64,000 nucleotides of DNA, taken from NCBI RefSeq assembly GCF_001625215.2, contig NC_030387.2, positions 4,244,501 to 4,308,500 of the forward strand, given 5' to 3'. Shown here piece by piece: positions 1-64,000 of the stretch (positions are counted from its first letter, which is position 1; every line of letters begins with the position of its first letter). Both the position numbers and the translations under genes were made by a program. A model generated the notes under the pieces. The model searched no databases. It was not told the DNA's origin and saw nothing but the letters and a program-made list of their open reading frames with translations. The stretch comes from Daucus carota subsp. sativus (lineage: Eukaryota > Streptophyta > Magnoliopsida > Apiales > Apiaceae).

Positions 1-600
1 TGTCATGACGGGTAAAATGTCATTTAATTATACTTCTTATGCTAAGTTATCATGTTTTCTATTATTCCTGAAAATGGCGTGAAACAAATGTTACATGGGT
101 GCAGTATCACTTTTTTGATGTATATGTAGGTTTCCAAGTTTTTGCAAAGAAAGTTAAAATGCAATAAATATGAATCCTAATTGTTTATATATTTGTATAT
201 AAGGTAATCATTTTTGATTATGTATGTGTGCAAAATGTTAACTTTTGATCGGGTTCGGTAGACCCAATCGGGTCGGAACGGGTCGGGTAAAACTGTCATC
301 TCTAGGAAGAACCTTTCCATGAAAGGCAACTCTAGTATAGTGTTAAAAAATTGCCTTTGTACCTCTATCATTTATTGTTATCAAAACTCTGTAAGTATGT
401 ATAAGTATACATAAACACACATAAGTATACATTTATTGTTCTCTAAGTAATATAAACACATACGAAAAGTACAGACCTAAATTGGCTTCATACCCAAATT
501 ACAAATAAAAGACAACATATATACTAGAAACATACTTAACAACTCAAATGGTCCTATAACTGTCCTTTAGTGTTGCAGAATGAGACTACATGGCAGTTTT
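1..600. repeat. Left flank of segmental copy 1
   Basis: This stretch matches 15738-16345 almost base for base, with position 1 corresponding to 15738, so the window opens inside the first copy of a direct segmental duplication. It holds no gene I can recognise. The copies differ by small indels: copy 1 has about 65 extra bases near 290-355, and copy 2 has about 50 extra bases just before the copia LTR near 16285-16335. Confidence 0.85.
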
Positions 601-958
601 TGTAGGAATGTAAATATATTATTTGTTGGAGATTAAAGAGAAGAAACTTGTTCTCAATAAGTCACACAACTTCTCACACAAAATATATAAAACTCACAAA
701 TGTATTTCACAAAAAACGAACTTAATATTTTTTGCTGATTACAAAGCTTGGAAGATGATCGTATTTATAGGACTATATGGAACCTACTAGAACACTTCTA
801 GCTACATGCACAATATTTAATATAGGTACATGAACCATCTTGAAATGCAAAAGGTCATCAACTCAAAAAACTATCAACTCAAAAGTCCATTCTAGAACCT
901 TCTAATAATATTCTAAATATTAAAAATATTAAATAAATTTTAGCTTATTATTTTAACA
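601..958 (-). mobile_element. Ty1/copia 3' LTR, copy 1 (minus orientation)
   Basis: Read on the minus strand this 358-bp LTR starts TGTTAAAATAATAAGC and ends ATTCCTACA, giving TG...CA ends. A TATAAATA box lies at 762-769 (minus). Directly inside, 959-971 reads on the minus strand as the purine-rich CTTAAGGGGAG, a good polypurine tract, which marks this as the 3' LTR of the minus-strand element. It is related to the plus-strand LTRs at 5501, 20894, 24675 and 28411. No target-site duplication can be seen, because the other end of the element has been rearranged. Confidence 0.85.
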
Positions 959-971
959 GCTCCCCTTAAGC

Positions 972-2330
972 TAAACTTTTTCTCATGCCAAGTTCTTCTT
1001 CAACTCCTTAAAAATGTCCGGCCTCAAAAGTTTGGTAAAGATATCTCTAATTTGCTCTTGTGACTTGCAATATTTAATCACAACTTCTCTTTTCTTCACC
1101 AAATCTCGAATAAAATGATATTTGATTCTTATATGCCTGCTCTTCCCATATTTTCTTTGAGTGCTATAGCAGACTTGCTATCACAATATATAATTGGACT
1201 TTCTTTCCTAGCATGCTTTAGGTCTTCGAACACCTATGTGATCCATAAATCTAAGCAACTAGCTAGTGACAAACAAATATATTCCGCCTCCGCGGTTGAG
1301 AGAGCCACAACTTGTTGTTTCTTTGACATCCATGTAATTGCACTTGAGCCTATGAAGAAAACATTGTCGGAGGTACTTTTACTATCATCAACACTCTCTG
1401 CTCAGTCTCTATCGTAATATCCAATCACCTTGGAGTCTTTTTCTTTTGATAGTAAAGTCCATCACCAAGTATTCCTTAAACATACCTCAAAATTCTTTTC
1501 CGGGCCTCCCAATGTGTCTTCTTTGGGTGCTCCATGAATTTACTAATCAAACTAACACCATAGGTGATATCCGGCCGAGTGGCAGTCAAGTACATCAAAC
1601 TCCCCACAAGACTTTTATAGAATGTTGGATCAACATATTTAGAGTCGTCATCCTTACTTAGCTTCAATCAAACTTTAACGGGAGTACAAAGTGGTTTCGC
1701 ATCTTCAAGTCAAAATTTCTTCATCAAATCTTCCTTTCGAAATTTCTTCATCAAATCCCTTGCATCTTTTTCCCGAGAGATAAAAATTTCATTTTCATCT
1801 TGCTTCACCACAATACCAAGAAAGTAGTGAAGTAAGCCTAAATTGGTCATCTCAAATTCTCACATCATATTCTTCTTGAATTCTTCGATGTCATCATGAT
1901 TTTTTCCCGCAAAAATTAAATCATCCACATATAGGCCAATGATGAGAATATTATCTTTGTTCTCCTTGATGTAAAGTGTATGCTCAAATGGACACCTTTT
2001 GAAACCCATCTTCATGAAATAATTATCTATACAGCTATACCATGCACGCGGGGCTTGCTTTAGGCCATACAAAGCCTTCTTCAACCGATAGACTTTATTC
2101 ATCTCATTCTTGTGCACATGGCCTGGTGGTTGATCTATATACACCTCTTCTTGTAAGAATCCATTCAAAAAAGCAGATTTAACATCCATTTGGTGAACTT
2201 GCCACTTGTTTTGAGCGGCCAAAGAAAGTATCAAACGAATTGTTTCAAGGCGTGCCACGGGAGCAAAGATATCTTTGTAATCAACGCCATACTTTTTCTT
2301 GTAACTTTTTACCTCCAATTGCGTCTTATG
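972..2330 (-). pseudogene. Copia reverse transcriptase and RNase H remnant, copy 1
   Basis: The 3' part of a Ty1/copia pol gene read on the minus strand. The region 1860-2318 encodes the reverse transcriptase core, with the copia hallmarks KWQVHQMDVKSAFLNG, ALYGLKQAPRAWY and the catalytic YVDD. At 1476-1667 comes the RT/RNase H connection (SLVGSLMYLTATRPDI), and about 1000-1450 the RNase H with the ITWMSKKQQVVALSTAE block. Stop codons and frame changes separate these blocks (for example at 1668-1860), so no polyprotein can be made. The motifs look like the Tork/TNT1 side of copia, but that lineage call is only an impression. The same remnant recurs at 16405-17790. Confidence 0.9.
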
Positions 2331-3903
2331 TTTCTCAACTTCACCTTGTGCATTTAGCTTTGTTTTTTAAATCCACTTGACTCCAATGGGTTTCTTCCCT
2401 TTAGGTGCTTCAACTAACTCCCATGTTTGATTTCTTTCAATTGCATCGATTTTTTGATCCATGGCGTGTCTCCATTCATTTTCTTCAGTGGCATCTTGAA
2501 GTTTCTTTCTCTTTCTTCCATTCCCACGAAGCTTCCTCATTGAAAATTACATCATGGATAATTATAACATTCCTTGTGAGGGGATTATATAATTTGTATG
2601 CCTTAAAAGCTTCACTATAGCCAACAAAGATGCATTTTTCATATTTATCGTCAAGTTTTCCTTTCTTTTCATCGGGTACATGAGAGTAACTTTTAATAGG
2701 TACACTTTTAATAGGTGAACGATTAAGAACATAACATGCACCTTTCTTTTCATCGGGTACATGAGAGTAACTTTTAATAGGTACACTTTTAATAGGTGAA
2801 TGATTAAGAACATAACATGCACATGCCCCTGCTTCGGCCCAAAAACATCTTAGGCAAGCTATTTCTTTTCAACATACTCCGGACAAGCTCCATAATTATT
2901 CGGTTCTTCCTCTCGGCCACCCTGTTTTGTTGAAGGGTTGAAGGTGCCGTTAGTTGGTGACAAATTTCATGCTTCCTTAAGAAACTTCCAAATTTTCATG
3001 GGACATATATTCACCACCACGATCAGATCTTAGTGTCTTTAAAGAACACCCACTTTCTTTCTCCACAAATGCTTTAAAATCTTTAAATATTTCATATACT
3101 TGAGACTTTTCTTTGAGAAAATAAACCCATATCTTACGGCTATAGTCATCAATAAAAGTGAGGAAATAACAACTACCTCCAATAGAGTTTGTGCGCATAG
3201 GTCCATACAAATCTGAATGTACCAACTCCAAAGGTTTTTTAGCTCGCCATGCCTTGCCTTTTGGAAATGGATCTCGATGATGCTTGCCAAAAACACAATC
3301 TTCACACACTTGATCTTGCCTTTGAATACTTGGGATGCCTCTCACCATATGACCTTTACACATCTTAGATAGAATGATAAAACTCAAGTGATTATAATAA
3401 AGATGCCAAAGCCAAGACTTATCATTCACAATATTAGCAAAGCATGGAAGAGACTCACTTCGAATTTACAATGGAAACATTTTGGTTGATGCCATCTTTA
3501 CTCTCGCAACGAGGACCCCATTTTTATCTTTGATCTCACAAAACTCATCTTTAAAATTTACATCATGCCCCTTTCTTAGAGGTTGCGCAACACTTAAAAG
3601 ATTATTTTTAGGATCGGGAACATAATAAACGCTAGAGTTATAATTTGTACCTTGCTTTGTTCGGATTGGAACATCACCACAACCTTTGACAATGAGCCTT
3701 TTGTTGTCCCCCGTCTTTACTTCTTGTTGAACACTTTCATGAAAATTCACAAAGCAATTTTTATTTCCGGTCATGTGGTTACTATAACCACTATCGATAT
3801 ACCAAAAGTCTTCAAGAGATTCTTCTTGAACATTAATAACAAGAAGCATGCTTTCATCTTTCTCCTCAACATTCTCATGTAGAAAATTTGAATTATCTTT
3901 TTC
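2331..3903 (-). pseudogene. Copia integrase and protease remnant, copy 1
   Basis: Minus-strand continuation of the pol remnant. Around 2977-3429 lie the pre-integrase block (WLWHLYYNHLS) and the integrase core, with LELVHSDLYGPM, FIDDYSRKIWVYF and LRSDRGGEYMS. At 3466-3849 is the protease region with WYIDSGYSNHMTGN, where DSG is the aspartic protease signature. Stops and frameshifts break it up. The gag part is missing: at about 3903 the reading frame for DEKDNSNF is joined directly to a piece of LTR. Part of the integrase C-terminal side is expanded by an 81-bp tandem duplication at 2661-2822. Confidence 0.88.
2661..2822. repeat. 81-bp tandem duplication inside copia pol
   Basis: The block starting CTTTCTTTTCATCGGGTACA at 2661 repeats at 2742 with one visible difference. 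The period is 81 bp, which is 27 codons and keeps frame. Copy 2 has only one such block near 18110, so the duplication arose after the segmental copies separated, or was lost from copy 2. Confidence 0.85.
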
Positions 3904-3989
3904 ATCAACTCAAAAGTCCATTCTAGAACCTTTCAATAATATTCTAATTAATAAAAATATTAAATAAAGTTTAGCTTATTATTTTAACA
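3903..3989 (-). mobile_element. Partial copia LTR, 5' end only (minus)
   Basis: About 88 bp of LTR in minus orientation: the first bases of the LTR (TGTTAAAATAATAAGC on the minus strand, ending at 3989) through GGACTTTTGAGTTGATGA, then directly into pol sequence (AAAAGATAATTC). The rest of the LTR, the primer-binding site and gag are missing. The promoter (TATA) part of the LTR is therefore absent here. Confidence 0.8.
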
Positions 3990-4700
3990 GTTTTTGGCAT
4001 GTTACACCGTCAGGAAAACCTAGCAGAGTATAGTTAATCAACTTGGATCGGTCAGATTCTGTCATTTCTGAAAACCTAAAGGTGGGACTAGTCTAGGTGT
4101 CTACAATAGAAAAAATTACAGGCAAAACTATTTTCTCAACACCAAGATTCGACAGCTTTTGTTCCCGCACATCCATCGGTGTCTTGCCCTTACCTAGTCT
4201 TCTATACTGAAATCGCAAAGCAATAAGGGGTACTTCTGCCGCTTTGTCTCCAAAAATTCTTACACTTGCAATTGTGACAACTTTAGTCATTTGCAACTGT
4301 GCAACCTTGTCTCCAAGGTTCTTTTACAGTCGGGAAACATTCATGCATCACAGTAACAACCTGATTCGGCTTTATGGTTGTCTTGACATTAATCACATTT
4401 TCCTCATTCTTTAAAATAGTCCAACTTAAATTATTGTCTCCAACCATAAATGTTTTTCCCAACAATTCATCAAGGCCAGCATATATGCCCTTGCACTTTT
4501 CACTACAAAAACATTTCTTTCTCTCTGGGTCTGCAACACAATACTCACCTAGGCACATTACATGAAACTATTGTTTGCATTGATCATACGTATTAGTAGG
4601 TTCTGAATCATCTCCTGAACACTTCTGACCACAAATTGTGCAACAACAAGTTGGGAAGTACCAAAACTCACTAGCAGAAACCAATGAAAAACCAAGACAT
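3990..4700 (-). pseudogene. PHD-GNAT (IDM1/ROS4-like) fragment, left arm of small palindrome 1
   Basis: A minus-strand fragment of a plant PHD-finger acetyltransferase gene. At 4283-4558 it encodes the second zinc-finger half and the start of the acetyltransferase region (MCLGEYCVADPERKKCFCSE, then LSWTILKNEENV). At 4093-4296 is the GNAT C-terminal part, including ALRFQYRRLGKGKT, which matches the acetyl-CoA-binding motif A of the family. A deletion of about 125 bp near 4262-4315 removes the segment that encodes WNGKDVAED to DYRGFYVV in sister copies, and there is an in-frame stop just before 4558. The fragment ends exactly against the LTR at 3990. The family call comes from the order of finger, LSW.IL block and YRR.GKC motif. 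Confidence 0.75.
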
Positions 4701-4716
4701 TGTGGGTGGAAAGCAG

Positions 4717-5500
4717 ATGTCTTGGTTTTTCAGAGGTTTCTGCTATAGAGTTTTGGTACTTCCCAACTTGTAGTTGCACAATGTGTGGCCAGAAGTGTCG
4801 AGGAGATGATTCAGAACCACTAATACATGTGATCAATGAAAACAAAAGTTTCATGTAAAGTGCCTAGGTGACTATTGTGTTGCAGACCTAGAGAGGAAGA
4901 AATTGTTTTGTGCGGAAAAGTGCAAGAGCATATATGCTCGCCTTGATGAATTGTTGGAAAAAACATTTATGGTTGGCGACAATAATTTAAGTTGGGCTAT
5001 TTTAAACAATGAGGAAAATGTGATTAATGTCAAGACAACCACAAAGCTAAATGAGGCTCTTATTGTGATGCATGAATGTTTTCAGTCTGTAAAAGAACCT
5101 TGGAATGGGAAGGATGTTGCTGAAAATGTAATCTTTAGCAGGCCATCGAAGGTGAAACGATTAGATTATCGAGGCTTTTATGTTGTGATCTTGGAGAAAA
5201 CGGCTGAAGTTCTCACAGTTGCAACTATAAGAATTTTTGGAGACAAAGTGGCAGAAGTACCCCCTTATTGCTATGCGATTTCAGTATAGAAGACTAGGTA
5301 AGTGCAAGACACTAATGGGTGTCCGGGAACAAAAGCTGTCGAATCTTGTTGTTGAGAAAAAAGTTTTACCATCAATTTCTTCTGTTGTAGACACCTCGAC
5401 TAGTCCCCCGTTAGGTTTTCAGAAATGACAAGATCTGATGGATCCAAGTTGATTAACTATACTATGCTAGGTTTTCTTTAAAGTGTAACATGCCAAAAAC
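4717..5500 (+). pseudogene. PHD-GNAT fragment, right arm of small palindrome 1
   Basis: Plus-strand fragment of the same captured gene. It begins inside the first PHD finger (MSW...FWYFPTC...CTMCGQKC) and runs through the second finger half into the GNAT region. 4903-5289 is open and includes WNGKDVAEN, LDYRGFYVVILEK and IRIFGDKVAEVP. A frameshift near 5265-5280 moves the AMRFQYRRLGKCKT motif into another frame (5237-5428). The fragment stops directly at the LTR at 5501. It is not identical to the left arm; changes such as AVTVMHECFP versus ALIVMHECFQ show that the arms have diverged. Confidence 0.75.
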
Positions 5501-5832
5501 TGTTAAAATAATAAGCTAAACTTTATTTAATATTTTTATCATTTAGAATATTATTGAAAGGTTCTAGAATGGACTTTTGAGTTGATGACATTTGCATTTC
5601 AAAATGGTTCATGTACCTATATTAAATATGGTGCATGTACTAGAAGTATTCTAATAGGTTCCATGTAGTCCTATGAATGGGACCATCTTCCAAGCTTTGT
5701 AAACATAAAAAAATTTCTTTTGAGTGTAATACATTTTTGAGTTTTATATATTTTGTGTGAGAAGTTGTGTGGATTATTGAGAACAAGTTTTCTCCCTTTA
5801 ATCTCCAATAAATAATATATTTATATTCCTAC
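5501..5832 (+). mobile_element. Copia LTR, copy 1 (plus orientation)
   Basis: A 332-bp LTR from TGTTAAAATAATAAGC to ATTCCTACA. It is followed by AAGTGCTATGAAGAGAAAGG, a degraded form of the tRNA-Met primer-binding site also seen as TGGTATGAAGAG at 21233 and 25011, and then by the gag start at 5861. The TATA position reads CTATGAATGG here, where the sister LTRs at 20894 and 24675 have TATAAATG, so its promoter has probably decayed. Confidence 0.85.
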
Positions 5833-5860
5833 AAAGTGCTATGAAGAGAAAGGTTTAAAG

Positions 5861-5992
5861 ATGGCATCCAACAACAATATGTTGAAACCTCAACTTCCTC
5901 GTTTGATGGGAAAGAATTACAACCGATTGAGCATTCAAATAAAGATGTTATATGGCTCTCTATATCTTTGCACCGGTTTCATTATATATTTC
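5861..5992 (+). pseudogene. Copia gag N-terminal fragment, copy 1
   Basis: ATG at 5861 opens a gag start (MASNNNMLKPQLPRLMGKNY), typical of copia gag where a short leader precedes a P-x-L-x-G-x-NY motif. Homology ends at about 5992 with TATATCTTTG, where the sequence changes to the CACCGGTTTC segment. The same break point occurs at about 31300 in copy 2. A longer version of the frame is at 28772. Confidence 0.75.
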
Positions 5993-6665
5993 CACCCATT
6001 GTATTTATACCTGTTTTATTAATACTCAAAAACTAATATATCTTAAAAATTATAAATGCAAAACACTCAAAATATAATATATCTCAGAAATTATATTATA
6101 ATAAATCCAAAAGATTATTTACATTAGGAAGAAGTACAATATTAATTACAATCTCTCAACTAACTCGGTTACGTCAAACATTTTATGATCTTTGTGCACT
6201 CTCATTTTCTTGCATTTCCTAGTTGCCATCTGCCATGAATAAAATTGTTTATATTAGTACATATAAAGCATATAGAAAATTACTCTTCAAGAAAATATGA
6301 ATTGCGAATATGAATTACCTGACAAGAGACATTCTAGAGTAAAAAACTGAGCACAAATCTCTCCATGATTTCCTTTTTTCCATAACTCTTGAAACCAAGA
6401 TCCTACCAAATATAAAAGATAACGTGTTGAAACTTGTAAAATAGTGTTTCAGTTGTTTCTCTTACCACTTCTCAGTTCATGTTAGAATTTTTCGGAGAAA
6501 GCATGACTATGTCATACACGTACCTCATAACAAAATATCGACATTCTGTACTACCTACTTGTTGACGACACTATACATAAACAAGATTTAGTAAATAATA
6601 ATTAAATAAATGAGGAAGAAAATAATGTAAACAAAAGAAAGTTATACCTCAAGCTCATGGGTGTA
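5993..6665 (-). pseudogene. Ulp1-like protease C-terminal exons, CACTA-type remnant, copy 1
   Basis: On the minus strand, about 6480-6565 translates to a block (QQVGSTECRYFVMRYVYDIV) that matches the end of the Ulp1-type cysteine protease domain carried by plant CACTA and some Mutator elements. The Cys in TEC is the nucleophile position and the preceding Gln fits the oxyanion position. A further minus-strand block at about 6310-6405 (GSWFQELWKKGNH) follows a plausible splice acceptor. There is no complete gene; 5993-6300 is AT-rich with nothing else readable. The parallel remnant in copy 2 is at 31430-31920. Confidence 0.6.
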
Positions 6666-6666
6666 A

Positions 6667-7023
6667 GATATTAGTGTGTGTGCCCTAGAGTCAACACTAG
6701 ATTATATTTTTCCGTTTAAAGACATATAATTATTAATATTGTTCTATTGATTATTCTTTTATAATTTATTATATCTTTATTTACTGCGATATAAATGTTA
6801 GATTATCAATGTCCTCGGGATATATTATGAATTCTATATTTCTAAGTAGGTGACTTAGAAATGAGATTATAGGAATAGTATTGATATTCCTATATATCCC
6901 CTAGTCGAGTATTATTATTATGGGACGGTGATAATACACTAAGACTAGTGGGTTTCGAAAATTCTTAATTTTTCACGATTAAAATTATTGATTCCGCTGT
7001 GTTATATGCCTCGAAACCCAACA
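6667..7023. mobile_element. Insertion specific to copy 1, possibly a solo LTR
   Basis: Copy 2 reads GGTGTAAAATACG at 32000-32012, while copy 1 has about 357 extra bases between GGTGTAA (6666) and AAATACG (7026). The extra segment begins near TGTGTGTGCCCTAGAGTC and ends CGAAACCCAACA, so it has TG...CA ends like an LTR. No clean 5-bp duplication can be read at the edges. It could equally be a deletion in copy 2. Confidence 0.45.
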
Positions 7024-8440
7024 TAAAATACGTATATCTCATCAAATCACTTATTGAACTAGAATATATATATGAGTTGGGCTCCTTAGAAACTCATTCT
7101 CTTTAGAGTCCTTGGAGTCCCCTCTCAACACCGTTGGATCATATCCTAATCCTACAGTCTGAAGTACATAAGCATTTAATCTATTTTAAGTTTATAAAAC
7201 TCTTTAATAAACAACCGTGCATATCACAACTGCTAATAACACGGGGATTGGCTCAACGGTTTTGATATATAAATTAATGGGAGCTGATATCCTGCAGATT
7301 CTTTGATCCTGCAAATTAGAGCTCGACTTTACTCTATAAAGCCCTACTTCGGTTTAGTTTCAGACGGCAAGACAACTACGCCTGCAGAACATCAACGGCT
7401 GTTAGGATTTATTGGTGATAGACTGCAGCGAACTTAACAATTTTTATGTACATTGATTTATATAATTAGAACTTACTGTCACAGCCAGAGTATGTCTTTG
7501 TAGTGTCTTGTTATCACTGTCAATTGTAATGTTTATATTCTTGGAAGAAGTTCAATTCACATTGTTCATGCCCCGAGACGCGAAGACCAATGAAAGCAAG
7601 AATAAAAGACTTCTACTATCAAGATGTTTGACAGCGGTTCTACACAAGACAGACAGTTGCAAGGTCCTGACAGCAAGTTTGTATTTGACAGCACCATTGG
7701 CTGAAGCTCCGCAGACACCAAGTTTCTGCTCTCATGACAGCAGAACACTGGCGTTCCTACCAAAGAGTACTCAGGAATCCACTGTCATCACAATCTTTGT
7801 TTGACAGCAAGTTCTGGTGTCCCCATGTCACTGTCGTCGGAGATCTTGGCTTAGATTTGATTCTACATCAAGTCAATCCTGTGGACGATAAAGATGTTCA
7901 ACCTTAGGAATCCTGTGGAGATCTTTGTTTGACAGCTATCTGGAAAAGAGTCAAGTCACTATTCATTCACTTCGTTTGTACTCAAAATGGTATGTTCCTA
8001 GGTTGCTTTTCATAATGTAACAACTATTGATTAGCATTTTAGGAATGACACATGGGCTGTAATCTATAAAGTAGCCGCAAAAGCGAAATTCTACTTTATA
8101 GACCTGCAGAACCCGTGGTGCCCAAGTAAGGTTAAATTCTCATATAAGTATAGGAACCTTAACTTGAGCCGGTAAGCAATTTCAGAAAATCAAACAGAGT
8201 GAACACCCAGGGAGTGAAACACAAGTGTATTCCTTAAGATAACTGAAGCTCGAGAATTATTTTTCGACATTGTAGCAAAACAGCAAAATAAATAAACCAT
8301 TTATTTTATGAAGTTAAACTACAGTGTTCATAACTTAGTTTGTAACTTTCTCTACTGATCCATTTAAATCTTTAATTAGTTGAATTGAGATTTGAATTTA
8401 TCAGTATTGCATTCAACCCCCCTTCTGCAATACATTCGAG
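7024..8440. repeat. Duplicated non-coding repeat segment, copy 1
   Basis: This matches 32013-33555 in copy 2. It shows no intact gene. A short plus-strand open stretch at 7508-7804 has no recognised domain. The 3' edge (TTGCATTCAACCCC...TTCTGCAATACATTCGAGG at 8408-8441) resembles the end of a plant retroelement LTR, so the stretch may be a decayed LTR. A run of 5 AT units at 7064-7073 is 30 units long in copy 2. Confidence 0.45.
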
Positions 8441-9064
8441 GACCAACAACGGCAATGAGCGACGGTATGCCCCTTTTCTTCAATTGCAGAATAACCCCCT
8501 TTTTTGTGCTTTTAATTGTCGTGGGTTGTATGTACACGGCTTAATTTGGGTTTGTCACTGATTAAGTTGTTTGCAATGTGTTGCACCTTTGTGGGGCCCA
8601 CTAGTAGGGCAATGTGCTGCAATTCTATGTAAACATGATTCTTAATTTTGTGTTTTTCCTGTGTTGTTGATAGTTGTAGAGTATGTGTACAAATTGGGTT
8701 TGTTGATCAGCAAATATTGTTTATGATATATTATAAGTTACAGCATATTCCCCATTGAATGTACGAATAATGGACCGATTTGTGAACTGCAGTAACTAGG
8801 TGTGTCCTGCATAGTGTATTGTTTGTTAACATAGTTTTATGTATAGTGGAATGTTAAATGTTTGGCTGCTTGTATTTAGTTTTAGATAGAATGAAACCAG
8901 GGACAATGCACTGTATATTTTGCTTAATAGTGTGTTTTGTGTCCTGCATTTATGTAATTTTTGTATTGTCCAGTATGATAAAAAGGTAATGTGCCTATCT
9001 ATGGTACTACAATACTTGGAATTATATCATTTATTTGAATAATGTTTTTATTTTCTGAATGCAG
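8441..9064. other. Intron-like or spacer sequence before an exon remnant, copy 1
   Basis: T-rich sequence with many TGT runs, matching 33556-34190. It ends in TTTTCTGAATGCAG at 9064, a good plant 3' splice acceptor, so it may be intron of an old gene. Nothing else is readable in it. Confidence 0.4.
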
Positions 9065-9440
9065 GACAAAGGAAAACGAGAATTAATCTTATCAGTTCAC
9101 CTTGGTTGGATAGGTGGAAAAACCCTCCTAGTGGTGTACATGTCCAACCAAATGCCGGTAATGCCAAGTTGAGAGAAACTATAGAGCTGACTTAAAGCAT
9201 AATTCTAAGAAGTGGAAGGAAACTACCAAGCAGAATTCTGAGAAGTGAAAGGAAACTACCAAGAATCCTTGCGGAGAACAAAAACTATGAAAACAAAAAC
9301 CAAAGTGTTGAAAACTCAGAAGCTAATTCAAGTGGCGACGCGTCTAGTGATGAAGTTGAGTTCATGACCCCGGAAGAGAAGTTTGTTCATCACATGAGTG
9401 TGATGATGACAACACTAAGCACCTGAATATGGATCAGAAT
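9065..9440 (+). pseudogene. Unrecognised exon remnant, copy 1
   Basis: After the acceptor at 9064 one plus-strand frame reads as a basic protein segment with PWLDRWKNP, HVQPNAGNAKLRETIE and, further on, SSGDASSDEVEFMTPEEKF and HHMSVMMT. There is one in-frame stop near 9195, and it ends at a stop near 9424. The copy at 34191-34510 keeps the same frame with a different stop. I do not recognise the family. Conservation of the frame between the copies suggests a gene exon carried along in the duplicated block. The stretch 9441-10029 shows nothing further. Confidence 0.45.
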
Positions 9441-11006
9441 TACAGAAAAATAAAAAATAAAAAATGACGAGCACAGTTTGAGGCTCTGCCTTTTATAGGA
9501 TGCATGGATTTCATTTGTTTAGACACTTCGATAGCATTGAAGTATATCGTATTGACTTAGCTCAAGCTCAAAACCTCTCCATTTGTTAAAGATGCCCAAA
9601 AACTGTTCATGAAAGTGAAAAAAATAATTGAACATACTTTTCACTAATGTGCCTTTGAATTGCAAATGAATTATTTTGGTTGTCCATGCCTCATGTTGCG
9701 GCTAGAGAATCATTCACTTCATGTAAACAAGAGTAATGTGAATTCTACAAGTAACCAAATACCATCATTCATTAAAATATAACAGAATCCTAGAGCCTAT
9801 ATTTCCTATTTGGTTGCACAAAATTTTGACCTTCTCGTACAAATAGTGCTCGCAATGTTTATCCTTCATCATTTGTTAGAACAGATTCAAGAACATATAA
9901 AATTAAATGAAAGATGAAGAAATATACAAAAAACATGTAAAGGTTCATTCATGTTTTATACAAACAACTTCTTCAAACATTCTTAACACGAAATCAAGTT
10001 TACGCCGGACGGTAAAAAAACTAAATAATATTTATTGTTCGTACAAAATCACGCAAGCGTACGTGGTCACAAGTAATATAGAATAAAATTCAGTTTGTTC
10101 CCACAGAGACTGGTGTATTCAAAAATATGCACTTATGCAACAATGTAAGGCTATTATTCAATGCTCGGACAGTTAACAAGTTGGTTGGTTTTATCTAACT
10201 TACTAATTAAACTCGAATTATTAAAACTAAGAATTATACTAAGTGATTAAACTGGATTACTTAAGAGAATAAAATATGGGACTCTAACTTCATTATATAC
10301 TTCATTCAGAGTTAAGCCTTTATCGATATGTGATGGTTGATAACTAATCTGATAACACGAAACTGATACACGTTATCTTTGAATATACGTGCACCATATT
10401 GTTTCACATCCATAATTAAGATAGAAGGTAAACAGACACTAATTATGCTTAGACCTTATATGTCTATAAGATTTGAAAACATAACGGTTGAAGAACAAGT
10501 TATCTATCAAGATGACATAGGGCGATGCAAGATGGGTAAAATCACATCACAATTATGCATATCGAACACATAAACCTCTGTTCGCATCGCAAGTTCTAAA
10601 TCAATATATCCACTGTCGCTTCAATAAAGATTAACACAACTCAGATGTTAGCTACGCATCCAAGAAGAATAAGCACAACCAATACGAAGAAATCAAACAT
10701 TCATCACACAAACAATTAAGGCAAATCAACTACTGAAATCCATATATAAATCCGCTAGAATCCCACGATAATGATTAGTTCATAATCGAACTACTCATCA
10801 TCATGGGTTCGAATGTAAACATGATAAGAATATGCCTAAAACAATATAATAGAACGAGATCAAGGTTAAGAAAACAAATCCGAAACAAGCATCCAAAAGT
10901 AACGCCTCCTTCGAAGAATACAAAGAAAACTATGAAGACTAGGTCTTCTCCTTGTAGTTGTCAAGTGCTCTCCAACTTGTTCCCATCTTCAAAACCCTCA
11001 TAATCC

Positions 11007-11009
<3 letters not shown>

Positions 11010-11088
<79 letters not shown>
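11010..11088. repeat. (TA)n microsatellite
   Basis: A pure AT/TA dinucleotide run of about 79 bp inside the copy-1 insertion. Confidence 0.95.
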
Positions 11089-11091
<3 letters not shown>

Positions 11092-11154
11092 CGGGCTCTT
11101 TTAAGTGTATTAAATACCAATTAGAAAACCCACAAAATATCAAATCCCGTTAGA

Positions 11155-11390
11155 CCTCAAGGCCTTGAGATTCCATGTCAATCCCTTGAGTTCGCCCCTG
11201 AGCATCTTCTGTTCGAGTCAAGGCCTTGAGATTTTACATCAAGGCCTTGAGATTTTACATCAAGGCCTTGAGATTTCACCCTGAGTCTTCTGTTTCAGTC
11301 AAGGCCTTGAGACTTCACATAAAGGCCTTGAGAGTCTTCTGTTTAAGTCAAGGCCCTGAGATTTCACATCAAGGCCTTGAGATCCTGCTC
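11155..11390. repeat. Tandem repeats built on the palindrome CTCAAGGCCTTGAG
   Basis: A run of about nine variants of AAGGCCTTGAGATTTYACATC, spaced mostly 21-22 bp but with a few longer units near CTGTTTCAGTC. The core CTCAAGGCCTTGAG is a perfect 14-bp palindrome. Any open frame across it (for example MRFYIKALRF) comes from the repeat and not from a gene. Confidence 0.85.
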
Positions 11391-11592
11391 TGCTTCCTTT
11401 GCACACTTTCGCACTCTATTTTCTGAACTCCAACCACCATGTAAGCCTAGAAAAGTCTATCCTCCCTCCATCTAGGTGCTCTACACACACCAACACAAAA
11501 ACACATCAAACATACCAAATACTTGAGGCCAAATCATCAATTTAAGTCAAAACGAAGGCTTCCAAGTAGATATAAAATCCACTTATCATTTA

Positions 11593-11840
11593 TAGAAATT
11601 ACATAGTAGATCCTTTCTCATATAGTGTCATGATTCCTAAAGGAAGAGAAAGCTAAGAAAATTGAGTAATGATTCGATGTAAATCGAGAAGGAAATAAAG
11701 AAACGGCCACGAAACTAGAAAGGAAGTGAAGATGAATGCATGACATGTAATCTAACAAATGGCAAGTTAGATGAGAGTAAAATGGAGGGTCAGGATTGGG
11801 ACTACGAAAACTCCAAAAAAAAGTGAGACTCCAAATAACT

Positions 11841-11913
<73 letters not shown>

Positions 11914-12015
11914 ATGTTATCCTTTGCGGATAAATACAAGAGATAGTTAATTTTAAGATAGAAATTAAAGAGAAATGAATTGCGTCTATTAGTTCAGATT
12001 AAAATAAACACGACC

Positions 12016-12046
<31 letters not shown>

Positions 12047-13911
12047 AGTAATTTGATTAATAAAATAAATGATTATTTATATTTTATTTATTAACATAAC
12101 GATAAGATTTCGGTAAAAGTTAATAAAGAAACATTTAAAAGATTTTTATTTTTAATTTTATCTTAGCCATTAACAACGAATCTCGGATAAATTTAGTCAA
12201 GCATGATTAAACTAATTTATTTTGTGATTACAGGATATAATTAAATTATTTTTCTAGATTTAATTTTAATTTCCATATTTTAACAAACTATTTTTTTTTT
12301 GAAATTGTGACTTACAAATTAAAAAGAAGATTAGGCATATGAATAAATTAATTTATACTAATTGTTTATATTTTCCACTATTAGAATTTAAAATTTTTTG
12401 CAACAAGGCCCAGCCCACCTAGTGGGCTACTTATAATTACCCATGACATTTGTGACCTATTTTTTCTGAAGGAAAACCTAATCTATGTAGCCGCACTCTC
12501 CCGATCTCCAATCTCTTCTCATATCATGAGCTTCTCATCTCGTGATTCATCTCACAACTTCTCATCTCGTGATTCATCTCACCTTGCAGATTGTTTTACA
12601 GAAAAACCTTAATCTTGGTAGCCTCCCTCTCTGGATCTTTTCTCATCTCATGGGCTTCTCATCTGGTGGTTCATCTCACCTTGCACATTGTTTTACTGTA
12701 TGTGGTATACGTTTATACTCTTTATAATTTTAAATATACCACATGAACATATATAACAATATATGGTCCTGGCATGCTTGGTAAACATTTGTGTGTTAGT
12801 AGTCTTCATTTCTCTAGTTCTTACTTAAATGATTGTATATTTCGCCTATACATATATAATGAATTTGTTATGAACTTTCATCTCTTGATTATATATGTAT
12901 TCTAATTTTAATATTTTGTATTATAATTTAATGAATTTATTATAAAATATGTTTGATTCTTGGGTATATAAAAAAACTGGGATTTAAATAGTTTTATAAA
13001 AGAATAAGATTATTGCTTCTCGGCATCATTATACAAAATCGAAAATTGTAATAGTCCTAAAGACTTTTTATTTTTATGTCCATAAGTGAATCGAGAGCAT
13101 TTAATATTTTTTTCACTTATTTTTATTGTTCTTGAAACTTTGTGTGAGTGCTTTTGAATATTACACATTAATATACATGCTACCTCATATTTTAGATCAA
13201 ACTAAAGACTAATTACTTGTTTACTTATTTGTAGAAACTCTCCTCATATTGTTGATGAAAAATAATGAAGAAAATGCTCCAGTATCCTCTCCAATAATCT
13301 CCAGGTATTAGGCTTAATACAAACTTAGTAGTATATTTTTGGTATAACATTAATTTTATTTATAACATTATAATAGTACTATATTTTTTCTTCTAACATC
13401 AACTTTTAGTTTTCAATTAGACCTTAATGGTATACAGATCGACTTTGTTCTGCACAATTATTGGGGCATTATAGTTGATACATAGTATAACACTTGGATA
13501 GATATGTAAATGTGCTTAAAATTTCATTTTTAGTAGTAGGATATCCTATGTTAAAGCCGATTATTTTTATGATGAACTATGTTAATAAATATTTTTTGTT
13601 TTATGCTTAAAAGGTGTTCCAAACAAAGTGATTATGACATATTTTGTAGCGGAGTTTGTTGGTTTGGCGTAATCAATGTCATTATTTTTATACATCACAT
13701 ATATCCCAATTTTGTAACGACTTCTCATCAACTTTAAATACAAAAAAAATATGGTGCAGGCAATTGGATATCTATTCCTAGAAGTGCTCGCATATACATA
13801 CGTTAAAGTTTGTAATTTTCTTTTACATTTTTAAACCATATAGCTCATTTTATTAGTTTTGTTGGTGTGTCCATATGTGTGTGTTATTTAACCTTTTGAT
13901 GAATACCGTAG
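11593..13911. repeat. Duplicated AT-rich segment, copy 1
   Basis: This matches 35430-38290 of copy 2 in blocks, with a different insertion in copy 2 (about 35610-36730). TA microsatellites lie at 11841-11910 and 12019-12047. Around 12475-12690 there are three variants of CTCATCTCGTGATTCATCTCAC in tandem. The end at 13911 (GAATACCGTAG) is the splice acceptor of the MYB exon remnant that follows. No other coding sequence was seen. Confidence 0.6.
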
Positions 13912-14000
13912 GTTTAAACAAGTGCCATAAGAGTTGTAGACTTTGGTGGAAAAGGATTATCAAAATCGAGGCCACCAGTATAGAATAGGCCTTTAGAGTT
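13912..14000 (+). pseudogene. R2R3-MYB exon remnant, copy 1 (internal 54-bp deletion)
   Basis: After the acceptor at 13911 the sequence encodes a block that reads, allowing one base from the previous exon, GLNKCHKS.RLWW and then jumps to KRIIKI. The missing piece is present in copy 2 at 38291-38412, where the exon reads on into WNNYLGPYFKRDSF. The 54-bp gap is 18 codons, so frame is kept. This is the conserved R2/R3 junction of plant MYB genes. No first exon or R3 end was found, so it is a fragment. Confidence 0.6.
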
Positions 14001-14085
14001 GGTCAAATTAGGCATTTTGTTTCGACATTTCAACATAGTATATGAATGCGATGCTATATGTAGGCCCTATTGAGTCGTGTAAACC

Positions 14086-14385
14086 GCCGACACTTATAAT
14101 CTATTTACGTTGGTCAAATGGAGACGCATAAGAAACATTAACCGTAGGGTATGCTTATATCATCGCCTAGTCTAAATGTTGTCGCTTAAATATGATTTTC
14201 TTGCGTCGCGTAGTCAAAAAGCCGACGCTAAAGAATGAGTTTATAGCATCGGGCAGTCAAAATGCCGTCGCTTAAAGTCATCCTTACTGTGTCAGTTATT
14301 TTCAAAATGTTGTCGCTAAAAGTTTGACTTATAGTGTTGGTTATTTTGAAAATGTCGTCGCTTAAAGTCTATTTTTAAAAAATAT
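14086..14385. mobile_element. CACTA-type subterminal repeats
   Basis: Copy 1 and copy 2 part at AAACC (14085). Here follow about eight loose repeats of the type GTCGGTTATTTTGAAAATGCCGTCGCTTAAAGT, with GCGTCG, CCGACGC and GCCGTCGC cores in both orientations. Such arrays are typical of the ends of plant CACTA elements. A clear CACTA terminus is not seen, so the element is truncated or decayed. Together with the Ulp1 remnant at 14830-14985 it suggests one degraded element inserted between the two segmental copies. Confidence 0.55.
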
Positions 14386-14599
14386 TATATTTGTATATAT
14401 ACGCATAATTGATATATTATATTATATATGTTCTTAACATGCTCATCCTTAATCCTTAATTCATGTAAAGAAATCCAAATGAAAGTACAAAAAGACAAGA
14501 AAGCGAAATTAAACTTAAATAAAACAAATTTAATTAGGAATATGCATCTATTACATCAATTAGAATATACAATATTGAAACCATATTACAGCCCATAGT

Positions 14600-14985
14600 T
14601 CTTTTTTGAAACTATATATCAAAACTGAGAAAGTCCAGGAAATCCATTAATTAGTTGGAGTCTTTCTTCACTCATGCTTTTCGCCAAAAATTTGTACTCG
14701 CCTTCATACACTGTCCATCCGCATAAGTCGAGTACATGCATACAAATGAGTTCTATGATTACGAATACATATGTAAGTTAATTAATTTGTAACGGTAACT
14801 CAGAATGAAAAAATTAATTTAGTTCATCTAATAAGTTGTTATTATACCAGATTATATATATTCAACATTAAAAAATTCAGCCCACAACTCTCGAACCTCA
14901 TTGATTACCTTCGTTGTATACCTCCTTGAACCAAGACCCTTGCAATTGAAGATGATAACATATTGACACGATAACATATTGAGAC
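14600..14985 (-). pseudogene. Second Ulp1-like protease remnant (CACTA-type)
   Basis: On the minus strand 14850-14945 reads YTTKVINEVRELWAEFFNVE before a stop, which resembles the terminal helix region of Ulp1 proteases in CACTA elements. Sequence around 14620-14760 looks like a following last exon. It is more divergent from the 6310-6565 remnant than the segmental copies are from each other, so it belongs to a different insertion. 14386-14600 and 14986-15480 are AT-rich with nothing else recognised. Confidence 0.5.
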
Positions 14986-15520
14986 AAATATTGAGTTTAA
15001 TATTCCTAAAAGAATATTAAATGTTGCAATTAATCCGTTACTAATATATTTGGGTGACAACCTTCAAAAATATGAAGCATTATGTTTGTTCTTGTGATCT
15101 GTGCTGGCCTAGTTATTTGTGTTACCTGTCTTTCTCCAAATTCATTTTTTTCTGGCCAACTAGCTAGTTAGTATGTCTAAAATGTAACATGCCTGTCTAC
15201 ATATATAAATCTCTGAGCATCTCTGAGCATCTGACTAAATAAGGCCTATGATATCGATTTGAAACACTTAAAGGTAATTAATGTAACTCTATAAGAGCAG
15301 TCAAGCTTGGTTAAAACAACAGATCTACAATATTTTTTTCTTCAGACATTAACAAATATAATATAAGGAACTTTGTAATGTACAATATTTAATAATTAAT
15401 GTAAGTGTTAGGCCTTGGGTAATTAGATAAAATTTTGTAGAGGTAAAGAATTGCTACAGGTTTGCCGCAAGTTCACAATTACTTGATTTGACGGATTATT
15501 TTTCCATCATCACGGAAAAT

Positions 15521-15775
15521 TATGAGCCAATATGAAGCTCTCGCTGCTGAGGAGAACATTAAAGCAGTTCTGGAGAAAGTAAGGAATAAGACCTCAGAGG
15601 AGCCTGATGCAGTTGTATTCAAAGCACATGCATGAAGGGTGTTTTCGGCAGTGCCGACGACAAATTAAGGCTGCAAGTAGCAAGGCAGAAATGGCTATAA
15701 GTCATTCGCGAGCCATAATGGAGTCTCTAGGAAACAATGTCATGACGGGTAAAATGTCATTTAATTATACTTCTT
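15521..15775 (+). pseudogene. Unrecognised gene remnant
   Basis: ATG at 15521 opens MSQYEALAAEENIKAVLEKV and continues for 37 codons to a stop. The next frame continues with RQIKAASSKAEMAISHSRA and LGNNVMTGK. The composition (charged, helical, codon-like) suggests an old exon with one frameshift near 15630. The end of the scrap, from 15738 on, is where homology with position 1 of the window starts, so copy 1 may carry the same scrap outside the window. I do not know the family. Confidence 0.35.
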
Positions 15776-16345
15776 ATGCTAACTTATCATGTTTTCTATT
15801 ATTCCTGAAAATGGCGTGAAACAAATGTTACATGCGTGCAGTATCACTTTTTTGATGTATATGTAGGTTTCCAAGTTTTTGCAAAGAAAGTTAAAATGCA
15901 ATAAATATGAATCCTAATTCTTTATATATTTGTATATAAGGTAATCATTTTTGATTATGTATGTGTGCAAAATGTTAACTCTTGATGGGGTTCGGGTAGA
16001 CCCAATCGGTTCGGAACGCGTCAGGTATCCATCGGGTCGGGTAAAACTGCCTTTGTACCTCTATCATTTATTGTTATCAAAACTCTGTAAGTATGTATAA
16101 GTATACATAAACACACATAAGTACACATACATCTATTGTTCTCTAAGTAATATAAACACATACGAAAAGTACAGACCCAAATTGGCTTCATACCCAAATC
16201 ACAAATAAAAGACAACATATATACTAGAAACATACTTAACAACTCAAATGGTCCTATTACTGTCCTTTAGTGTTATAGAATGAGACTATCCTGATCCTTC
16301 GAGCAGGTACATGGAAACCAGTGTCCTGATCCTGCCAGCAGTTTT
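15738..16345. repeat. Left flank of segmental copy 2
   Basis: Second copy of the sequence at 1-600. It differs by point changes and a few indels; just before the LTR remnant it has an extra piece with CCTGATCCTTCGAGCAGG and a second partial repeat of it. No gene seen. Confidence 0.85.
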
Positions 16346-16404
16346 TGTAGAAATATAAATATATTCTCATTAAATATTAAATAAATTTTAGCATATTATT
16401 TTAA
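16346..16404 (-). mobile_element. Collapsed copia 3' LTR, copy 2
   Basis: Only 59 bp of the LTR remain, namely the terminal TGTAGAAATATAAATATATT and the opposite end ATTTTAGCATATTATTTTAA, directly followed by the polypurine tract (CTCCCCTTAAG on the plus strand). The matching LTR in copy 1 (601-958) is 358 bp, so about 300 bp was deleted from inside this one. Confidence 0.8.
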
Positions 16405-17790
16405 CTCCCCTTAAGCTAAACTTTTTCTCATGCCAAGTTCTTCTTCGACTCCTTGAAAATGTCCGGCCTCAAAGGTTTGGTAAAGATATCTCTAATTTGC
16501 TCTTATGACTTGCAATATTTAATCACAACTTCTCTTTTCTTCACCAAATCTCGAATAAAATGATATTTGATTCTTATATGCCTGCTCTTCCCATATTTTC
16601 TTTGAGTGCTATAGACTTGCTATCACAATATATAATTGGACTTTCTTTTCTGGCATGCTTTAGGTCTTCGAACACCTATGTGATCCATAAAGCTAAGCAA
16701 CTAGCTAGTGACAAACAAATATATTCCACCTCCGCCGTTGAGAGAGCCACAACTTGTTGTTTCTTTGACATCCATGTAATTGCACTTGAGCCTATGAAGA
16801 AAACATTGTCTGAAGTACTTTTACTATCATCAACACTCTCTGCCCCGTATCTATCGCAATATCCAATCACCTTGGAGTCTTTTTTCTTTTGATAGTAAAG
16901 TCCATCACCAAGTATTCCTTAAACATACCTCAAAATTCTTTTCCGGGCCTCCCGATGTGTCTTCTTTGGTTGCTCCATGAATTTACTAATCAAACTAACA
17001 CCATAGGTGATATCCGGCCCAGTGGCAGTCAAGTATATCAAACTCCCCACAAGACTTCTATAGAATGTTGGATCAACATATTTAGAGTCGTCATCCTTAC
17101 TTAGCTTCAATCAAACTTTAACGGGAGTACAAAGTGGTTTCGCATCTTCCAGTCAAAATTTCTTCATCAAATCTTCCTTTCGAAATTTCTTCATCAAATC
17201 CCTTGCATCTTATTCCTGAGAGAAAAAAATTTTATTTTCCATCTTGCTTCACCGCAATACCAAGAAAGTAGTGAAGTAAGCCTAAATCAGGCATCTCAAA
17301 TTCTCGCATCATATTCTTCTTGAATTCTTCGATGTCATCATGATTGTTTCCCGCAAAAATTAGATCATCAACATATAGGCCAATGATGAGAATATTATCT
17401 TTGTTCTCCTTGATGTAAAGTGTATGCTCAAATGGACACCTTTTGAAACCCATCTTCATAAAATAATTATCTATACGGCTATACCATGCACGCGGGACTT
17501 GCTTTAGGCCATACAAAGCCTTCTTCAACCGATAGACTTTATTCTCCTCATTCTTGTGCACATGGCTTGGTGGTTGATCTATATACACCTCTTCTTGTAA
17601 GACTCCATTCAAAAAGGCAGATTTAACATCCATTTGGTGAACTTGCCACTTGTTTTGAGCTGCCAAAGAAAGTATCAAACGAATTGTTTTAAGGCGTGCC
17701 ACGGGAGCAAAGATATCTTTGTAATCAACACCATACTTTTTCTTGTAACCTTTTACCTCCAATCACGCCTTATGTTTCTCAACTTCACCT
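16405..17790 (-). pseudogene. Copia reverse transcriptase and RNase H remnant, copy 2
   Basis: Duplicate of 972-2330. The reverse transcriptase block at 17232-17762 is open for 176 codons and longer than in copy 1, with KWQVHQMDVKSAFLNG, LYGLKQVPRAWY and YVDD, running on to MPDLGLLHYFLGIAVKQDGK. The RNase H (ITWMSKKQQVVALSTAE) is at about 16676-16870, preceded by stops. It is a dead copy, but its reverse transcriptase core is the best kept of the older copia pieces in the window. Confidence 0.9.
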
Positions 17791-19265
17791 TGTGCATTTA
17801 GCTTTGTTTTTTAAATCCACTCGACTCCAATGGCTTTCTTCCCTTTGGGTGCTTCAACTAACTCCCATCTCTGATTTCTTTCAATTGAATCGATTTCTTG
17901 ATCCATGGCGTGTCTCTATTCATTTTCTTCAGTGGCATCTTGAACTTTCTTTCTCTTTCTTCCATTCCCACGAAGCTTCCTCATTGAAAATTACATCATG
18001 GATAATTATAACATTCCTTGTGAGGGGATTTTATAATTTGTATGCCTTAAAAGCTTCACTATAGCCAACAAAGTTGCATTTTTCATATTTATCGTCAAGT
18101 TTTCCTTCCTTTTCATCGGGTACATGAGAGTAACTATTAATAGGTACACTTTTAATAGGTGAATGATTAAGAACATAACATGCACATGCCACTGCTTCGG
18201 CCCAAAAACATCTTAGGCAAGCTACTTCTTTTCAACATACTCCGGACAAGCTCCATAATTATTCGGTTCTTCCTCTCGGCCACCCCATTTTGTTGAAGGG
18301 TTGAAGGTACCGTTAGTTGGTGACAAATTCCATGCTTCCTTAAGAAACTTCCAAATTTTCGTGGGACATATATTCACCACCACGATCAGATCTTAGTGTC
18401 TTTAAAGAACACCCACTTTCTTTCTCCACAAATGCTCTAAAATCTTTAAATATTTCATATACTTGAGACTTTTCTTTGAGAAAATAACCCATATCTTACG
18501 GCTATAGTCATCAATAAAAGTGAGGAAATAAAGACTACCTCCAATAGAGTTTCTGCGCATAGGTCCATATAAATCTGAATGTACCAACTCCAAAGGTTTT
18601 TTAGCTCGCCATGCCTTGCCTTTTGGAAATGGATCTCGATGATGCTTGCGAAAAACACAATCTTCACACACTTGATCTTGCCTTTAAATACTTGGGATGC
18701 CTGTCACCATATGGCCTTTACACATCTTAGATAGAGTGATAAAACTCAAGTGATTATATCAAAGATGCCAAAGACAAGACTTATCATTCACAATATTAGC
18801 AAAGCATGGAAGAGACTCACTTCGAATTTACAATGGAAACATTTTGGTTGATGTCATCTTTACTCTCGCAACAAGGACCCCATTTTTATCTTTGATCTCA
18901 CAAAAATCATCTTTAAAATTTACATCATGCCCCTTTATTAGAGGTTGCGCAACACTTAAAAGATTATTTTTAGGATCGGGAACATAATAAAAGCTAGAGA
19001 TATAATTTGTACCTTGCTTTGTTCGGATAGGAACATCACCACAACCTTTGACAATAAGCCTTTTGTTGTCCCCCGTCTTTACTTCTCGTTGAACACTTTC
19101 ATCAAAATTCACAAAGCAATTTTTATTTCCAGTCATGTGGTTACTACAACCACTATCGATATACCAAAAGTCTTCAAGAGATTCTTCTTGAACATTAATA
19201 ACAAGAAGCATGCTTTCATCTTTCTCCTCAACATTCTCATGTAGAAAATTTGAATTATCTTTTTC
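17791..19265 (-). pseudogene. Copia integrase and protease remnant, copy 2
   Basis: Duplicate of 2331-3903 without the 81-bp duplication. 18402-18671 encodes the integrase N-terminal part (CEDCVFRKHHRDPFPKGKAW, then LELVHSDLYGPM) with a frameshift at WVIF/WVYF near 18487. 18828-19286 is open for 152 codons and encodes the protease region with WYIDSGCSNHMTGN, here with the usual Cys after DSG. Its first residues come from LTR sequence fused in frame at the 19266 junction. Gag is absent. Confidence 0.88.
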
Positions 19266-19367
19266 ATCAACACAAAAGACTATCAACTCAAAAGTCCATT
19301 CTAGAACCTTTCAATAATATTCTAAAGAATAAGAATATTAAATAAAGTTTAGCTTATTATTTTAACA
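19266..19367 (-). mobile_element. Partial copia LTR, 5' end only (minus), copy 2
   Basis: About 102 bp of LTR ending at 19367, with both GTTGATAGT- and GTTGATGA-type repeats kept, joined to pol at TGATGA. It corresponds to 3903-3989, where one of the two repeats has been lost. Confidence 0.8.
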
Positions 19368-19470
19368 GTTTTTGGCATGTTACACCGTGAGGAAAACCTA
19401 GGAGAGTATAGTTAATCAACTTGGATCGGTCAAATCTTGTCATTTCTGAAAACCTAAAGGGGGGACTAGT

Positions 19471-20244
19471 CTAGGTGTCTACAACAAAAGAAATTGCAGG
19501 CAAAACTATTTTCTCAACACCAAGATTTGACCGCTTTTGTTCCCGCACATCCATCAGTGTCTTGCACTTACCTAGTCTTCTATACTGAAATCGCAAAGCA
19601 ATAAGGGGTACTTCTGCAACTTTGTCTCCAAAAATTCTTACACTTGCAACTGTGACAACTTTAGTCGTTTTCTCTAAGATCACAACATAAAAGCCTCGAT
19701 AATCTAACCGTTTCACCTCCGATGGCCTGCTAAAGATTACATCTTCAGCAACATCCTTCCCATTCCAAGGTTCTTTTACAATCTGGAAACATTCATGCAT
19801 CATAGTAACAGACTGATTCAGCTTTATGGTTGTCTTGACATTAATCTCATTTTCCTCATTCTTTAAAATAGTCCAACTTAAATTATTGTCCCCAACCATA
19901 AATGTTTTTCCCAACAATTCACCAAGGCCAGCATATATGCCCTTGCACTTTTCACTACAAAAACATTTCTTTCTCTCTGGGTCTGCAACACAATACTCAC
20001 CTAGGCACATTACATGAAACTGTTGTTTGCATTGATCATACGTATTAGTTGGTTCTGAATCATCTCCTGAACACTTCTGACCACAAATTGTGCAACAACA
20101 AGTTGGGAAGTACCAAAACTCACTAGCAGAAACCAATGAAAAACCAAGACATTGTGGGTGGAAAGCAGATGTCTTGGTTTTTAAGAGGTTTCTGCTATAG
20201 AGTTTTGGTACTTCCCAATTTGTAGTTGCATAATGTGTGGCCAC
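19471..20244 (-). pseudogene. 257-codon chimeric PHD-GNAT frame across palindrome centre
   Basis: The longest open piece of the captured gene. The frame starts in the antisense of the right arm, so the first ~25 residues (MATHYATTNWEVPKLYSRN...) are novel. It then crosses the 16-nt spacer (20153-20168) and enters the sense reading of the left arm. From there it encodes the end of PHD finger 1 (SAFHPQCLG, FWYFPTCCCTICGQKC), the second finger half (YDQCKQQFHVMCLGEYCV, KKCFCSEKC), the LSWTILKNEE block and a GNAT domain with LDYRGFYVVILEK, RIFGDKVAEVPLIAL and YRRLGKCKTLMD (acetyl-CoA motif; a Cys at the last position is usual in this family). The zinc ligand in NTCDQC is changed to NTYDQC. The N-terminal half of the parent protein is missing, so enzyme function is doubtful. 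Parent family: plant IDM1/ROS4-type acetyltransferase. Confidence 0.7.
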
Positions 20245-20893
20245 AAGTGTCGAGGAGATGATTCAGAACCACTAATACGTGTGATCAATGAAAACAAAAG
20301 TTTCATGTAAAGTGCCTAGGTGACTATTGTGTTGCAGATCTAGAGAGGAATAAATGGTTTTGTACGGAAAAGTGCAAGGGCATATATGCTCGCCTTGGTG
20401 AATTGTTGGGAAAAACATTTATGGTTGGGGACAATAATTTAAGTTGGGCTATTTTAAACAATGAGGAAAATGTGATTAATGTCAACACAACCACAAAGCT
20501 AAATGAGGTTCTTAGTGTGATGCATGAATGTTTTCAGTCTGTAAAAGAACCTTGGAATGGGAAGGATGTTGCTGAAAATGTAATCTTTAGCAGGCCATCG
20601 AAGGTGAAACGATTAGATTATCGAGGCTTTTATGTTGTGATCCTAGAGAAAACGGCTGAAGTTCTCACAGTTGCAACTATAAGAATTTTTGGAGACAAAG
20701 TGGCAGGAGTACCCCCTTATTGCTATGCGATTTCAGTATAGAAGACTAGGTAAGTGCAAGACACTAATGGATGTCTGGGAACAAAAGCTGTCAAATCTTG
20801 GTGTTGAGAAAATAGTTTTGCCAAGATCTGATGGATCCAAGTTGATTAACTATACTCTGCTAGGTTTTCTTTACAGTGTAACATGACAAAAAC
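20169..20893 (+). pseudogene. PHD-GNAT fragment, right arm of small palindrome 2
   Basis: Plus-strand arm, similar to 4717-5500. 20403-20741 is open for 112 codons (MLGKTFMVGDNN to FGDKVAGVPPYCYAIS), and the last motif is shifted to another frame (AMRFQYRRLGKCKT at 20689-20886). Compared with the other right arms it lacks about 60 bp at its 3' end (after ATAGTTTTGCCA), which encodes ISSVVDTWTSP elsewhere. It ends against the LTR at 20894. Confidence 0.75.
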
Positions 20894-21230
20894 TGTTAAA
20901 ATAATAAGCTAAACTTTGTTTAATATTTTTATCATTTACAATATTATTGAAAGGTTCTAGAAATGGACTTTTGAGTTGATGACATTTGCATTTCAAAATG
21001 GTTCATGTACGTATATTAAATATGGTGCATGTACTAGAAGTATTATACTAGGTTCCATGTAGTCCTATAAATGGGACCATCTTCCAAGCTTTGTAAACAT
21101 AAAAAAAAAAATTCTTTTGAGTGTAATACATTTTTGAGTTTTATATATTTTGTGTGAGAAGTTGTGTGGATTATTGAGGAAAAGTTTTCTCTCTTTAATC
21201 TCCAACAAATAATATATTTATATTCCTACA
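20894..21230 (+). mobile_element. Copia LTR B (plus), first of three LTRs framing large palindromes
   Basis: A 337-bp LTR with TGTTAAAATAATAAGC start and TATTCCTACA end. A TATAAATG box at 21066-21073 is intact, followed by the AAGCTTTGTAA region. The primer-binding-site-like TGGTATGAAGAG follows at 21233. Being in plus orientation and upstream of the large inverted repeat 21401-24674, it is placed to transcribe that repeat. Confidence 0.85.
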
Positions 21231-21257
21231 AAGTGGTATGAAGAGAAAGGTTTAAAG

Positions 21258-21310
21258 ATGGCATCCAACAACAATATGTTGAAACCTCAACTTCCTCGTT
21301 TGACGGGAAA
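21258..21310 (+). pseudogene. Copia gag start, truncated
   Basis: ATG at 21258 encodes MASNNNMLKPQLPRLTGK and then breaks at 21310 into a minus-oriented LTR piece. It is the same leader as at 5861, 25036 and 28772. Confidence 0.75.
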
Positions 21311-21400
21311 GACTATCAACTCAAAAGTCCATTCTAGAACCTTTCAATAATATTCTAAATAACAAAAATATTAAATAAAGTTTAGCTTATTATTTTAACA
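21311..21400 (-). mobile_element. Partial copia LTR, 5' end only (minus)
   Basis: 90 bp from GACTATCAACTCAAAAGTCC to TTATTTTAACA, the minus-strand start of the LTR. Fused to truncated gag on its left and to the PHD-GNAT arm on its right. Confidence 0.8.
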
Positions 21401-23006
21401 GTTTTTGGCATGTTACACCATGAGGAAAACCTAGGAGAGTATAGTTAATCAACTTGGATCGGCCAGATCTTGTCATTTCTGAAAACCTAAATGGGGGACT
21501 AGTCTACGTGTCTACAACAGAAGAAATTGGAGGCAAAACTATTTTCTCAACACCAAGATTCGACAGCTTTTGTTCCCGCGCATCCATAAGTGTCTTGCAC
21601 TTACCTAGTCTTCTATACTGAAATCGCAAAGCAATAAGAGATACTTCTGCCACTTTGTCTCCAAAAATTCTTACACTTGCAAGTGTGACAACTTCAGTCA
21701 TTTTCTCTAAGATCACAGCATAAAAGCCTCGATAATCTAATCGTTTCACCTCCGATGGCCTGCTAAAGATTATATCTTCAGCAACATCCTTCCCATTCCA
21801 AGGTTCTTTTACAGACGGGAAACATTCATGCATCACAGTAACAGCCTGATTCACCTTTATGGTTGTCTTGACATTAATCATATTTTCCTCATTCTTTAAA
21901 ATAGTCCAACTTCAATTATTGTCCCCAACCATAAATGTTTTTCCCAACAATTCACCAAGGTCAGCATATATGCCCTTGCACTTTTCACTACAAAAACATT
22001 TCTTTCTCTCTGGGTCTGCAACACCATACTCACCTAGGCACATTACATGAAACTGTTGTTTGCATTGATCACACGTATTAGTTAGTTCTGAATCATCTCC
22101 TGAACACTTCTGACAATGCAACAAGTTGGGAAGTACCAAAACTCACTAGCAGGAACCTCTAACAAACCAAGACATTGTGGGTGGAAAGTAGATGTGCACT
22201 AATCACATAATATTAAATCTCTTATTTCCAAAAACTAAGCAAAATTCATCATGTGGACTTTGTTGCATAGTCTCACTTACTGAACCAATTTTGCTGTCAT
22301 TCGCTTTCATCTTGATTCATTTCACTTTGTTGTCAAGAGCTCCCATTTCCTCCTCGACTTGCATTAGAGATCTTTCGTCTTCAAGAAATAAATGGGCTGC
22401 AAGTATGTAATAAGTACTCTTCTGATGATACTTAAAAAGACTAAGATTGAAGATACCCTCACAGCAAGAACAATCAACCCCTTCATTAGTCACCATTCCT
22501 TCTCCCATCACACTACTATCTTTTTTCCTGTAATACACTTTTGCCGAAGGTTTAATCACTCCACTTCTAAGACACAGACCAAATTTACCCCTGACCTCCC
22601 TCTTCCACCAGCCTTCCTCTTATTACCCCTATTCGACACCTTAGAATCTTTCCTTCCGGGCACAAACAAGTCACTAGAACTATGCTCCTCCAATTCAGTA
22701 TACCAGTTATATTCTCACTGTCTGATTCCCTGCACAATTCGTTATAAAATTCTGCAAACTTTTCTTCTTGAGACAAAGTATCCTCAACCAAAGCATCATC
22801 TTTTACCTTCCCTATCATGCAAGCCAACATCCTTTCCCCATAAACATCACCAGAACTCATTCGTCACTTGTTGCTTGTCGAAGCATATATCAACACTTAC
22901 TTTTCCAGATTCTAATTCAACAGCATTATCAATTTTTTCCACACACTCTGATTCAAGAACATCATCATCATGAGTTAATTCCACATTCTTTGATCCAAGA
23001 ACATTA
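21401..23006 (-). pseudogene. IDM1-like captured gene, left (antisense) arm of large palindrome C
   Basis: A longer minus-strand piece of the PHD-GNAT gene. In protein order: a leader block around 22585-22860 (RRMSSGDVYGE, then CRESDSENITG); a zinc-type block GVDCSCCEGIFNLSLFKYH at about 22430-22500, like the Cys-rich motif preceding the PHD finger in plant PHD-GNAT proteins; a decayed PHD finger 1 around 22140-22260; the second finger half (CDQCKQQFHVMCLGEY, FCSEKC) at 21912-22139; and GNAT sequence at 21504-21881 with LDYRGFYAVILEK and YRRLGKCKT. Lesions include a stop after FMVGDNN (TTAAGT to TTGAAGT at about 21914) and several frameshifts. The same stop is present in arm 25179-26784, so it predates the tandem duplication. 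Confidence 0.75.
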
Positions 23007-23050
23007 GCACCCAACTTTGATTGGCATGTTACTAAGTTTTCCCAACAGTG

Positions 23051-24674
23051 TAATGCTCTTGGATCAAAGAAAGTGGAAAGAACTCATGATGATAATGTTC
23101 TTGAATCAGAGCGTGTTTAAAGAATTGATAATGATGTTGAATTAGAATCTGGAAAAGTAAGTGTTGATGCTTCGACAAGCAAGAAGAGACGGCTGAGTTC
23201 AGGTGATATTTATTGGGAAAAGATGTTGGCTTGCATGAAAGGGAAGGTAGAAGATGATGCTTTGGTTGAGGATACTTTGTCTGAAGAAGAAATTAATTTT
23301 TTCAAAATTTTGTAACAAATTGTGCAGGGAATCAGACAGTGAGAATATAATTGGTGTCACTGAATCAAATGAGAATAATTCTAATGACTTGTTTGTGCCC
23401 GGACGGAAGGATTTTAAGGTGTCGAATGGGGATAGAAAGAGGAAGGATGGTGGAAGGGGGAGGTCGGGGGTAAATTGGCTCTGTTTCTTAGAAGTGGAGT
23501 GATTAAACCTTTGACAAAATTATATTACAGAAAAAAAGATAGTAGTGTGATGGGAGAAAGAATGATGACTAGTGAAGGGGTTGATTGTTCTTGTTGTGAG
23601 GGTGTCTTCAATCTTAGTCTTTTTTAGTATCATGTGAAGAGTACTTATCACAAACTTGAAGCCCATATATTTCTTAAAGACGGAAGAGATCTAATGAGAA
23701 TCGAGCAGGAAATGGGAGCTCTTGACAACAAAGTGAAAGGAATCAAGACGAAAGCGAATGACATCAAAAATGGTTCAGTAAGTGAGACTATGCAACAAAG
23801 TCCACATGATTGATTTTGCTTAGTTTGTTGGGAAATAGGAGATTTAATATTATGTTATCAGTGCACATCTGCTTTCCACCCACAATGTCTTGGTTTGTCA
23901 GAGGTTTCTGCTATAGAGTTTTGGTACTTCCCAACTTGTAGTTGCACAATGTGTGGCCAGAAGTGTCCAGAAGATGATTCAGAACCACTAATACGTGTGA
24001 TCAATGAAAACAAAAGTTTCATGTAAAGTGCCTAGGTGACTATTGTGTTGCAAATCTAGAGAGGAAGAAATGGTTTTGTACGGAAAAGTGCAAGGGCATA
24101 TATGCTCGCCTTGGTGAATTGTTGGGAAAAACATTTATGGTTGGGGATAATAATTTAAGTTGGGCTATTTTAAACAATGAGGAAAATGTGATTAATGTCA
24201 ACACAACGACAAAGCTAAATGAGGCTCTTATTGTGATGCATGAATGTTTTCAGTCTGTAAAAGAACCTTGGAATGGGAACGATGTTGCTGAAAATGTAAT
24301 CTTCAGCAGGCCATCGAAGGTGAAACGATTAGATTATCGAGGCTTTTATGTTGTGATCTTGGAGAAAACGGCTGAAGTTCTCACAGTTGCAACTATAAGA
24401 ATTTTTGGAGACAAAGTGGCAGAAGTACCCCCTTATTGCTATGCGATTTCAGTATAGAAGACTAGGTAAGTGCAAGACACTAATGGATGTCTGGGAACAA
24501 AAGCTGTCAAATCTTGGTGTTGAGAAAATAGTTTTGCCATCAATTTCTTCTGTTGTAGACACCTGGACTAGTCCCCCCCCCCCCTTAGGTTTTCAGAAAT
24601 GACAAGATCGGATGGATCCAAGTTGATTAACTATACTCTTCTAGGTTTTCTTTATAGTGTAACATGCCAAAAAC
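23051..24674 (+). pseudogene. IDM1-like captured gene, right (sense) arm of large palindrome C
   Basis: Inverted copy of the arm at 21401-23006. In order: leader (DALVEDTLSEEE, CRESDSENIIG) at about 23180-23500; the zinc-type block GVDCSCCEGVFNLSLF at about 23580-23625, then a stop; PHD finger 1 at about 23820-23960 (TSAFHPQCLGLSEVS, FWYFPTCSCTMCGQKC); the second finger half, disrupted near 24020-24060; and GNAT sequence at 24119-24457 plus a shifted end at 24405-24602 (AMRFQYRRLGKCKT). It carries a poly-C run of 11 at about 24574-24584, where sister copies have 5-7. It ends against LTR C. Confidence 0.75.
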
Positions 24675-25008
24675 TGTTAAAATAATAAGCTAAACTTTAT
24701 TTAATATTTTTATCATTTACAATATTATTGAAAGGTTCTAGAATGGACTTTTGAGTTGATGACATTTGCATTTCAAAATGGTTCATGTACCTATATTAAA
24801 TATGGTGCATGTACTAGAAGTATTCTACTAGGTTCCATGTAGTCCTATAAATGGGAACATCTTCCGAGCTTTGTAAACGTAAAAAAAATTTCTTTTGAGT
24901 GTAATACATTTTTGAGTTTTATATATTTTGTGTGAGAAGTTGTGTGGATTATTGAGAAAAAGTTTTCTCTCTTTAATCTCGAACAAATAATATATTTATA
25001 TTCCTACA
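24675..25008 (+). mobile_element. Copia LTR C (plus)
   Basis: A 334-bp LTR between palindromes C and D. TATAAATG is intact at 24846-24853. It is followed by TGGTATGAAGAG (25011) and the gag start at 25036. It could end transcripts from LTR B and start transcripts through palindrome D. Confidence 0.85.
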
Positions 25009-25035
25009 AAGTGGTATGAAGAGAAAGGTTTAAAG

Positions 25036-25088
25036 ATGGCATCCAACAACAATATGTTGAAACCTCAACTTCCTCGTTTGACGGGAAA
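25036..25088 (+). pseudogene. Copia gag start, truncated, unit C/D junction
   Basis: Same truncated leader as at 21258, broken after LPRLTGK by the next partial LTR. Confidence 0.7.
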
Positions 25089-25178
25089 GACTATCAACTC
25101 AAAAGTCCATTCTAGAACCTTTCAATAATATTCTAAATAACAAAAATATTAAATAAAGTTTAGCTTATTATTTTAACA
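25089..25178 (-). mobile_element. Partial copia LTR, 5' end only (minus), unit D
   Basis: Copy of 21311-21400 at an offset of 3778. Confidence 0.8.
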
Positions 25179-26784
25179 GTTTTTGGCATGTTACACCGTG
25201 AGGAAAACCTAGGAGAGTATAGTTAATCAACTTGGATCGGTCAGATCTTGTCATTTCTGAAAACCTTAATGGGGGACTAGTCTACGTGTCTACAACAGAA
25301 GAGATTGGAGGAAAAACTATTTTCACAACACCAAGATTCGACAGCTTTTGTTCCCGCGCATCCATAAGTGTCTTGCACTTACCTAGTCTTCTATACTGAA
25401 ATCGCAAAGCAATAAGGGATACTTCTGCCACTTTGTCTCCAAAAATTCTTACACTTGCAAGTGTGACAACTTCAGTCATTTTCTCTAAGATCACAGCATA
25501 AAAGCCTCGATAATCTAATCGTTTCACCTCCGATGGCCTGCTAAAGATCATATCTTCAGCAACATCCTTCCCATTCCAAGGTTCTTTTACAGACGGGAAA
25601 CATTCATGCATCACAGTAACAGCCTGATTCACCTTTATGGTTGTCTTGACATTAATCATATTTTCCTCATTCTTTAAAATAGTCCAACTTCAATTATTGT
25701 CCCCAACCATAAATGTTTTTCCCAACAATTCACCAAGGTCAGCATATATGCCCTTGCACTTTTCACTACAAAAACATTTCTTTCTCTCTGGGTCTGCAAC
25801 ACCATACTCACCTAGGCACATTACATGAAACTGTTGTTTGCATTGATCACACGTATTAGTTAGTTCTGAATCATCTCCTGAACACTTCTGACAGTGCAAC
25901 AAGTTGGGAAGTACCAAAACTCACTAGCAGGAACCTCTAACAAACCAAGACATTGTGGGTGGATAGTAGATGTGCACTAATCACATAATATTAAATCTCT
26001 TATTTCCAAAAACTAAGCAAAATTCATCATGTGGACTTTGTTGCATAGTCTCACTTACTGAACCATTTTTGCTGTCATTCGCTTTCATCTTGATTCATTT
26101 CACTTTGTTGTCAAGAGCTCCCATTTCCTCCTCGACTTGCATTAGAGATCTTTCGTCTTCAAGAAATAAATGGGCTGCAAGTATGTAATAAGTACTCTTC
26201 TGATGATACTTAAAAAGATTAAGATTGAAGACACCCTCACAGCAAGAACAATCAACCCCTTCATTAGTCACCCTTCCTTCTCCCATCACACTACTATCTT
26301 TTTACCTGTAATACACTTTTGCCGAAGGTTTAATCACTCCACTTCTAAGACACAGACCAAATTTACCCCTGACCTCCCTCTTCCACCAGCCTTCCTCTTA
26401 TTACCCCTATTCGACACCTTAGAATCTTTCTTTCCGGGCACAAACAAGTCACTAGAACTATGCTCCTCCAATTCAGTGTACCAGTTATATTCTCACTGTC
26501 TGATTCCCTGCACAATTCGTTATAAAATTCTGCAAACTTTTCTTCTTGAGACAAAGTATCCTCAACCAAAGCATCATCTTTTACCTTCCCTATCATGCAA
26601 GCCAACATCTTTTCCCCATAAACATCACCAGAACTCATTCGTCTCTTGTTGCTTGTCGAAGCATATATCAACACTTACTTTTCCAGATTCTAATTCAACA
26701 GCATTATCAATTTTTTCCACACACTCTGATTCAAGAACATCATCATCATGAGTTAATTCCACATTCTTTGATCCAAGAACATTA
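25179..26784 (-). pseudogene. IDM1-like captured gene, left arm of large palindrome D
   Basis: Copy of 21401-23006. The leader block is open at 26363-26674 (STSNKRRMSSGDVYGEKM start). The zinc-type block GVDCSCCEGVFNLNLFKYH is at 26095-26289, the second finger half at 25690-25917 and the GNAT part at 25282-25659. It shares the stop after FMVGDNN with unit C and has private changes such as LGVVKIVFPP in place of LGVEKIVLPP. Confidence 0.75.
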
Positions 26785-26828
26785 GCACCCAACTTTGATT
26801 GGCATGTTACTAAGTTTTCCCAACAGTG

Positions 26829-28410
26829 TAATGCTCTTGGATCAAAGAATGTGGAAATAACTCATGATGATAATGTTCTTGAAACAGAGCGTGTTTAAAG
26901 AATTGATAATGATGTTGAATTAGAATCTGGAAAAGTAAGTGTTGATTCTTCGACAAGCAAGAAGAGACGGCTGAGTTCAGGTGATATTTATTGGGAAAAG
27001 ATGTTGGCTTGCATGAAAGGGAAGGTAGAAGATGATGCTTTGGTTGAGGATACTTTGTCTGAAGAACAAAATTTTTCAGAATTTTGTAACAAATTGTGCA
27101 GGGAATCAGACAGTGAGAATATAATTGGTGTCACTGAATCAAAGGAGAATAATTCTAATGACTTGTTTGTGCCCAGACGGAAGGATTTTAAGGTGTCGAA
27201 TGGGGATAGAAAGAGGAAGGATGGTGTAAGGGGGAGGTCGGGGGTAAATTGGCTCTGTTTCTTAGAAGTGGAGTGATTAAACCTTTGACAAAATTGTATT
27301 ACAGAAAAAAATATAGTAGTGTGATGGGAGAAAGAATGGTGACTAGTGAAGGGGTTGATTGTTCTTGTTGTGAGGGTGTCTTCAATCTTAGTCTTTTTTA
27401 GTATCATGTGAAGAGTACTTATCACAAACTTGCAGCCCATATATTTCTTAAAGACGGAAGAGATCTAATGAGAGTCGAGCTGGAAAAGGGAGCTCTTGAC
27501 AACAAAGTGAAAGGAATCAAGACGAAAGCGAATGACATCAAAAATGGTTCAGTAAGTGAGACTATGCAACAAAGTCCACATGATTGATTTTGCTTAGTTT
27601 GTAGGGAAATAGGAGATTTAATATTATGTGATCAGTGCACATCTGCTTTCCACCCACAATGTCTTGGTTTGTCAGAGGTTTCTGCTATAGAGTTTTGGTA
27701 CTTCCCAACTTGTAGTTGCACAATGTGTGGCCAGAAGATGATTCAGAACCACTAATACATGTGATCAATGAAAACAAAAGTTTCATGTAAAATGCCTAGG
27801 TGAATTTTGTGTTGCAGACCTAGAGAGGAAGAAATGATTTTGTAGGAAAAAATGCAAGGGCATATATGCTCGCCTTGGTGAATTGTTGGGAAAAACATTT
27901 ATGGTTGGGACAATAATTTAAGTTGGGCTATTTTAAACAATCAGGAAAATGTGATTAATGTCAAGACAACCACAAAGGTGAATCACGCTCTTATTGTGAT
28001 GCATGAACTTGGACTGGGAAAGATGTTGCTGAAATGTAATCTTTAGCAACCCATCGAAGGTGAAACGATTAGATTATCGAGGCTTTTATGTTGTGATCAT
28101 GGAGAAAACGGCTGAAGTTCTCACAGTTGCAACTGTAAGAATTTTTGGAGACAAAGTGGCAGAAGTACCCCCTTATTGCTATGCGATTTGAGTATAGAAG
28201 ACTAGGTAAGTGCAAGACACTAATGGATGTGCGGGAACAAAAGCTGCCGACTCTTGGTGTTGAGAAAATAGTTTTGCCTGCAATTTCTTCTGTTGTAGGA
28301 ACTTGGACTAGTCCCCCCCTTTAGGTTTTCAGAAATGACAAGATCTGATCGATCCATGTTGATTAACTATACTCTACCAGGTTTTCTTGACAGTGTGACA
28401 TGCCAAAAAC
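26829..28410 (+). pseudogene. IDM1-like captured gene, right arm of large palindrome D
   Basis: Copy of 23051-24674 with extra damage. The leader block 27001-27276 is open (MLACMKGKVEDDALVEDTLS); the zinc-type block is near 27355-27400. PHD finger 1 near 27598-27740 is the best preserved in the window: CLVCREIGD, LCDQCTSAFHPQCLG, FWYFPTCSCTMCGQK, giving the C-x2-C...C-x2-C...H-x2-C order of a PHD finger. Beyond it there are small deletions (about 27735-27745, 27905, 28010-28030), so the GNAT part is out of frame. It ends at 28410 against LTR D. Confidence 0.75.
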
Positions 28411-28744
28411 TGTTAAAATAATAAGCTAAACTTTATTTAATATTTTTATCATTTAGAATATTATTGAAAGGTTCTAGAATGGACTTTTTAGTTGATGATA
28501 TTTTGCATTTCAAAATGGTTCATGTACCTATATTAAATATGGTGCATGTACTATAAGTATTCTACTAGGTTCCATATAGTCCTATACATGGGACCATCTT
28601 CCAAGCTTTGTAATCATAAAAAAATTTCTTTTGAGTGTAATACATTTATGAGTTTTATATATTTTGTGTGAGAAGTTGTGTGGATTATTGAGAACAAGTT
28701 TTCTCTCTTTAATCTCCAACAAATAATACATTTATATTCCTACA
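28411..28744 (+). mobile_element. Copia LTR D (plus)
   Basis: A 334-bp LTR upstream of the longest gag-pol remnant. The TATA position reads TATACATG (28583-28590) and the primer-binding site reads TGGTATAAAGAG, both worse than in LTRs B and C. Confidence 0.85.
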
Positions 28745-28771
28745 AAGTGGTATAAAGAGAAAGGTTTAAAG

Positions 28772-31236
28772 ATGGCATCCAACAACAATATGTTGAAACC
28801 TCAACTTCCTCGTTTCACGGGAACGAATTACAAACGATAGAGCATTCAAATAAAGGTGTTATATGGCTCTCTATATCTTTGGGAGATTGTGGAAAATGGT
28901 TATGAAGAATCGACAAATCAAGCCAATCTTTCGCCATAACAATTTAACACTCTAAAGGAGAATCGCAAGAAGGACAAAACGGCTCTATACTTTATTTACC
29001 AAGTGGTTGATGAAGTTATTTTTGAGTGAATTTCCACGGCATACAAAGCATACAAAGCTTTAAAGCTTTCTACGAAACATCCTCAACAAAGCATACAAAG
29101 GTGAAGAAAAGGTAAAAATTGTGAGACTTCAAGTTTTAAGAGGTGAATTTGATTTACTTAAAATGAAGGAAAGTTAAACGGTGGATGAATTCTATAATCG
29201 GACAATTTCGATTGTTAATCAAATTCCTGTCAATGGAGAAGAAATTATGGATATAAGAGTCTTGGAAAAGATTCTTGGTAGCATGACTCGAACATATGAG
29301 CATGTTGTTCCAGCCATTGAAGAATCAAAAGATTTGAATACTTTCTCTCTTGAAGAATTGTTGGACTCACTACAATCTCACAGACTTCGAATTAAGCAAT
29401 TTGATTCATGTCCTTCCTAGCAAGGTTTTCAAATTTAAGACACCAATTGGGGTGGTTTTAGAGGAAGAGGTGGAAAAGGATCATTTTAGAGGAAGAGGTG
29501 GAAAAGGATCATTTCGTGGTCGAGGACAAAGAAGAGGAAAAATACAAAGTGAAAATTCAAATTCATATCAAAGAGGAAGAGAAAGAGCTCGTGGAGGTTA
29601 CAATGGAAGAGGAAGAGGTAATTCTTTTTATTTTCAATGCCATTATTGTCATAAAATTGGGCATATGAAAAAAGATTGTTACAAAAGAATTAATGATGAA
29701 AAAGATAATTCAAATTTTCTACATGAGAATGTTAAATAGAAAGATGAAAGCATGCTTCTTGTTAGTAATGTTCAAGAAAAATCTCTTGAAGACGTTTGGT
29801 ATATCGATAGTGGTTTGTAGTAACCACATGACCGGAAATAAAAATTGCTTTGTAAATTTTGATGAAAGTGTTCAACGAGAAGTCAAGACAGGGGACAACA
29901 AAAGACTCATTGTCAAAGGTTGTGGTGATGTTCCAATCCGAACAAAGCAAGGCACAAATTATATCTCTAGCGTTTATTATGTTTCCCATCTTAAACATAA
30001 TCTTTTAAGTGTTGGGAAACTTTTAAGAAAGGGGCATGATGTGAATTTTCAAGATGATTTTTGTGAGATCAAAGATAAAAATGTGTTGTGAGAGTAGACA
30101 TCAACCAAAATGTTTTCACTAAAAATTCAAAGTGAGTCTCTTCCATGCTTTGCTAATATTGTGAATAATAAGTCTTGGCTTTGGCATCTTCAATATAATC
30201 ACACCATCTAAGATGTGTAAAGGTCATATGGTGAGAGGCATCCCAAGTATTCAAAGGCAAGATCAAGTGTGTGAAGATTGTGTTTTTGGAAAGCATCATC
30301 GAGATCCATTTCCAAAAGGCAAGGCATGGCGAGCTAAAAAAACCTTCGGAGTTGGTATATTCAGATTTGCATGGACCTATGCGCACAGATTTTATTGGAG
30401 CTAGTCATTATTTCCTCACTTAAATTGATGACTATAGCCGCAAGATGTGGGTTTATTTTCTCAAAGAAAAATCTCAAGTATTTGAAATATTTAAAGATTT
30501 TAAAGCATTTGTGGAGAAAGAAAGTGGGTGTTCCTTGAAGACACTAAGATCTGATCGTTGGGTTGAGTATATGTCCCAAGAAAATTTGGAAGTTTCTTAG
30601 GGAAGCATGGAATTTGTCACCAACTAACGGTTCGTTCAACCCCTCAACAATATGGGGTGGACGAGAGGAAGAACCGAATAATTATGGAGCTTGTCCGGAG
30701 TATGTTGAAAAGAAATGGCTTGCATAAGATGTTCTGGGCTGAAGCACTAGCATGTGCATGTTATGTTCTTAAACGTTCACCTATTAAAAGTGTACAAGGA
30801 AAGACTCCACAAGAAACTTGGAGCCGCAAGAAACCACGTGTCTCTCACTTAAGAATTGTTAGAAGCATTAGTTACTCTCATGTACCCGATGAAAAGAGAG
30901 GAAACTTAAGGATAAATATGAAAAATGCCTCTCTTTTGGCTATACTGAAGCTTAAGCTTCTAAGGCATACAAATTATACAATCCCCTAACAAGGAATGTT
31001 ATAATTAGCCGTGATGTAATTTTCAATGAGGAAGCTTCGTAGGGATGGAAGAAAGAGAAAGAAATTTCAAGATGCCGCTAAAAAAAATAAATGGAGACCT
31101 GCCATGGATCAAAAAATTGATGCAATTGAAAGAAATCAAACAAGAGAGTTAGTTGAAGCACCTAAAGGGAAGAAACTCATTGGAGTCAAGTGGATTTACA
31201 AAACAAAGCCAAATGCACAAGGTGAAGTTGAGAATT
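28772..31236 (+). pseudogene. Copia gag-pol remnant (plus), copy 2
   Basis: Starts MASNNNMLKPQLPRFTG and runs through gag with several stops. 29181-29420 is an open gag piece (MDEFYNRTISIVNQIP), and about 29440-29739 is the Arg/Gly-rich tail with the zinc knuckle CHYCHKIGHMKKDC at about 29638-29679. Pol follows: protease (29740-30090), pre-integrase with KMCKGHMVRGIPS (30210), integrase (SDLHGPM, IDDYSRKMWVYF, LRSDRWVEYMS) and 30657-30989. It stops at the start of reverse transcriptase (KLIGVKWIYKTKPNAQGEVE at about 31230). At the catalytic site GGEY has become WVEY. The 30-bp GGFRGRGGKGSF-type repeat is duplicated at 29455-29515. Confidence 0.88.
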
Positions 31237-31300
31237 ACAACCCATAGAGCATTCAAATAAAGGTGTTATATGGCTCTCTATATCTTTGCACCGGTTTCAT
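31237..31300 (+). repeat. Direct repeat of a gag fragment at the copia end
   Basis: ATTACAACCCATAGAGCATT... to TATATCTTTG repeats 28826-28881. After it the sequence continues with CACCGGTTTC, exactly as at 5992 in copy 1. Pol is thus framed by two copies of a ~57-bp gag piece. Confidence 0.8.
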
Positions 31301-31920
31301 TATATATTTCCACCCATTGTATTTATACCTGTTTTATTTATACTCAAAACCTAATATAGCTTAAAAATTATAAATACAAAACACTCAAAATTTAATATAT
31401 CTCAGAAATTATATTATAATAAATCCAAAAGATTGTTTACATTAGGAAGAAGTACAATATTAATTACAATCTCTCAACTAACTCGGTTACGTCAAACATT
31501 TTATGATCTTTGTGCACTCTCATTTTCTTGCATTTCCTAGTTGCCATCTTCCATGAATAAAATAGTTTACGTTAGTACATATAAAACATATAGAAAATTA
31601 CGCTTCAAGAAAACATGAATTGCGAATATGAATTACCTGACAAGAGACATTCAAGAGTAAAAAACTGAGCCCAAATCTCTCGATGATTTCCTTTTTTCCA
31701 CAACTCTTGAAACCAAGATCCTACCAAATATAAAAGATAACGTATTGCCAGAATAAAAACTTGAGTTTGAAACTTGTAATATAGTGTTTGAGTTGTTTCT
31801 CTTACCACTTCTCAGTTCAGGTTAGAATTTTTCTGAGAAAGCATGACTATGTCATATATGTACTTCATATCAAAATATCCACATTCTGTGCCTCCTACTT
31901 GTTGAGGACACCATAAATAA
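31301..31920 (-). pseudogene. Ulp1-like protease C-terminal exons, copy 2
   Basis: Duplicate of 5993-6565. On the minus strand about 31815-31910 reads PQQVGGTECGYFDMKYIYDI, with the Cys-Gly of the Ulp1 active site kept (copy 1 has TECRY). 31605-31808 is open and includes GSWFQELWKKGNHREIWAQF after a plausible acceptor. This is part of a CACTA-type element gene, not a host gene. Confidence 0.6.
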
Positions 31921-32042
31921 ACAAGATTTAGCAAATAATAATTAAATAAATGAGGAAGAAAATAATGTAAACAAAAGTAAGTTATACGTGAACCTCATGC
32001 GGTGTAAAATACGTATATCTCATCAAATCACTTATTGAACTA

Positions 32043-32044
<2 letters not shown>

Positions 32045-32104
<60 letters not shown>
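32045..32104. repeat. (AT)30 microsatellite
   Basis: A run of 60 bp of AT at the position that has only 10 bp (7064-7073) in copy 1. Confidence 0.95.
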
Positions 32105-32107
<3 letters not shown>

Positions 32108-34190
32108 TGGGGCTCCTTAGAAATCCATTCTCTTTAGAGTCCTTGGAGTCCCCTCTCAACACCATTGGATCATATCCTAATCATACGGTCCGAAGTACAC
32201 AAGAAGGTAATCTATTTTAATTTTATAAAACTCTTTAATAGTCCCTAAACATAAGCTCCTAAACAACCCTGCATATCACAACTTCTAATAACACGGGGAT
32301 TGGCTGAGCGACTGTGATTTATAAATTAATGGGGGCTGATATCCCGCACATTCTTTAATCCTACAAATTAGAGCTCGACTTTACACTATAAAGCCCTACT
32401 TCGGTTTAGTTTCAGACGGCAAGACAACTGCACTGGCAGAACATTAACGGCTGTTAGGATTTATGGGTGATAGACTACAGCCAACTTAACATTTTTATGT
32501 ACTTAGATTTATCTAAGTAGAACATACTGTCACAACCAGAGTATGTCTTTGTAGTGTCTTGTTATCACTGTCAACTGTAATGTTTGTATTCTTGGAAGAA
32601 GTTCAATTCACATTGTTCATGCCCCGAGACGCGAAGACCAATGACAGCAAGAATAAAAGACTTCTACTATCAAGATGTTTGACAGCAGTACTACACAAGA
32701 CAGACAGTTGCAAGGTCATGACAGCAAGTTTGTATTTGACAACAACATTGGTTGAAGCTCCGTAGACAGCAAGTTTTAGCTCGCATGACAGCAGAACACT
32801 AGCGTTCCCAACTAAAGAGTACTCATGAAGCCACTGTCATCACAATCTTTGTTTGACAGCAAGTTCTGGTGTCCCCATGTCATTGGAGATCTTGGATTAG
32901 ATTTGATTCCACATCAAGTCAATCCTGTGGCAGATAAAGATGTTTAACCTTAGGAATGCTGCAGAAAAGATGTTTTGTAGCAGACCTACCAAGCCTACAG
33001 CTTGAAACCCAAGAATACATAAAGTCGTGGATAGCTATCTGGAAAAGAATGAAGTCACTATTCATTCACTTCTGTTGTACTCAAAATAGTATGTTCCTAG
33101 GTTGCTTTTCATAATGTAACAACTGTTGATTAGCATTTTAGGAATGTCACATGGGCTGTAATCTGTAAAGTAGCCGCAAAAGCGAAAGTCTACTTCATAG
33201 ATCTGCAGAATCCGTGGTGCCTAAGTAAGGTTAAACTCTGATATAAGTATAGGAACCTTAACTTGAGCCGGTAAGCAATTTCTGAAAATCAAACAGAGAG
33301 AACACCCAGGGAGTGAAACAAAAGTGCATTCCTTTAGATAACTGAAGCTCGAGAATTATTTTTCGAGGTTGAAGGAAAACAGCAAAATAAATAAACCATT
33401 TATTTATGAAGTTAAACTACAGTTTCATAACTTCGTTTGTATCTTTCTCTACTGAACCATTTATATCTTTAATTAGTTGTTGAATTATGATTTGAATTTA
33501 GCAGTATTGCATTCAACCCCCTTCTGCAATACATTCGAGGACCAACAACGGCAATGAGCGACGGTATGCCCATTTTCTTGAATTGCAGAATAACCCCCTT
33601 TCTTGTGCTTTTAATTGTTGTGGGTTGTATGTACACGGCTTAATTTGGGTTTCTCACTGATTAAGTTGTTTGATAATGTGCTGCACCTTTGTGGGACTAC
33701 TAGTAGGGCAATGTGCTGCAATTCTATGTAAACAGGACTTTTAATTTTGTGTTTTTCCTGTGCTGTTAATGGTTGTAGAGTATGTGTACAAATTGGGTTT
33801 GGTGATCTACAAATATTTTTTATGATATATTATGAGTTACATCATATTCCCTATTAAATGTACGAATAATGGACTTTTTTTTATTAATGCAAAGCCTATA
33901 TTAGTAAGTACACCCGATTTGTGAACTGCAGGAACTAGGTGTGTCCTGCATAGTGTATAGTTTTATGTATAGTGGAATGTTAAATGTTTGGCTGCTTCTA
34001 TTTAGTTTTAGATAGAGTGAAACCACGGACAATGCACTATATGTTTTGCTTAACAGTGTGTGTTGTGTCCTGCATTTATGTAATTTTTGTATTGTCGAGC
34101 ATGATAAAAAGGTACTATGCATATCTATGGTACTACAATACTTGGAATTATATCATTTATTTGAATAATGTTTTTATTTTCTGAATGCAG
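32105..34190. repeat. Duplicated non-coding segment, copy 2
   Basis: This matches 7074-9064. A private 38-bp insert with a T-run (33875-33912) is present. The open stretch 32559-32765 is the decayed equivalent of 7508-7804 and has no recognised domain. It ends in the acceptor CTGAATGCAG at 34190. Confidence 0.55.
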
Positions 34191-34510
34191 GACAAAGGAA
34201 AAAGAGAATTAATCTTATCAGAATACCTTGGTTGGACAGGTGGGAAAACCCTAATAGTGGTGCACATGTCCAACCAAATGCCGGTAATGCCAAGTTGAGA
34301 GAAACTATAGAGATGACTCAAAGCATAATTCTGAGAAATGGAAGGAAACCACCAAGCAGAATCCTGAGAAGGGGAAGGAAACTACCAAGAATCGTTGCGG
34401 AGAATAAAAACTATGAAAACAAAAACTAAAGTGTTAAAAACTCAGAAGCTAATTCAAGTGGTGACGCGTCTAGTGATGAAGTTGAGTTCATGACCCCGTA
34501 AGATAAGTTT
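34191..34510 (+). pseudogene. Unrecognised exon remnant, copy 2
   Basis: Parallel of 9065-9440. Open from MDRWENPNSGAHVQPNAGNA to NYENKN, then a stop, with the frame going on through SSGDASSDEVEFMTP. Here the stop at IELT* of copy 1 is absent (IEMTQ), so between them the copies show the older frame was open for about 120 codons. Family unknown. Confidence 0.45.
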
Positions 34511-35747
34511 GTTCATCACATGAGTGTGATGATGACAGCAGTAAGCATATTTATAGGAGCAAACTGAATATGGATCAGAATTACAAAAAAATAATAAAAA
34601 CAAATGACGAGCACAATTTGCGGCTTGCCTTTTATAGGATGCATGTGGATTTCATTTGTTTAGACACTTCGATAGCATTGAAGTACATCGTATTCACTTA
34701 GCTCAAGCTCAAAAGCTCCCCATTTGTTAAAGATGCCCAAAAACTATTCATGAAAGTGAAAAAAAATAATTGAACATACTTTTCACTAATGTGCCTTTGA
34801 ATTGCAAATGTATTATTTTGGTTGTCCATGCCTCATGTTGCGGCTAGAAAATCATTCATTTCATGTAAACAAGAGTAACGGGACTTCTACAAGTAACCAA
34901 ATGCCATAATTCACGAAAATATAACAGAATCCTAAAGCCTATATTTCCTCTTTGGTTGCACAAAATTTTAGCCTTCTCGTACAAATAGTCCTCGCAATGT
35001 TTATGCTTCATCATTTGTTAGAACAGATTCAAGAACATATAAAATTAAAAGAAAGAGGAAGAAATATACAAAAAACATGTAAAGGTTCATTCATGTTTTA
35101 TACAAAAAATTTCTTAAAATTTTGTGTTTTATAGAATAATATAATAAAGATAAAACTATAAGATAAATAATTAATTGACTTCTGAAAGGATCCTTGTAAC
35201 TATACACAATCATAACATATTTACTTCTAGTGCAGAACAACGATGAAAAACTGACCCCACCTCAAAAACTACAAGGAAAAAAATAGAATTTCTACAATAA
35301 CTACAAGACAACGTATCCAACAAAGAGAAGGAAAATAATAACAATGGAGTTCCTGAAAGAACAAACTAAAACATTCTTAACACGAAATCAAGTTTACGTC
35401 AGACGGTAAAAAAACTAAACAATATTTACAGAAATTACGTAGTAGATCCTTTCTCATATAGTGTCATAATTCCAAAAAGATGAGAAAGCTAAGAAAATTC
35501 AGTAATGATTCAATGTAAATTGAGAAGGAAATAAAGAAACTGCCACCAAACTAGAAAGGAGGTGAAGATGAATGCAGGACATGTGGACTAACAAATGGCA
35601 AGATAATCTCTCTCCCACAAACTCAACAACAAAATAAACTGACGTTAGAATCGTGGAAGGGATGAGTGAGCGCTCAATTTGGAAAGATAATGTAGTTAAT
35701 GATTTAAATAATATAAAATTATAATTAAACTACAGTCGTTAGATGAG

Positions 35748-35749
<2 letters not shown>
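34511..35749. other. Duplicated non-coding segment, copy 2
   Basis: This matches 9441-10034 and 11588-11760 of copy 1 with no insertion at the empty site (about 35421-35438). It holds about 240 bp (35130-35370) that copy 1 lacks. No coding sequence recognised. Confidence 0.5.
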
Positions 35750-35792
<43 letters not shown>

Positions 35793-36690
35793 TCTTATTC
35801 AACTACAAACCACCCTATTCTACAAACTAAAATCCAGCTAAAATATCACTAATATATAAACACGAAATCACTAAATATTTCAACAACCCCACCTCCACCT
35901 CCATTATCTCAAGCTCAACCTCCACTTCCGGCAACTCGAGTCCGCCGCCTTCTCCACGTCTATCGTCCCCCTAGTGCGCCTCTTCCACGTCCGTTGTCCC
36001 TCCAGTGCGCCTCCACCACCAACATCCACTCCACCTCCACCATCCCATCCACCTTCCACATGCCTCATATCCTGCACCTTTGTCGTCTTCATCTCCACCC
36101 CCACCTCCACCACCACCACCGGCATCAGAATCGAGTACAAGAACAGATCCACTGATTTTCACTAATTCTTTGAAATTTTCACCAATTTTACAACACAAAT
36201 CACTAAATTCTAAAGAGAATATCACTAATTTTTAAAGCGCATATATATCACTAATTTGTATAGCAGGAATCATCAATTTCTTTAAATACATCAACAGGTA
36301 TATCAAAGCTTTAACAACGTCGTCTCTGGTCGTTCACGAGATTGAGTGAGTGAGAGATAGTCGAAAAAAGATCAGTGAAGCGGAAGGGAAAGGACGGAGG
36401 TGGTGATGGCGGAGAAAGGATGGAGGTTGTGATGGTGGAGAGACGGCGATGATCGTGATCACGGGAGAGGGACGGATAGAGTTGGTGAAGATGACGGTGA
36501 AATCGGGACTGAGGTGGGTGGTTGTGTTTTCCTCGGTGTGACTGCAGACCTAGAAGGAGGGGAAAGATGGGGCAGATCTGGGTGTAACTATGCTGGCTTA
36601 TTAGTGTTGGTTAGTGCCTTTAGTAATTTAGGGAGTTTCAATAGTGGTTTTTAATTTTTATATAAAGATTGATTTGTATTTGATCATAAA

Positions 36691-36723
<33 letters not shown>
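35750..36723. mobile_element. Copy-2-specific insertion between TA microsatellites
   Basis: TA runs at 35750-35789 and 36692-36723 bracket about 900 bp with no counterpart in copy 1. The edges carry loosely inverted sequence (CAACTACAAACCACC on the left, and CAAATACAAATCAATC on the minus strand of the right), hinting at a decayed terminal-inverted-repeat element. The centre (35880-36130) is a CCACCTCC-type low-complexity stretch that produces proline- or glycine-rich frames with no domain. Family not identified. Confidence 0.35.
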
Positions 36724-36728
<5 letters not shown>

Positions 36729-36872
36729 TTATTAATGTTATTGCTTTATTTAGTTTAAGTAGTAGTTCTCATCCTTTGCCGATAAATACAAGAAATAGTT
36801 AAATTTAAGATTAGAAATTAAAGAGAAATGAAATGCCTCTATTAGTTGAGATTAAAAGAAACACAACCTGGC

Positions 36873-36925
<53 letters not shown>

Positions 36926-38290
36926 TATATATATAAGGAATTTGATTAATAAAATAAATGATTACTTATATTTTATTTAATAACATAACGATAAGATTTC
37001 GGTAAAAGTTAATAAAGAAATATTTAAAAGATTTTTATTTTTTATTTTATCTTAGTCATTAAATAATGAATCTTGGAGAAATCTAGTCAAGCATGATTAA
37101 ACTAATTTATTTTGTGATTATAGGATATAATTAAAAAAATATTTTAGATTTAATTTTAATTTCCATATACTAACAAACTATTTTTTTTTGAAATTGTGAC
37201 TTACAAATTAAAAAGAAGATTAGGCATATGAATAAATTAATTTATACTAATTGTTTATATTTTCCACTATTAGAATTTAAACTTTTTTCCAACAAGGCCC
37301 AGCCCACCTGGTGAGCTACTTATAATTACCGATGACATTTGTAACCTATTTTTTGAAGAAAACCTAATCTAGGTAGCCGCGCTCTCCCGATCTCCGATCT
37401 CTTCTCAGCTCATGAGCTTCTCATCTCGTGATTCATCTCACCTTGCACATTATTTTAAGAAAATCCATAAGTGAATTGAGTGCATATAATATTTTTTTCA
37501 CTTATTTTAATTGTTCTTGAAACTTTGTGTGAGTGATTTTGAATATTACACCTTAATATACATGCTACCTCATATTTTAGATCAAACTAAAGACTAATTA
37601 CTTGTTTGTAGCAACTCTCCTCATATTGGTAATGAAAAATAATGAAAAAAATGAAAATGCTCAATTATTCTCTCCAATAATCTCCAGGTATTAGGCTTGA
37701 TACAAACTCAGTAGTATATTTTTGGTATAACATTAATTTTATCTATAACATTATAATAGTACTATATTTTTCCTTCTAACATGAACTTTTAGTTATTAAT
37801 TAGACCTTAATGGTATACATACTTTGTTGCACAATTATTGGGGCATTATAGTTGATACATAGTATAACACTTGGATAGATATTTTAATGTGCTTAAAATT
37901 TGGTTTTTAGTATTTGGATATCCTATGTTGAAGCCGATTATTGTTATGATGAACTATGTTATTAAATATTTTTTTCTTTATGCTTAAAAGGTGTTCCAAA
38001 CAAAGTGATTATGACATATTTTGTAGCGGAGTTTGCTGGTTTGGCGTAATCAATGTCATTATTTTTATACATCACATATATCCCCACTTTGTAATGACTT
38101 CTCATCAACTCTAAATACAAAAAAAATATGGTGCAAGCAATTAGAGATATCTATTCCTAGAAGTGCTCGCATATACATACGTTAAAGTTTGTAATTTCCT
38201 TTTACATTTTTAAATAATATAGCTCATTTTATTAGTTTTGTTGGTGTGTCCATATGTGTGTATTATTTAACCTTTTGATGAATACCGTAG
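36724..38290. repeat. Duplicated AT-rich segment, copy 2
   Basis: This matches 11911-13911. It includes a TA/CA microsatellite at 36872-36935. Copy 2 has lost some of the CTCATCTCGTGATTCATC repeats and about 400 bp seen at 12700-13070 in copy 1. It ends at the acceptor AATACCGTAG of the MYB exon. Confidence 0.6.
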
Positions 38291-38412
38291 GTTTAAACAA
38301 ATGCCATAAGAGTTCTAGACTTTGGTGGAATAACTATCTTGGCCCTTATTTCAAGCGTGATAGTTTCACTGTTGAAGCAGAGAAAAGGATTATCAAAATT
38401 GAGGCCACCAGT
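38291..38412 (+). pseudogene. R2R3-MYB exon remnant, copy 2
   Basis: After the acceptor AG at 38289-38290, the frame (with one base from a lost first exon) reads GLNKCHKSSRLWWNNYLGP, then YFKRDSFTVEAEKRIIKIE. This is the end of MYB repeat R2 (canonical GLNRCGKSCRLRWxNYL) and the start of R3 (canonical KRGxFTxEEExxII). The second exon of plant R2R3-MYB genes begins at exactly this codon phase, which supports the call. A stop follows soon after (SIE*), and R3 is not completed. No exon 1 seen upstream. The changes R to W and D to Y suggest relaxed constraint. Confidence 0.65.
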
Positions 38413-38518
38413 ATAGAATAGGCCTTTAGAGTTGGTCAAATTAGGCATTTCGTTTCTACATTTCAACATAGTATATGAATGTGATGCTATATGTAGGCCC
38501 TATTGAGTCGTGTAAACC

Positions 38519-39087
38519 TCCTAATATTGAAATTGATCATCTGTAGTCAATCATTAATAGTTTAGGTAAGTAGATTTTCTCAATTGTGAATAATAAAATT
38601 ATTGTTTATATATTATATAAGACATTAATTAGTGCAGTATAAATTAGCGATACTCGCAGTTATAAATAGTGGTAGGGAAACTGCTTTTTAATTTGTATTT
38701 AACAGTTGGTTTGTATTTGATTGCGTATTTATATATATCTTGCAACAATTTTATGATCGGGTCTTATTTCTTCTTGTTTAGATAAACTTATAAATACGAA
38801 GAAAATTGATTTATTTATGTACTACAACGATTTTGTAACGGGCTCCTATTTCATCCGGTCTAGAAAAACTGATAAGCATGAAGCACGCGCTGGTAATAAG
38901 AATGTGGGAATCCTGCAGTTTATATGTATACGTTTTATGATAGAAGACGTATTCGTATCTATCTCTCAATATAGAACTTAAAACTTAATTAACCATCCTC
39001 AATCCAAACATGCATGCATTCTTTTTCAGTCGAATTCAGTGATTTTTCGGTTACGGTATAGCCTTAGTTAACCTTGGGCTTCTACTC
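38519..39087. other. NAC upstream region
   Basis: Here copy 2 homology has ended. The segment is the putative promoter and 5' leader of the NAC gene. No convincing TATA box position can be fixed. Nothing else recognised. Confidence 0.4.
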
Positions 39088-40759
39088 ATGGAGAATCTTG
39101 AGCAATTAAACTCTTGCAATAATTCAGAAGAACAAGACATTAATCCACCAGGCTTTAGATTCAATCCTTACGACTCAGAATTGCTTGAGGAGTACCTTTT
39201 AAAACTAGTGTATCATGAGAATTCACCTGAAGGTCTTGGAATTCCTGCTGTCGATCTCTACTGCGCCGCTCCACAAGAGCTAACTGGTTAGTAATTGCAC
39301 ATGCTTTGGTAATTTGGATGATGTGTTGTTATATGCTTGCAGCAATTCGTCTTTTTATAATTAAAGACTTGTTTTGACAAGTATTGAACCAATGACAATC
39401 GGTAAAGAGAGCGAGAGATATCGTTGAACCAAGAAACTGTTGGTTGCCGAAATTTGTTTCATGATTAATGTGTTAGTTAATTTTTGTTTGTGCAGCCAAG
39501 TACGAAGAACATTGCGAGAATCAATGGTATTTTTTTACGAAGAGAAACAGGAAGTATAGCGGAGGAAATCGACCAAATCGCGGGGCTGGTAATGGATTTT
39601 GGAAGCAGACTAATGTGAATAGACCGGTGTTTAAAGTGCTAAAAGATAAAACCAAAGTTGAGCTGGGGAGAAAGGTTACTCTTGATTATCATGACAAGAG
39701 TTTGAAGACCGCTGGCCAGCGCACCGATTGGAAGATGCATGAGTATAGAGTTAACCATAAACTTCCAGGGCTTCCAAGTAATTACAATACTGCTGGATCT
39801 TCTTCTGAGGTCTGTTATGTGTCTGCTTAACCTTTTATATACTGCATTGCTTATAAACTTCCATACGTGGCCCGTCCTGAGATTTACGGAGTCCTAATCA
39901 AAAATCATTTTTCGAGTTCCTAATCTATAAACTTCCATGTTTTTATCACAAACTGATAAGTCACAAGTGGCCATTGTTCAGTATGTTGTGTACACAATGT
40001 CTTGCTACCTCTTAATTTATTTTCATTGTATTTTTAAAAGTATTGTCTCTGCCTTTTCTTGTAAATGGTCAAAAAATTCGAAAAAACTTCAGATAATTAC
40101 ATGTTTTGATAGATTTTAGCTATAGGCCAAAAATTCATTTGTGTTTGTTGGTGCAGTTGGATGAATGGTGCCTGTGCCGAATATACATAAGTTCAAGAAG
40201 TGGGAATAAAGCAGACGATGCTGGAGCTAATTCCGAAGAAGAAAATGAACAAGAAGAGGTTCCAACTGAAGCAGATGCAACTTTAATCCCGCAAAATACA
40301 GCACCGGCATCCAATGACCAACATTTCGTTGCACCGCAAGAATATTATGGGCAGAATGCTGGTGGATTGGATGCAAACTCTTTTCCACTGAGCACAAATC
40401 CGCTAATCAACGATGCTTTCTCCAACTCAAGTAACTCATTTTATTATGCAAATACAATTGATGGTCAGATGAATTGGATGGACTATAACAATAATTTTGG
40501 GTTGATTGATCATGTGGAGATATATCCTACAGCTGATCAGTTACATGATAATGGTTTTGCTCAGCCCATTAGAAGTTTACCTGCTACTGGATTACCCATG
40601 TTGCCTTACTCCAATTTCAACCAAAGCTCTTCGAGCATTTCTGGAGATTTTACAAGTGGTCAGGGGGACGGATCGTTGGCCTCAGTGGTTTATGGAAATC
40701 GACAGAACAGTTTCAATAGAGGTTCGACGAAGGTGGTTTTTGATCACTTTGGAAATTAA
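39088..40759 (+). CDS. NAC-domain transcription factor
   Basis: Three exons: 39088-39286, 39496-39809 and 40157-40759, with introns GTTAGT...GCAG and GTCTGT...GCAG; the joined frame is 371 codons plus TAA. The N-terminal half is a NAC DNA-binding and dimerisation domain: subdomain A at residues 20-37 (PPGFRFNPYDSELLEEYL), B at about 50-65, C at about 78-105 (YFFTKRNRKYSG...GFWKQT), D at about 124-152 (GRKVTLDYHD...TDWKMHEYRV) and E from 172 (LDEWCLCRIY). The intron positions fit the usual NAC pattern. The C-terminal 190 residues are acidic then Asn/Ser/Gln-rich, as expected for an activation region. Subdomain A differs from the common HPTDEELV form and C has FWKQT where WKATG is usual, so it is a divergent member; the subfamily is not assigned. 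Confidence 0.9.
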
Positions 40760-42335
40760 TGTCTGAACAAGTTTAAGGATCGTAAATTTTCTCTGTTAGC
40801 AATCATATTGTGGTTATTATTTTACATGTAATCTGAAAACGGTCTTTTATGTATTCTATTGATGCGAGATTATTGTGCTCTGATTCGCTTATGCTTGGAC
40901 TCTTGGGTCTTCCCATGCCACTGGGCATAGTTAAGTGGTAGCCTCATACTGGTATGACTCCAGGGCCATGCTAACTGACTATACACATATCTTTCATCTT
41001 TGATTTATTGCATGGGTTTCTGATTCTGTAACATAAAAATCACAGCAAAACAGAATTGATTTTAAGAGGACTAATTAATCTTATGTACCATAAAGTGAGT
41101 GTAAAGTAAGAGGAAATTAAATATTATGAAAAGGACTAGTCAGTAGTATTAGCCCTGGGGGGACTACTAGATAAATTAGAGAGTCCTTGCAAATCTTTTT
41201 GTTATAGTCTTCTCCTCTATCTGTTTTCCTATCTCATCTAGTATATATAACCATAAAAACATATGCTGTGGTCCAATTTGCATGTAGTTTAAAATCTCAA
41301 TAAATCTTATCACTTTAATCTTAAGCTGGTCCCTGCCTAGTGCCTGCTATGCTTATCTATCTACTTGTATCTGTATATCACATATTGCATATCAAAATAT
41401 ATGTGTGTGTTACATTTACACCTCAGATTTCAATTTTATTTTTTGATATTTTAGGAGAACTAGTCGTTTAAAATATAATCTAGTCGTTATGAAAGAATTC
41501 TCGAATTCAAACTCTCCTATTTCAAGTACTATAAAATCCAAACTCCACATATTAATGTGTGGATTTTATTCAGAGATGTCAAAGTGAAGCCACATATCAA
41601 AAATCCAAACATCTTTTTAAAGATCGAGAGATGGGACTTGTATGATTTGATTTGAAACCAGAGAATTGGACAGTAATACTAGGTAGCATATCTTTTGAGG
41701 AGTCTCATTACTTTCAATTGACTGTTGTGCATAAAACACCACCGCCAAGAATAAAACAAGAAAAGTGAAAGAGAAGATCACACTTTTCAAAGCCTGTTGC
41801 TCTGGTCCTCAGTCTTTTCTCTTCTATTATTACACAAAGCTGGTGATTACCCAGCAGAGACAAAACTCACCTTTGTTTTGCATGCAGTTGCATGCACCTT
41901 GAACAAACATAAAACTCAATAAATTAATGTTTCCCTAACTAAATATGAATTTTAGGTTGCATTGCATTCAGCTTCTCAATGGGTTCAGTTAGTTCTGGTC
42001 TCAACTTATATTGACAACTGTTCAAGTATAATAGAGAAGTGTGAATCTGTGCTATAGCTTTTAAGTGCTAGACATCTTTCTAATATCTTCTGTACTCTGT
42101 TCTTTCTCTTTCTCTGCAACTCTACACCTTAGCTTTGCCATAAATATTGTGAAGAAAAATCTAAACAGTGCAGCTTTGCCTCTGCTGTCTCTTCTTTCCT
42201 TGCCTTGTTTAGAACCTTTGGATCTTTCCTTGTTCATACTCTTCAAGAAGCTGTGTTCTTAGAACCCAAGAATTCTCTGACTCTGTTTTCATCATATTTG
42301 GTTAAGATTGTGAAGTTTCAAGTTTGTGTAGGAAC
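40760..42335. other. Intergenic region between NAC and LRR genes
   Basis: 3' flank of the NAC gene and promoter and leader of the LRR gene. Pyrimidine-rich sequence at 42090-42300 is likely 5' UTR. Open stretches here (both strands of 42061-42262) have no domain and no proper ATG on the plus strand. Nothing else recognised. Confidence 0.5.
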
Positions 42336-43958
42336 ATGAAGAGTATCATAAAATCAAGGGCCGCTTGCATGGTTCTTGTTTTCATTTTTCATTTGATTGT
42401 TGTTTGTAATGGAGAAGAAGATGAAACAATGGGAGCTGTGATGGAGAAAAGAGAGCAAGAAGCTCTGTACTTTGTCATTCAAGGCTTTGTGGGTAAGTGG
42501 TGGAATGGCTCAGATCTCTATCCTGATCCTTGTGGCTGGACTCCTATTCAGGTACTTCTACAGTTTACTCTTTTACACATTTTTAGTTTTTTTAGTATGA
42601 TTAATTACTTAGAATTTGACTCTTATACTTGTTTGAGAGAGTTGTGGAGGGATCATTTTGCATGAATAAATCTTGGCTGTTATGATAGTGAGGTGCTTTG
42701 GAATTTTGTTATGATTTCAAACTTTCGATTTTTCGGGCAGGGTGTTTCGTGTGATATATTTGATGATGGCTATTGGTTTGTCACGGAATTGAACATTGGT
42801 CTCATTCATGAAAATTCTCCTAGTTGTGTCTTGAATATGGAATTTAGCCCTCATCTGTTTGCACTAAAGCACCTCAAGCGTCTATCATTTGTTAAATGTA
42901 TGGTACACAGAAGCCATCCTGTAACAATCCCTACTGAGGATTGGAGTGCACTTTCAGGCAGCTTAGAGTCACTAGAGTTTAGATCAAACCCTGGGCTCAT
43001 AGGAGAAGTTCCGATCAGTTTTGGTAGTCTCACTAGTCTTCAATCTTTAGTGCTGCTGGAAAATGAAATTAGTGGTGAATTACCAACGAATTTGGGCAAC
43101 TTGGTTAACTTGAAGCGCCTAGTGTTTTCAGGGAATCGGTTTACAGGTCAAGTTCCATTGAATTTTGGGAGCTTCGGACAGCTATTAATCATGGACTTGA
43201 GTCGGAATTCATTATCAGGGAATTTGCCTTTAACTTTTGGTGGGCTAAATTCATTGTTGAAGCTTGATGTTAGCAACAATGAGTTTGAGGGTGATATTCC
43301 AAATGAAATCGGAAACCTGAGGAATCTAACCTTGTTGGACCTGAGCAGAAACAAATTTGCAGGTGTTTTGACAAAGTCACTTCAACAACTGAGTTCTTTG
43401 AGAGAATTGGTCTTGTCAAGAAATCCGATAAGCGGAAGCCTCATGAATCTTGAGTGGCATAATCTTCAAAGCCTGATAATCTTAGATCTATCCAGAATGA
43501 TGTTGGAAGATAGAGTTCCAGAGTCCATTTCAGAGCTAATGGGGCTCAGATTTTTGGGACTTAATGACAACAATCTCACAGGCGAGCTCTCGCCAAAACT
43601 AGCAGAAATGCCTAATATCACAGCAATGTACCTTAACGGGAACAATTTCACCGGCAAGCTTATGCTCGCTGAATCATTTTATGCAAAACTGGGAAGGCGT
43701 TTCGGGGCCTGGGACAATCCAAATCTTTGTTACACATTTAATTTCTCGTCAACCAGCCATGTTCCTTTCGGGGTAAAACAATGTCAAGGTCTGGTCAATC
43801 TTTATGCGACAAAAGCTGGTACAAGTTCCAAGTTGGAGGGGAATGTGAATGAGGTTCCCCTTTCAGTGGCTTCTGGGGAACACAGAAGGAATGAGATTTC
43901 GTATGCTTATGTGGTAAATATGATGCTGCTGCTTTTGTTCATGGCCTCTTCCAAGTAA
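42336..43958 (+). CDS. Secreted LRR protein, PII-2-like
   Basis: Two exons, 42336-42551 and 42741-43958, with intron GTACTT...GGGCAG; 477 codons. Residues 1-26 are a signal peptide (KSRAACMVLVFIFHLIVV, then CNG). A conserved N-terminal block (WWNGSDLYPDPCGWTPIQ) is split from GVSCD by the intron. About ten leucine-rich repeats follow (SLTSLQSLVLLENEISGELP, LDLSRNKFAG and so on) to about residue 410. The end is a hydrophobic tail (YAYVVNMMLLLLFMAS), possibly a GPI or short membrane anchor. There is no kinase domain. Layout and length match Piriformospora indica-insensitive protein 2 and its plant relatives, thought to act at the cell surface. I chose the ATG at 42336 because it directly precedes the signal peptide. 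Confidence 0.9.
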
Positions 43959-45407
43959 ACTAAGGTATAGTAATATAGTTTAGAGTTTAGACCAGAAAAT
44001 TTGATGTTTGGAAGTGAAAGCTTAACTTCTTCAAATGTAAACTAATTATAGTGTAGTTTCTTTTATATGTCTTAATCTCCTAGTTTATCAACCTGTAACT
44101 GCCTATGCAATACGTGAGTTTAGCCTTGTACTTTATACGCAACATATAAACTTGCTTCAGAGCTACTTGAATCTGAGATTCAAGAATATATTAGCAATTA
44201 AAGTTGCTAAGTTGGGTTAGGTAGACTCGGGCTCAAACTCTGCCAAAAATTTTTTTTGAAAAAAGGATTTCTAATTTTAAATTTTTTTTGAGTGGCCTGA
44301 GAAACAATGTTGTCTCCCTACCACTGAATGCGGGGTAGATCAGAAATCTGTCATGATCCCTTGAGCAGAATGAACCAGTAAGATAATATTTGCCCCGGAA
44401 ATGAATCGTTAAAAAGATGTAAGAAACTATCATTTGAACTACTTTTAGTTACTGAGTTGCTTGAATTGAGTTTGGTTCCAGTTCTGTAATGGTCTGAAAT
44501 TGAGTATTCTGTGGATACTTTACTCTTGCTTTTAACAAGTTGAAACCTAACAATGACAGTGGCGATATGGATTCGTTACTGGAGTCCGTAGCTTTTGGAG
44601 GCCCGAACTAGATTTGAATTGATATTCTCTGTATAGTAAAAAATTTCACCAGTATCTCGTATACACAGTTCTATCTTCTATGATCAAATCATTATTCACG
44701 AAGAAACAAAGAAGAAGCCAACTAAATAACCTCCTTTCCCCGAAAGTTCAGCATCTCCAAAGAAAAAAGAGCTGCGCTAAGATATATAACAAAAAAAAAA
44801 ATTAGCTTAAAAGTCTCATTTAACCCCATAAATAAAAGAAGGATGTTGATATATGCACACTCTAAATTTGTTGATACACATCTGAGATCCTATTTTATAT
44901 CAAATTATCGTTGTACTATCAACAATCTTTTCCTGGTTGTATCCTTTATTTTTGAATTGATTTATATATGCTATTAATATTAGACTATATTGTAAAGATC
45001 GTCCTAAAAAAGGTTTTATTGAATATACTAAAAAAAATTTTACTGATTATCATATACATAGTCCTTGCGGTAGTTTTATCCCCGGTTGTCAATGAGAACC
45101 GAGTTTGATTCTAACTCATCCCATAAAACTATAAGAACATATATTAATTTGTCAGATATATAAATTTAAATTATTTAAAGGAATCAAAATCAACAATAAA
45201 GTTTTCATCCTCCTTTCTTCAACGGAATTCAATAATAAAACCAGCTAATAAAATACCTCGATAATTTATATTACAATTATATACGTCGGACCAATATATT
45301 ATATACACAATATTGTTTTTCAAGATTTGAATCATGACTTGAGGGAAAGCAAAATAATCAACTGTCTGAGCGTAAGATCAAACAAATTTTTTCTGTTGTA
45401 ATCTATA
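43959..45407. other. Intergenic region, nothing recognised
   Basis: 3' flank of the LRR gene, then AT-rich DNA without coding potential or clear repeats. A few poly-A/T runs near 44250-44290 and 44790. Confidence 0.5.
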
Positions 45408-45588
45408 CTCCCTCCGTCCCACTCAATTGTTTACATTGAAGGGGGACACGGAGACCAAGACAATGTATGAAAAATGAGTAAAGTTTGATGAAAAATGGGT
45501 AAAGTGGCGGGATCTATCAATATTTAATAATAGATTTGAGATAGTGGAGGAAAGTAGTGGGTGTAATAGTAGTTTCTATTGTTAAATA
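45408..45588. mobile_element. Truncated Stowaway-like MITE
   Basis: Starts CTCCCTCCGTCCC after TA (45406-45407). Internal sequence (GGGTAAAGTGGCGGGATC, TAATAGATTTGAGATA) matches the intact MITE at 47448-47748. The right end is missing, because a second MITE starts at 45589. Confidence 0.7.
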
Positions 45589-45972
45589 CTCCCTCCGTCC
45601 CTAAATACTTTTCCTGTTTGTACTTTTCACGTTTGCCAACACACACTTTTGATCGTTAATATCTTTCATTTCGTAGTAGCATTAAATATAAAAATTTCAC
45701 CGTATTAAAGTACTCGTGAATACGAATCTAACAAGATCACTCATGACTATATTTAGTTTTATAGATTAGATGTAAATTAGCAATTTGTCTCATGTTATGA
45801 ACAGTACCGACATTACAAATAGGAAAAGAAAAAAGATACGGAGAGAGTATGAGATAGTAGGGGAAGATAATGAGTGTAATGATGGGAAAAACTTACTATT
45901 TATGGTAATGTAAAGAAATGAGAGGGACATCTCAAAATAGTAACTGTAAAGAGATGAGAGAGACAGAGGGAG
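45589..45972. mobile_element. Stowaway-like MITE with TA target site
   Basis: A 384-bp element from CTCCCTCCGTCCCTAAATA to GACAGAGGGAG, flanked by TA at 45587-45588 and 45973-45974. Its interior differs from its neighbour at 45408, so it is another subfamily sharing the end. Confidence 0.65.
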
Positions 45973-45974
45973 TA

Positions 45975-46765
45975 CTATACTATAATAAGTCAACATATGT
46001 ATAATTTGTAGTCCAAGGTCTTAGTTATATTTTTTGGTTTGATACTCTCCTTTTGGTACTACAAGTCTACAAATGTGGATTGTATTAGTATTATATTGTT
46101 AAACAGTTTCAAATACTAAAAACACTCATAACAATACATTATCATATAATATTTCATTAAAAAAATTATAATGATGTTCTAAATAAAATTATAAATATAC
46201 AATTTTGAATATCTTTTTTTAACAAGAAACCTCATATAACTCTTTTTAACATAAACACAAACCATTACATAACTCTTTCTAACTTTAATCTTAAAAGTTA
46301 TTGTTGTCAAAAAAATCAAGATAACAATATTACGTTTGAAATTTGATTGATTAGATTACTGAATCTTTCAAAGGTATTACACGATCGGCTATGTTTCGAA
46401 AATATTTGAATTTTCTGATTTTTTTTTTTATTTTTAAATCTACGGGTACTAAATTCTGATTAAATGCATATATATAATTTAATTAAAATTCAATCCATTA
46501 ATACTAAAATACTAATAAAATGATGTTAAAATTTAAATTATAAATAATAAATTACGAACTATATACCCGCTCATGGTTCGCACGGATTAAAGGGCTAGTT
46601 ATATTTAAAACAAAGAGATTGTGTTTGCACATGCTTGGTTAAATAATATGCAACCTATTTCGTTTACATGCTAAGCAATCGTAATAAGATTGGATACTCT
46701 TGTTACAGGCTGTATTAGAATTACATATTTTATTTAATTTTATACCTGATTATCGTGCTGATTTA
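45975..46765. other. AT-rich spacer with a Helitron-like 3' end near 46600
   Basis: Mostly featureless. At 46565-46601 ATACCCGCTCATGGTTCGCA and the following CGGATTAAAGGGCTAGT resemble the 3' end of plant Helitrons (GC-rich hairpin remnant, then CTAG before T). The 5' end is not located. Confidence 0.35.
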
Positions 46766-46928
46766 GGTCTGTTTGAGAGTGCTGTTAAAAATTGCTGTGC
46801 TGTGCAGTTTTTCAGCTAAAAGCTGCTGTTCGAAAAAGCTGCTTTTAAATTTACCAAACAGTTTTTCACGTGCTTTTCAGTAAAAAGCTGTTGTTACTAT
46901 CTGCAACAGTAATCCCAAACAATACCCT
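46766..46928. mobile_element. Small hAT-like MITE
   Basis: Imperfect terminal inverted repeats: GGTCTGTTTGAGAGTGCTG on the left, and GGGTATTGTTTGGGATTACTG on the minus strand of the right end. The interior has many AAAAGCTGC and GCAGCTTTT pieces in inverted order. No clear target duplication. Confidence 0.45.
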
Positions 46929-47388
46929 ATTGCCAAGATTAGCAATCGGCCGGATCGGACCGTCCATTACTAATCAAGTTACAAGATTGTACAGGCAGCT
47001 CCATGGGAAAAAACAAACACCTACAATGCATGTAGACTTTGAATTATATATTCAAAGTCTGGTCATGCCTGTGATTAGATTCAGCGCCACTGATTTGCAT
47101 TCGGGACCAAAATAATTGATGAAAGTAAAATACAAAAGAATATAATTACGTTTTATTAATTATTTAAGATTAATAAGACTCAAATAAAATAAGCTAATAT
47201 TTTTTGAGTTAATTATGAATGAAAATCTAAAATTTATTTAACTTCCTCCCGTTCCATCTCCAGCTATTATATATCAATCATAGATGTACGTAAAACTAAA
47301 ATGAAAATTACATCTATTTTTAAACAAATTCAGATTCGGATACGACTTTTGCCTTTTATATATATCCTTGATGGAATGGTGTTGCATT

Positions 47389-48338
47389 TAGGGGTGTAAA
47401 TGAGTCGAGCCGAGCCGAACTCTAGAGTGCTCGTGTATCGTTTGTTACTCCCTCCGTCCCAATTTAAGTGACTTGGTTTGACTTTCACGGAGATTAAGAA
47501 AAAGGTAGTAAATGTAGTTGAAAAGTGGGTAAAGTGGTGGGACCCATCAATATTTAATAATAGATTTGAGATAATGGAGGAAGGTAGTGGGTGTAATAGT
47601 GTTTATTTAATAAAAAAAGAGTATAAAATAGAGAGGTAGTGGGTGTAATAGTGAAAAGTAGTGTTCAAAAATAGTAAGTATTGTAGGTTCATTCTTTTTG
47701 GGACGTCCCAAAAAGGAAATGAGGTCACATAAAATGGGACGGAGGGAGTATAAAATTAGCGAACTCGAGCTCGAGCTTGGATCGAGCCAAAAATATTGTT
47801 TGAGTATCGACTCATTAAGGAATAACTCTATTCACGAACGGCTCATTAATTTTGTTCACGAGCTTGTTTAATAAACTTTGCTAACGATCTAGCTTATACT
47901 CATAAATTTATTTGCGAGCTTTTTTTATTTAATTTAATTAAAAAAGATAAATTAAAATTCTAACAATATTTTAACTTATGTTCTAAGAAATCATAAACTC
48001 ATAATAAATTCATAATAACTACGCTCACGAGTAATGTTCACGAGGCACGCTCACGAGTCATGTTCACGAGGCACGCTCACGGGTCGAGTTCATGAACCAT
48101 GTTCACGAGCTAGTTCACGAACTACACTCCCGAGCCAAGTGCACGTAATCATAATTCCAACTTGTTTGCGAACTATCGAGTCGAACTCTACTGTGCTCAA
48201 GTTCAGCTCGTTTATAAAACGAACCTTAAAATTGTGTTCAAAATCAACTCGTTTATGAATCGAACCGAGTTCGAACTGAGTTTTTTTTTAACCGAACACC
48301 GAACGGTTATCGAGCGTATCAACTCATTTACGGCCCTA
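47389..48338. mobile_element. Non-autonomous hAT-like element with 8-bp target duplication
   Basis: Ends TAGGGGTGTAAATGAG on the left and, on the minus strand of the right, TAGGGCCGTAAATGAG. It is flanked by identical 8-bp GTTGCATT at 47381-47388 and 48339-48346, the size expected for hAT. The interior is full of GAGCTCGAGC and TTCACGAG type repeats, including a tandem CACGAGTCATGTTCACGAGG array at about 48020-48130. No transposase. A Stowaway MITE is nested at 47448-47748, leaving about 650 bp of own sequence. 46929-47380 and 48347-48869 show nothing else. Confidence 0.8.
47448..47748. mobile_element. Intact Stowaway-like MITE nested in the hAT-like element
   Basis: A 301-bp MITE with perfect 14-bp inverted ends CTCCCTCCGTCCCA and TGGGACGGAGGGAG, flanked by TA at 47446-47447 and 47749-47750. 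Same subfamily as the truncated piece at 45408. Confidence 0.85.
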
Positions 48339-48869
48339 GTTGCATTCTTTGTTGAGTCAACCAATAATTAACAATTTTGTTTATCAAGTTGACCGTGACT
48401 CTGCCCAACCAGTATGCCCAGGCACTAATATAGGAACATGATTTCTCAACAAGTAACCACCGCAACACGGGACATGCTCTCCACGCGTCTCCGTTGAACA
48501 TTTCCGTATTGTGAATTTACAACTTGCCTAGGGACCCTGGTGGTCAGCTAACGAACAATATCAATAACCAATTTATACAAAAATTACGGAATCAGCCTGA
48601 ACCGTTATTTAAATTAAAGAAATTTCCGAATCCTAATACAATCATTTACTTAAATGTGTATACCTCGTGCTTAGATCAACAGGAATAAAGGTACGATACA
48701 GTTAGAATAAGTTTTGTAAAAAAATGTTGTTTAAAAATCAGATAATTGTTTAATAATATTTTGATATTCGTTTATTTTGAATTATAATATAAAAACAGAG
48801 ATGTTTTTAGTAGGATTTGATAGTATTATTTTGATATTTGTTAATCTTTAGATATAATATAAAGAAATG

Positions 48870-49082
48870 ATGTTTTGGTTAAGGTTTGATAGTTAAATCT
48901 GCAACAGTTTTATGCAAAAACTGAAAAGTAACTTTTCGAAAAAATATGAAACGATTTATTTTTTCTAAATGCAGCTTTTCAGTTAAAAATTATTCGAATT
49001 TTTTTTTTTAATTTTACTAAACAACCGATTTTCATAAAAAAAACTGTTGTTACCGTCTGCAACAGCATACCAAACATTACCT
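48870..49082. mobile_element. Second small hAT-like MITE
   Basis: Shares CTGCAACAG/CTGTTGCAG blocks and GTTTGG-type ends with 46766-46928 (right end GCAACAGCATACCAAACATT). Left edge uncertain. AT-rich direct repeats upstream (48720-48870) may belong to it. Confidence 0.4.
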
Positions 49083-49495
49083 AAATCAATGAAGAGTTTG
49101 TGAAATAAAAATAAGATTTAATAAAATTTGATCATATCACCATATATTGATCGATATATCCTTCCGATACAAATCACAATCTCGCAGGACTGCGATAGTT
49201 GTAATTTCCACTGTTAAGCTAAACGTACAAGCAAATATATTTCACAAATTGGCTGTTTATATATTTGACCTTGTGTATTAAAATATTAATACATGGATTG
49301 CCGCCACAAATGGTACAGTAACATTCTCATCATTTTCTAATCCGGTGCTTATCTCTTTGACAATTCGAAAATCATATCTCATTTGCGTGAGAATCACTTC
49401 TTCTGCCCTTCCTCGACTTTTACTCGCTCCATGCACTTTCCTATTCTTTTCTGCCTCCTCATGCACAAACACTACTAGTCTCCTGCTCTCCTCCA

Positions 49496-49502
49496 TATAA
49501 AT
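49496..49502 (+). promoter_or_regulatory. TATA box of the IDA-like gene
   Basis: TATAAAT, about 104 bp before the ATG at 49600. A start site near 49525 would give a leader of about 70 nt, made mostly of CT repeats. Confidence 0.55.
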
Positions 49503-49539
49503 TCCCCTTCATTCCTTAACTAAAATTTTCACACACAAT

Positions 49540-49598
49540 CTCTCTCTCTCTCTCCCCCTCTCCCTCTCTCTCCCTCTCCTTCTCTCTCTCTCTCTCTC
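49540..49598 (+). repeat. (CT)n-rich 5' leader
   Basis: Runs of CTCTCT interrupted by CCC, reaching up to the ATG. Pyrimidine-rich leaders of this kind are common in plant genes. Confidence 0.85.
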
Positions 49599-49599
49599 C

Positions 49600-49848
49600 A
49601 TGACTAACCCGAAAAGCTACATTTCATGGAAACTCTTGAGTATTTTTTGCATTCTTATTCTTTCAACGAGTCCTTGCACAGCAACCAGACCGGGAAGAAT
49701 GATGATGACGACGACGAAGGAAGTTCTGCCGGAGATAATCCCGGAGAACATGAAGCATTACCAGCCCAGATACCAAGGATTGGTTTCCAGCAAGTTACCC
49801 AAAGGAGACAATCATCCTCGTCCTGGTCCATCTAAGCGCCACCACTGA
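49600..49848 (+). CDS. IDA-like secreted peptide hormone precursor
   Basis: Single-exon gene of 82 codons. Residues 1-28 form a signal peptide (WKLLSIFCILILSTSPCTA), followed by a variable spacer (29-64). The C-terminal 17 residues, LPKGDNHPRPGPSKRHH, align without gaps to the conserved active region of the INFLORESCENCE DEFICIENT IN ABSCISSION family (LPKG at the start, PSKRH at the end). In Arabidopsis this region is cut out, its central proline is hydroxylated and it is sensed by HAESA-type receptor kinases in organ shedding and root emergence. Here that proline (Pro77) and SKRH are kept. The middle VPIPPSA is replaced by DNHPRPG and the last Asn by His, and the peptide ends at the stop with no tail. 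The ligand is plausible but divergent; it could also be a related PSKRH-type stress peptide. Confidence 0.8.
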   Translation: MTNPKSYISWKLLSIFCILILSTSPCTATRPGRMMMTTTKEVLPEIIPENMKHYQPRYQGLVSSKLPKGDNHPRPGPSKRHH

Positions 49849-50101
49849 TTAATTACTACTCGATGAGCATAAATTTGTATAGACTAGAGATTGCCGATTA
49901 CTAGTTGTTAAATATAATCTACACATCTTGTATATGTTCATTCTTCAATCAGGTTGAATAGGTATTATTAATACAAGCTCCATTTAGTTGAGCTTTAGCT
50001 TGATGATCAGATCGAATGAGCGTTATTTTCTTGCTTTCGTCTACTCGAAAATTACTGTATACTAGGATTATTTTATTTGTAAGATTGTTTATATAATTAA
50101 A

Positions 50102-50280
50102 GAGTAGTGCTAGGTGCACATAATTGTGTACAGAAAATTTGTACATAATGATGTGGCAGGTGATGTGGTGGGTTTTAATTGGAGTGGTTGGTGTAAATGC
50201 AGGGGGGCATCCAATTAGAATCCACCACATGTCATTATGTACATGTTTTTGTACACAATTATGTGCATCAAGCATTTTTC
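50102..50280. mobile_element. Mutator-like MITE with 9-bp target duplication
   Basis: A 179-bp, almost fully palindromic element. Left end GAGTAGTGCTAGGTGCACAT; the right end on the minus strand is GAAAAATGCTTGATGCACAT, and both continue into AATTGTGTAC. It is flanked by ATAATTAAA at 50093-50101 and 50281-50289. The 9-bp duplication suits Mutator-like elements. It lies about 250 bp past the IDA-like gene stop. Confidence 0.75.
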
Positions 50281-50289
50281 ATAATTAAA

Positions 50290-51126
50290 TATACATTTTT
50301 GTTCCATTCTTATCCAACAGGTCATTTATATTTGTTCGAATCTTATATAACACTGTTTCTGCATTAATATTCAAGATGTAGATGCAAATATATTTCTTTC
50401 TTTCTTATGAATGTTAGAGAAATGCAATATATATTCTATACAAAAATAACTATTAGAAAGTCAAACATAAAATAAAAATCGTTATTGGCGAATTGGTGGT
50501 GACTCGTGAGTCAGCGACGCGGTCTCGAGCGATTTTCGCGAGTCGGTGCTTCGTATCTCTTGAAGGAGTCATTAGTCAACATGAAAAACATACGAGTAGT
50601 ACTTAAAATACTAGCGGGGGGTGGCAGTTGGTTAGGTAAAGACGTGCATCAGAAGGTTTGACATTAGTTCAACCTTTCTGATTTCTCACAGACAAATCCA
50701 ATAATAACCTAAATATCCAAATTCACATTGGTTCAGTCTTAAATTTTTCAAATAATATCTAAATCTGGGTCTAAATTTAGGCCGGTACTAATCACCGATC
50801 TAAATTAACAGAATAAAATTTTAACATTCTATTTTTATATATTTAATTAATTAATTATACTAGCTTATATCACGTGCCATGCACGGTGATTTGTAGCATG
50901 TGTAATTTTATTGTCTATATTTTAGTTTTAATTGAAATACAAACTAATCATAGTGACCAAATTTTAAATATTTTGACTTAATTGATAATAAAAAGATTTA
51001 TTAGAACACATTATATGTTAAGTAGACCCGTAGAATAATATCGAACGGCTGATAAAACTCGATCAACCATTAAAATTATTAATATTTTTTTAATAGAAGA
51101 ATAATTTTGCTTTAAATAATTCCCTT
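50290..51126 (-). mobile_element. Spacer with a Helitron-like 3' end (minus)
   Basis: At 50858-50890 the minus strand reads CCGTGCATGGCACGTG, a short hairpin, followed by ATATAAGCTAG and then T. This is the usual form of plant Helitron 3' ends. The other end is not located. The rest of the stretch shows no gene. Confidence 0.4.
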
Positions 51127-51388
51127 CTTCTTTTTTTGACGAAATGCAAAGAATTTAATAAATAACCGAAACTCAGCTGAGACAAACCCTCGAACTGTCA
51201 ATTACAACCTGATTAAGAAACAAAAAACGAGCTAAATATATAGCCGCTTTGTTTTCAGATCGCTTAACAAATAAAATATTTAAATTCTTTGAACCAAAAA
51301 GTATTACAATCAAATCTCGAACAATCCAACCTACATCAGTTGTGAACATAGTAGCATCACAATTGACCTTCACATAAGCAGCAGCATC
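51127..51388 (-). pseudogene. LINE RNase H remnant, 3' part with A-rich tail
   Basis: On the minus strand 51173-51390 reads AAAYVKVNCDATMFTTD, VGWIVRD and FVKRSENKAAIYLARF, the layout of the RNase H-like domain at the end of plant LINE reverse transcriptases. After the stop there is a short 3' part ending TTTCGTCAAAAAAAGAAGAA at about 51125-51145, an A-rich tail. The upstream part of the domain lies beyond the CACTA insertion at 53404-53560. Confidence 0.65.
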
Positions 51389-51391
51389 TGT

Positions 51392-53400
51392 CACAACAAG
51401 AAAAAAGCTAATAGACATCAGTTTCTGGCCGATGTCTTTCATTTTTTTGACCGATGTTGATGTCGGTGATGTCTATTCTAGACATCGTCCACAAACTGAT
51501 GTCTTAACCTTCATTACACATCATTTATAACTGAAATTCAGATGTCTATGTCACCTTTTTTTTATAAAATATATTACTTATAATTAGGTTCATATTAAAA
51601 TTACTTGCATTTTAAGCCATTAAACATATAATTACACTAAGTAGTTAAAGTCTTAGACATCAACTTTTACACAAAAAAGTGATTTCTATTTTGTTTTAAA
51701 CAGCACCTAATACTAATGTCTATTTTTCTTTGCACATTAGTTTCATCAAAAACCCTGATGTCTATTTTTTTTTTGCACATCAGTTTCCTAAAAACACCTG
51801 ATTTATATGTTAGTCTTAGACATCGATTTTTATATGATAAAAGTGATGTAGATTTTAGTTTTAGACATCAGTTTTGCAACAATAAATCGATGTATACCTT
51901 AGTTTTAGACATCCATATTTGGTAAAAATAATCCGATGTACTTGTTACAATTAGACATTACTTTCTAAAGTTATATTGAGAAACTAATGTACTTTCATGC
52001 AAAAAAAGAATTTAAAAACTAGCATTTGTAATTATCCAGCCATATATTAATATTACACCATTCGTAACATATATCCAACTAATTGTCAATATAATGCGAA
52101 GGAATTATCTAAAGTCCGGTTAGAAGGAGTTATTAAGATGTTTATTTGTTAAACCACCGCAGATGTGAAGAGTGAGTTTAGTTATATTATAAAATAGTTT
52201 CATTGTAGAAAGACGACAGAGAAACGCAGCAAGTGGGAGTTTTCAGAACCAGGAACTGTAAATATGTGCATTTAACATTCCACGTCACTAGCACAATGTT
52301 CATATACAATCTTAAGCCAAATTCTGTAGAGGCATTTGTATAATCACCTGAATCACATCAAAGTAAATGCAGGTAAGACACATTGCAGTTAATATACATC
52401 AATAATTCTTCAAATGACCTCAACTACATCTAAATATGTCTGGTTTGCAAAGTACTATCATGACACAATGTCCTCACTGTAGCATAGAAAATGCAAGTTT
52501 TGACCTCTGAACCAGCGAGGCACTATAATTATCTACAAATATAAAAACAACCGCAACCTTAATCCACCAAAATCAGCTCAATCGAATTGTATGTATCAGA
52601 TTTACAAGGTGCACATAAAACAGCACAAAATCAAATAATTGTAACAGCTTAATTCGAATCCAAGCTGATTATGCTTAAAAATTGTCTATCTTAACCTAAA
52701 CTAGGTTTTCAGACAAAATAAATAAATTCAAAAAATAAATAACAATTAGCTTAAATAAAGCCACAGCCAGAACCCAGTAACAATTAACAAAATAAATAAC
52801 AAAATTAGGGTTTCAATTTCATAAAACCCCCAATTTTAAGAACTCGGATTTTGATTTACAAAACTATGGTCTCGATTTATAAGCAAAAGAGAAGAGACAA
52901 ACCTAACTGAAACAGAGAGAGAGCTGAGTGGAGAAAGCAAAGAGAGCGGCGGAGAAAGCTGAGCGGAGCTGTTAGACGAGGAGAGAGCTGAGAGTGGTGG
53001 TGGTGAGTAGCGAGAGAGAGCTGAGAGCCGAGGTGGAGAGAGACGGCGGTGTTCGATCTTGAGAGAGTCGAGAGAGTCGAGAGAGAGTGATAGTAGTTTT
53101 TAGTTTTGCGGTGTTTAGTTTTTTTGTCTAAATGTATCTCAGATGGAAACAAAAAACATTAAGGAGGGAGTAATATTTTGATACTAAGGAAAGAATATTT
53201 GACTAAGGGGGGAAAATAATTGGGGGGCCACGGGCTTAATTTTAATAATGAACTTTAGACATCAGTTTTAAAATCCGCAATGTCTTAAAACTATAAGGAC
53301 ATCGAATAAAAATGAGATAATGTCTATTATGCTTTAGACATCAGTCGCCAAAGTGATCGATGTCTAATGTGTGATGTTTATTAATAGTTTTCTTATAGTG
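51392..53400. mobile_element. Non-autonomous CACTA element with 3-bp target duplication
   Basis: Starts CACAACAAGAAAAAAGC and ends on the minus strand CACTATAAGAAAACTATT; flanked by TGT at 51389-51391 and 53401-53403. Many AGACATC and GATGTCT units lie in both subterminal zones (51410-51980 and 53260-53380). The 2,009-bp body has no transposase. Its centre (52060-53110) looks like captured non-coding gene sequence on the minus strand: a GA-rich leader at 52900-53100 followed by TTAGGGTTT-like sequence. Frames across the GA-rich stretch are low-complexity. Confidence 0.85.
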
Positions 53401-53403
53401 TGT

Positions 53404-53560
53404 AGCCCAATTTTCAGAATTATCAGTTACATCCACTGATATTGGATCAAAAATGACCCCAAAACATGAACAATATTATGTCGTGAAAGGTGAGCTCTTG
53501 CAATATTTACCACCGTGCCATATTTGATACAAGCCATACGGATCACCCAAAATATCATAT
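53404..53560 (-). pseudogene. LINE RNase H remnant, upstream part
   Basis: Joining this to 51391 by removing the CACTA element and one TGT gives a continuous minus-strand frame, SENWATDAAAYVKVNCDA. The preceding codons (DPISVDVTDN) are also open. Further out the frame is lost. Confidence 0.6.
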
Positions 53561-54648
53561 AACACCTTCTTGAAAACGTCACCGAAATTCATAACAAGAC
53601 ACACGGAAACATTAAAACAACACAAACATCCCAAAAAGATGGGCACAACCTTGATGACAAGGTACTCAACAAGAACTCACCCAAAAGGATTAGATCTTGG
53701 TTTTATTGATGAAACTGATAAATATAAAAGAAGATGGAAGAGCGAAGATGATTAATTAGGAGAACAGATGAAGGATGAAGAGCGGAGAAGTGGTGGTTAG
53801 AATTTTGAAGGTCGACTCTCAAAATTGCAAACCCTAATTTTGATCGCGTTGTTGGTATATATTGTTGTTTTGGTAGTAGTGATTGGACCAGACATTTGCA
53901 ATCCAAATAATTCCCATCTTCTTTGTTTTGCAAAGAATGGACATCGAAGGGATATTGTAAATGTGATGTTTAAATAAATATTTTAAGTGTTTGGATTTTA
54001 GATAACCGAAAGATGCAAAGTTACATCAACATATACAAATTAACATTTATTAGTGACTTTATAATTTGATGTGCACATAACATAAATGAATCGCATACCG
54101 CGATAATTGTATATATTTTAATATTACAATAAAATGATTGTGTTATTAAAATCTAATATTAAAATTTAAATCAACTGACATGTAAACTGAAAAGTAATAA
54201 AAAAATATTTAAAAATTTTTTCCTGAAGACTAGAGTTTCACGAGAATGAGGTTATATCCCCTCAAAACGATCATTCACATATTTAATGTGATTCTGCATG
54301 ATATAAATAGATTATACCTCGTTAGTTGTGTATAATTTAATATTATAATGAAAAAAATATATTATTAAAATCAAATTTAAAATGCAAATGACCAAAGGAA
54401 AATTTAAAAAGTTAAAATAAAATCTTTAACGTTTCTTTTTATATTCGAATAAAGTTTATATTAATGAGGATCAGGTTATATCTCAAATAAAGCAATCATT
54501 CACATATATATTAAATTAGAAATTCAAGTCAAGTATTTATTAATTTAACATGACTAATATTATTAGTATTTTAATTATTAATTTTTTTGAAATTGAACAC
54601 ACATAAATTCTAAACTTTTTTAGCAGATTTAATATTAATAGTAAACAA
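53561..54648. other. AT-rich region with a degenerate tandem repeat
   Basis: 53570-53755 has an open plus frame with no recognised domain. From about 54060 to 54520 a ~230-bp unit (containing CGATAATTGTATATATTTTAA and CATTCACATATTTAATG blocks) occurs about twice with many changes. No gene call. Confidence 0.4.
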
Positions 54649-55904
54649 TCAATATACTTGTATATAAAGGAGAGCGAGTAGCGTGTAGGTAGCGCCTCTC
54701 ATACAGCTCCGTTCTATTTTTCTAATTTTTCGAAATTTTTGGATGAAAAATATCAAAAATAAAATATACTTTTTTTAGTTTCGGATATATTGGAAGCAAG
54801 TTTCAGAGCTATCTTTTTCAAAATATGGAATTTTTGGATGAAAAATATCAGAAATAAAAGCTATCTTTTTCGGTTTCGGATATATTGGAATTAAATTTCA
54901 GAACTACCTTTTTCAAAATCTGGACCTTTTTTCAAAATATCAAAAATAAAATCTACCTACATCAAAATTATTGAAAAAAAATCTCAAATTATGATTTTAA
55001 TTTTAAATATATCAAAAATAAAAATTATCTTTTGTAGTTTCGGATATATTAGAATAAAGTTTCAGAAATACCTTTTTCAAAATATCAAAAATAAAATCTA
55101 CCTTGGAAGAAAGTCACAAATTATGATTTTAATTTTAAAATATATCAAAAATAAAAACTACCTGCCATAATAAGTATCAAATCATAATTTGAAACTTCTT
55201 TTTAATTATTTTTGATATCGAAAAAGACTTATTTTTCTTCCAAGACTATGACCATATTTTTAAAAAAAGTGTATATCAAAAACAGAAAATATTTTTTATA
55301 AACTGGTCTTATCTCAAATCAACCCTTATAAATTGAGGTCAGACATCATAAAATTTAACGAAAACAATTTATTGTTTCTTATTTATCTTCTCCATCTAAT
55401 ACAATCATGAGTTACACTATGATACAGTAGATGTTTTGAATGGTGATAAAAGATGATTGGCGTATGAGTTTGTCGGGTGTTGAAGTCGACCAATCCAAAC
55501 ACGGGAGAAGAATATAGTTTTAACATGATATTGATAGATGAAAAGGTCAATAAATTAACTGTCAATGTAGTCTTGTCGATGATTTATTCTTTTATACTAT
55601 TTGTTTTGTTCGACGGACATATTTGTTGTTATTAATTTTTATATTCTTTATTTTGCATACATGAAAATATTATTCATGCAAATACTTCCGCAATATCTGT
55701 TTGTTCGGTTGAAGCACCTTTTAAGTGAAGGCTGTCTATACCATATTAAAACAATAAAGGTTGTTTATAATATAAATTTATTTTTTCCACAAATATTAAT
55801 TTTGAATCTAATATAATTTTTATAAACCGCCGCAAATTTATTTTATTATACAAATATTAATTTTGAAATTATTAATATAATTTTTATAAGCCGCCGCCCG
55901 CTAG
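54649..55904 (+). mobile_element. Possible non-autonomous Helitron
   Basis: Candidate 5' end TCAATATACTTGTATATAAA after A at 54648, and candidate 3' end GCCGCCGCCCGCTAG at 55904 before T. This fits insertion between A and T with TC...CTAG ends. The hairpin before CTAG is weak. Inside, a block with TTTCGGATATATTGGAA recurs at 54780, 54876 and 55040. The 3' terminal ~60 bp is duplicated in tandem (55795-55830 and 55850-55904). No helicase gene. Confidence 0.4.
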
Positions 55905-55924
55905 TTCTCTAACTAGTTTGATAA

Positions 55925-56309
55925 GAGCATCTCCAGCAGTGTCCAAAAGAGGTTCCCTAAATATATAATAAACAATTCAAATTCTAAATAATAGGGATCC
56001 TATATTGATTGACAACTCCAACAATGATCCATATTTGTCTTCCCTATTATTATTATAATATTAAATTCAAATTTTTTTAACAAAGAGATAACAAAAGATA
56101 TGTGGGGAAGAGTGTGCAAAAGGTGAGAGTTGAATATTTAATCATTAAAAATGAAATGAGGAATGGATTGGGGATTCCCTACTTATGAAGAATGGAAATT
56201 GGATCCTAACATTTAGGAAATGAGTAGAGATTGTGCTGGAGTGAATTTTTATGCATATTTCTTAAAATAATAGCTTAGATCTCATATAGCTAATCTGCTG
56301 GAGATACTT
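55925..56309. mobile_element. Tourist/PIF-Harbinger-like MITE
   Basis: A 385-bp element with ends GAGCATCTCCAGCAG and, on the minus strand of the right, AAGTATCTCCAGCAG; flanked by TAA at 55922-55924 and 56310-56312. TAA duplication and GCATCTCCAGCAG ends fit this group. Confidence 0.7.
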
Positions 56310-56420
56310 TAACTAAGTCAAAACTTTATCCTCTATTCATGGAAGAACGCGCGAGTTGACTAACCCACAAGTATTAGAACAACCGTGAGAATTTTTTAAG
56401 GGCAAGGAAAATTATGTTTT

Positions 56421-56647
56421 TGTTATGTAATTAGTTTATTTAGGTGACCTTTGGCTTGTGGATGACTTTGTCCTTTAACTTACTCCCATTAATAGGAGAC
56501 TCTTGACCCTCCATTATACTTGTAACCTATATCTCATGGCCTATATAAAGGCATTTTGTATTGCTTGAAATCATATGAAAATCCTCACCATTCTCTTAGT
56601 CATTTTGTTCTTCTATTTGCTCTCTTTATAGTATATATTATATAACA
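56421..56647 (+). mobile_element. 5' LTR of the copia element
   Basis: TGTTATGTAATTAG to TATATAACA. A TATATAAAG box sits at about 56542-56550. Right after it CGTTATCAGCACGATAG is the likely primer-binding site, of the TATCAGCACG type. Confidence 0.92.
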
Positions 56648-57639
56648 CGTTATCAGCACGATAGTGTAAATAGGTATTGGAAATCCAAGAAGTAGAAGGA
56701 TTCTACGAAAATCATGTTATTTCGCTTTGTCCATCAAGTAAGTACACTTCTTGTAGCTTACTTTGCTTTACTTGCAAAGAATGATCTTTATGTGCTTATT
56801 ATGTGTTTGAGTCTTATAAATTTCGTATTTGGTTCATTGTTCATCGGAATACATTGATCTTATATTCGTTGCAAAGGTCTTTTGATCTTCTTCGCATATT
56901 TCTAAAATATGCTCATAAGTATGTCAAAATCTGCATTTTGTGTAATCTGATTGTATGATTCAAGTTGATATGCTGTCACTTCTAAAATTCATATTAAATT
57001 GAATATTTTTCCAAATATTATGAGCAATACCATTCTGGAAACCTCTTTTCGATATCTACTTTTTGTCTTTACACTCCATTTCGATATTCTGTGATTTTGA
57101 TGTTTTAAATATTAAAATACTATCATAATCAGAAGCTGATTTTGCATCTGCAGTCCACAAATATTTGTTTTCTGAATTCATTACTTGTTCGTTTTTAACG
57201 AGCCTTACCATTCTGAAAAGATCTTGGAATATTCTACGTTTTTCGTGTTTTATACTTTTCCAGATAAAATCATCTTCATAGTGTAAATTGACATTCTTTG
57301 AAACTGATCAGATTTGATTTTATCATAGAATTATGACTTATCATAGAGTAAATTGCTATTCTTTGATTCATGATATTGGATTAATATGTTTTGAGGTTAT
57401 TTTTGATACTATTCTTAATTTGGGAGATTTAAGATATTTGAGCATGTGATTTTTGAGTATGTGTTTTTGGTATTTAACACAACTAGGATGTTTGGTTAGT
57501 ATACTATAGACCTATTTGTGATACACATAATAAATTTATTAAAATCTTACTTTGATGTTTGCTCTCTAGATAATTTGTTTTAGTATTTGAAATATCAAAT
57601 CTTACAAAACTTGAGTTCAATGTACTTGATGTCACCCGA

Positions 57640-58410
57640 AAAAAAAAATATTACTTGACACGGATTCTGGATGCGGAAATCCATCTAAGTGCCATGAGCC
57701 TTGGTGACACAATAAATGAGGAAAATAAGGCCTCTGAGTAAGATAAAGCAAAGGTTATGATTTTTTTTTTTTTTTTGAAAAGATCCACACTCTTTGGAAG
57801 GATCTGAAAGAAAAATATGACAACACAAAAAAAACCGGAAGTGATACTTCCCGAGGCTCGCTATGATTGGCATCACTTGCGCTTGCAAGACTATAAAAGT
57901 GAGAGCAAGTATAACTTTGCAATGTTTAAAATTACATCCCCACTAAAGTTGTGTGGCGAGAATATCACTGATAAAGATATGTTGGAGAAAACAAACTCCA
58001 CATTCCCCGTCACATGCTCTTTCATCAACAATATCGTGAACGTGGATTCACAAAATATTCTGAGCTTATTTTAAGTATTGCTCCTTGATGAACAAAACCA
58101 TGAACCCGATTGGTTCAACACCATTCCCTGAAGTGAATGTTGTGTCTATTCATGAGTGTAAAAAAATAATCAGACCTTTTGACGTGGTCATGGACATGCC
58201 CGTGATTGTGGTTTTGGGCATGGTCGAGGTCATGATTACCACAGTTTCTCCATTTTTAATAAAATAAAAATGCTCACCTCTAGAATTGGAGGAAAAATGA
58301 GGAGAAACCAAAGAAAAACGTGATGCCTTAAAGGATCACATCAGAATTAGTGATTTCTTTGAAGATGGGAATGTGGAGATGATCGAATTTGATGGTGGCG
58401 ATAATTAAAT
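57640..58410 (+). pseudogene. Copia gag remnant
   Basis: 57817-58074 encodes a typical gag stretch (EARYDWHHLRLQDYKSESKY, then FKITSPLKLCGENITDKDML). Just upstream a run of 14 T at 57762-57775 breaks the frame between SLGDTINEENK and LWKDLKEKYDN. After 58074 the frame shifts again (58085-58267, PIGSTPFPEVNVV). The Gly/Arg-rich and zinc-knuckle end is not readable. No functional gag. Confidence 0.75.
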
Positions 58411-58570
58411 CATATATTTAAAAGCCTTGCTTTGCTTACTGAATATAAAAATATTTATGTTCGAACTCTGAAATGATTGCTTGAGTATATATTATGAAAT
58501 CTCCTTCTGCTTAAATTATTTCAAATATTTTATTTTCTAAAATATTTATATATTTTTCTTTTGAAGAAAT

Positions 58571-61500
58571 ATGGCCGGTAGCCTTTCATTATGTGACATG
58601 AAAGATGAAGAATCATTTTGTTTGGCGGATAGTGCAACAACACATACAATTTTGAAAAATAAAGCATATTTTTCGCATCTAACATTAGCCAAAGCTAATG
58701 TTAATACAATATCGGGTGCATCAGATATAATTGAAGGCTCCGGAAGAGCAAGTATAATGCTACCTAATGGTGCATGTTTATTGATTGAAAATGCAATGTT
58801 TTCCCCCCGATCAAAAATAAATCTTTTGAGCTTTAAAGATATACGCCACAATGGCTATCATATTGAGACGACAAATGAACGTGATAATGAATATTTATGT
58901 ATCACAACTATAGTCTCAGGGAGAAAACATGTGATAGAAAAACTCCTATCATATAATTCTGGATTATATTATACTTTCATAAATCCAGTTGAGTCACATA
59001 TGACTATTAATAAAAGTTCTGTTGACCCGAGAAATTTTATTATATGGCATGATCGTTTAGGCCATCCGGGTTCAACAATGATGCGAAGAATTATTGAAAA
59101 TTCAAATGGACATCCGCTCAAAAATAAAATTGTTCCATTGTCCAAAGATTTTTCATGTGTTGCTTGTATTCAAGGACAATTGATAACAAAACCATCTCCT
59201 GTGAAAGTTGCCATTGAATGCCCAAAATTTTTGGAGCGAATTCAAGGAGATATATGTGGACCAATTACCCCATCTAGTGGGCCATTTCAGTACTTTATGG
59301 TACTCATTGATGCATCAACAAGATGGTCACACGTTAGTTTATTGTCCACTCGTAATGTTGCTTTTGCACGACTCCTTGCTCAAATAATTCGATTACGAGC
59401 ACAATTTCCTGATTATAATATAAAGAAAATACGATTGGACAATGCAGGAGAATTTACATCCCAATCTTTTAAAGATTATTGTATGTCTATTGGGATTGAA
59501 GTGGAGCATTCTGTTGCCCACACACACACACTCAAAATGGTCTTGCCGAGTCTTTCATTAAAAGGCTACAACTAATTGCGAGACCATTACTTATGAGAAC
59601 AAATTTACCAACTACTGCCTGGGGACATGCAATATTACATGCGGCTTCTTTAGTTCGGTTAAGACCGACTTCTTATCATAAATATTCCCCACTGCAACTG
59701 GTAAATGGTCAAGAACCAAATATCTCTCACTCTTGAAAATTTTTGGGTGTGCTGTTTATGTTCCAATATCCCCTCCCCAACGAACAAAAATGGGACCCCA
59801 AAGAAGATTAGGGGTATATATTGGATTTGATTCTCCCTCAATTATTAAATATTTGGAGCCCAAGACTGGTGATTTATTCACGGCAAGATTTGCCGATTGT
59901 CAATTTGATGAGACAATTTTTCCTGCATTAGGGGGAGATAAGACAAAATTTGAAAAAGAAAAGCAAGAAATTTTGTGGAATGCAGTATCCCTGTCTCATT
60001 ATGATCCTCATACAAATCAATGTGAACTTGAAGTTCAAAAGATTACCCACCTACAAGAAGTCGCAAATAGATTGCCTGATGCATTTACTGATGTCAAAAA
60101 TGTGACAAAGTCACATATACCAGCTGTTAATGTTCCTTGTAAGATTAAACTTCCTGAAGAAGATAATAAAATCATGCTAGCAAATGAGTCTAAAGCACGC
60201 CTGAAGCGTGGTAGACCTATTGGATCCAAGGATAAAACTCCAAGAAAAACAAGGAGACTTGATAATAAAGCTGGAACATCAAATGACATCGTAGAATTGA
60301 TCACTGAAGAGACGTCTTCCAAAGATGATCAAACACCTGAAATTGTTGACAATGAAGAGATCTCGATAAATTATGTCATTTCAGGAAAGAGGTGGAATAG
60401 AAAAGAAATTGTCATGGATGATATATTTGCATATGCAGCTGCACTTGACATTTCTGAGGAAATCGAGGATCATGAACCTAGATCGATCTATGAATGTAAA
60501 AGAAGAAATGATTGGCCAAAATGGAAAGAAGCTATTGAAGCTGAACTGAAATCACTTGAAAAACGCCAAGTTTTTGGACCTATTGTCCAAACACCTGCAG
60601 GTATAAAACCCGTCGGATATAGATGGGTATTTGTGCGTAAAAGAAATGAGAAAAATGAAATTGTGAGATACAAGACACGCCTTGTTGCTCAAGGCTTCTC
60701 ACAAAGACCGGGAATCGATTACGAAGAAACTTATTCCCCGGTAATGGATGCAACAACATTCAGATTTTTAATAAGTTTATCAATTCTAGAAGGGCTCCGA
60801 ATGAATTTAATGGATGTTGTAACTGCCTACTTGTATGGATCACTTGATAGTGACATTTACATGAAAATCCCTGATGGGTTAAAAATGCCTGAAACATATA
60901 GTTCAAGACCCCGAGAGATTTACTCAATTAAATTACAGAGATCATTATACGGATTGAAACAGTCGGGTCGTATGTGGTACAATCGTCTCAGTGAATATCT
61001 TTTGAAAGATGGATATACCAATAATGTAATATGTCCATGTGTTTTTATTAAAAGGACAAAATTGGGGTTTACTATCATTGCAGTATATGTTGATGATTTA
61101 AACATCATTGGAACCCCAAATGAACTTCATGAGACGATTGGATATTTGAAAAGAGAGTTTGAAATGAAAGACTGTCTTGGTTTTCAAGTTGAACATTTAA
61201 CTAAAGGAATCTTTGTCCACCAGTCTTCATATATTGAAAAGATTCTTAAACGGTTTATTATGGATAAGGCATATCCTGTTAGTACACCTATGGTTGTACG
61301 ATCCTTAGAAAAGAATAAGGATCCATTTCGCCCAAGAGAATAGGGAGAAGAACTTCTTGGTCCTGAAGTACCATATCTTAGTGCCATTGGTGCACTAATG
61401 TATCTTGCCAATTGTACACGTCCCGATATTGCATTTTCTGTTAACCTTTTGGCAAGATATAGTTCTGCTCCAACTCGAAGACATTGGACTGGCGTGAAAC

Positions 61501-62069
61501 AAATATTTAGATATCTTCGAGGAACAATGGATATGGGTTTGTTTTATTCTAAAGACTCAAAAATTGAATTAGTTGGTTATGCAGATGCTGGATATCGGTC
61601 TGATCCCCACAAAGGTAGATCTCAAACAGGTTATGTATTCACATATGGTGATACCGCAATATCTTGGAGGTCTACAAAGCAGACTCTTGCAGCAACTTCT
61701 TCGAATCATGCTGAATTATTGGCACTACATGAAACTAGCCGGGAACGCGTGTGGCTAAGGTCTTTGGTCCATCATATTCGAGAATCATGTGGTCTTTCAG
61801 TTAATAAAGGAACTCCTACTATTCTTTACGAAGATAATGAAGCATGTATCACTCAGACCAGGGAAGGCTACATTAAAGGAGATCGAACAAAGCACATTGA
61901 TCCGAAATTCTTCTTCACTCACGAACTTCAGCAGAGGGGAGATATTAATGTTTGTCAAATTCGCTCATGTGAAAATCCAGCAGATTTGTTTACAAAAGCA
62001 CTTCCAACATCTTCTTTCGAGAAGTTAGTACACAAGATTGGAATGCGCAAACTTCGGGACATCTTGTAG
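58571..62069 (+). pseudogene. Copia pol (protease, integrase, reverse transcriptase, RNase H), broken
   Basis: Domains in order: protease with CLADSATTHTI (DSA in place of DSG); pre-integrase with WHDRLGHPGSTMMRR and CVACIQGQ; integrase with GDICGPI, VLIDASTRW and RLDNAGEFTS; reverse transcriptase with YRWVFVRKRNEKNEIVRYKT, MDVVTAYLYGSLDSD, SLYGLKQSGRMWYNRL and AVYVDDLNIIG; RNase H with YADAGYRSD, ISWRSTKQTLAATSSNHAE, EDNEACI and ENPADLFTKALP, ending at 62069. Lesions: a 2-bp CA gain at about 59519-59532, a 2-bp TC gain at about 59731-59737, an in-frame loss of about 6-7 codons at EMKD/CLGFQ (61172) and a TAG stop at 61341-61343 with the same frame going on after it. Confidence 0.92.
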
Positions 62070-62212
62070 TTATGTTAAAATGAGGGGGAGACATTATTTT
62101 AAACTATGTAGAACACATGTACTCTTTTTCTTCACTAGGGTTTTTCCCACCGGGTTTTTCCTAGTAAGGTTTTAATGAGGCATGATGTTAGTACAAGTCA
62201 TCCAAGGGGGAG

Positions 62213-62439
62213 TGTTATGTAATTAGTTTATTTAGGTGACCTTTGGCTTGTGGATGACTTTGTCCTTTAACTTACTCCCATTAATAGGAGACTCTTGACC
62301 CTCCATTATACTTGTAACCTATATCTCATGGCGTATATAAAGGCATTTTGTATTGCTTGAAATCATATGAAAATCCTCACCATTCTCTTAGTCATTTTGT
62401 TCTTCTATTTGCTCTCTTTATAGTATATATTATATAACA
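62213..62439 (+). mobile_element. 3' LTR of the copia element
   Basis: Same 227 bp as the 5' LTR with one visible change. Preceded by the purine tract. Confidence 0.92.
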
Positions 62440-62444
62440 GTTTT

Positions 62445-62862
62445 GTTTTGTTAGTTTCCTTTTATTTTTTATACAGAGAAAAGGCGCGGGATAATGTAGC
62501 CAGATACATGTCAGCCCATATTTAGCTCGTAAAATACACCGGCCCAATGGTCTTTGTACTGACAACAGTTGTTCATTCTAATTTCAAAATATACATAAAA
62601 AGAAGGGAAAAACCAGCAAAATCAGTAAAACTGAAATGTCTAAAATTAAATTGAATAATCAAACTTAAACATATTCTTTTTGTACATATCATCAGTGTTA
62701 TAAGAAAAGAATCAATGTGCAGCAGTTCTTAGATATGAAAGAGAGAAGGAAATGGAAATGAGTACATTTATTTGTATAATACAAAAATTATTCATACAAA
62801 AATCCAAAAAATTTGTTGCCAGAGAAGTTTCGATTCTTTTGAGAAATCACATTTCATAAATT
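62445..62862. other. 3' flank of the Nudix gene
   Basis: AT-rich spacer; the part from about 62700 is likely 3' UTR of the minus-strand gene. Nothing else seen. Confidence 0.5.
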
Positions 62863-63704
<842 letters not shown>

Positions 63705-63776
63705 TCTTAATCTCAGTCTAGCTCCGTGATGGTACGAGGCCAAGAGCATGATGTGGGTTTGTCCATGGATGATTCG

Positions 63777-63785
63777 CTATTTATA
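63777..63785 (-). promoter_or_regulatory. TATA box of the Nudix gene
   Basis: On the minus strand TATAAATAG. A start site about 30 bp downstream would fall near 63755, about 50 nt before the chosen ATG. If transcription began a little earlier, a 17-codon upstream frame (ATGGACAAACCC at about 63768) would be included. Confidence 0.55.
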
Positions 63786-64000
63786 CTAATCAAGTCGACA
63801 GATAGCTGCAGTATGGCCCCATTAAATATTCTTTCTGGATAATTCGTTGCTCAATTATCAAAGACTGTAGGTACAAAGGAATATAGTAGGATGAAAATGC
63901 TGACCACGCTGTGCACGGTCTTTACGATTGACATAATATGAGGCGGCTCATTTATCATGAGTTTAGAACAGTGGAAACAGAGTACGTGTGATATTGTCAA
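63786..64000. other. Nudix upstream region
   Basis: Promoter-side flank to the window end; no gene or repeat recognised. Confidence 0.5.

Follow-up and report, generated by a model that had tools for sequence, protein, structure and literature searches.

Among the closest described systems, as presented in the available parts of the cited sources, is VIM4-VIM2 of Arabidopsis Cvi-0 (PMC13213937), an inverted repeat of a DNA-methylation-pathway gene whose palindrome was, like the carrot array described here, reshaped by rearrangement. Its arms are 100% identical in the first exon and intron, and siRNAs and trans silencing were shown. PAI4-PAI1 of Arabidopsis Ws and Cvi (via PMC13213937), also an inverted duplicated gene, has an effect in trans, silencing its homologs by methylation. 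In Populus, partial inverted copies of ARR17 under relaxed selection lie near palindromes and retrotransposons, as in carrot; these fragments are Y-linked and the parent gene is autosomal, and 24-nt siRNAs and target methylation are reported (PMC9636151). The long non-coding hairpin RNA of teosinte Tpd1 (PMC11390486) resembles the hairpin predicted for carrot, and for it 22-nt siRNAs and a target gene were shown, in a gene-drive system. In contrast to these four systems, the carrot array, with pseudogene arms 90% identical, is known from sequence alone.

The maize Mu killer locus (PMC3440606), a partial inverted duplication with a proposed read-through hairpin of ~4 kb, is similar to the carrot array in form and differs from it in being an effective silencer with a transposon as its target. 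Adjacent inverted pseudogenes are found in rice as well (PMC2708354); the pairs there, 83% and 96% identical, make small RNAs, and their stems measure 154–185 nt, as against 1.6 kb in carrot. For one such rice pair, no small RNAs were seen at the parent gene, and where rice pseudogenes had antisense small RNAs (145 of them did), the 24-nt class made up over half of these RNAs (PMC2708354).

Here, we analyse a palindromic array in a window of 64,000 nucleotides on carrot chromosome 7 (C7). Among the papers listed on IDM1 with inverted repeats, siRNAs, and transposons, on carrot IDM1, and on carrot small RNAs, siRNAs, and inverted repeats, no title or abstract opening mentions the locus. With a probability of roughly three in four, we consider it a relic of DNA rearrangement formed by insertion, foldback, and tandem duplications, most likely left behind when DNA was miscopied and now in decay.

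Structure and Folding Capacity of the Array

Two units of 3.7–3.8 kb each are situated between three plus-strand copia LTRs at 20894, 24675, and 28411 (Table 1). Each unit is an IDM1-like palindrome with ~90% identical arms of ~1.6–1.7 kb and a loop of ~45 nt; each arm additionally takes in the initial ~87 bp of an LTR. Self-comparison places the palindromes at 21315–24760 (88.5%) and 25093–28496 (87.6%), and with gap columns excluded, the arms agree at 90.4% (1512/1672) in B2 and 90.3% (1486/1645) in B3. These values bear out a sequence-only reading of the same DNA, which had described arms of ~1.6 kb, antisense then sense, around a 44-nt loop. Its statement that each of the three LTRs adjoins an inverted repeat needs a correction for LTR 3, which opens into gag/pol and not into a hairpin. 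The window holds four palindromes, and just two of them have a full LTR on the upstream side.

Table 1. Features of the palindromic array and of the surrounding segment copies (positions in the window).
Feature	Position	Strand	Remarks	Basis
Segment copy A	1–13951 at least			self-comparison
3′ LTR of copia element (copy A)	599..958	-	polypurine tract on inner side, target duplication AAAAC on outer side	
copia internal region (copy A)	959..3907	-	pol to gag; left side of large palindrome	
Short IDM1-like palindrome (copy A)	3902..5588	.	centre deleted	
LTR of segment copy A	5501..5833	+	TATA box TATGAAT	
Segment copy B of tandem duplication	15738..38330	+		self-comparison
copia internal region (copy B)	16372..19269	-		
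Unit B1	19282..20823	.	short palindrome without full LTR upstream	self-comparison, arm alignment
LTR 1	20894..21230	+	5′ LTR copy, TATAAAT kept; then PBS and ~50 bp of gag	
Unit B2, antisense arm	21315..23020	-	~87 bp of LTR and IDM1-like	
Unit B2, sense arm	23066..24760	+	IDM1-like up to 24674; remainder belongs to LTR 2	
LTR 2	24675..25008	+	TATAAAT kept	
Unit B3, antisense arm	25093..26795	-		
Unit B3, sense arm	26842..28496	+	IDM1-like up to 28410; remainder belongs to LTR 3	
LTR 3	28411..28744	+	TATA box TATACAT; leads into gag	
copia gag and following part of pol	28747..31234	+	right side of large palindrome	

The arms are pseudogenes, assigned as IDM1-like by two domains above the Pfam cut-off: IDM1_C in two of the four arm pieces searched (E = 4.5e-30 in B1 and 2.1e-16 in B2) and TDBD in one of the four (E = 1.1e-10 in B2). 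The piece at 26899–27273 gave no match in the Pfam search. The proposed PHD-GNAT identity stands for IDM1_C and TDBD; the PHD part was recognized by eye only and not confirmed by Pfam. In a PDB search, one arm ORF matched TFIID subunit 3 and UHRF1 weakly, in four entries with E between 0.34 and 0.53, and Rfam (gathering threshold) and tRNA scans gave no matches.

The array LTRs start with TGTTAAAA and end with CCTACA. They are copies of the 5′ LTR of one copia element, because a PBS, identified by eye, and gag come after them. On inspection, no polypurine tract precedes the array LTRs, as had been noted for the later ones; it is present at the sole real 3′ LTR (599–958, minus strand). The element itself is broken and retains the copia hallmarks, namely TG...CA LTRs, PBS, polypurine tract, RVT_2, and a 5-bp target duplication. 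Two pieces of its internal region in copy B match Pfam RVT_2 and Pol_BBD, and the gag–pol stretch to the right of the array is ~90% complementary to 17776–19269. It should be added that TATAAAT is intact in exactly the two hairpin-facing LTRs and altered in the two non-facing ones (n = 4).

The predicted LTR-to-LTR RNA fold has an energy of −2577 kcal/mol versus −881 to −912 kcal/mol in three dinucleotide shuffles; therefore, chance is no explanation. RNAs begun at LTR 1 or LTR 2 could in principle form more than 1,400 long-range pairs, and the predicted fold provides one of the features that characterize an hpRNA locus, a long inverted repeat foldable within one RNA. Such a locus would also show transcription through both arms, of which the TATA boxes in two LTRs are the one hint, and strand-biased 21–24-nt small RNAs. 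The arms share 243 (B2) and 194 (B3) perfect 21-nt windows, which in principle suffice for Dicer-like enzymes. In line with the earlier expectation that an LTR-started RNA would carry both arms, hairpin RNAs of kilobase size would result from this arrangement if the LTRs act as promoters, and siRNAs from them are possible by analogy with VIM4-VIM2, PAI, ARR17, and Mu killer.

Origin of the Array and Its Copies

We propose that the starting point was an IDM1-like gene copy, truncated and without introns, whose 3′ end was hit by a copia element inserting in the orientation of the gene. We take this step as shown because of the 5-bp target duplication, the polypurine tract, and the LTR ends; the insertion site is the 3′ end of the gene, with the target duplication AAAAC and a gene tail that continues beyond the 3′ LTR. 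The gene copy and the 5′ part of the element would then have been duplicated in inverted form, by foldback or template switch, giving one large palindrome, as suggested by microhomologies at the centre and at the junction; at the left junction, U3 is joined to gag at a common TGATGA. Tandem duplication of the 3.78-kb unit would have used 5 bp of microhomology that gag has with the left junction: the unit junction lies inside gag, and AAAGA (the gag reading in copy A) is common to both. This junction agrees with the earlier view of the units as recombination products and not retrotransposition units. The whole segment of 15–18 kb would have been copied in tandem, before or after the unit duplication, so that it now occupies three or more places; the sequence of copia insertion and foldback is supported by the anatomy and not by the divergence values. 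That the arms lack introns was rejected as evidence for a retrocopy: relatives on chromosomes 8, 1, and 3 and the intact chromosome 5 gene also encode the complete IDM1_C domain within a single open frame, and in a palindrome cluster on chromosome 5 the similarity extends into DNA beyond the gene on its downstream side (83% over 235 columns).

Chromosome 7 has three or more tandem copies of the segment; the array (C7:4263782-4272914) sits in one of them, and the third contains one long palindrome (C7:4228802-4232354). In self-comparison, copies A and B are 95–97% identical in the left part and 86–93% in the right part; the difference was measured at 3.5% for the left part and is 7–14% for the right part. 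Because the two parts differ unequally, a single simple age of segment duplication does not fit, and conversion or uneven rates between the copies must be assumed.

The chromosome 5 (C5) cluster belongs to the same gene subfamily and holds a better hairpin (C5:8398434-8401133; 1.33-kb arms, 96%), so that palindromes of one gene subfamily occur at two unlinked loci; the part of the cluster covered contains no match to the array LTR. The two loci have in common one end-to-beginning fusion. However, a single palindrome ancestral to both was rejected: in the trees, arms cluster by locus (support 0.987–0.988 for the C-terminal part, 0.915 and 0.757 for the N-terminal part), and the centre of the palindrome falls at arm position ~1 on C7 but at ~518 on C5. 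On this basis, foldback probably occurred separately at the two loci, as far as the sequences indicate, although within-locus conversion could also produce trees grouped in this way.

Divergence and Selection

The dS between the intact C5 gene and the C7 arms is 0.19–0.25. Raw differences are 0.099–0.100 from arm to arm, 0.087–0.101 for the LTR pair, and 0.012 between the antisense arms of B2 and B3. The arms are pseudogenes mutating approximately neutrally: dN/dS from arm to arm is 0.96 (B2) and 0.79 (third copy), compared with 0.37 between the intact gene and the paralog on chromosome 3, and differences by codon position are 62/56/38 (B3) and 23/20/22 (B1). The C5 C-terminal pair, with dN/dS = 0.42 (209 codons), counts against a neutral relic.

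Selection on pairing or target match would support a trans silencer without strictly defining it, and neither was detected. G-U-compatible and incompatible transitions stood at 43:40, 39:36, 14:11, 32:27, and 8:5 in five hairpins (lowest p = 0.58), and we rejected selection for pairing on this lack of asymmetry. A conserved target window was likewise rejected, since shuffling the columns gave gene-matching runs of a length not significantly different from that observed (eight groups, lowest p = 0.078). CG cytosines were altered as by deamination at 21–28% in eight C7 arms, with CHH at 8–10%, in a pattern not polarised with an outgroup; on C5, the CpG decay was weaker in two of four pieces (0.12). 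This decay is compatible with past methylation of the arms.

Discussion

The sequence-only reading had suggested that the array may be a transposon-built silencer directed against IDM1-type genes. An intact gene of adequate identity does exist: one IDM1-like relative of 668 aa (C5:9816253-9818274) is matched perfectly by 223 of 9,109 array 21-mers (LTRs counted in) and by 177 of 2,680 21-mers of the C5 palindrome. It is the one target among the four tested with the perfect 21–24-nt stretches by which a trans-silenced homolog would be recognized; each of the other three relatives shares zero perfect 21-mers with the arrays, and silencing of IDM1-type genes in general is thus not supported. That siRNAs from an active hairpin silence this paralog, as VIM4-VIM2 does in Arabidopsis Cvi, gains from these matches, from the hairpin geometry and predicted fold energy, and from the analogy with known precedents. 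Points that count against a mere relic are the length that the palindromes retain, TATAAAT in the hairpin-facing LTRs of C7 (n = 4), palindromes of one subfamily at two unlinked loci, the weaker CpG decay in two C5 pieces, and the uneven divergence of segment copies A and B. We nevertheless regard silencing of the paralog as improbable: the arms drift about neutrally with no signal of pairing or target match, and the "transposon-built" part of the claim is not supported, the C5 cluster being without an LTR match in the part covered. Slimmer still is the chance that the C7 array, with its LTR promoters, and the C5 array, with its 96% arms, both derived from one gene-fragment fusion, jointly supply siRNAs tuning the intact gene, making carrot genome methylation dependent on rearrangement by-products. 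A silenced locus whose 24-nt siRNAs act in cis, by RdDM of the array with no effect on a target gene, has a somewhat less than even chance; it would accord with the CpG-biased pattern in the arms and with the share of 24-nt antisense small RNAs from rice pseudogenes in the available part of that report (PMC2708354), although ordinary CG methylation fits the unpolarised CpG pattern as well. This possibility is compatible with a rearrangement relic and not fully separate from it. If both hairpin-facing LTRs are transcribed, the relic would give hairpin RNA and siRNAs acting mainly on the array itself, with at most a weak effect on the one intact paralog.

Because the inverted repeat has an LTR at either end, a gene-capturing retroelement, mobile as a unit, might be suspected. 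We rejected capture, which is hardly credible given the anatomy: the right LTR has no preceding polypurine tract and is followed by PBS and gag, no target duplication surrounds the unit, and its junction lies inside gag. Moreover, across the genome, no LTR–palindrome unit was found outside C7:4.22-4.28 Mb among the at least 22 LTR and at least 38 arm matches listed. Palindromic arrays are difficult to assemble, and an artefact, e.g., of unsplit palindromic long reads, was considered. It is very unlikely, because substitutions set the arms 10% apart, the trees place them in separate clades, private deletions differ between segment copies, and a separate cluster exists on another chromosome.

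If active, the locus would be a further natural inverted repeat silencing a DNA-methylation regulator, beside VIM4-VIM2, in a crop. If inactive, it would be a clean case of retrotransposon insertion, foldback, and microhomology joins building host-gene palindromic arrays, and a caution against calling every hairpin-shaped locus a silencer. For carrot, according to the available part of one report, a long-read assembly has been published and 630 accessions have been resequenced (PMC10581907), and the array itself offers a readable series of steps, from insertion through foldback to tandem spread.

Structure of the array

The window corresponds to C7:4244501-4308500. Self-comparison and arm alignment confirm the array of plus-strand copia LTRs separated by IDM1-like palindromes that the sequence-only reading had claimed. 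With gap columns left out, the arms of the two palindromes between the LTRs, B2 and B3, are 90.4% and 90.3% identical, and they share 243 and 194 perfect 21-nt windows, respectively. In four arm pieces searched against Pfam, IDM1_C was found in a piece of B1, the unit preceding LTR 1 (105 bits), and in a B2 piece (60.7 bits; cut-off 33), TDBD was found in another B2 piece (41.8 bits; cut-off 23.6), and no domain was found in one B3 arm piece.

Coordinates of the array, the larger palindrome, the segment copies on chromosome 7 (C7) and the palindrome on chromosome 5 (C5); window positions unless prefixed
Feature	Position	Description
Array LTRs	20894-21230, 24675-25008, 28411-28744	
Palindromes between LTRs (B2, B3)	21315-24760, 25093-28496	Arms antisense then sense IDM1-like
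Copia internal sequence, left side of larger palindrome	16372-19269	Minus strand
Copia sequence, facing side of larger palindrome	28747-31234	Plus strand
Segment copy A	1-13951 at least	
Short palindrome, the only one of copy A	3902-5588	
Segment copy B	about 15738-38330	
Palindrome of the third segment copy, leftward	C7:4228802-4232354	Single long palindrome
C5 palindrome	C5:8398434-8401133	2.7 kb; arms 1,333 nt, 95.9% identical; loop 34 nt

A full LTR stands upstream of two of the window's four palindromes. TATAAAT is kept in both hairpin-facing LTRs and altered in the other two (5501, 20894, 24675, 28411; n = 4).

An RNA that begins at the putative LTR 1 start site and runs on into LTR 2 is predicted to fold at −2577 kcal/mol with 1,455 long-range pairs, and that of the next unit at −2522 kcal/mol with 1,431, against −881 to −924 kcal/mol for shuffled controls (three per RNA). 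The array structurally resembles known plant hairpin loci; placing it among the active ones would be unwarranted. The nearest precedent for the silencing idea is VIM4-VIM2 of Arabidopsis Cvi-0 (PMC13213937).

Origin of the array

The most likely origin of the array would be the insertion of a copia element into an IDM1-like gene copy, then foldback, tandem duplication via microhomology, segment duplication and neutral decay of the copies; the order of the tandem steps is one that we infer. The 3' LTR of copy A (599-958, minus strand) is preceded by the polypurine tract AAGGGGAG and followed by AAAAC; in copy B what comes after AAAAC is similar to the gene tail of the intact C5 relative (AAAACTGCTGG...), and at the 5' LTR the gene side ends in CAAAAAC. 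The copia element thus sits within the final codons of an IDM1-like gene copy and is flanked by a target duplication of 5 bp.

Each array LTR has gene sequence, and no polypurine tract, before it and a PBS (identified by eye) and gag after it, indicating that the array LTRs are copies of the 5' LTR. An LTR-inverted repeat-LTR retroelement unit is thereby ruled out, in line with the sequence-only reading, which took these structures to be probably something other than retrotransposition units.

The unit-repeat junction lies about 50 bp inside gag, where gag meets reversed U3 at AAAGA; with gag as read in copy A, AAAGA also occurs at copy B's left junction, and at the left junction U3 and gag join at a common TGATGA. 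A 16-bp stretch at the left junction is present in copy B and the third copy and missing from copy A, and a fusion of gene end to beginning, GTAACATGCCAATCA(A/C)AGTTGGG, is common to the C7 loop and one C5 copy. Template switching or end joining at microhomologies could account for these marks.

Self-comparison also places the array in a larger palindrome, which itself sits inside a tandem segment duplication; another flank match at C7:4223790-4225738 hints at further segment copies. Between copies A and B, identity is 95-97% up to and including the array and 86-93% to its right, a gap that one duplication date does not explain; the left part looks as if it had been homogenised or recopied later.

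Relatives and possible targets

A DNA search of the genome with one sense arm gave at least 38 matches, and those listed include the C7 cluster, another one at C5:8.390-8.410 Mb, a single copy at C5:9816363-9817954 and weaker matches on C3, C9 and C1. The single copy keeps an open frame over 674 codons (668 when counted from the first ATG) and is constrained, with dN/dS of 0.37 against the C3 relative (dS 1.08). The C5 cluster has a period of about 8.65 kb, and its palindrome, of the same IDM1-like subfamily and with 506 perfect 21-nt windows between arms, is a better hairpin candidate than the window array.

The array LTR was unmatched in the three C5 stretches compared against it; joined C5:8389628-8402577 gave gene and flank matches to the window, and none of the listed matches of more than 60 columns lay inside the LTR. 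Arms cluster by locus in both C- and N-terminal trees (15 rows each). Flanking DNA is common to the C7 and C5 clusters at 83-92% (12720-15130; C5:8394349-8396584), which implies a larger composite segment copied between chromosomes.

The 21-mer test covered four open-frame relatives (C5, C3, C8 and C1, the C8 and C1 frames being partial) and left out split-exon relatives and the short C9 match. Among these four, the C5 gene is alone in having perfect 21-mers in common with the arms (7-65 for each C7 arm and 26-43 for each tested C5 stretch); the C3, C8 and C1 relatives share none with them. Perfect matches to the C5 gene make up 223 of 9,109 21-mers of the array, LTRs included, and 177 of 2,680 of the C5 palindrome.

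Selection and decay

Hairpin selection received no support from any of three tests (G-U pairing, dN/dS and gene-match runs). G-U-keeping and pair-breaking changes were about equal in all five hairpins (lowest p = 0.58), with a small, non-significant surplus of the former in each. Arm-to-arm dN/dS was 0.96 for B2 and 0.79 for the third copy, and for the C5 pairs 0.96 in the N-terminal and 0.42 in the C-terminal part. Gene-matching runs showed no significant excess length over shuffled columns in any of eight groups (lowest p = 0.078). Hairpin activity would nevertheless be compatible with neutral decay, since ARR17 fragments are likewise reported to be under relaxed selection (PMC9636151).

The gene's CG cytosines read as deaminated at 21-28% in eight C7 arms (CHH 8-10%) and at 29, 36, 12 and 12% in four C5 pieces (CHH 6-7%). 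This CG-biased decay, the changes being unpolarised, would agree with past methylation of the copies.

Neighbouring sequences

The array flank at 31300-32000 (also C5:8389762-8390000) is a dispersed repeat with at least 40 further matches at 68-91%, segment copies included; an ORF near the C5 stretch resembles a transposon-associated Ulp1-type protease. A younger copia-like element, with an apparent target duplication GTTTT, lies at 56421-62442; its terminal repeats measure about 231 bp and are 99.1% identical to each other. Coding pieces near the array gave Pfam matches to NAM (NAC), leucine-rich-repeat and Nudix (39477-39827, 42666-43955, 62866-63210), and a short ORF at 49501-49845 ends in GPSKRHH, which we take to resemble an IDA-like peptide.
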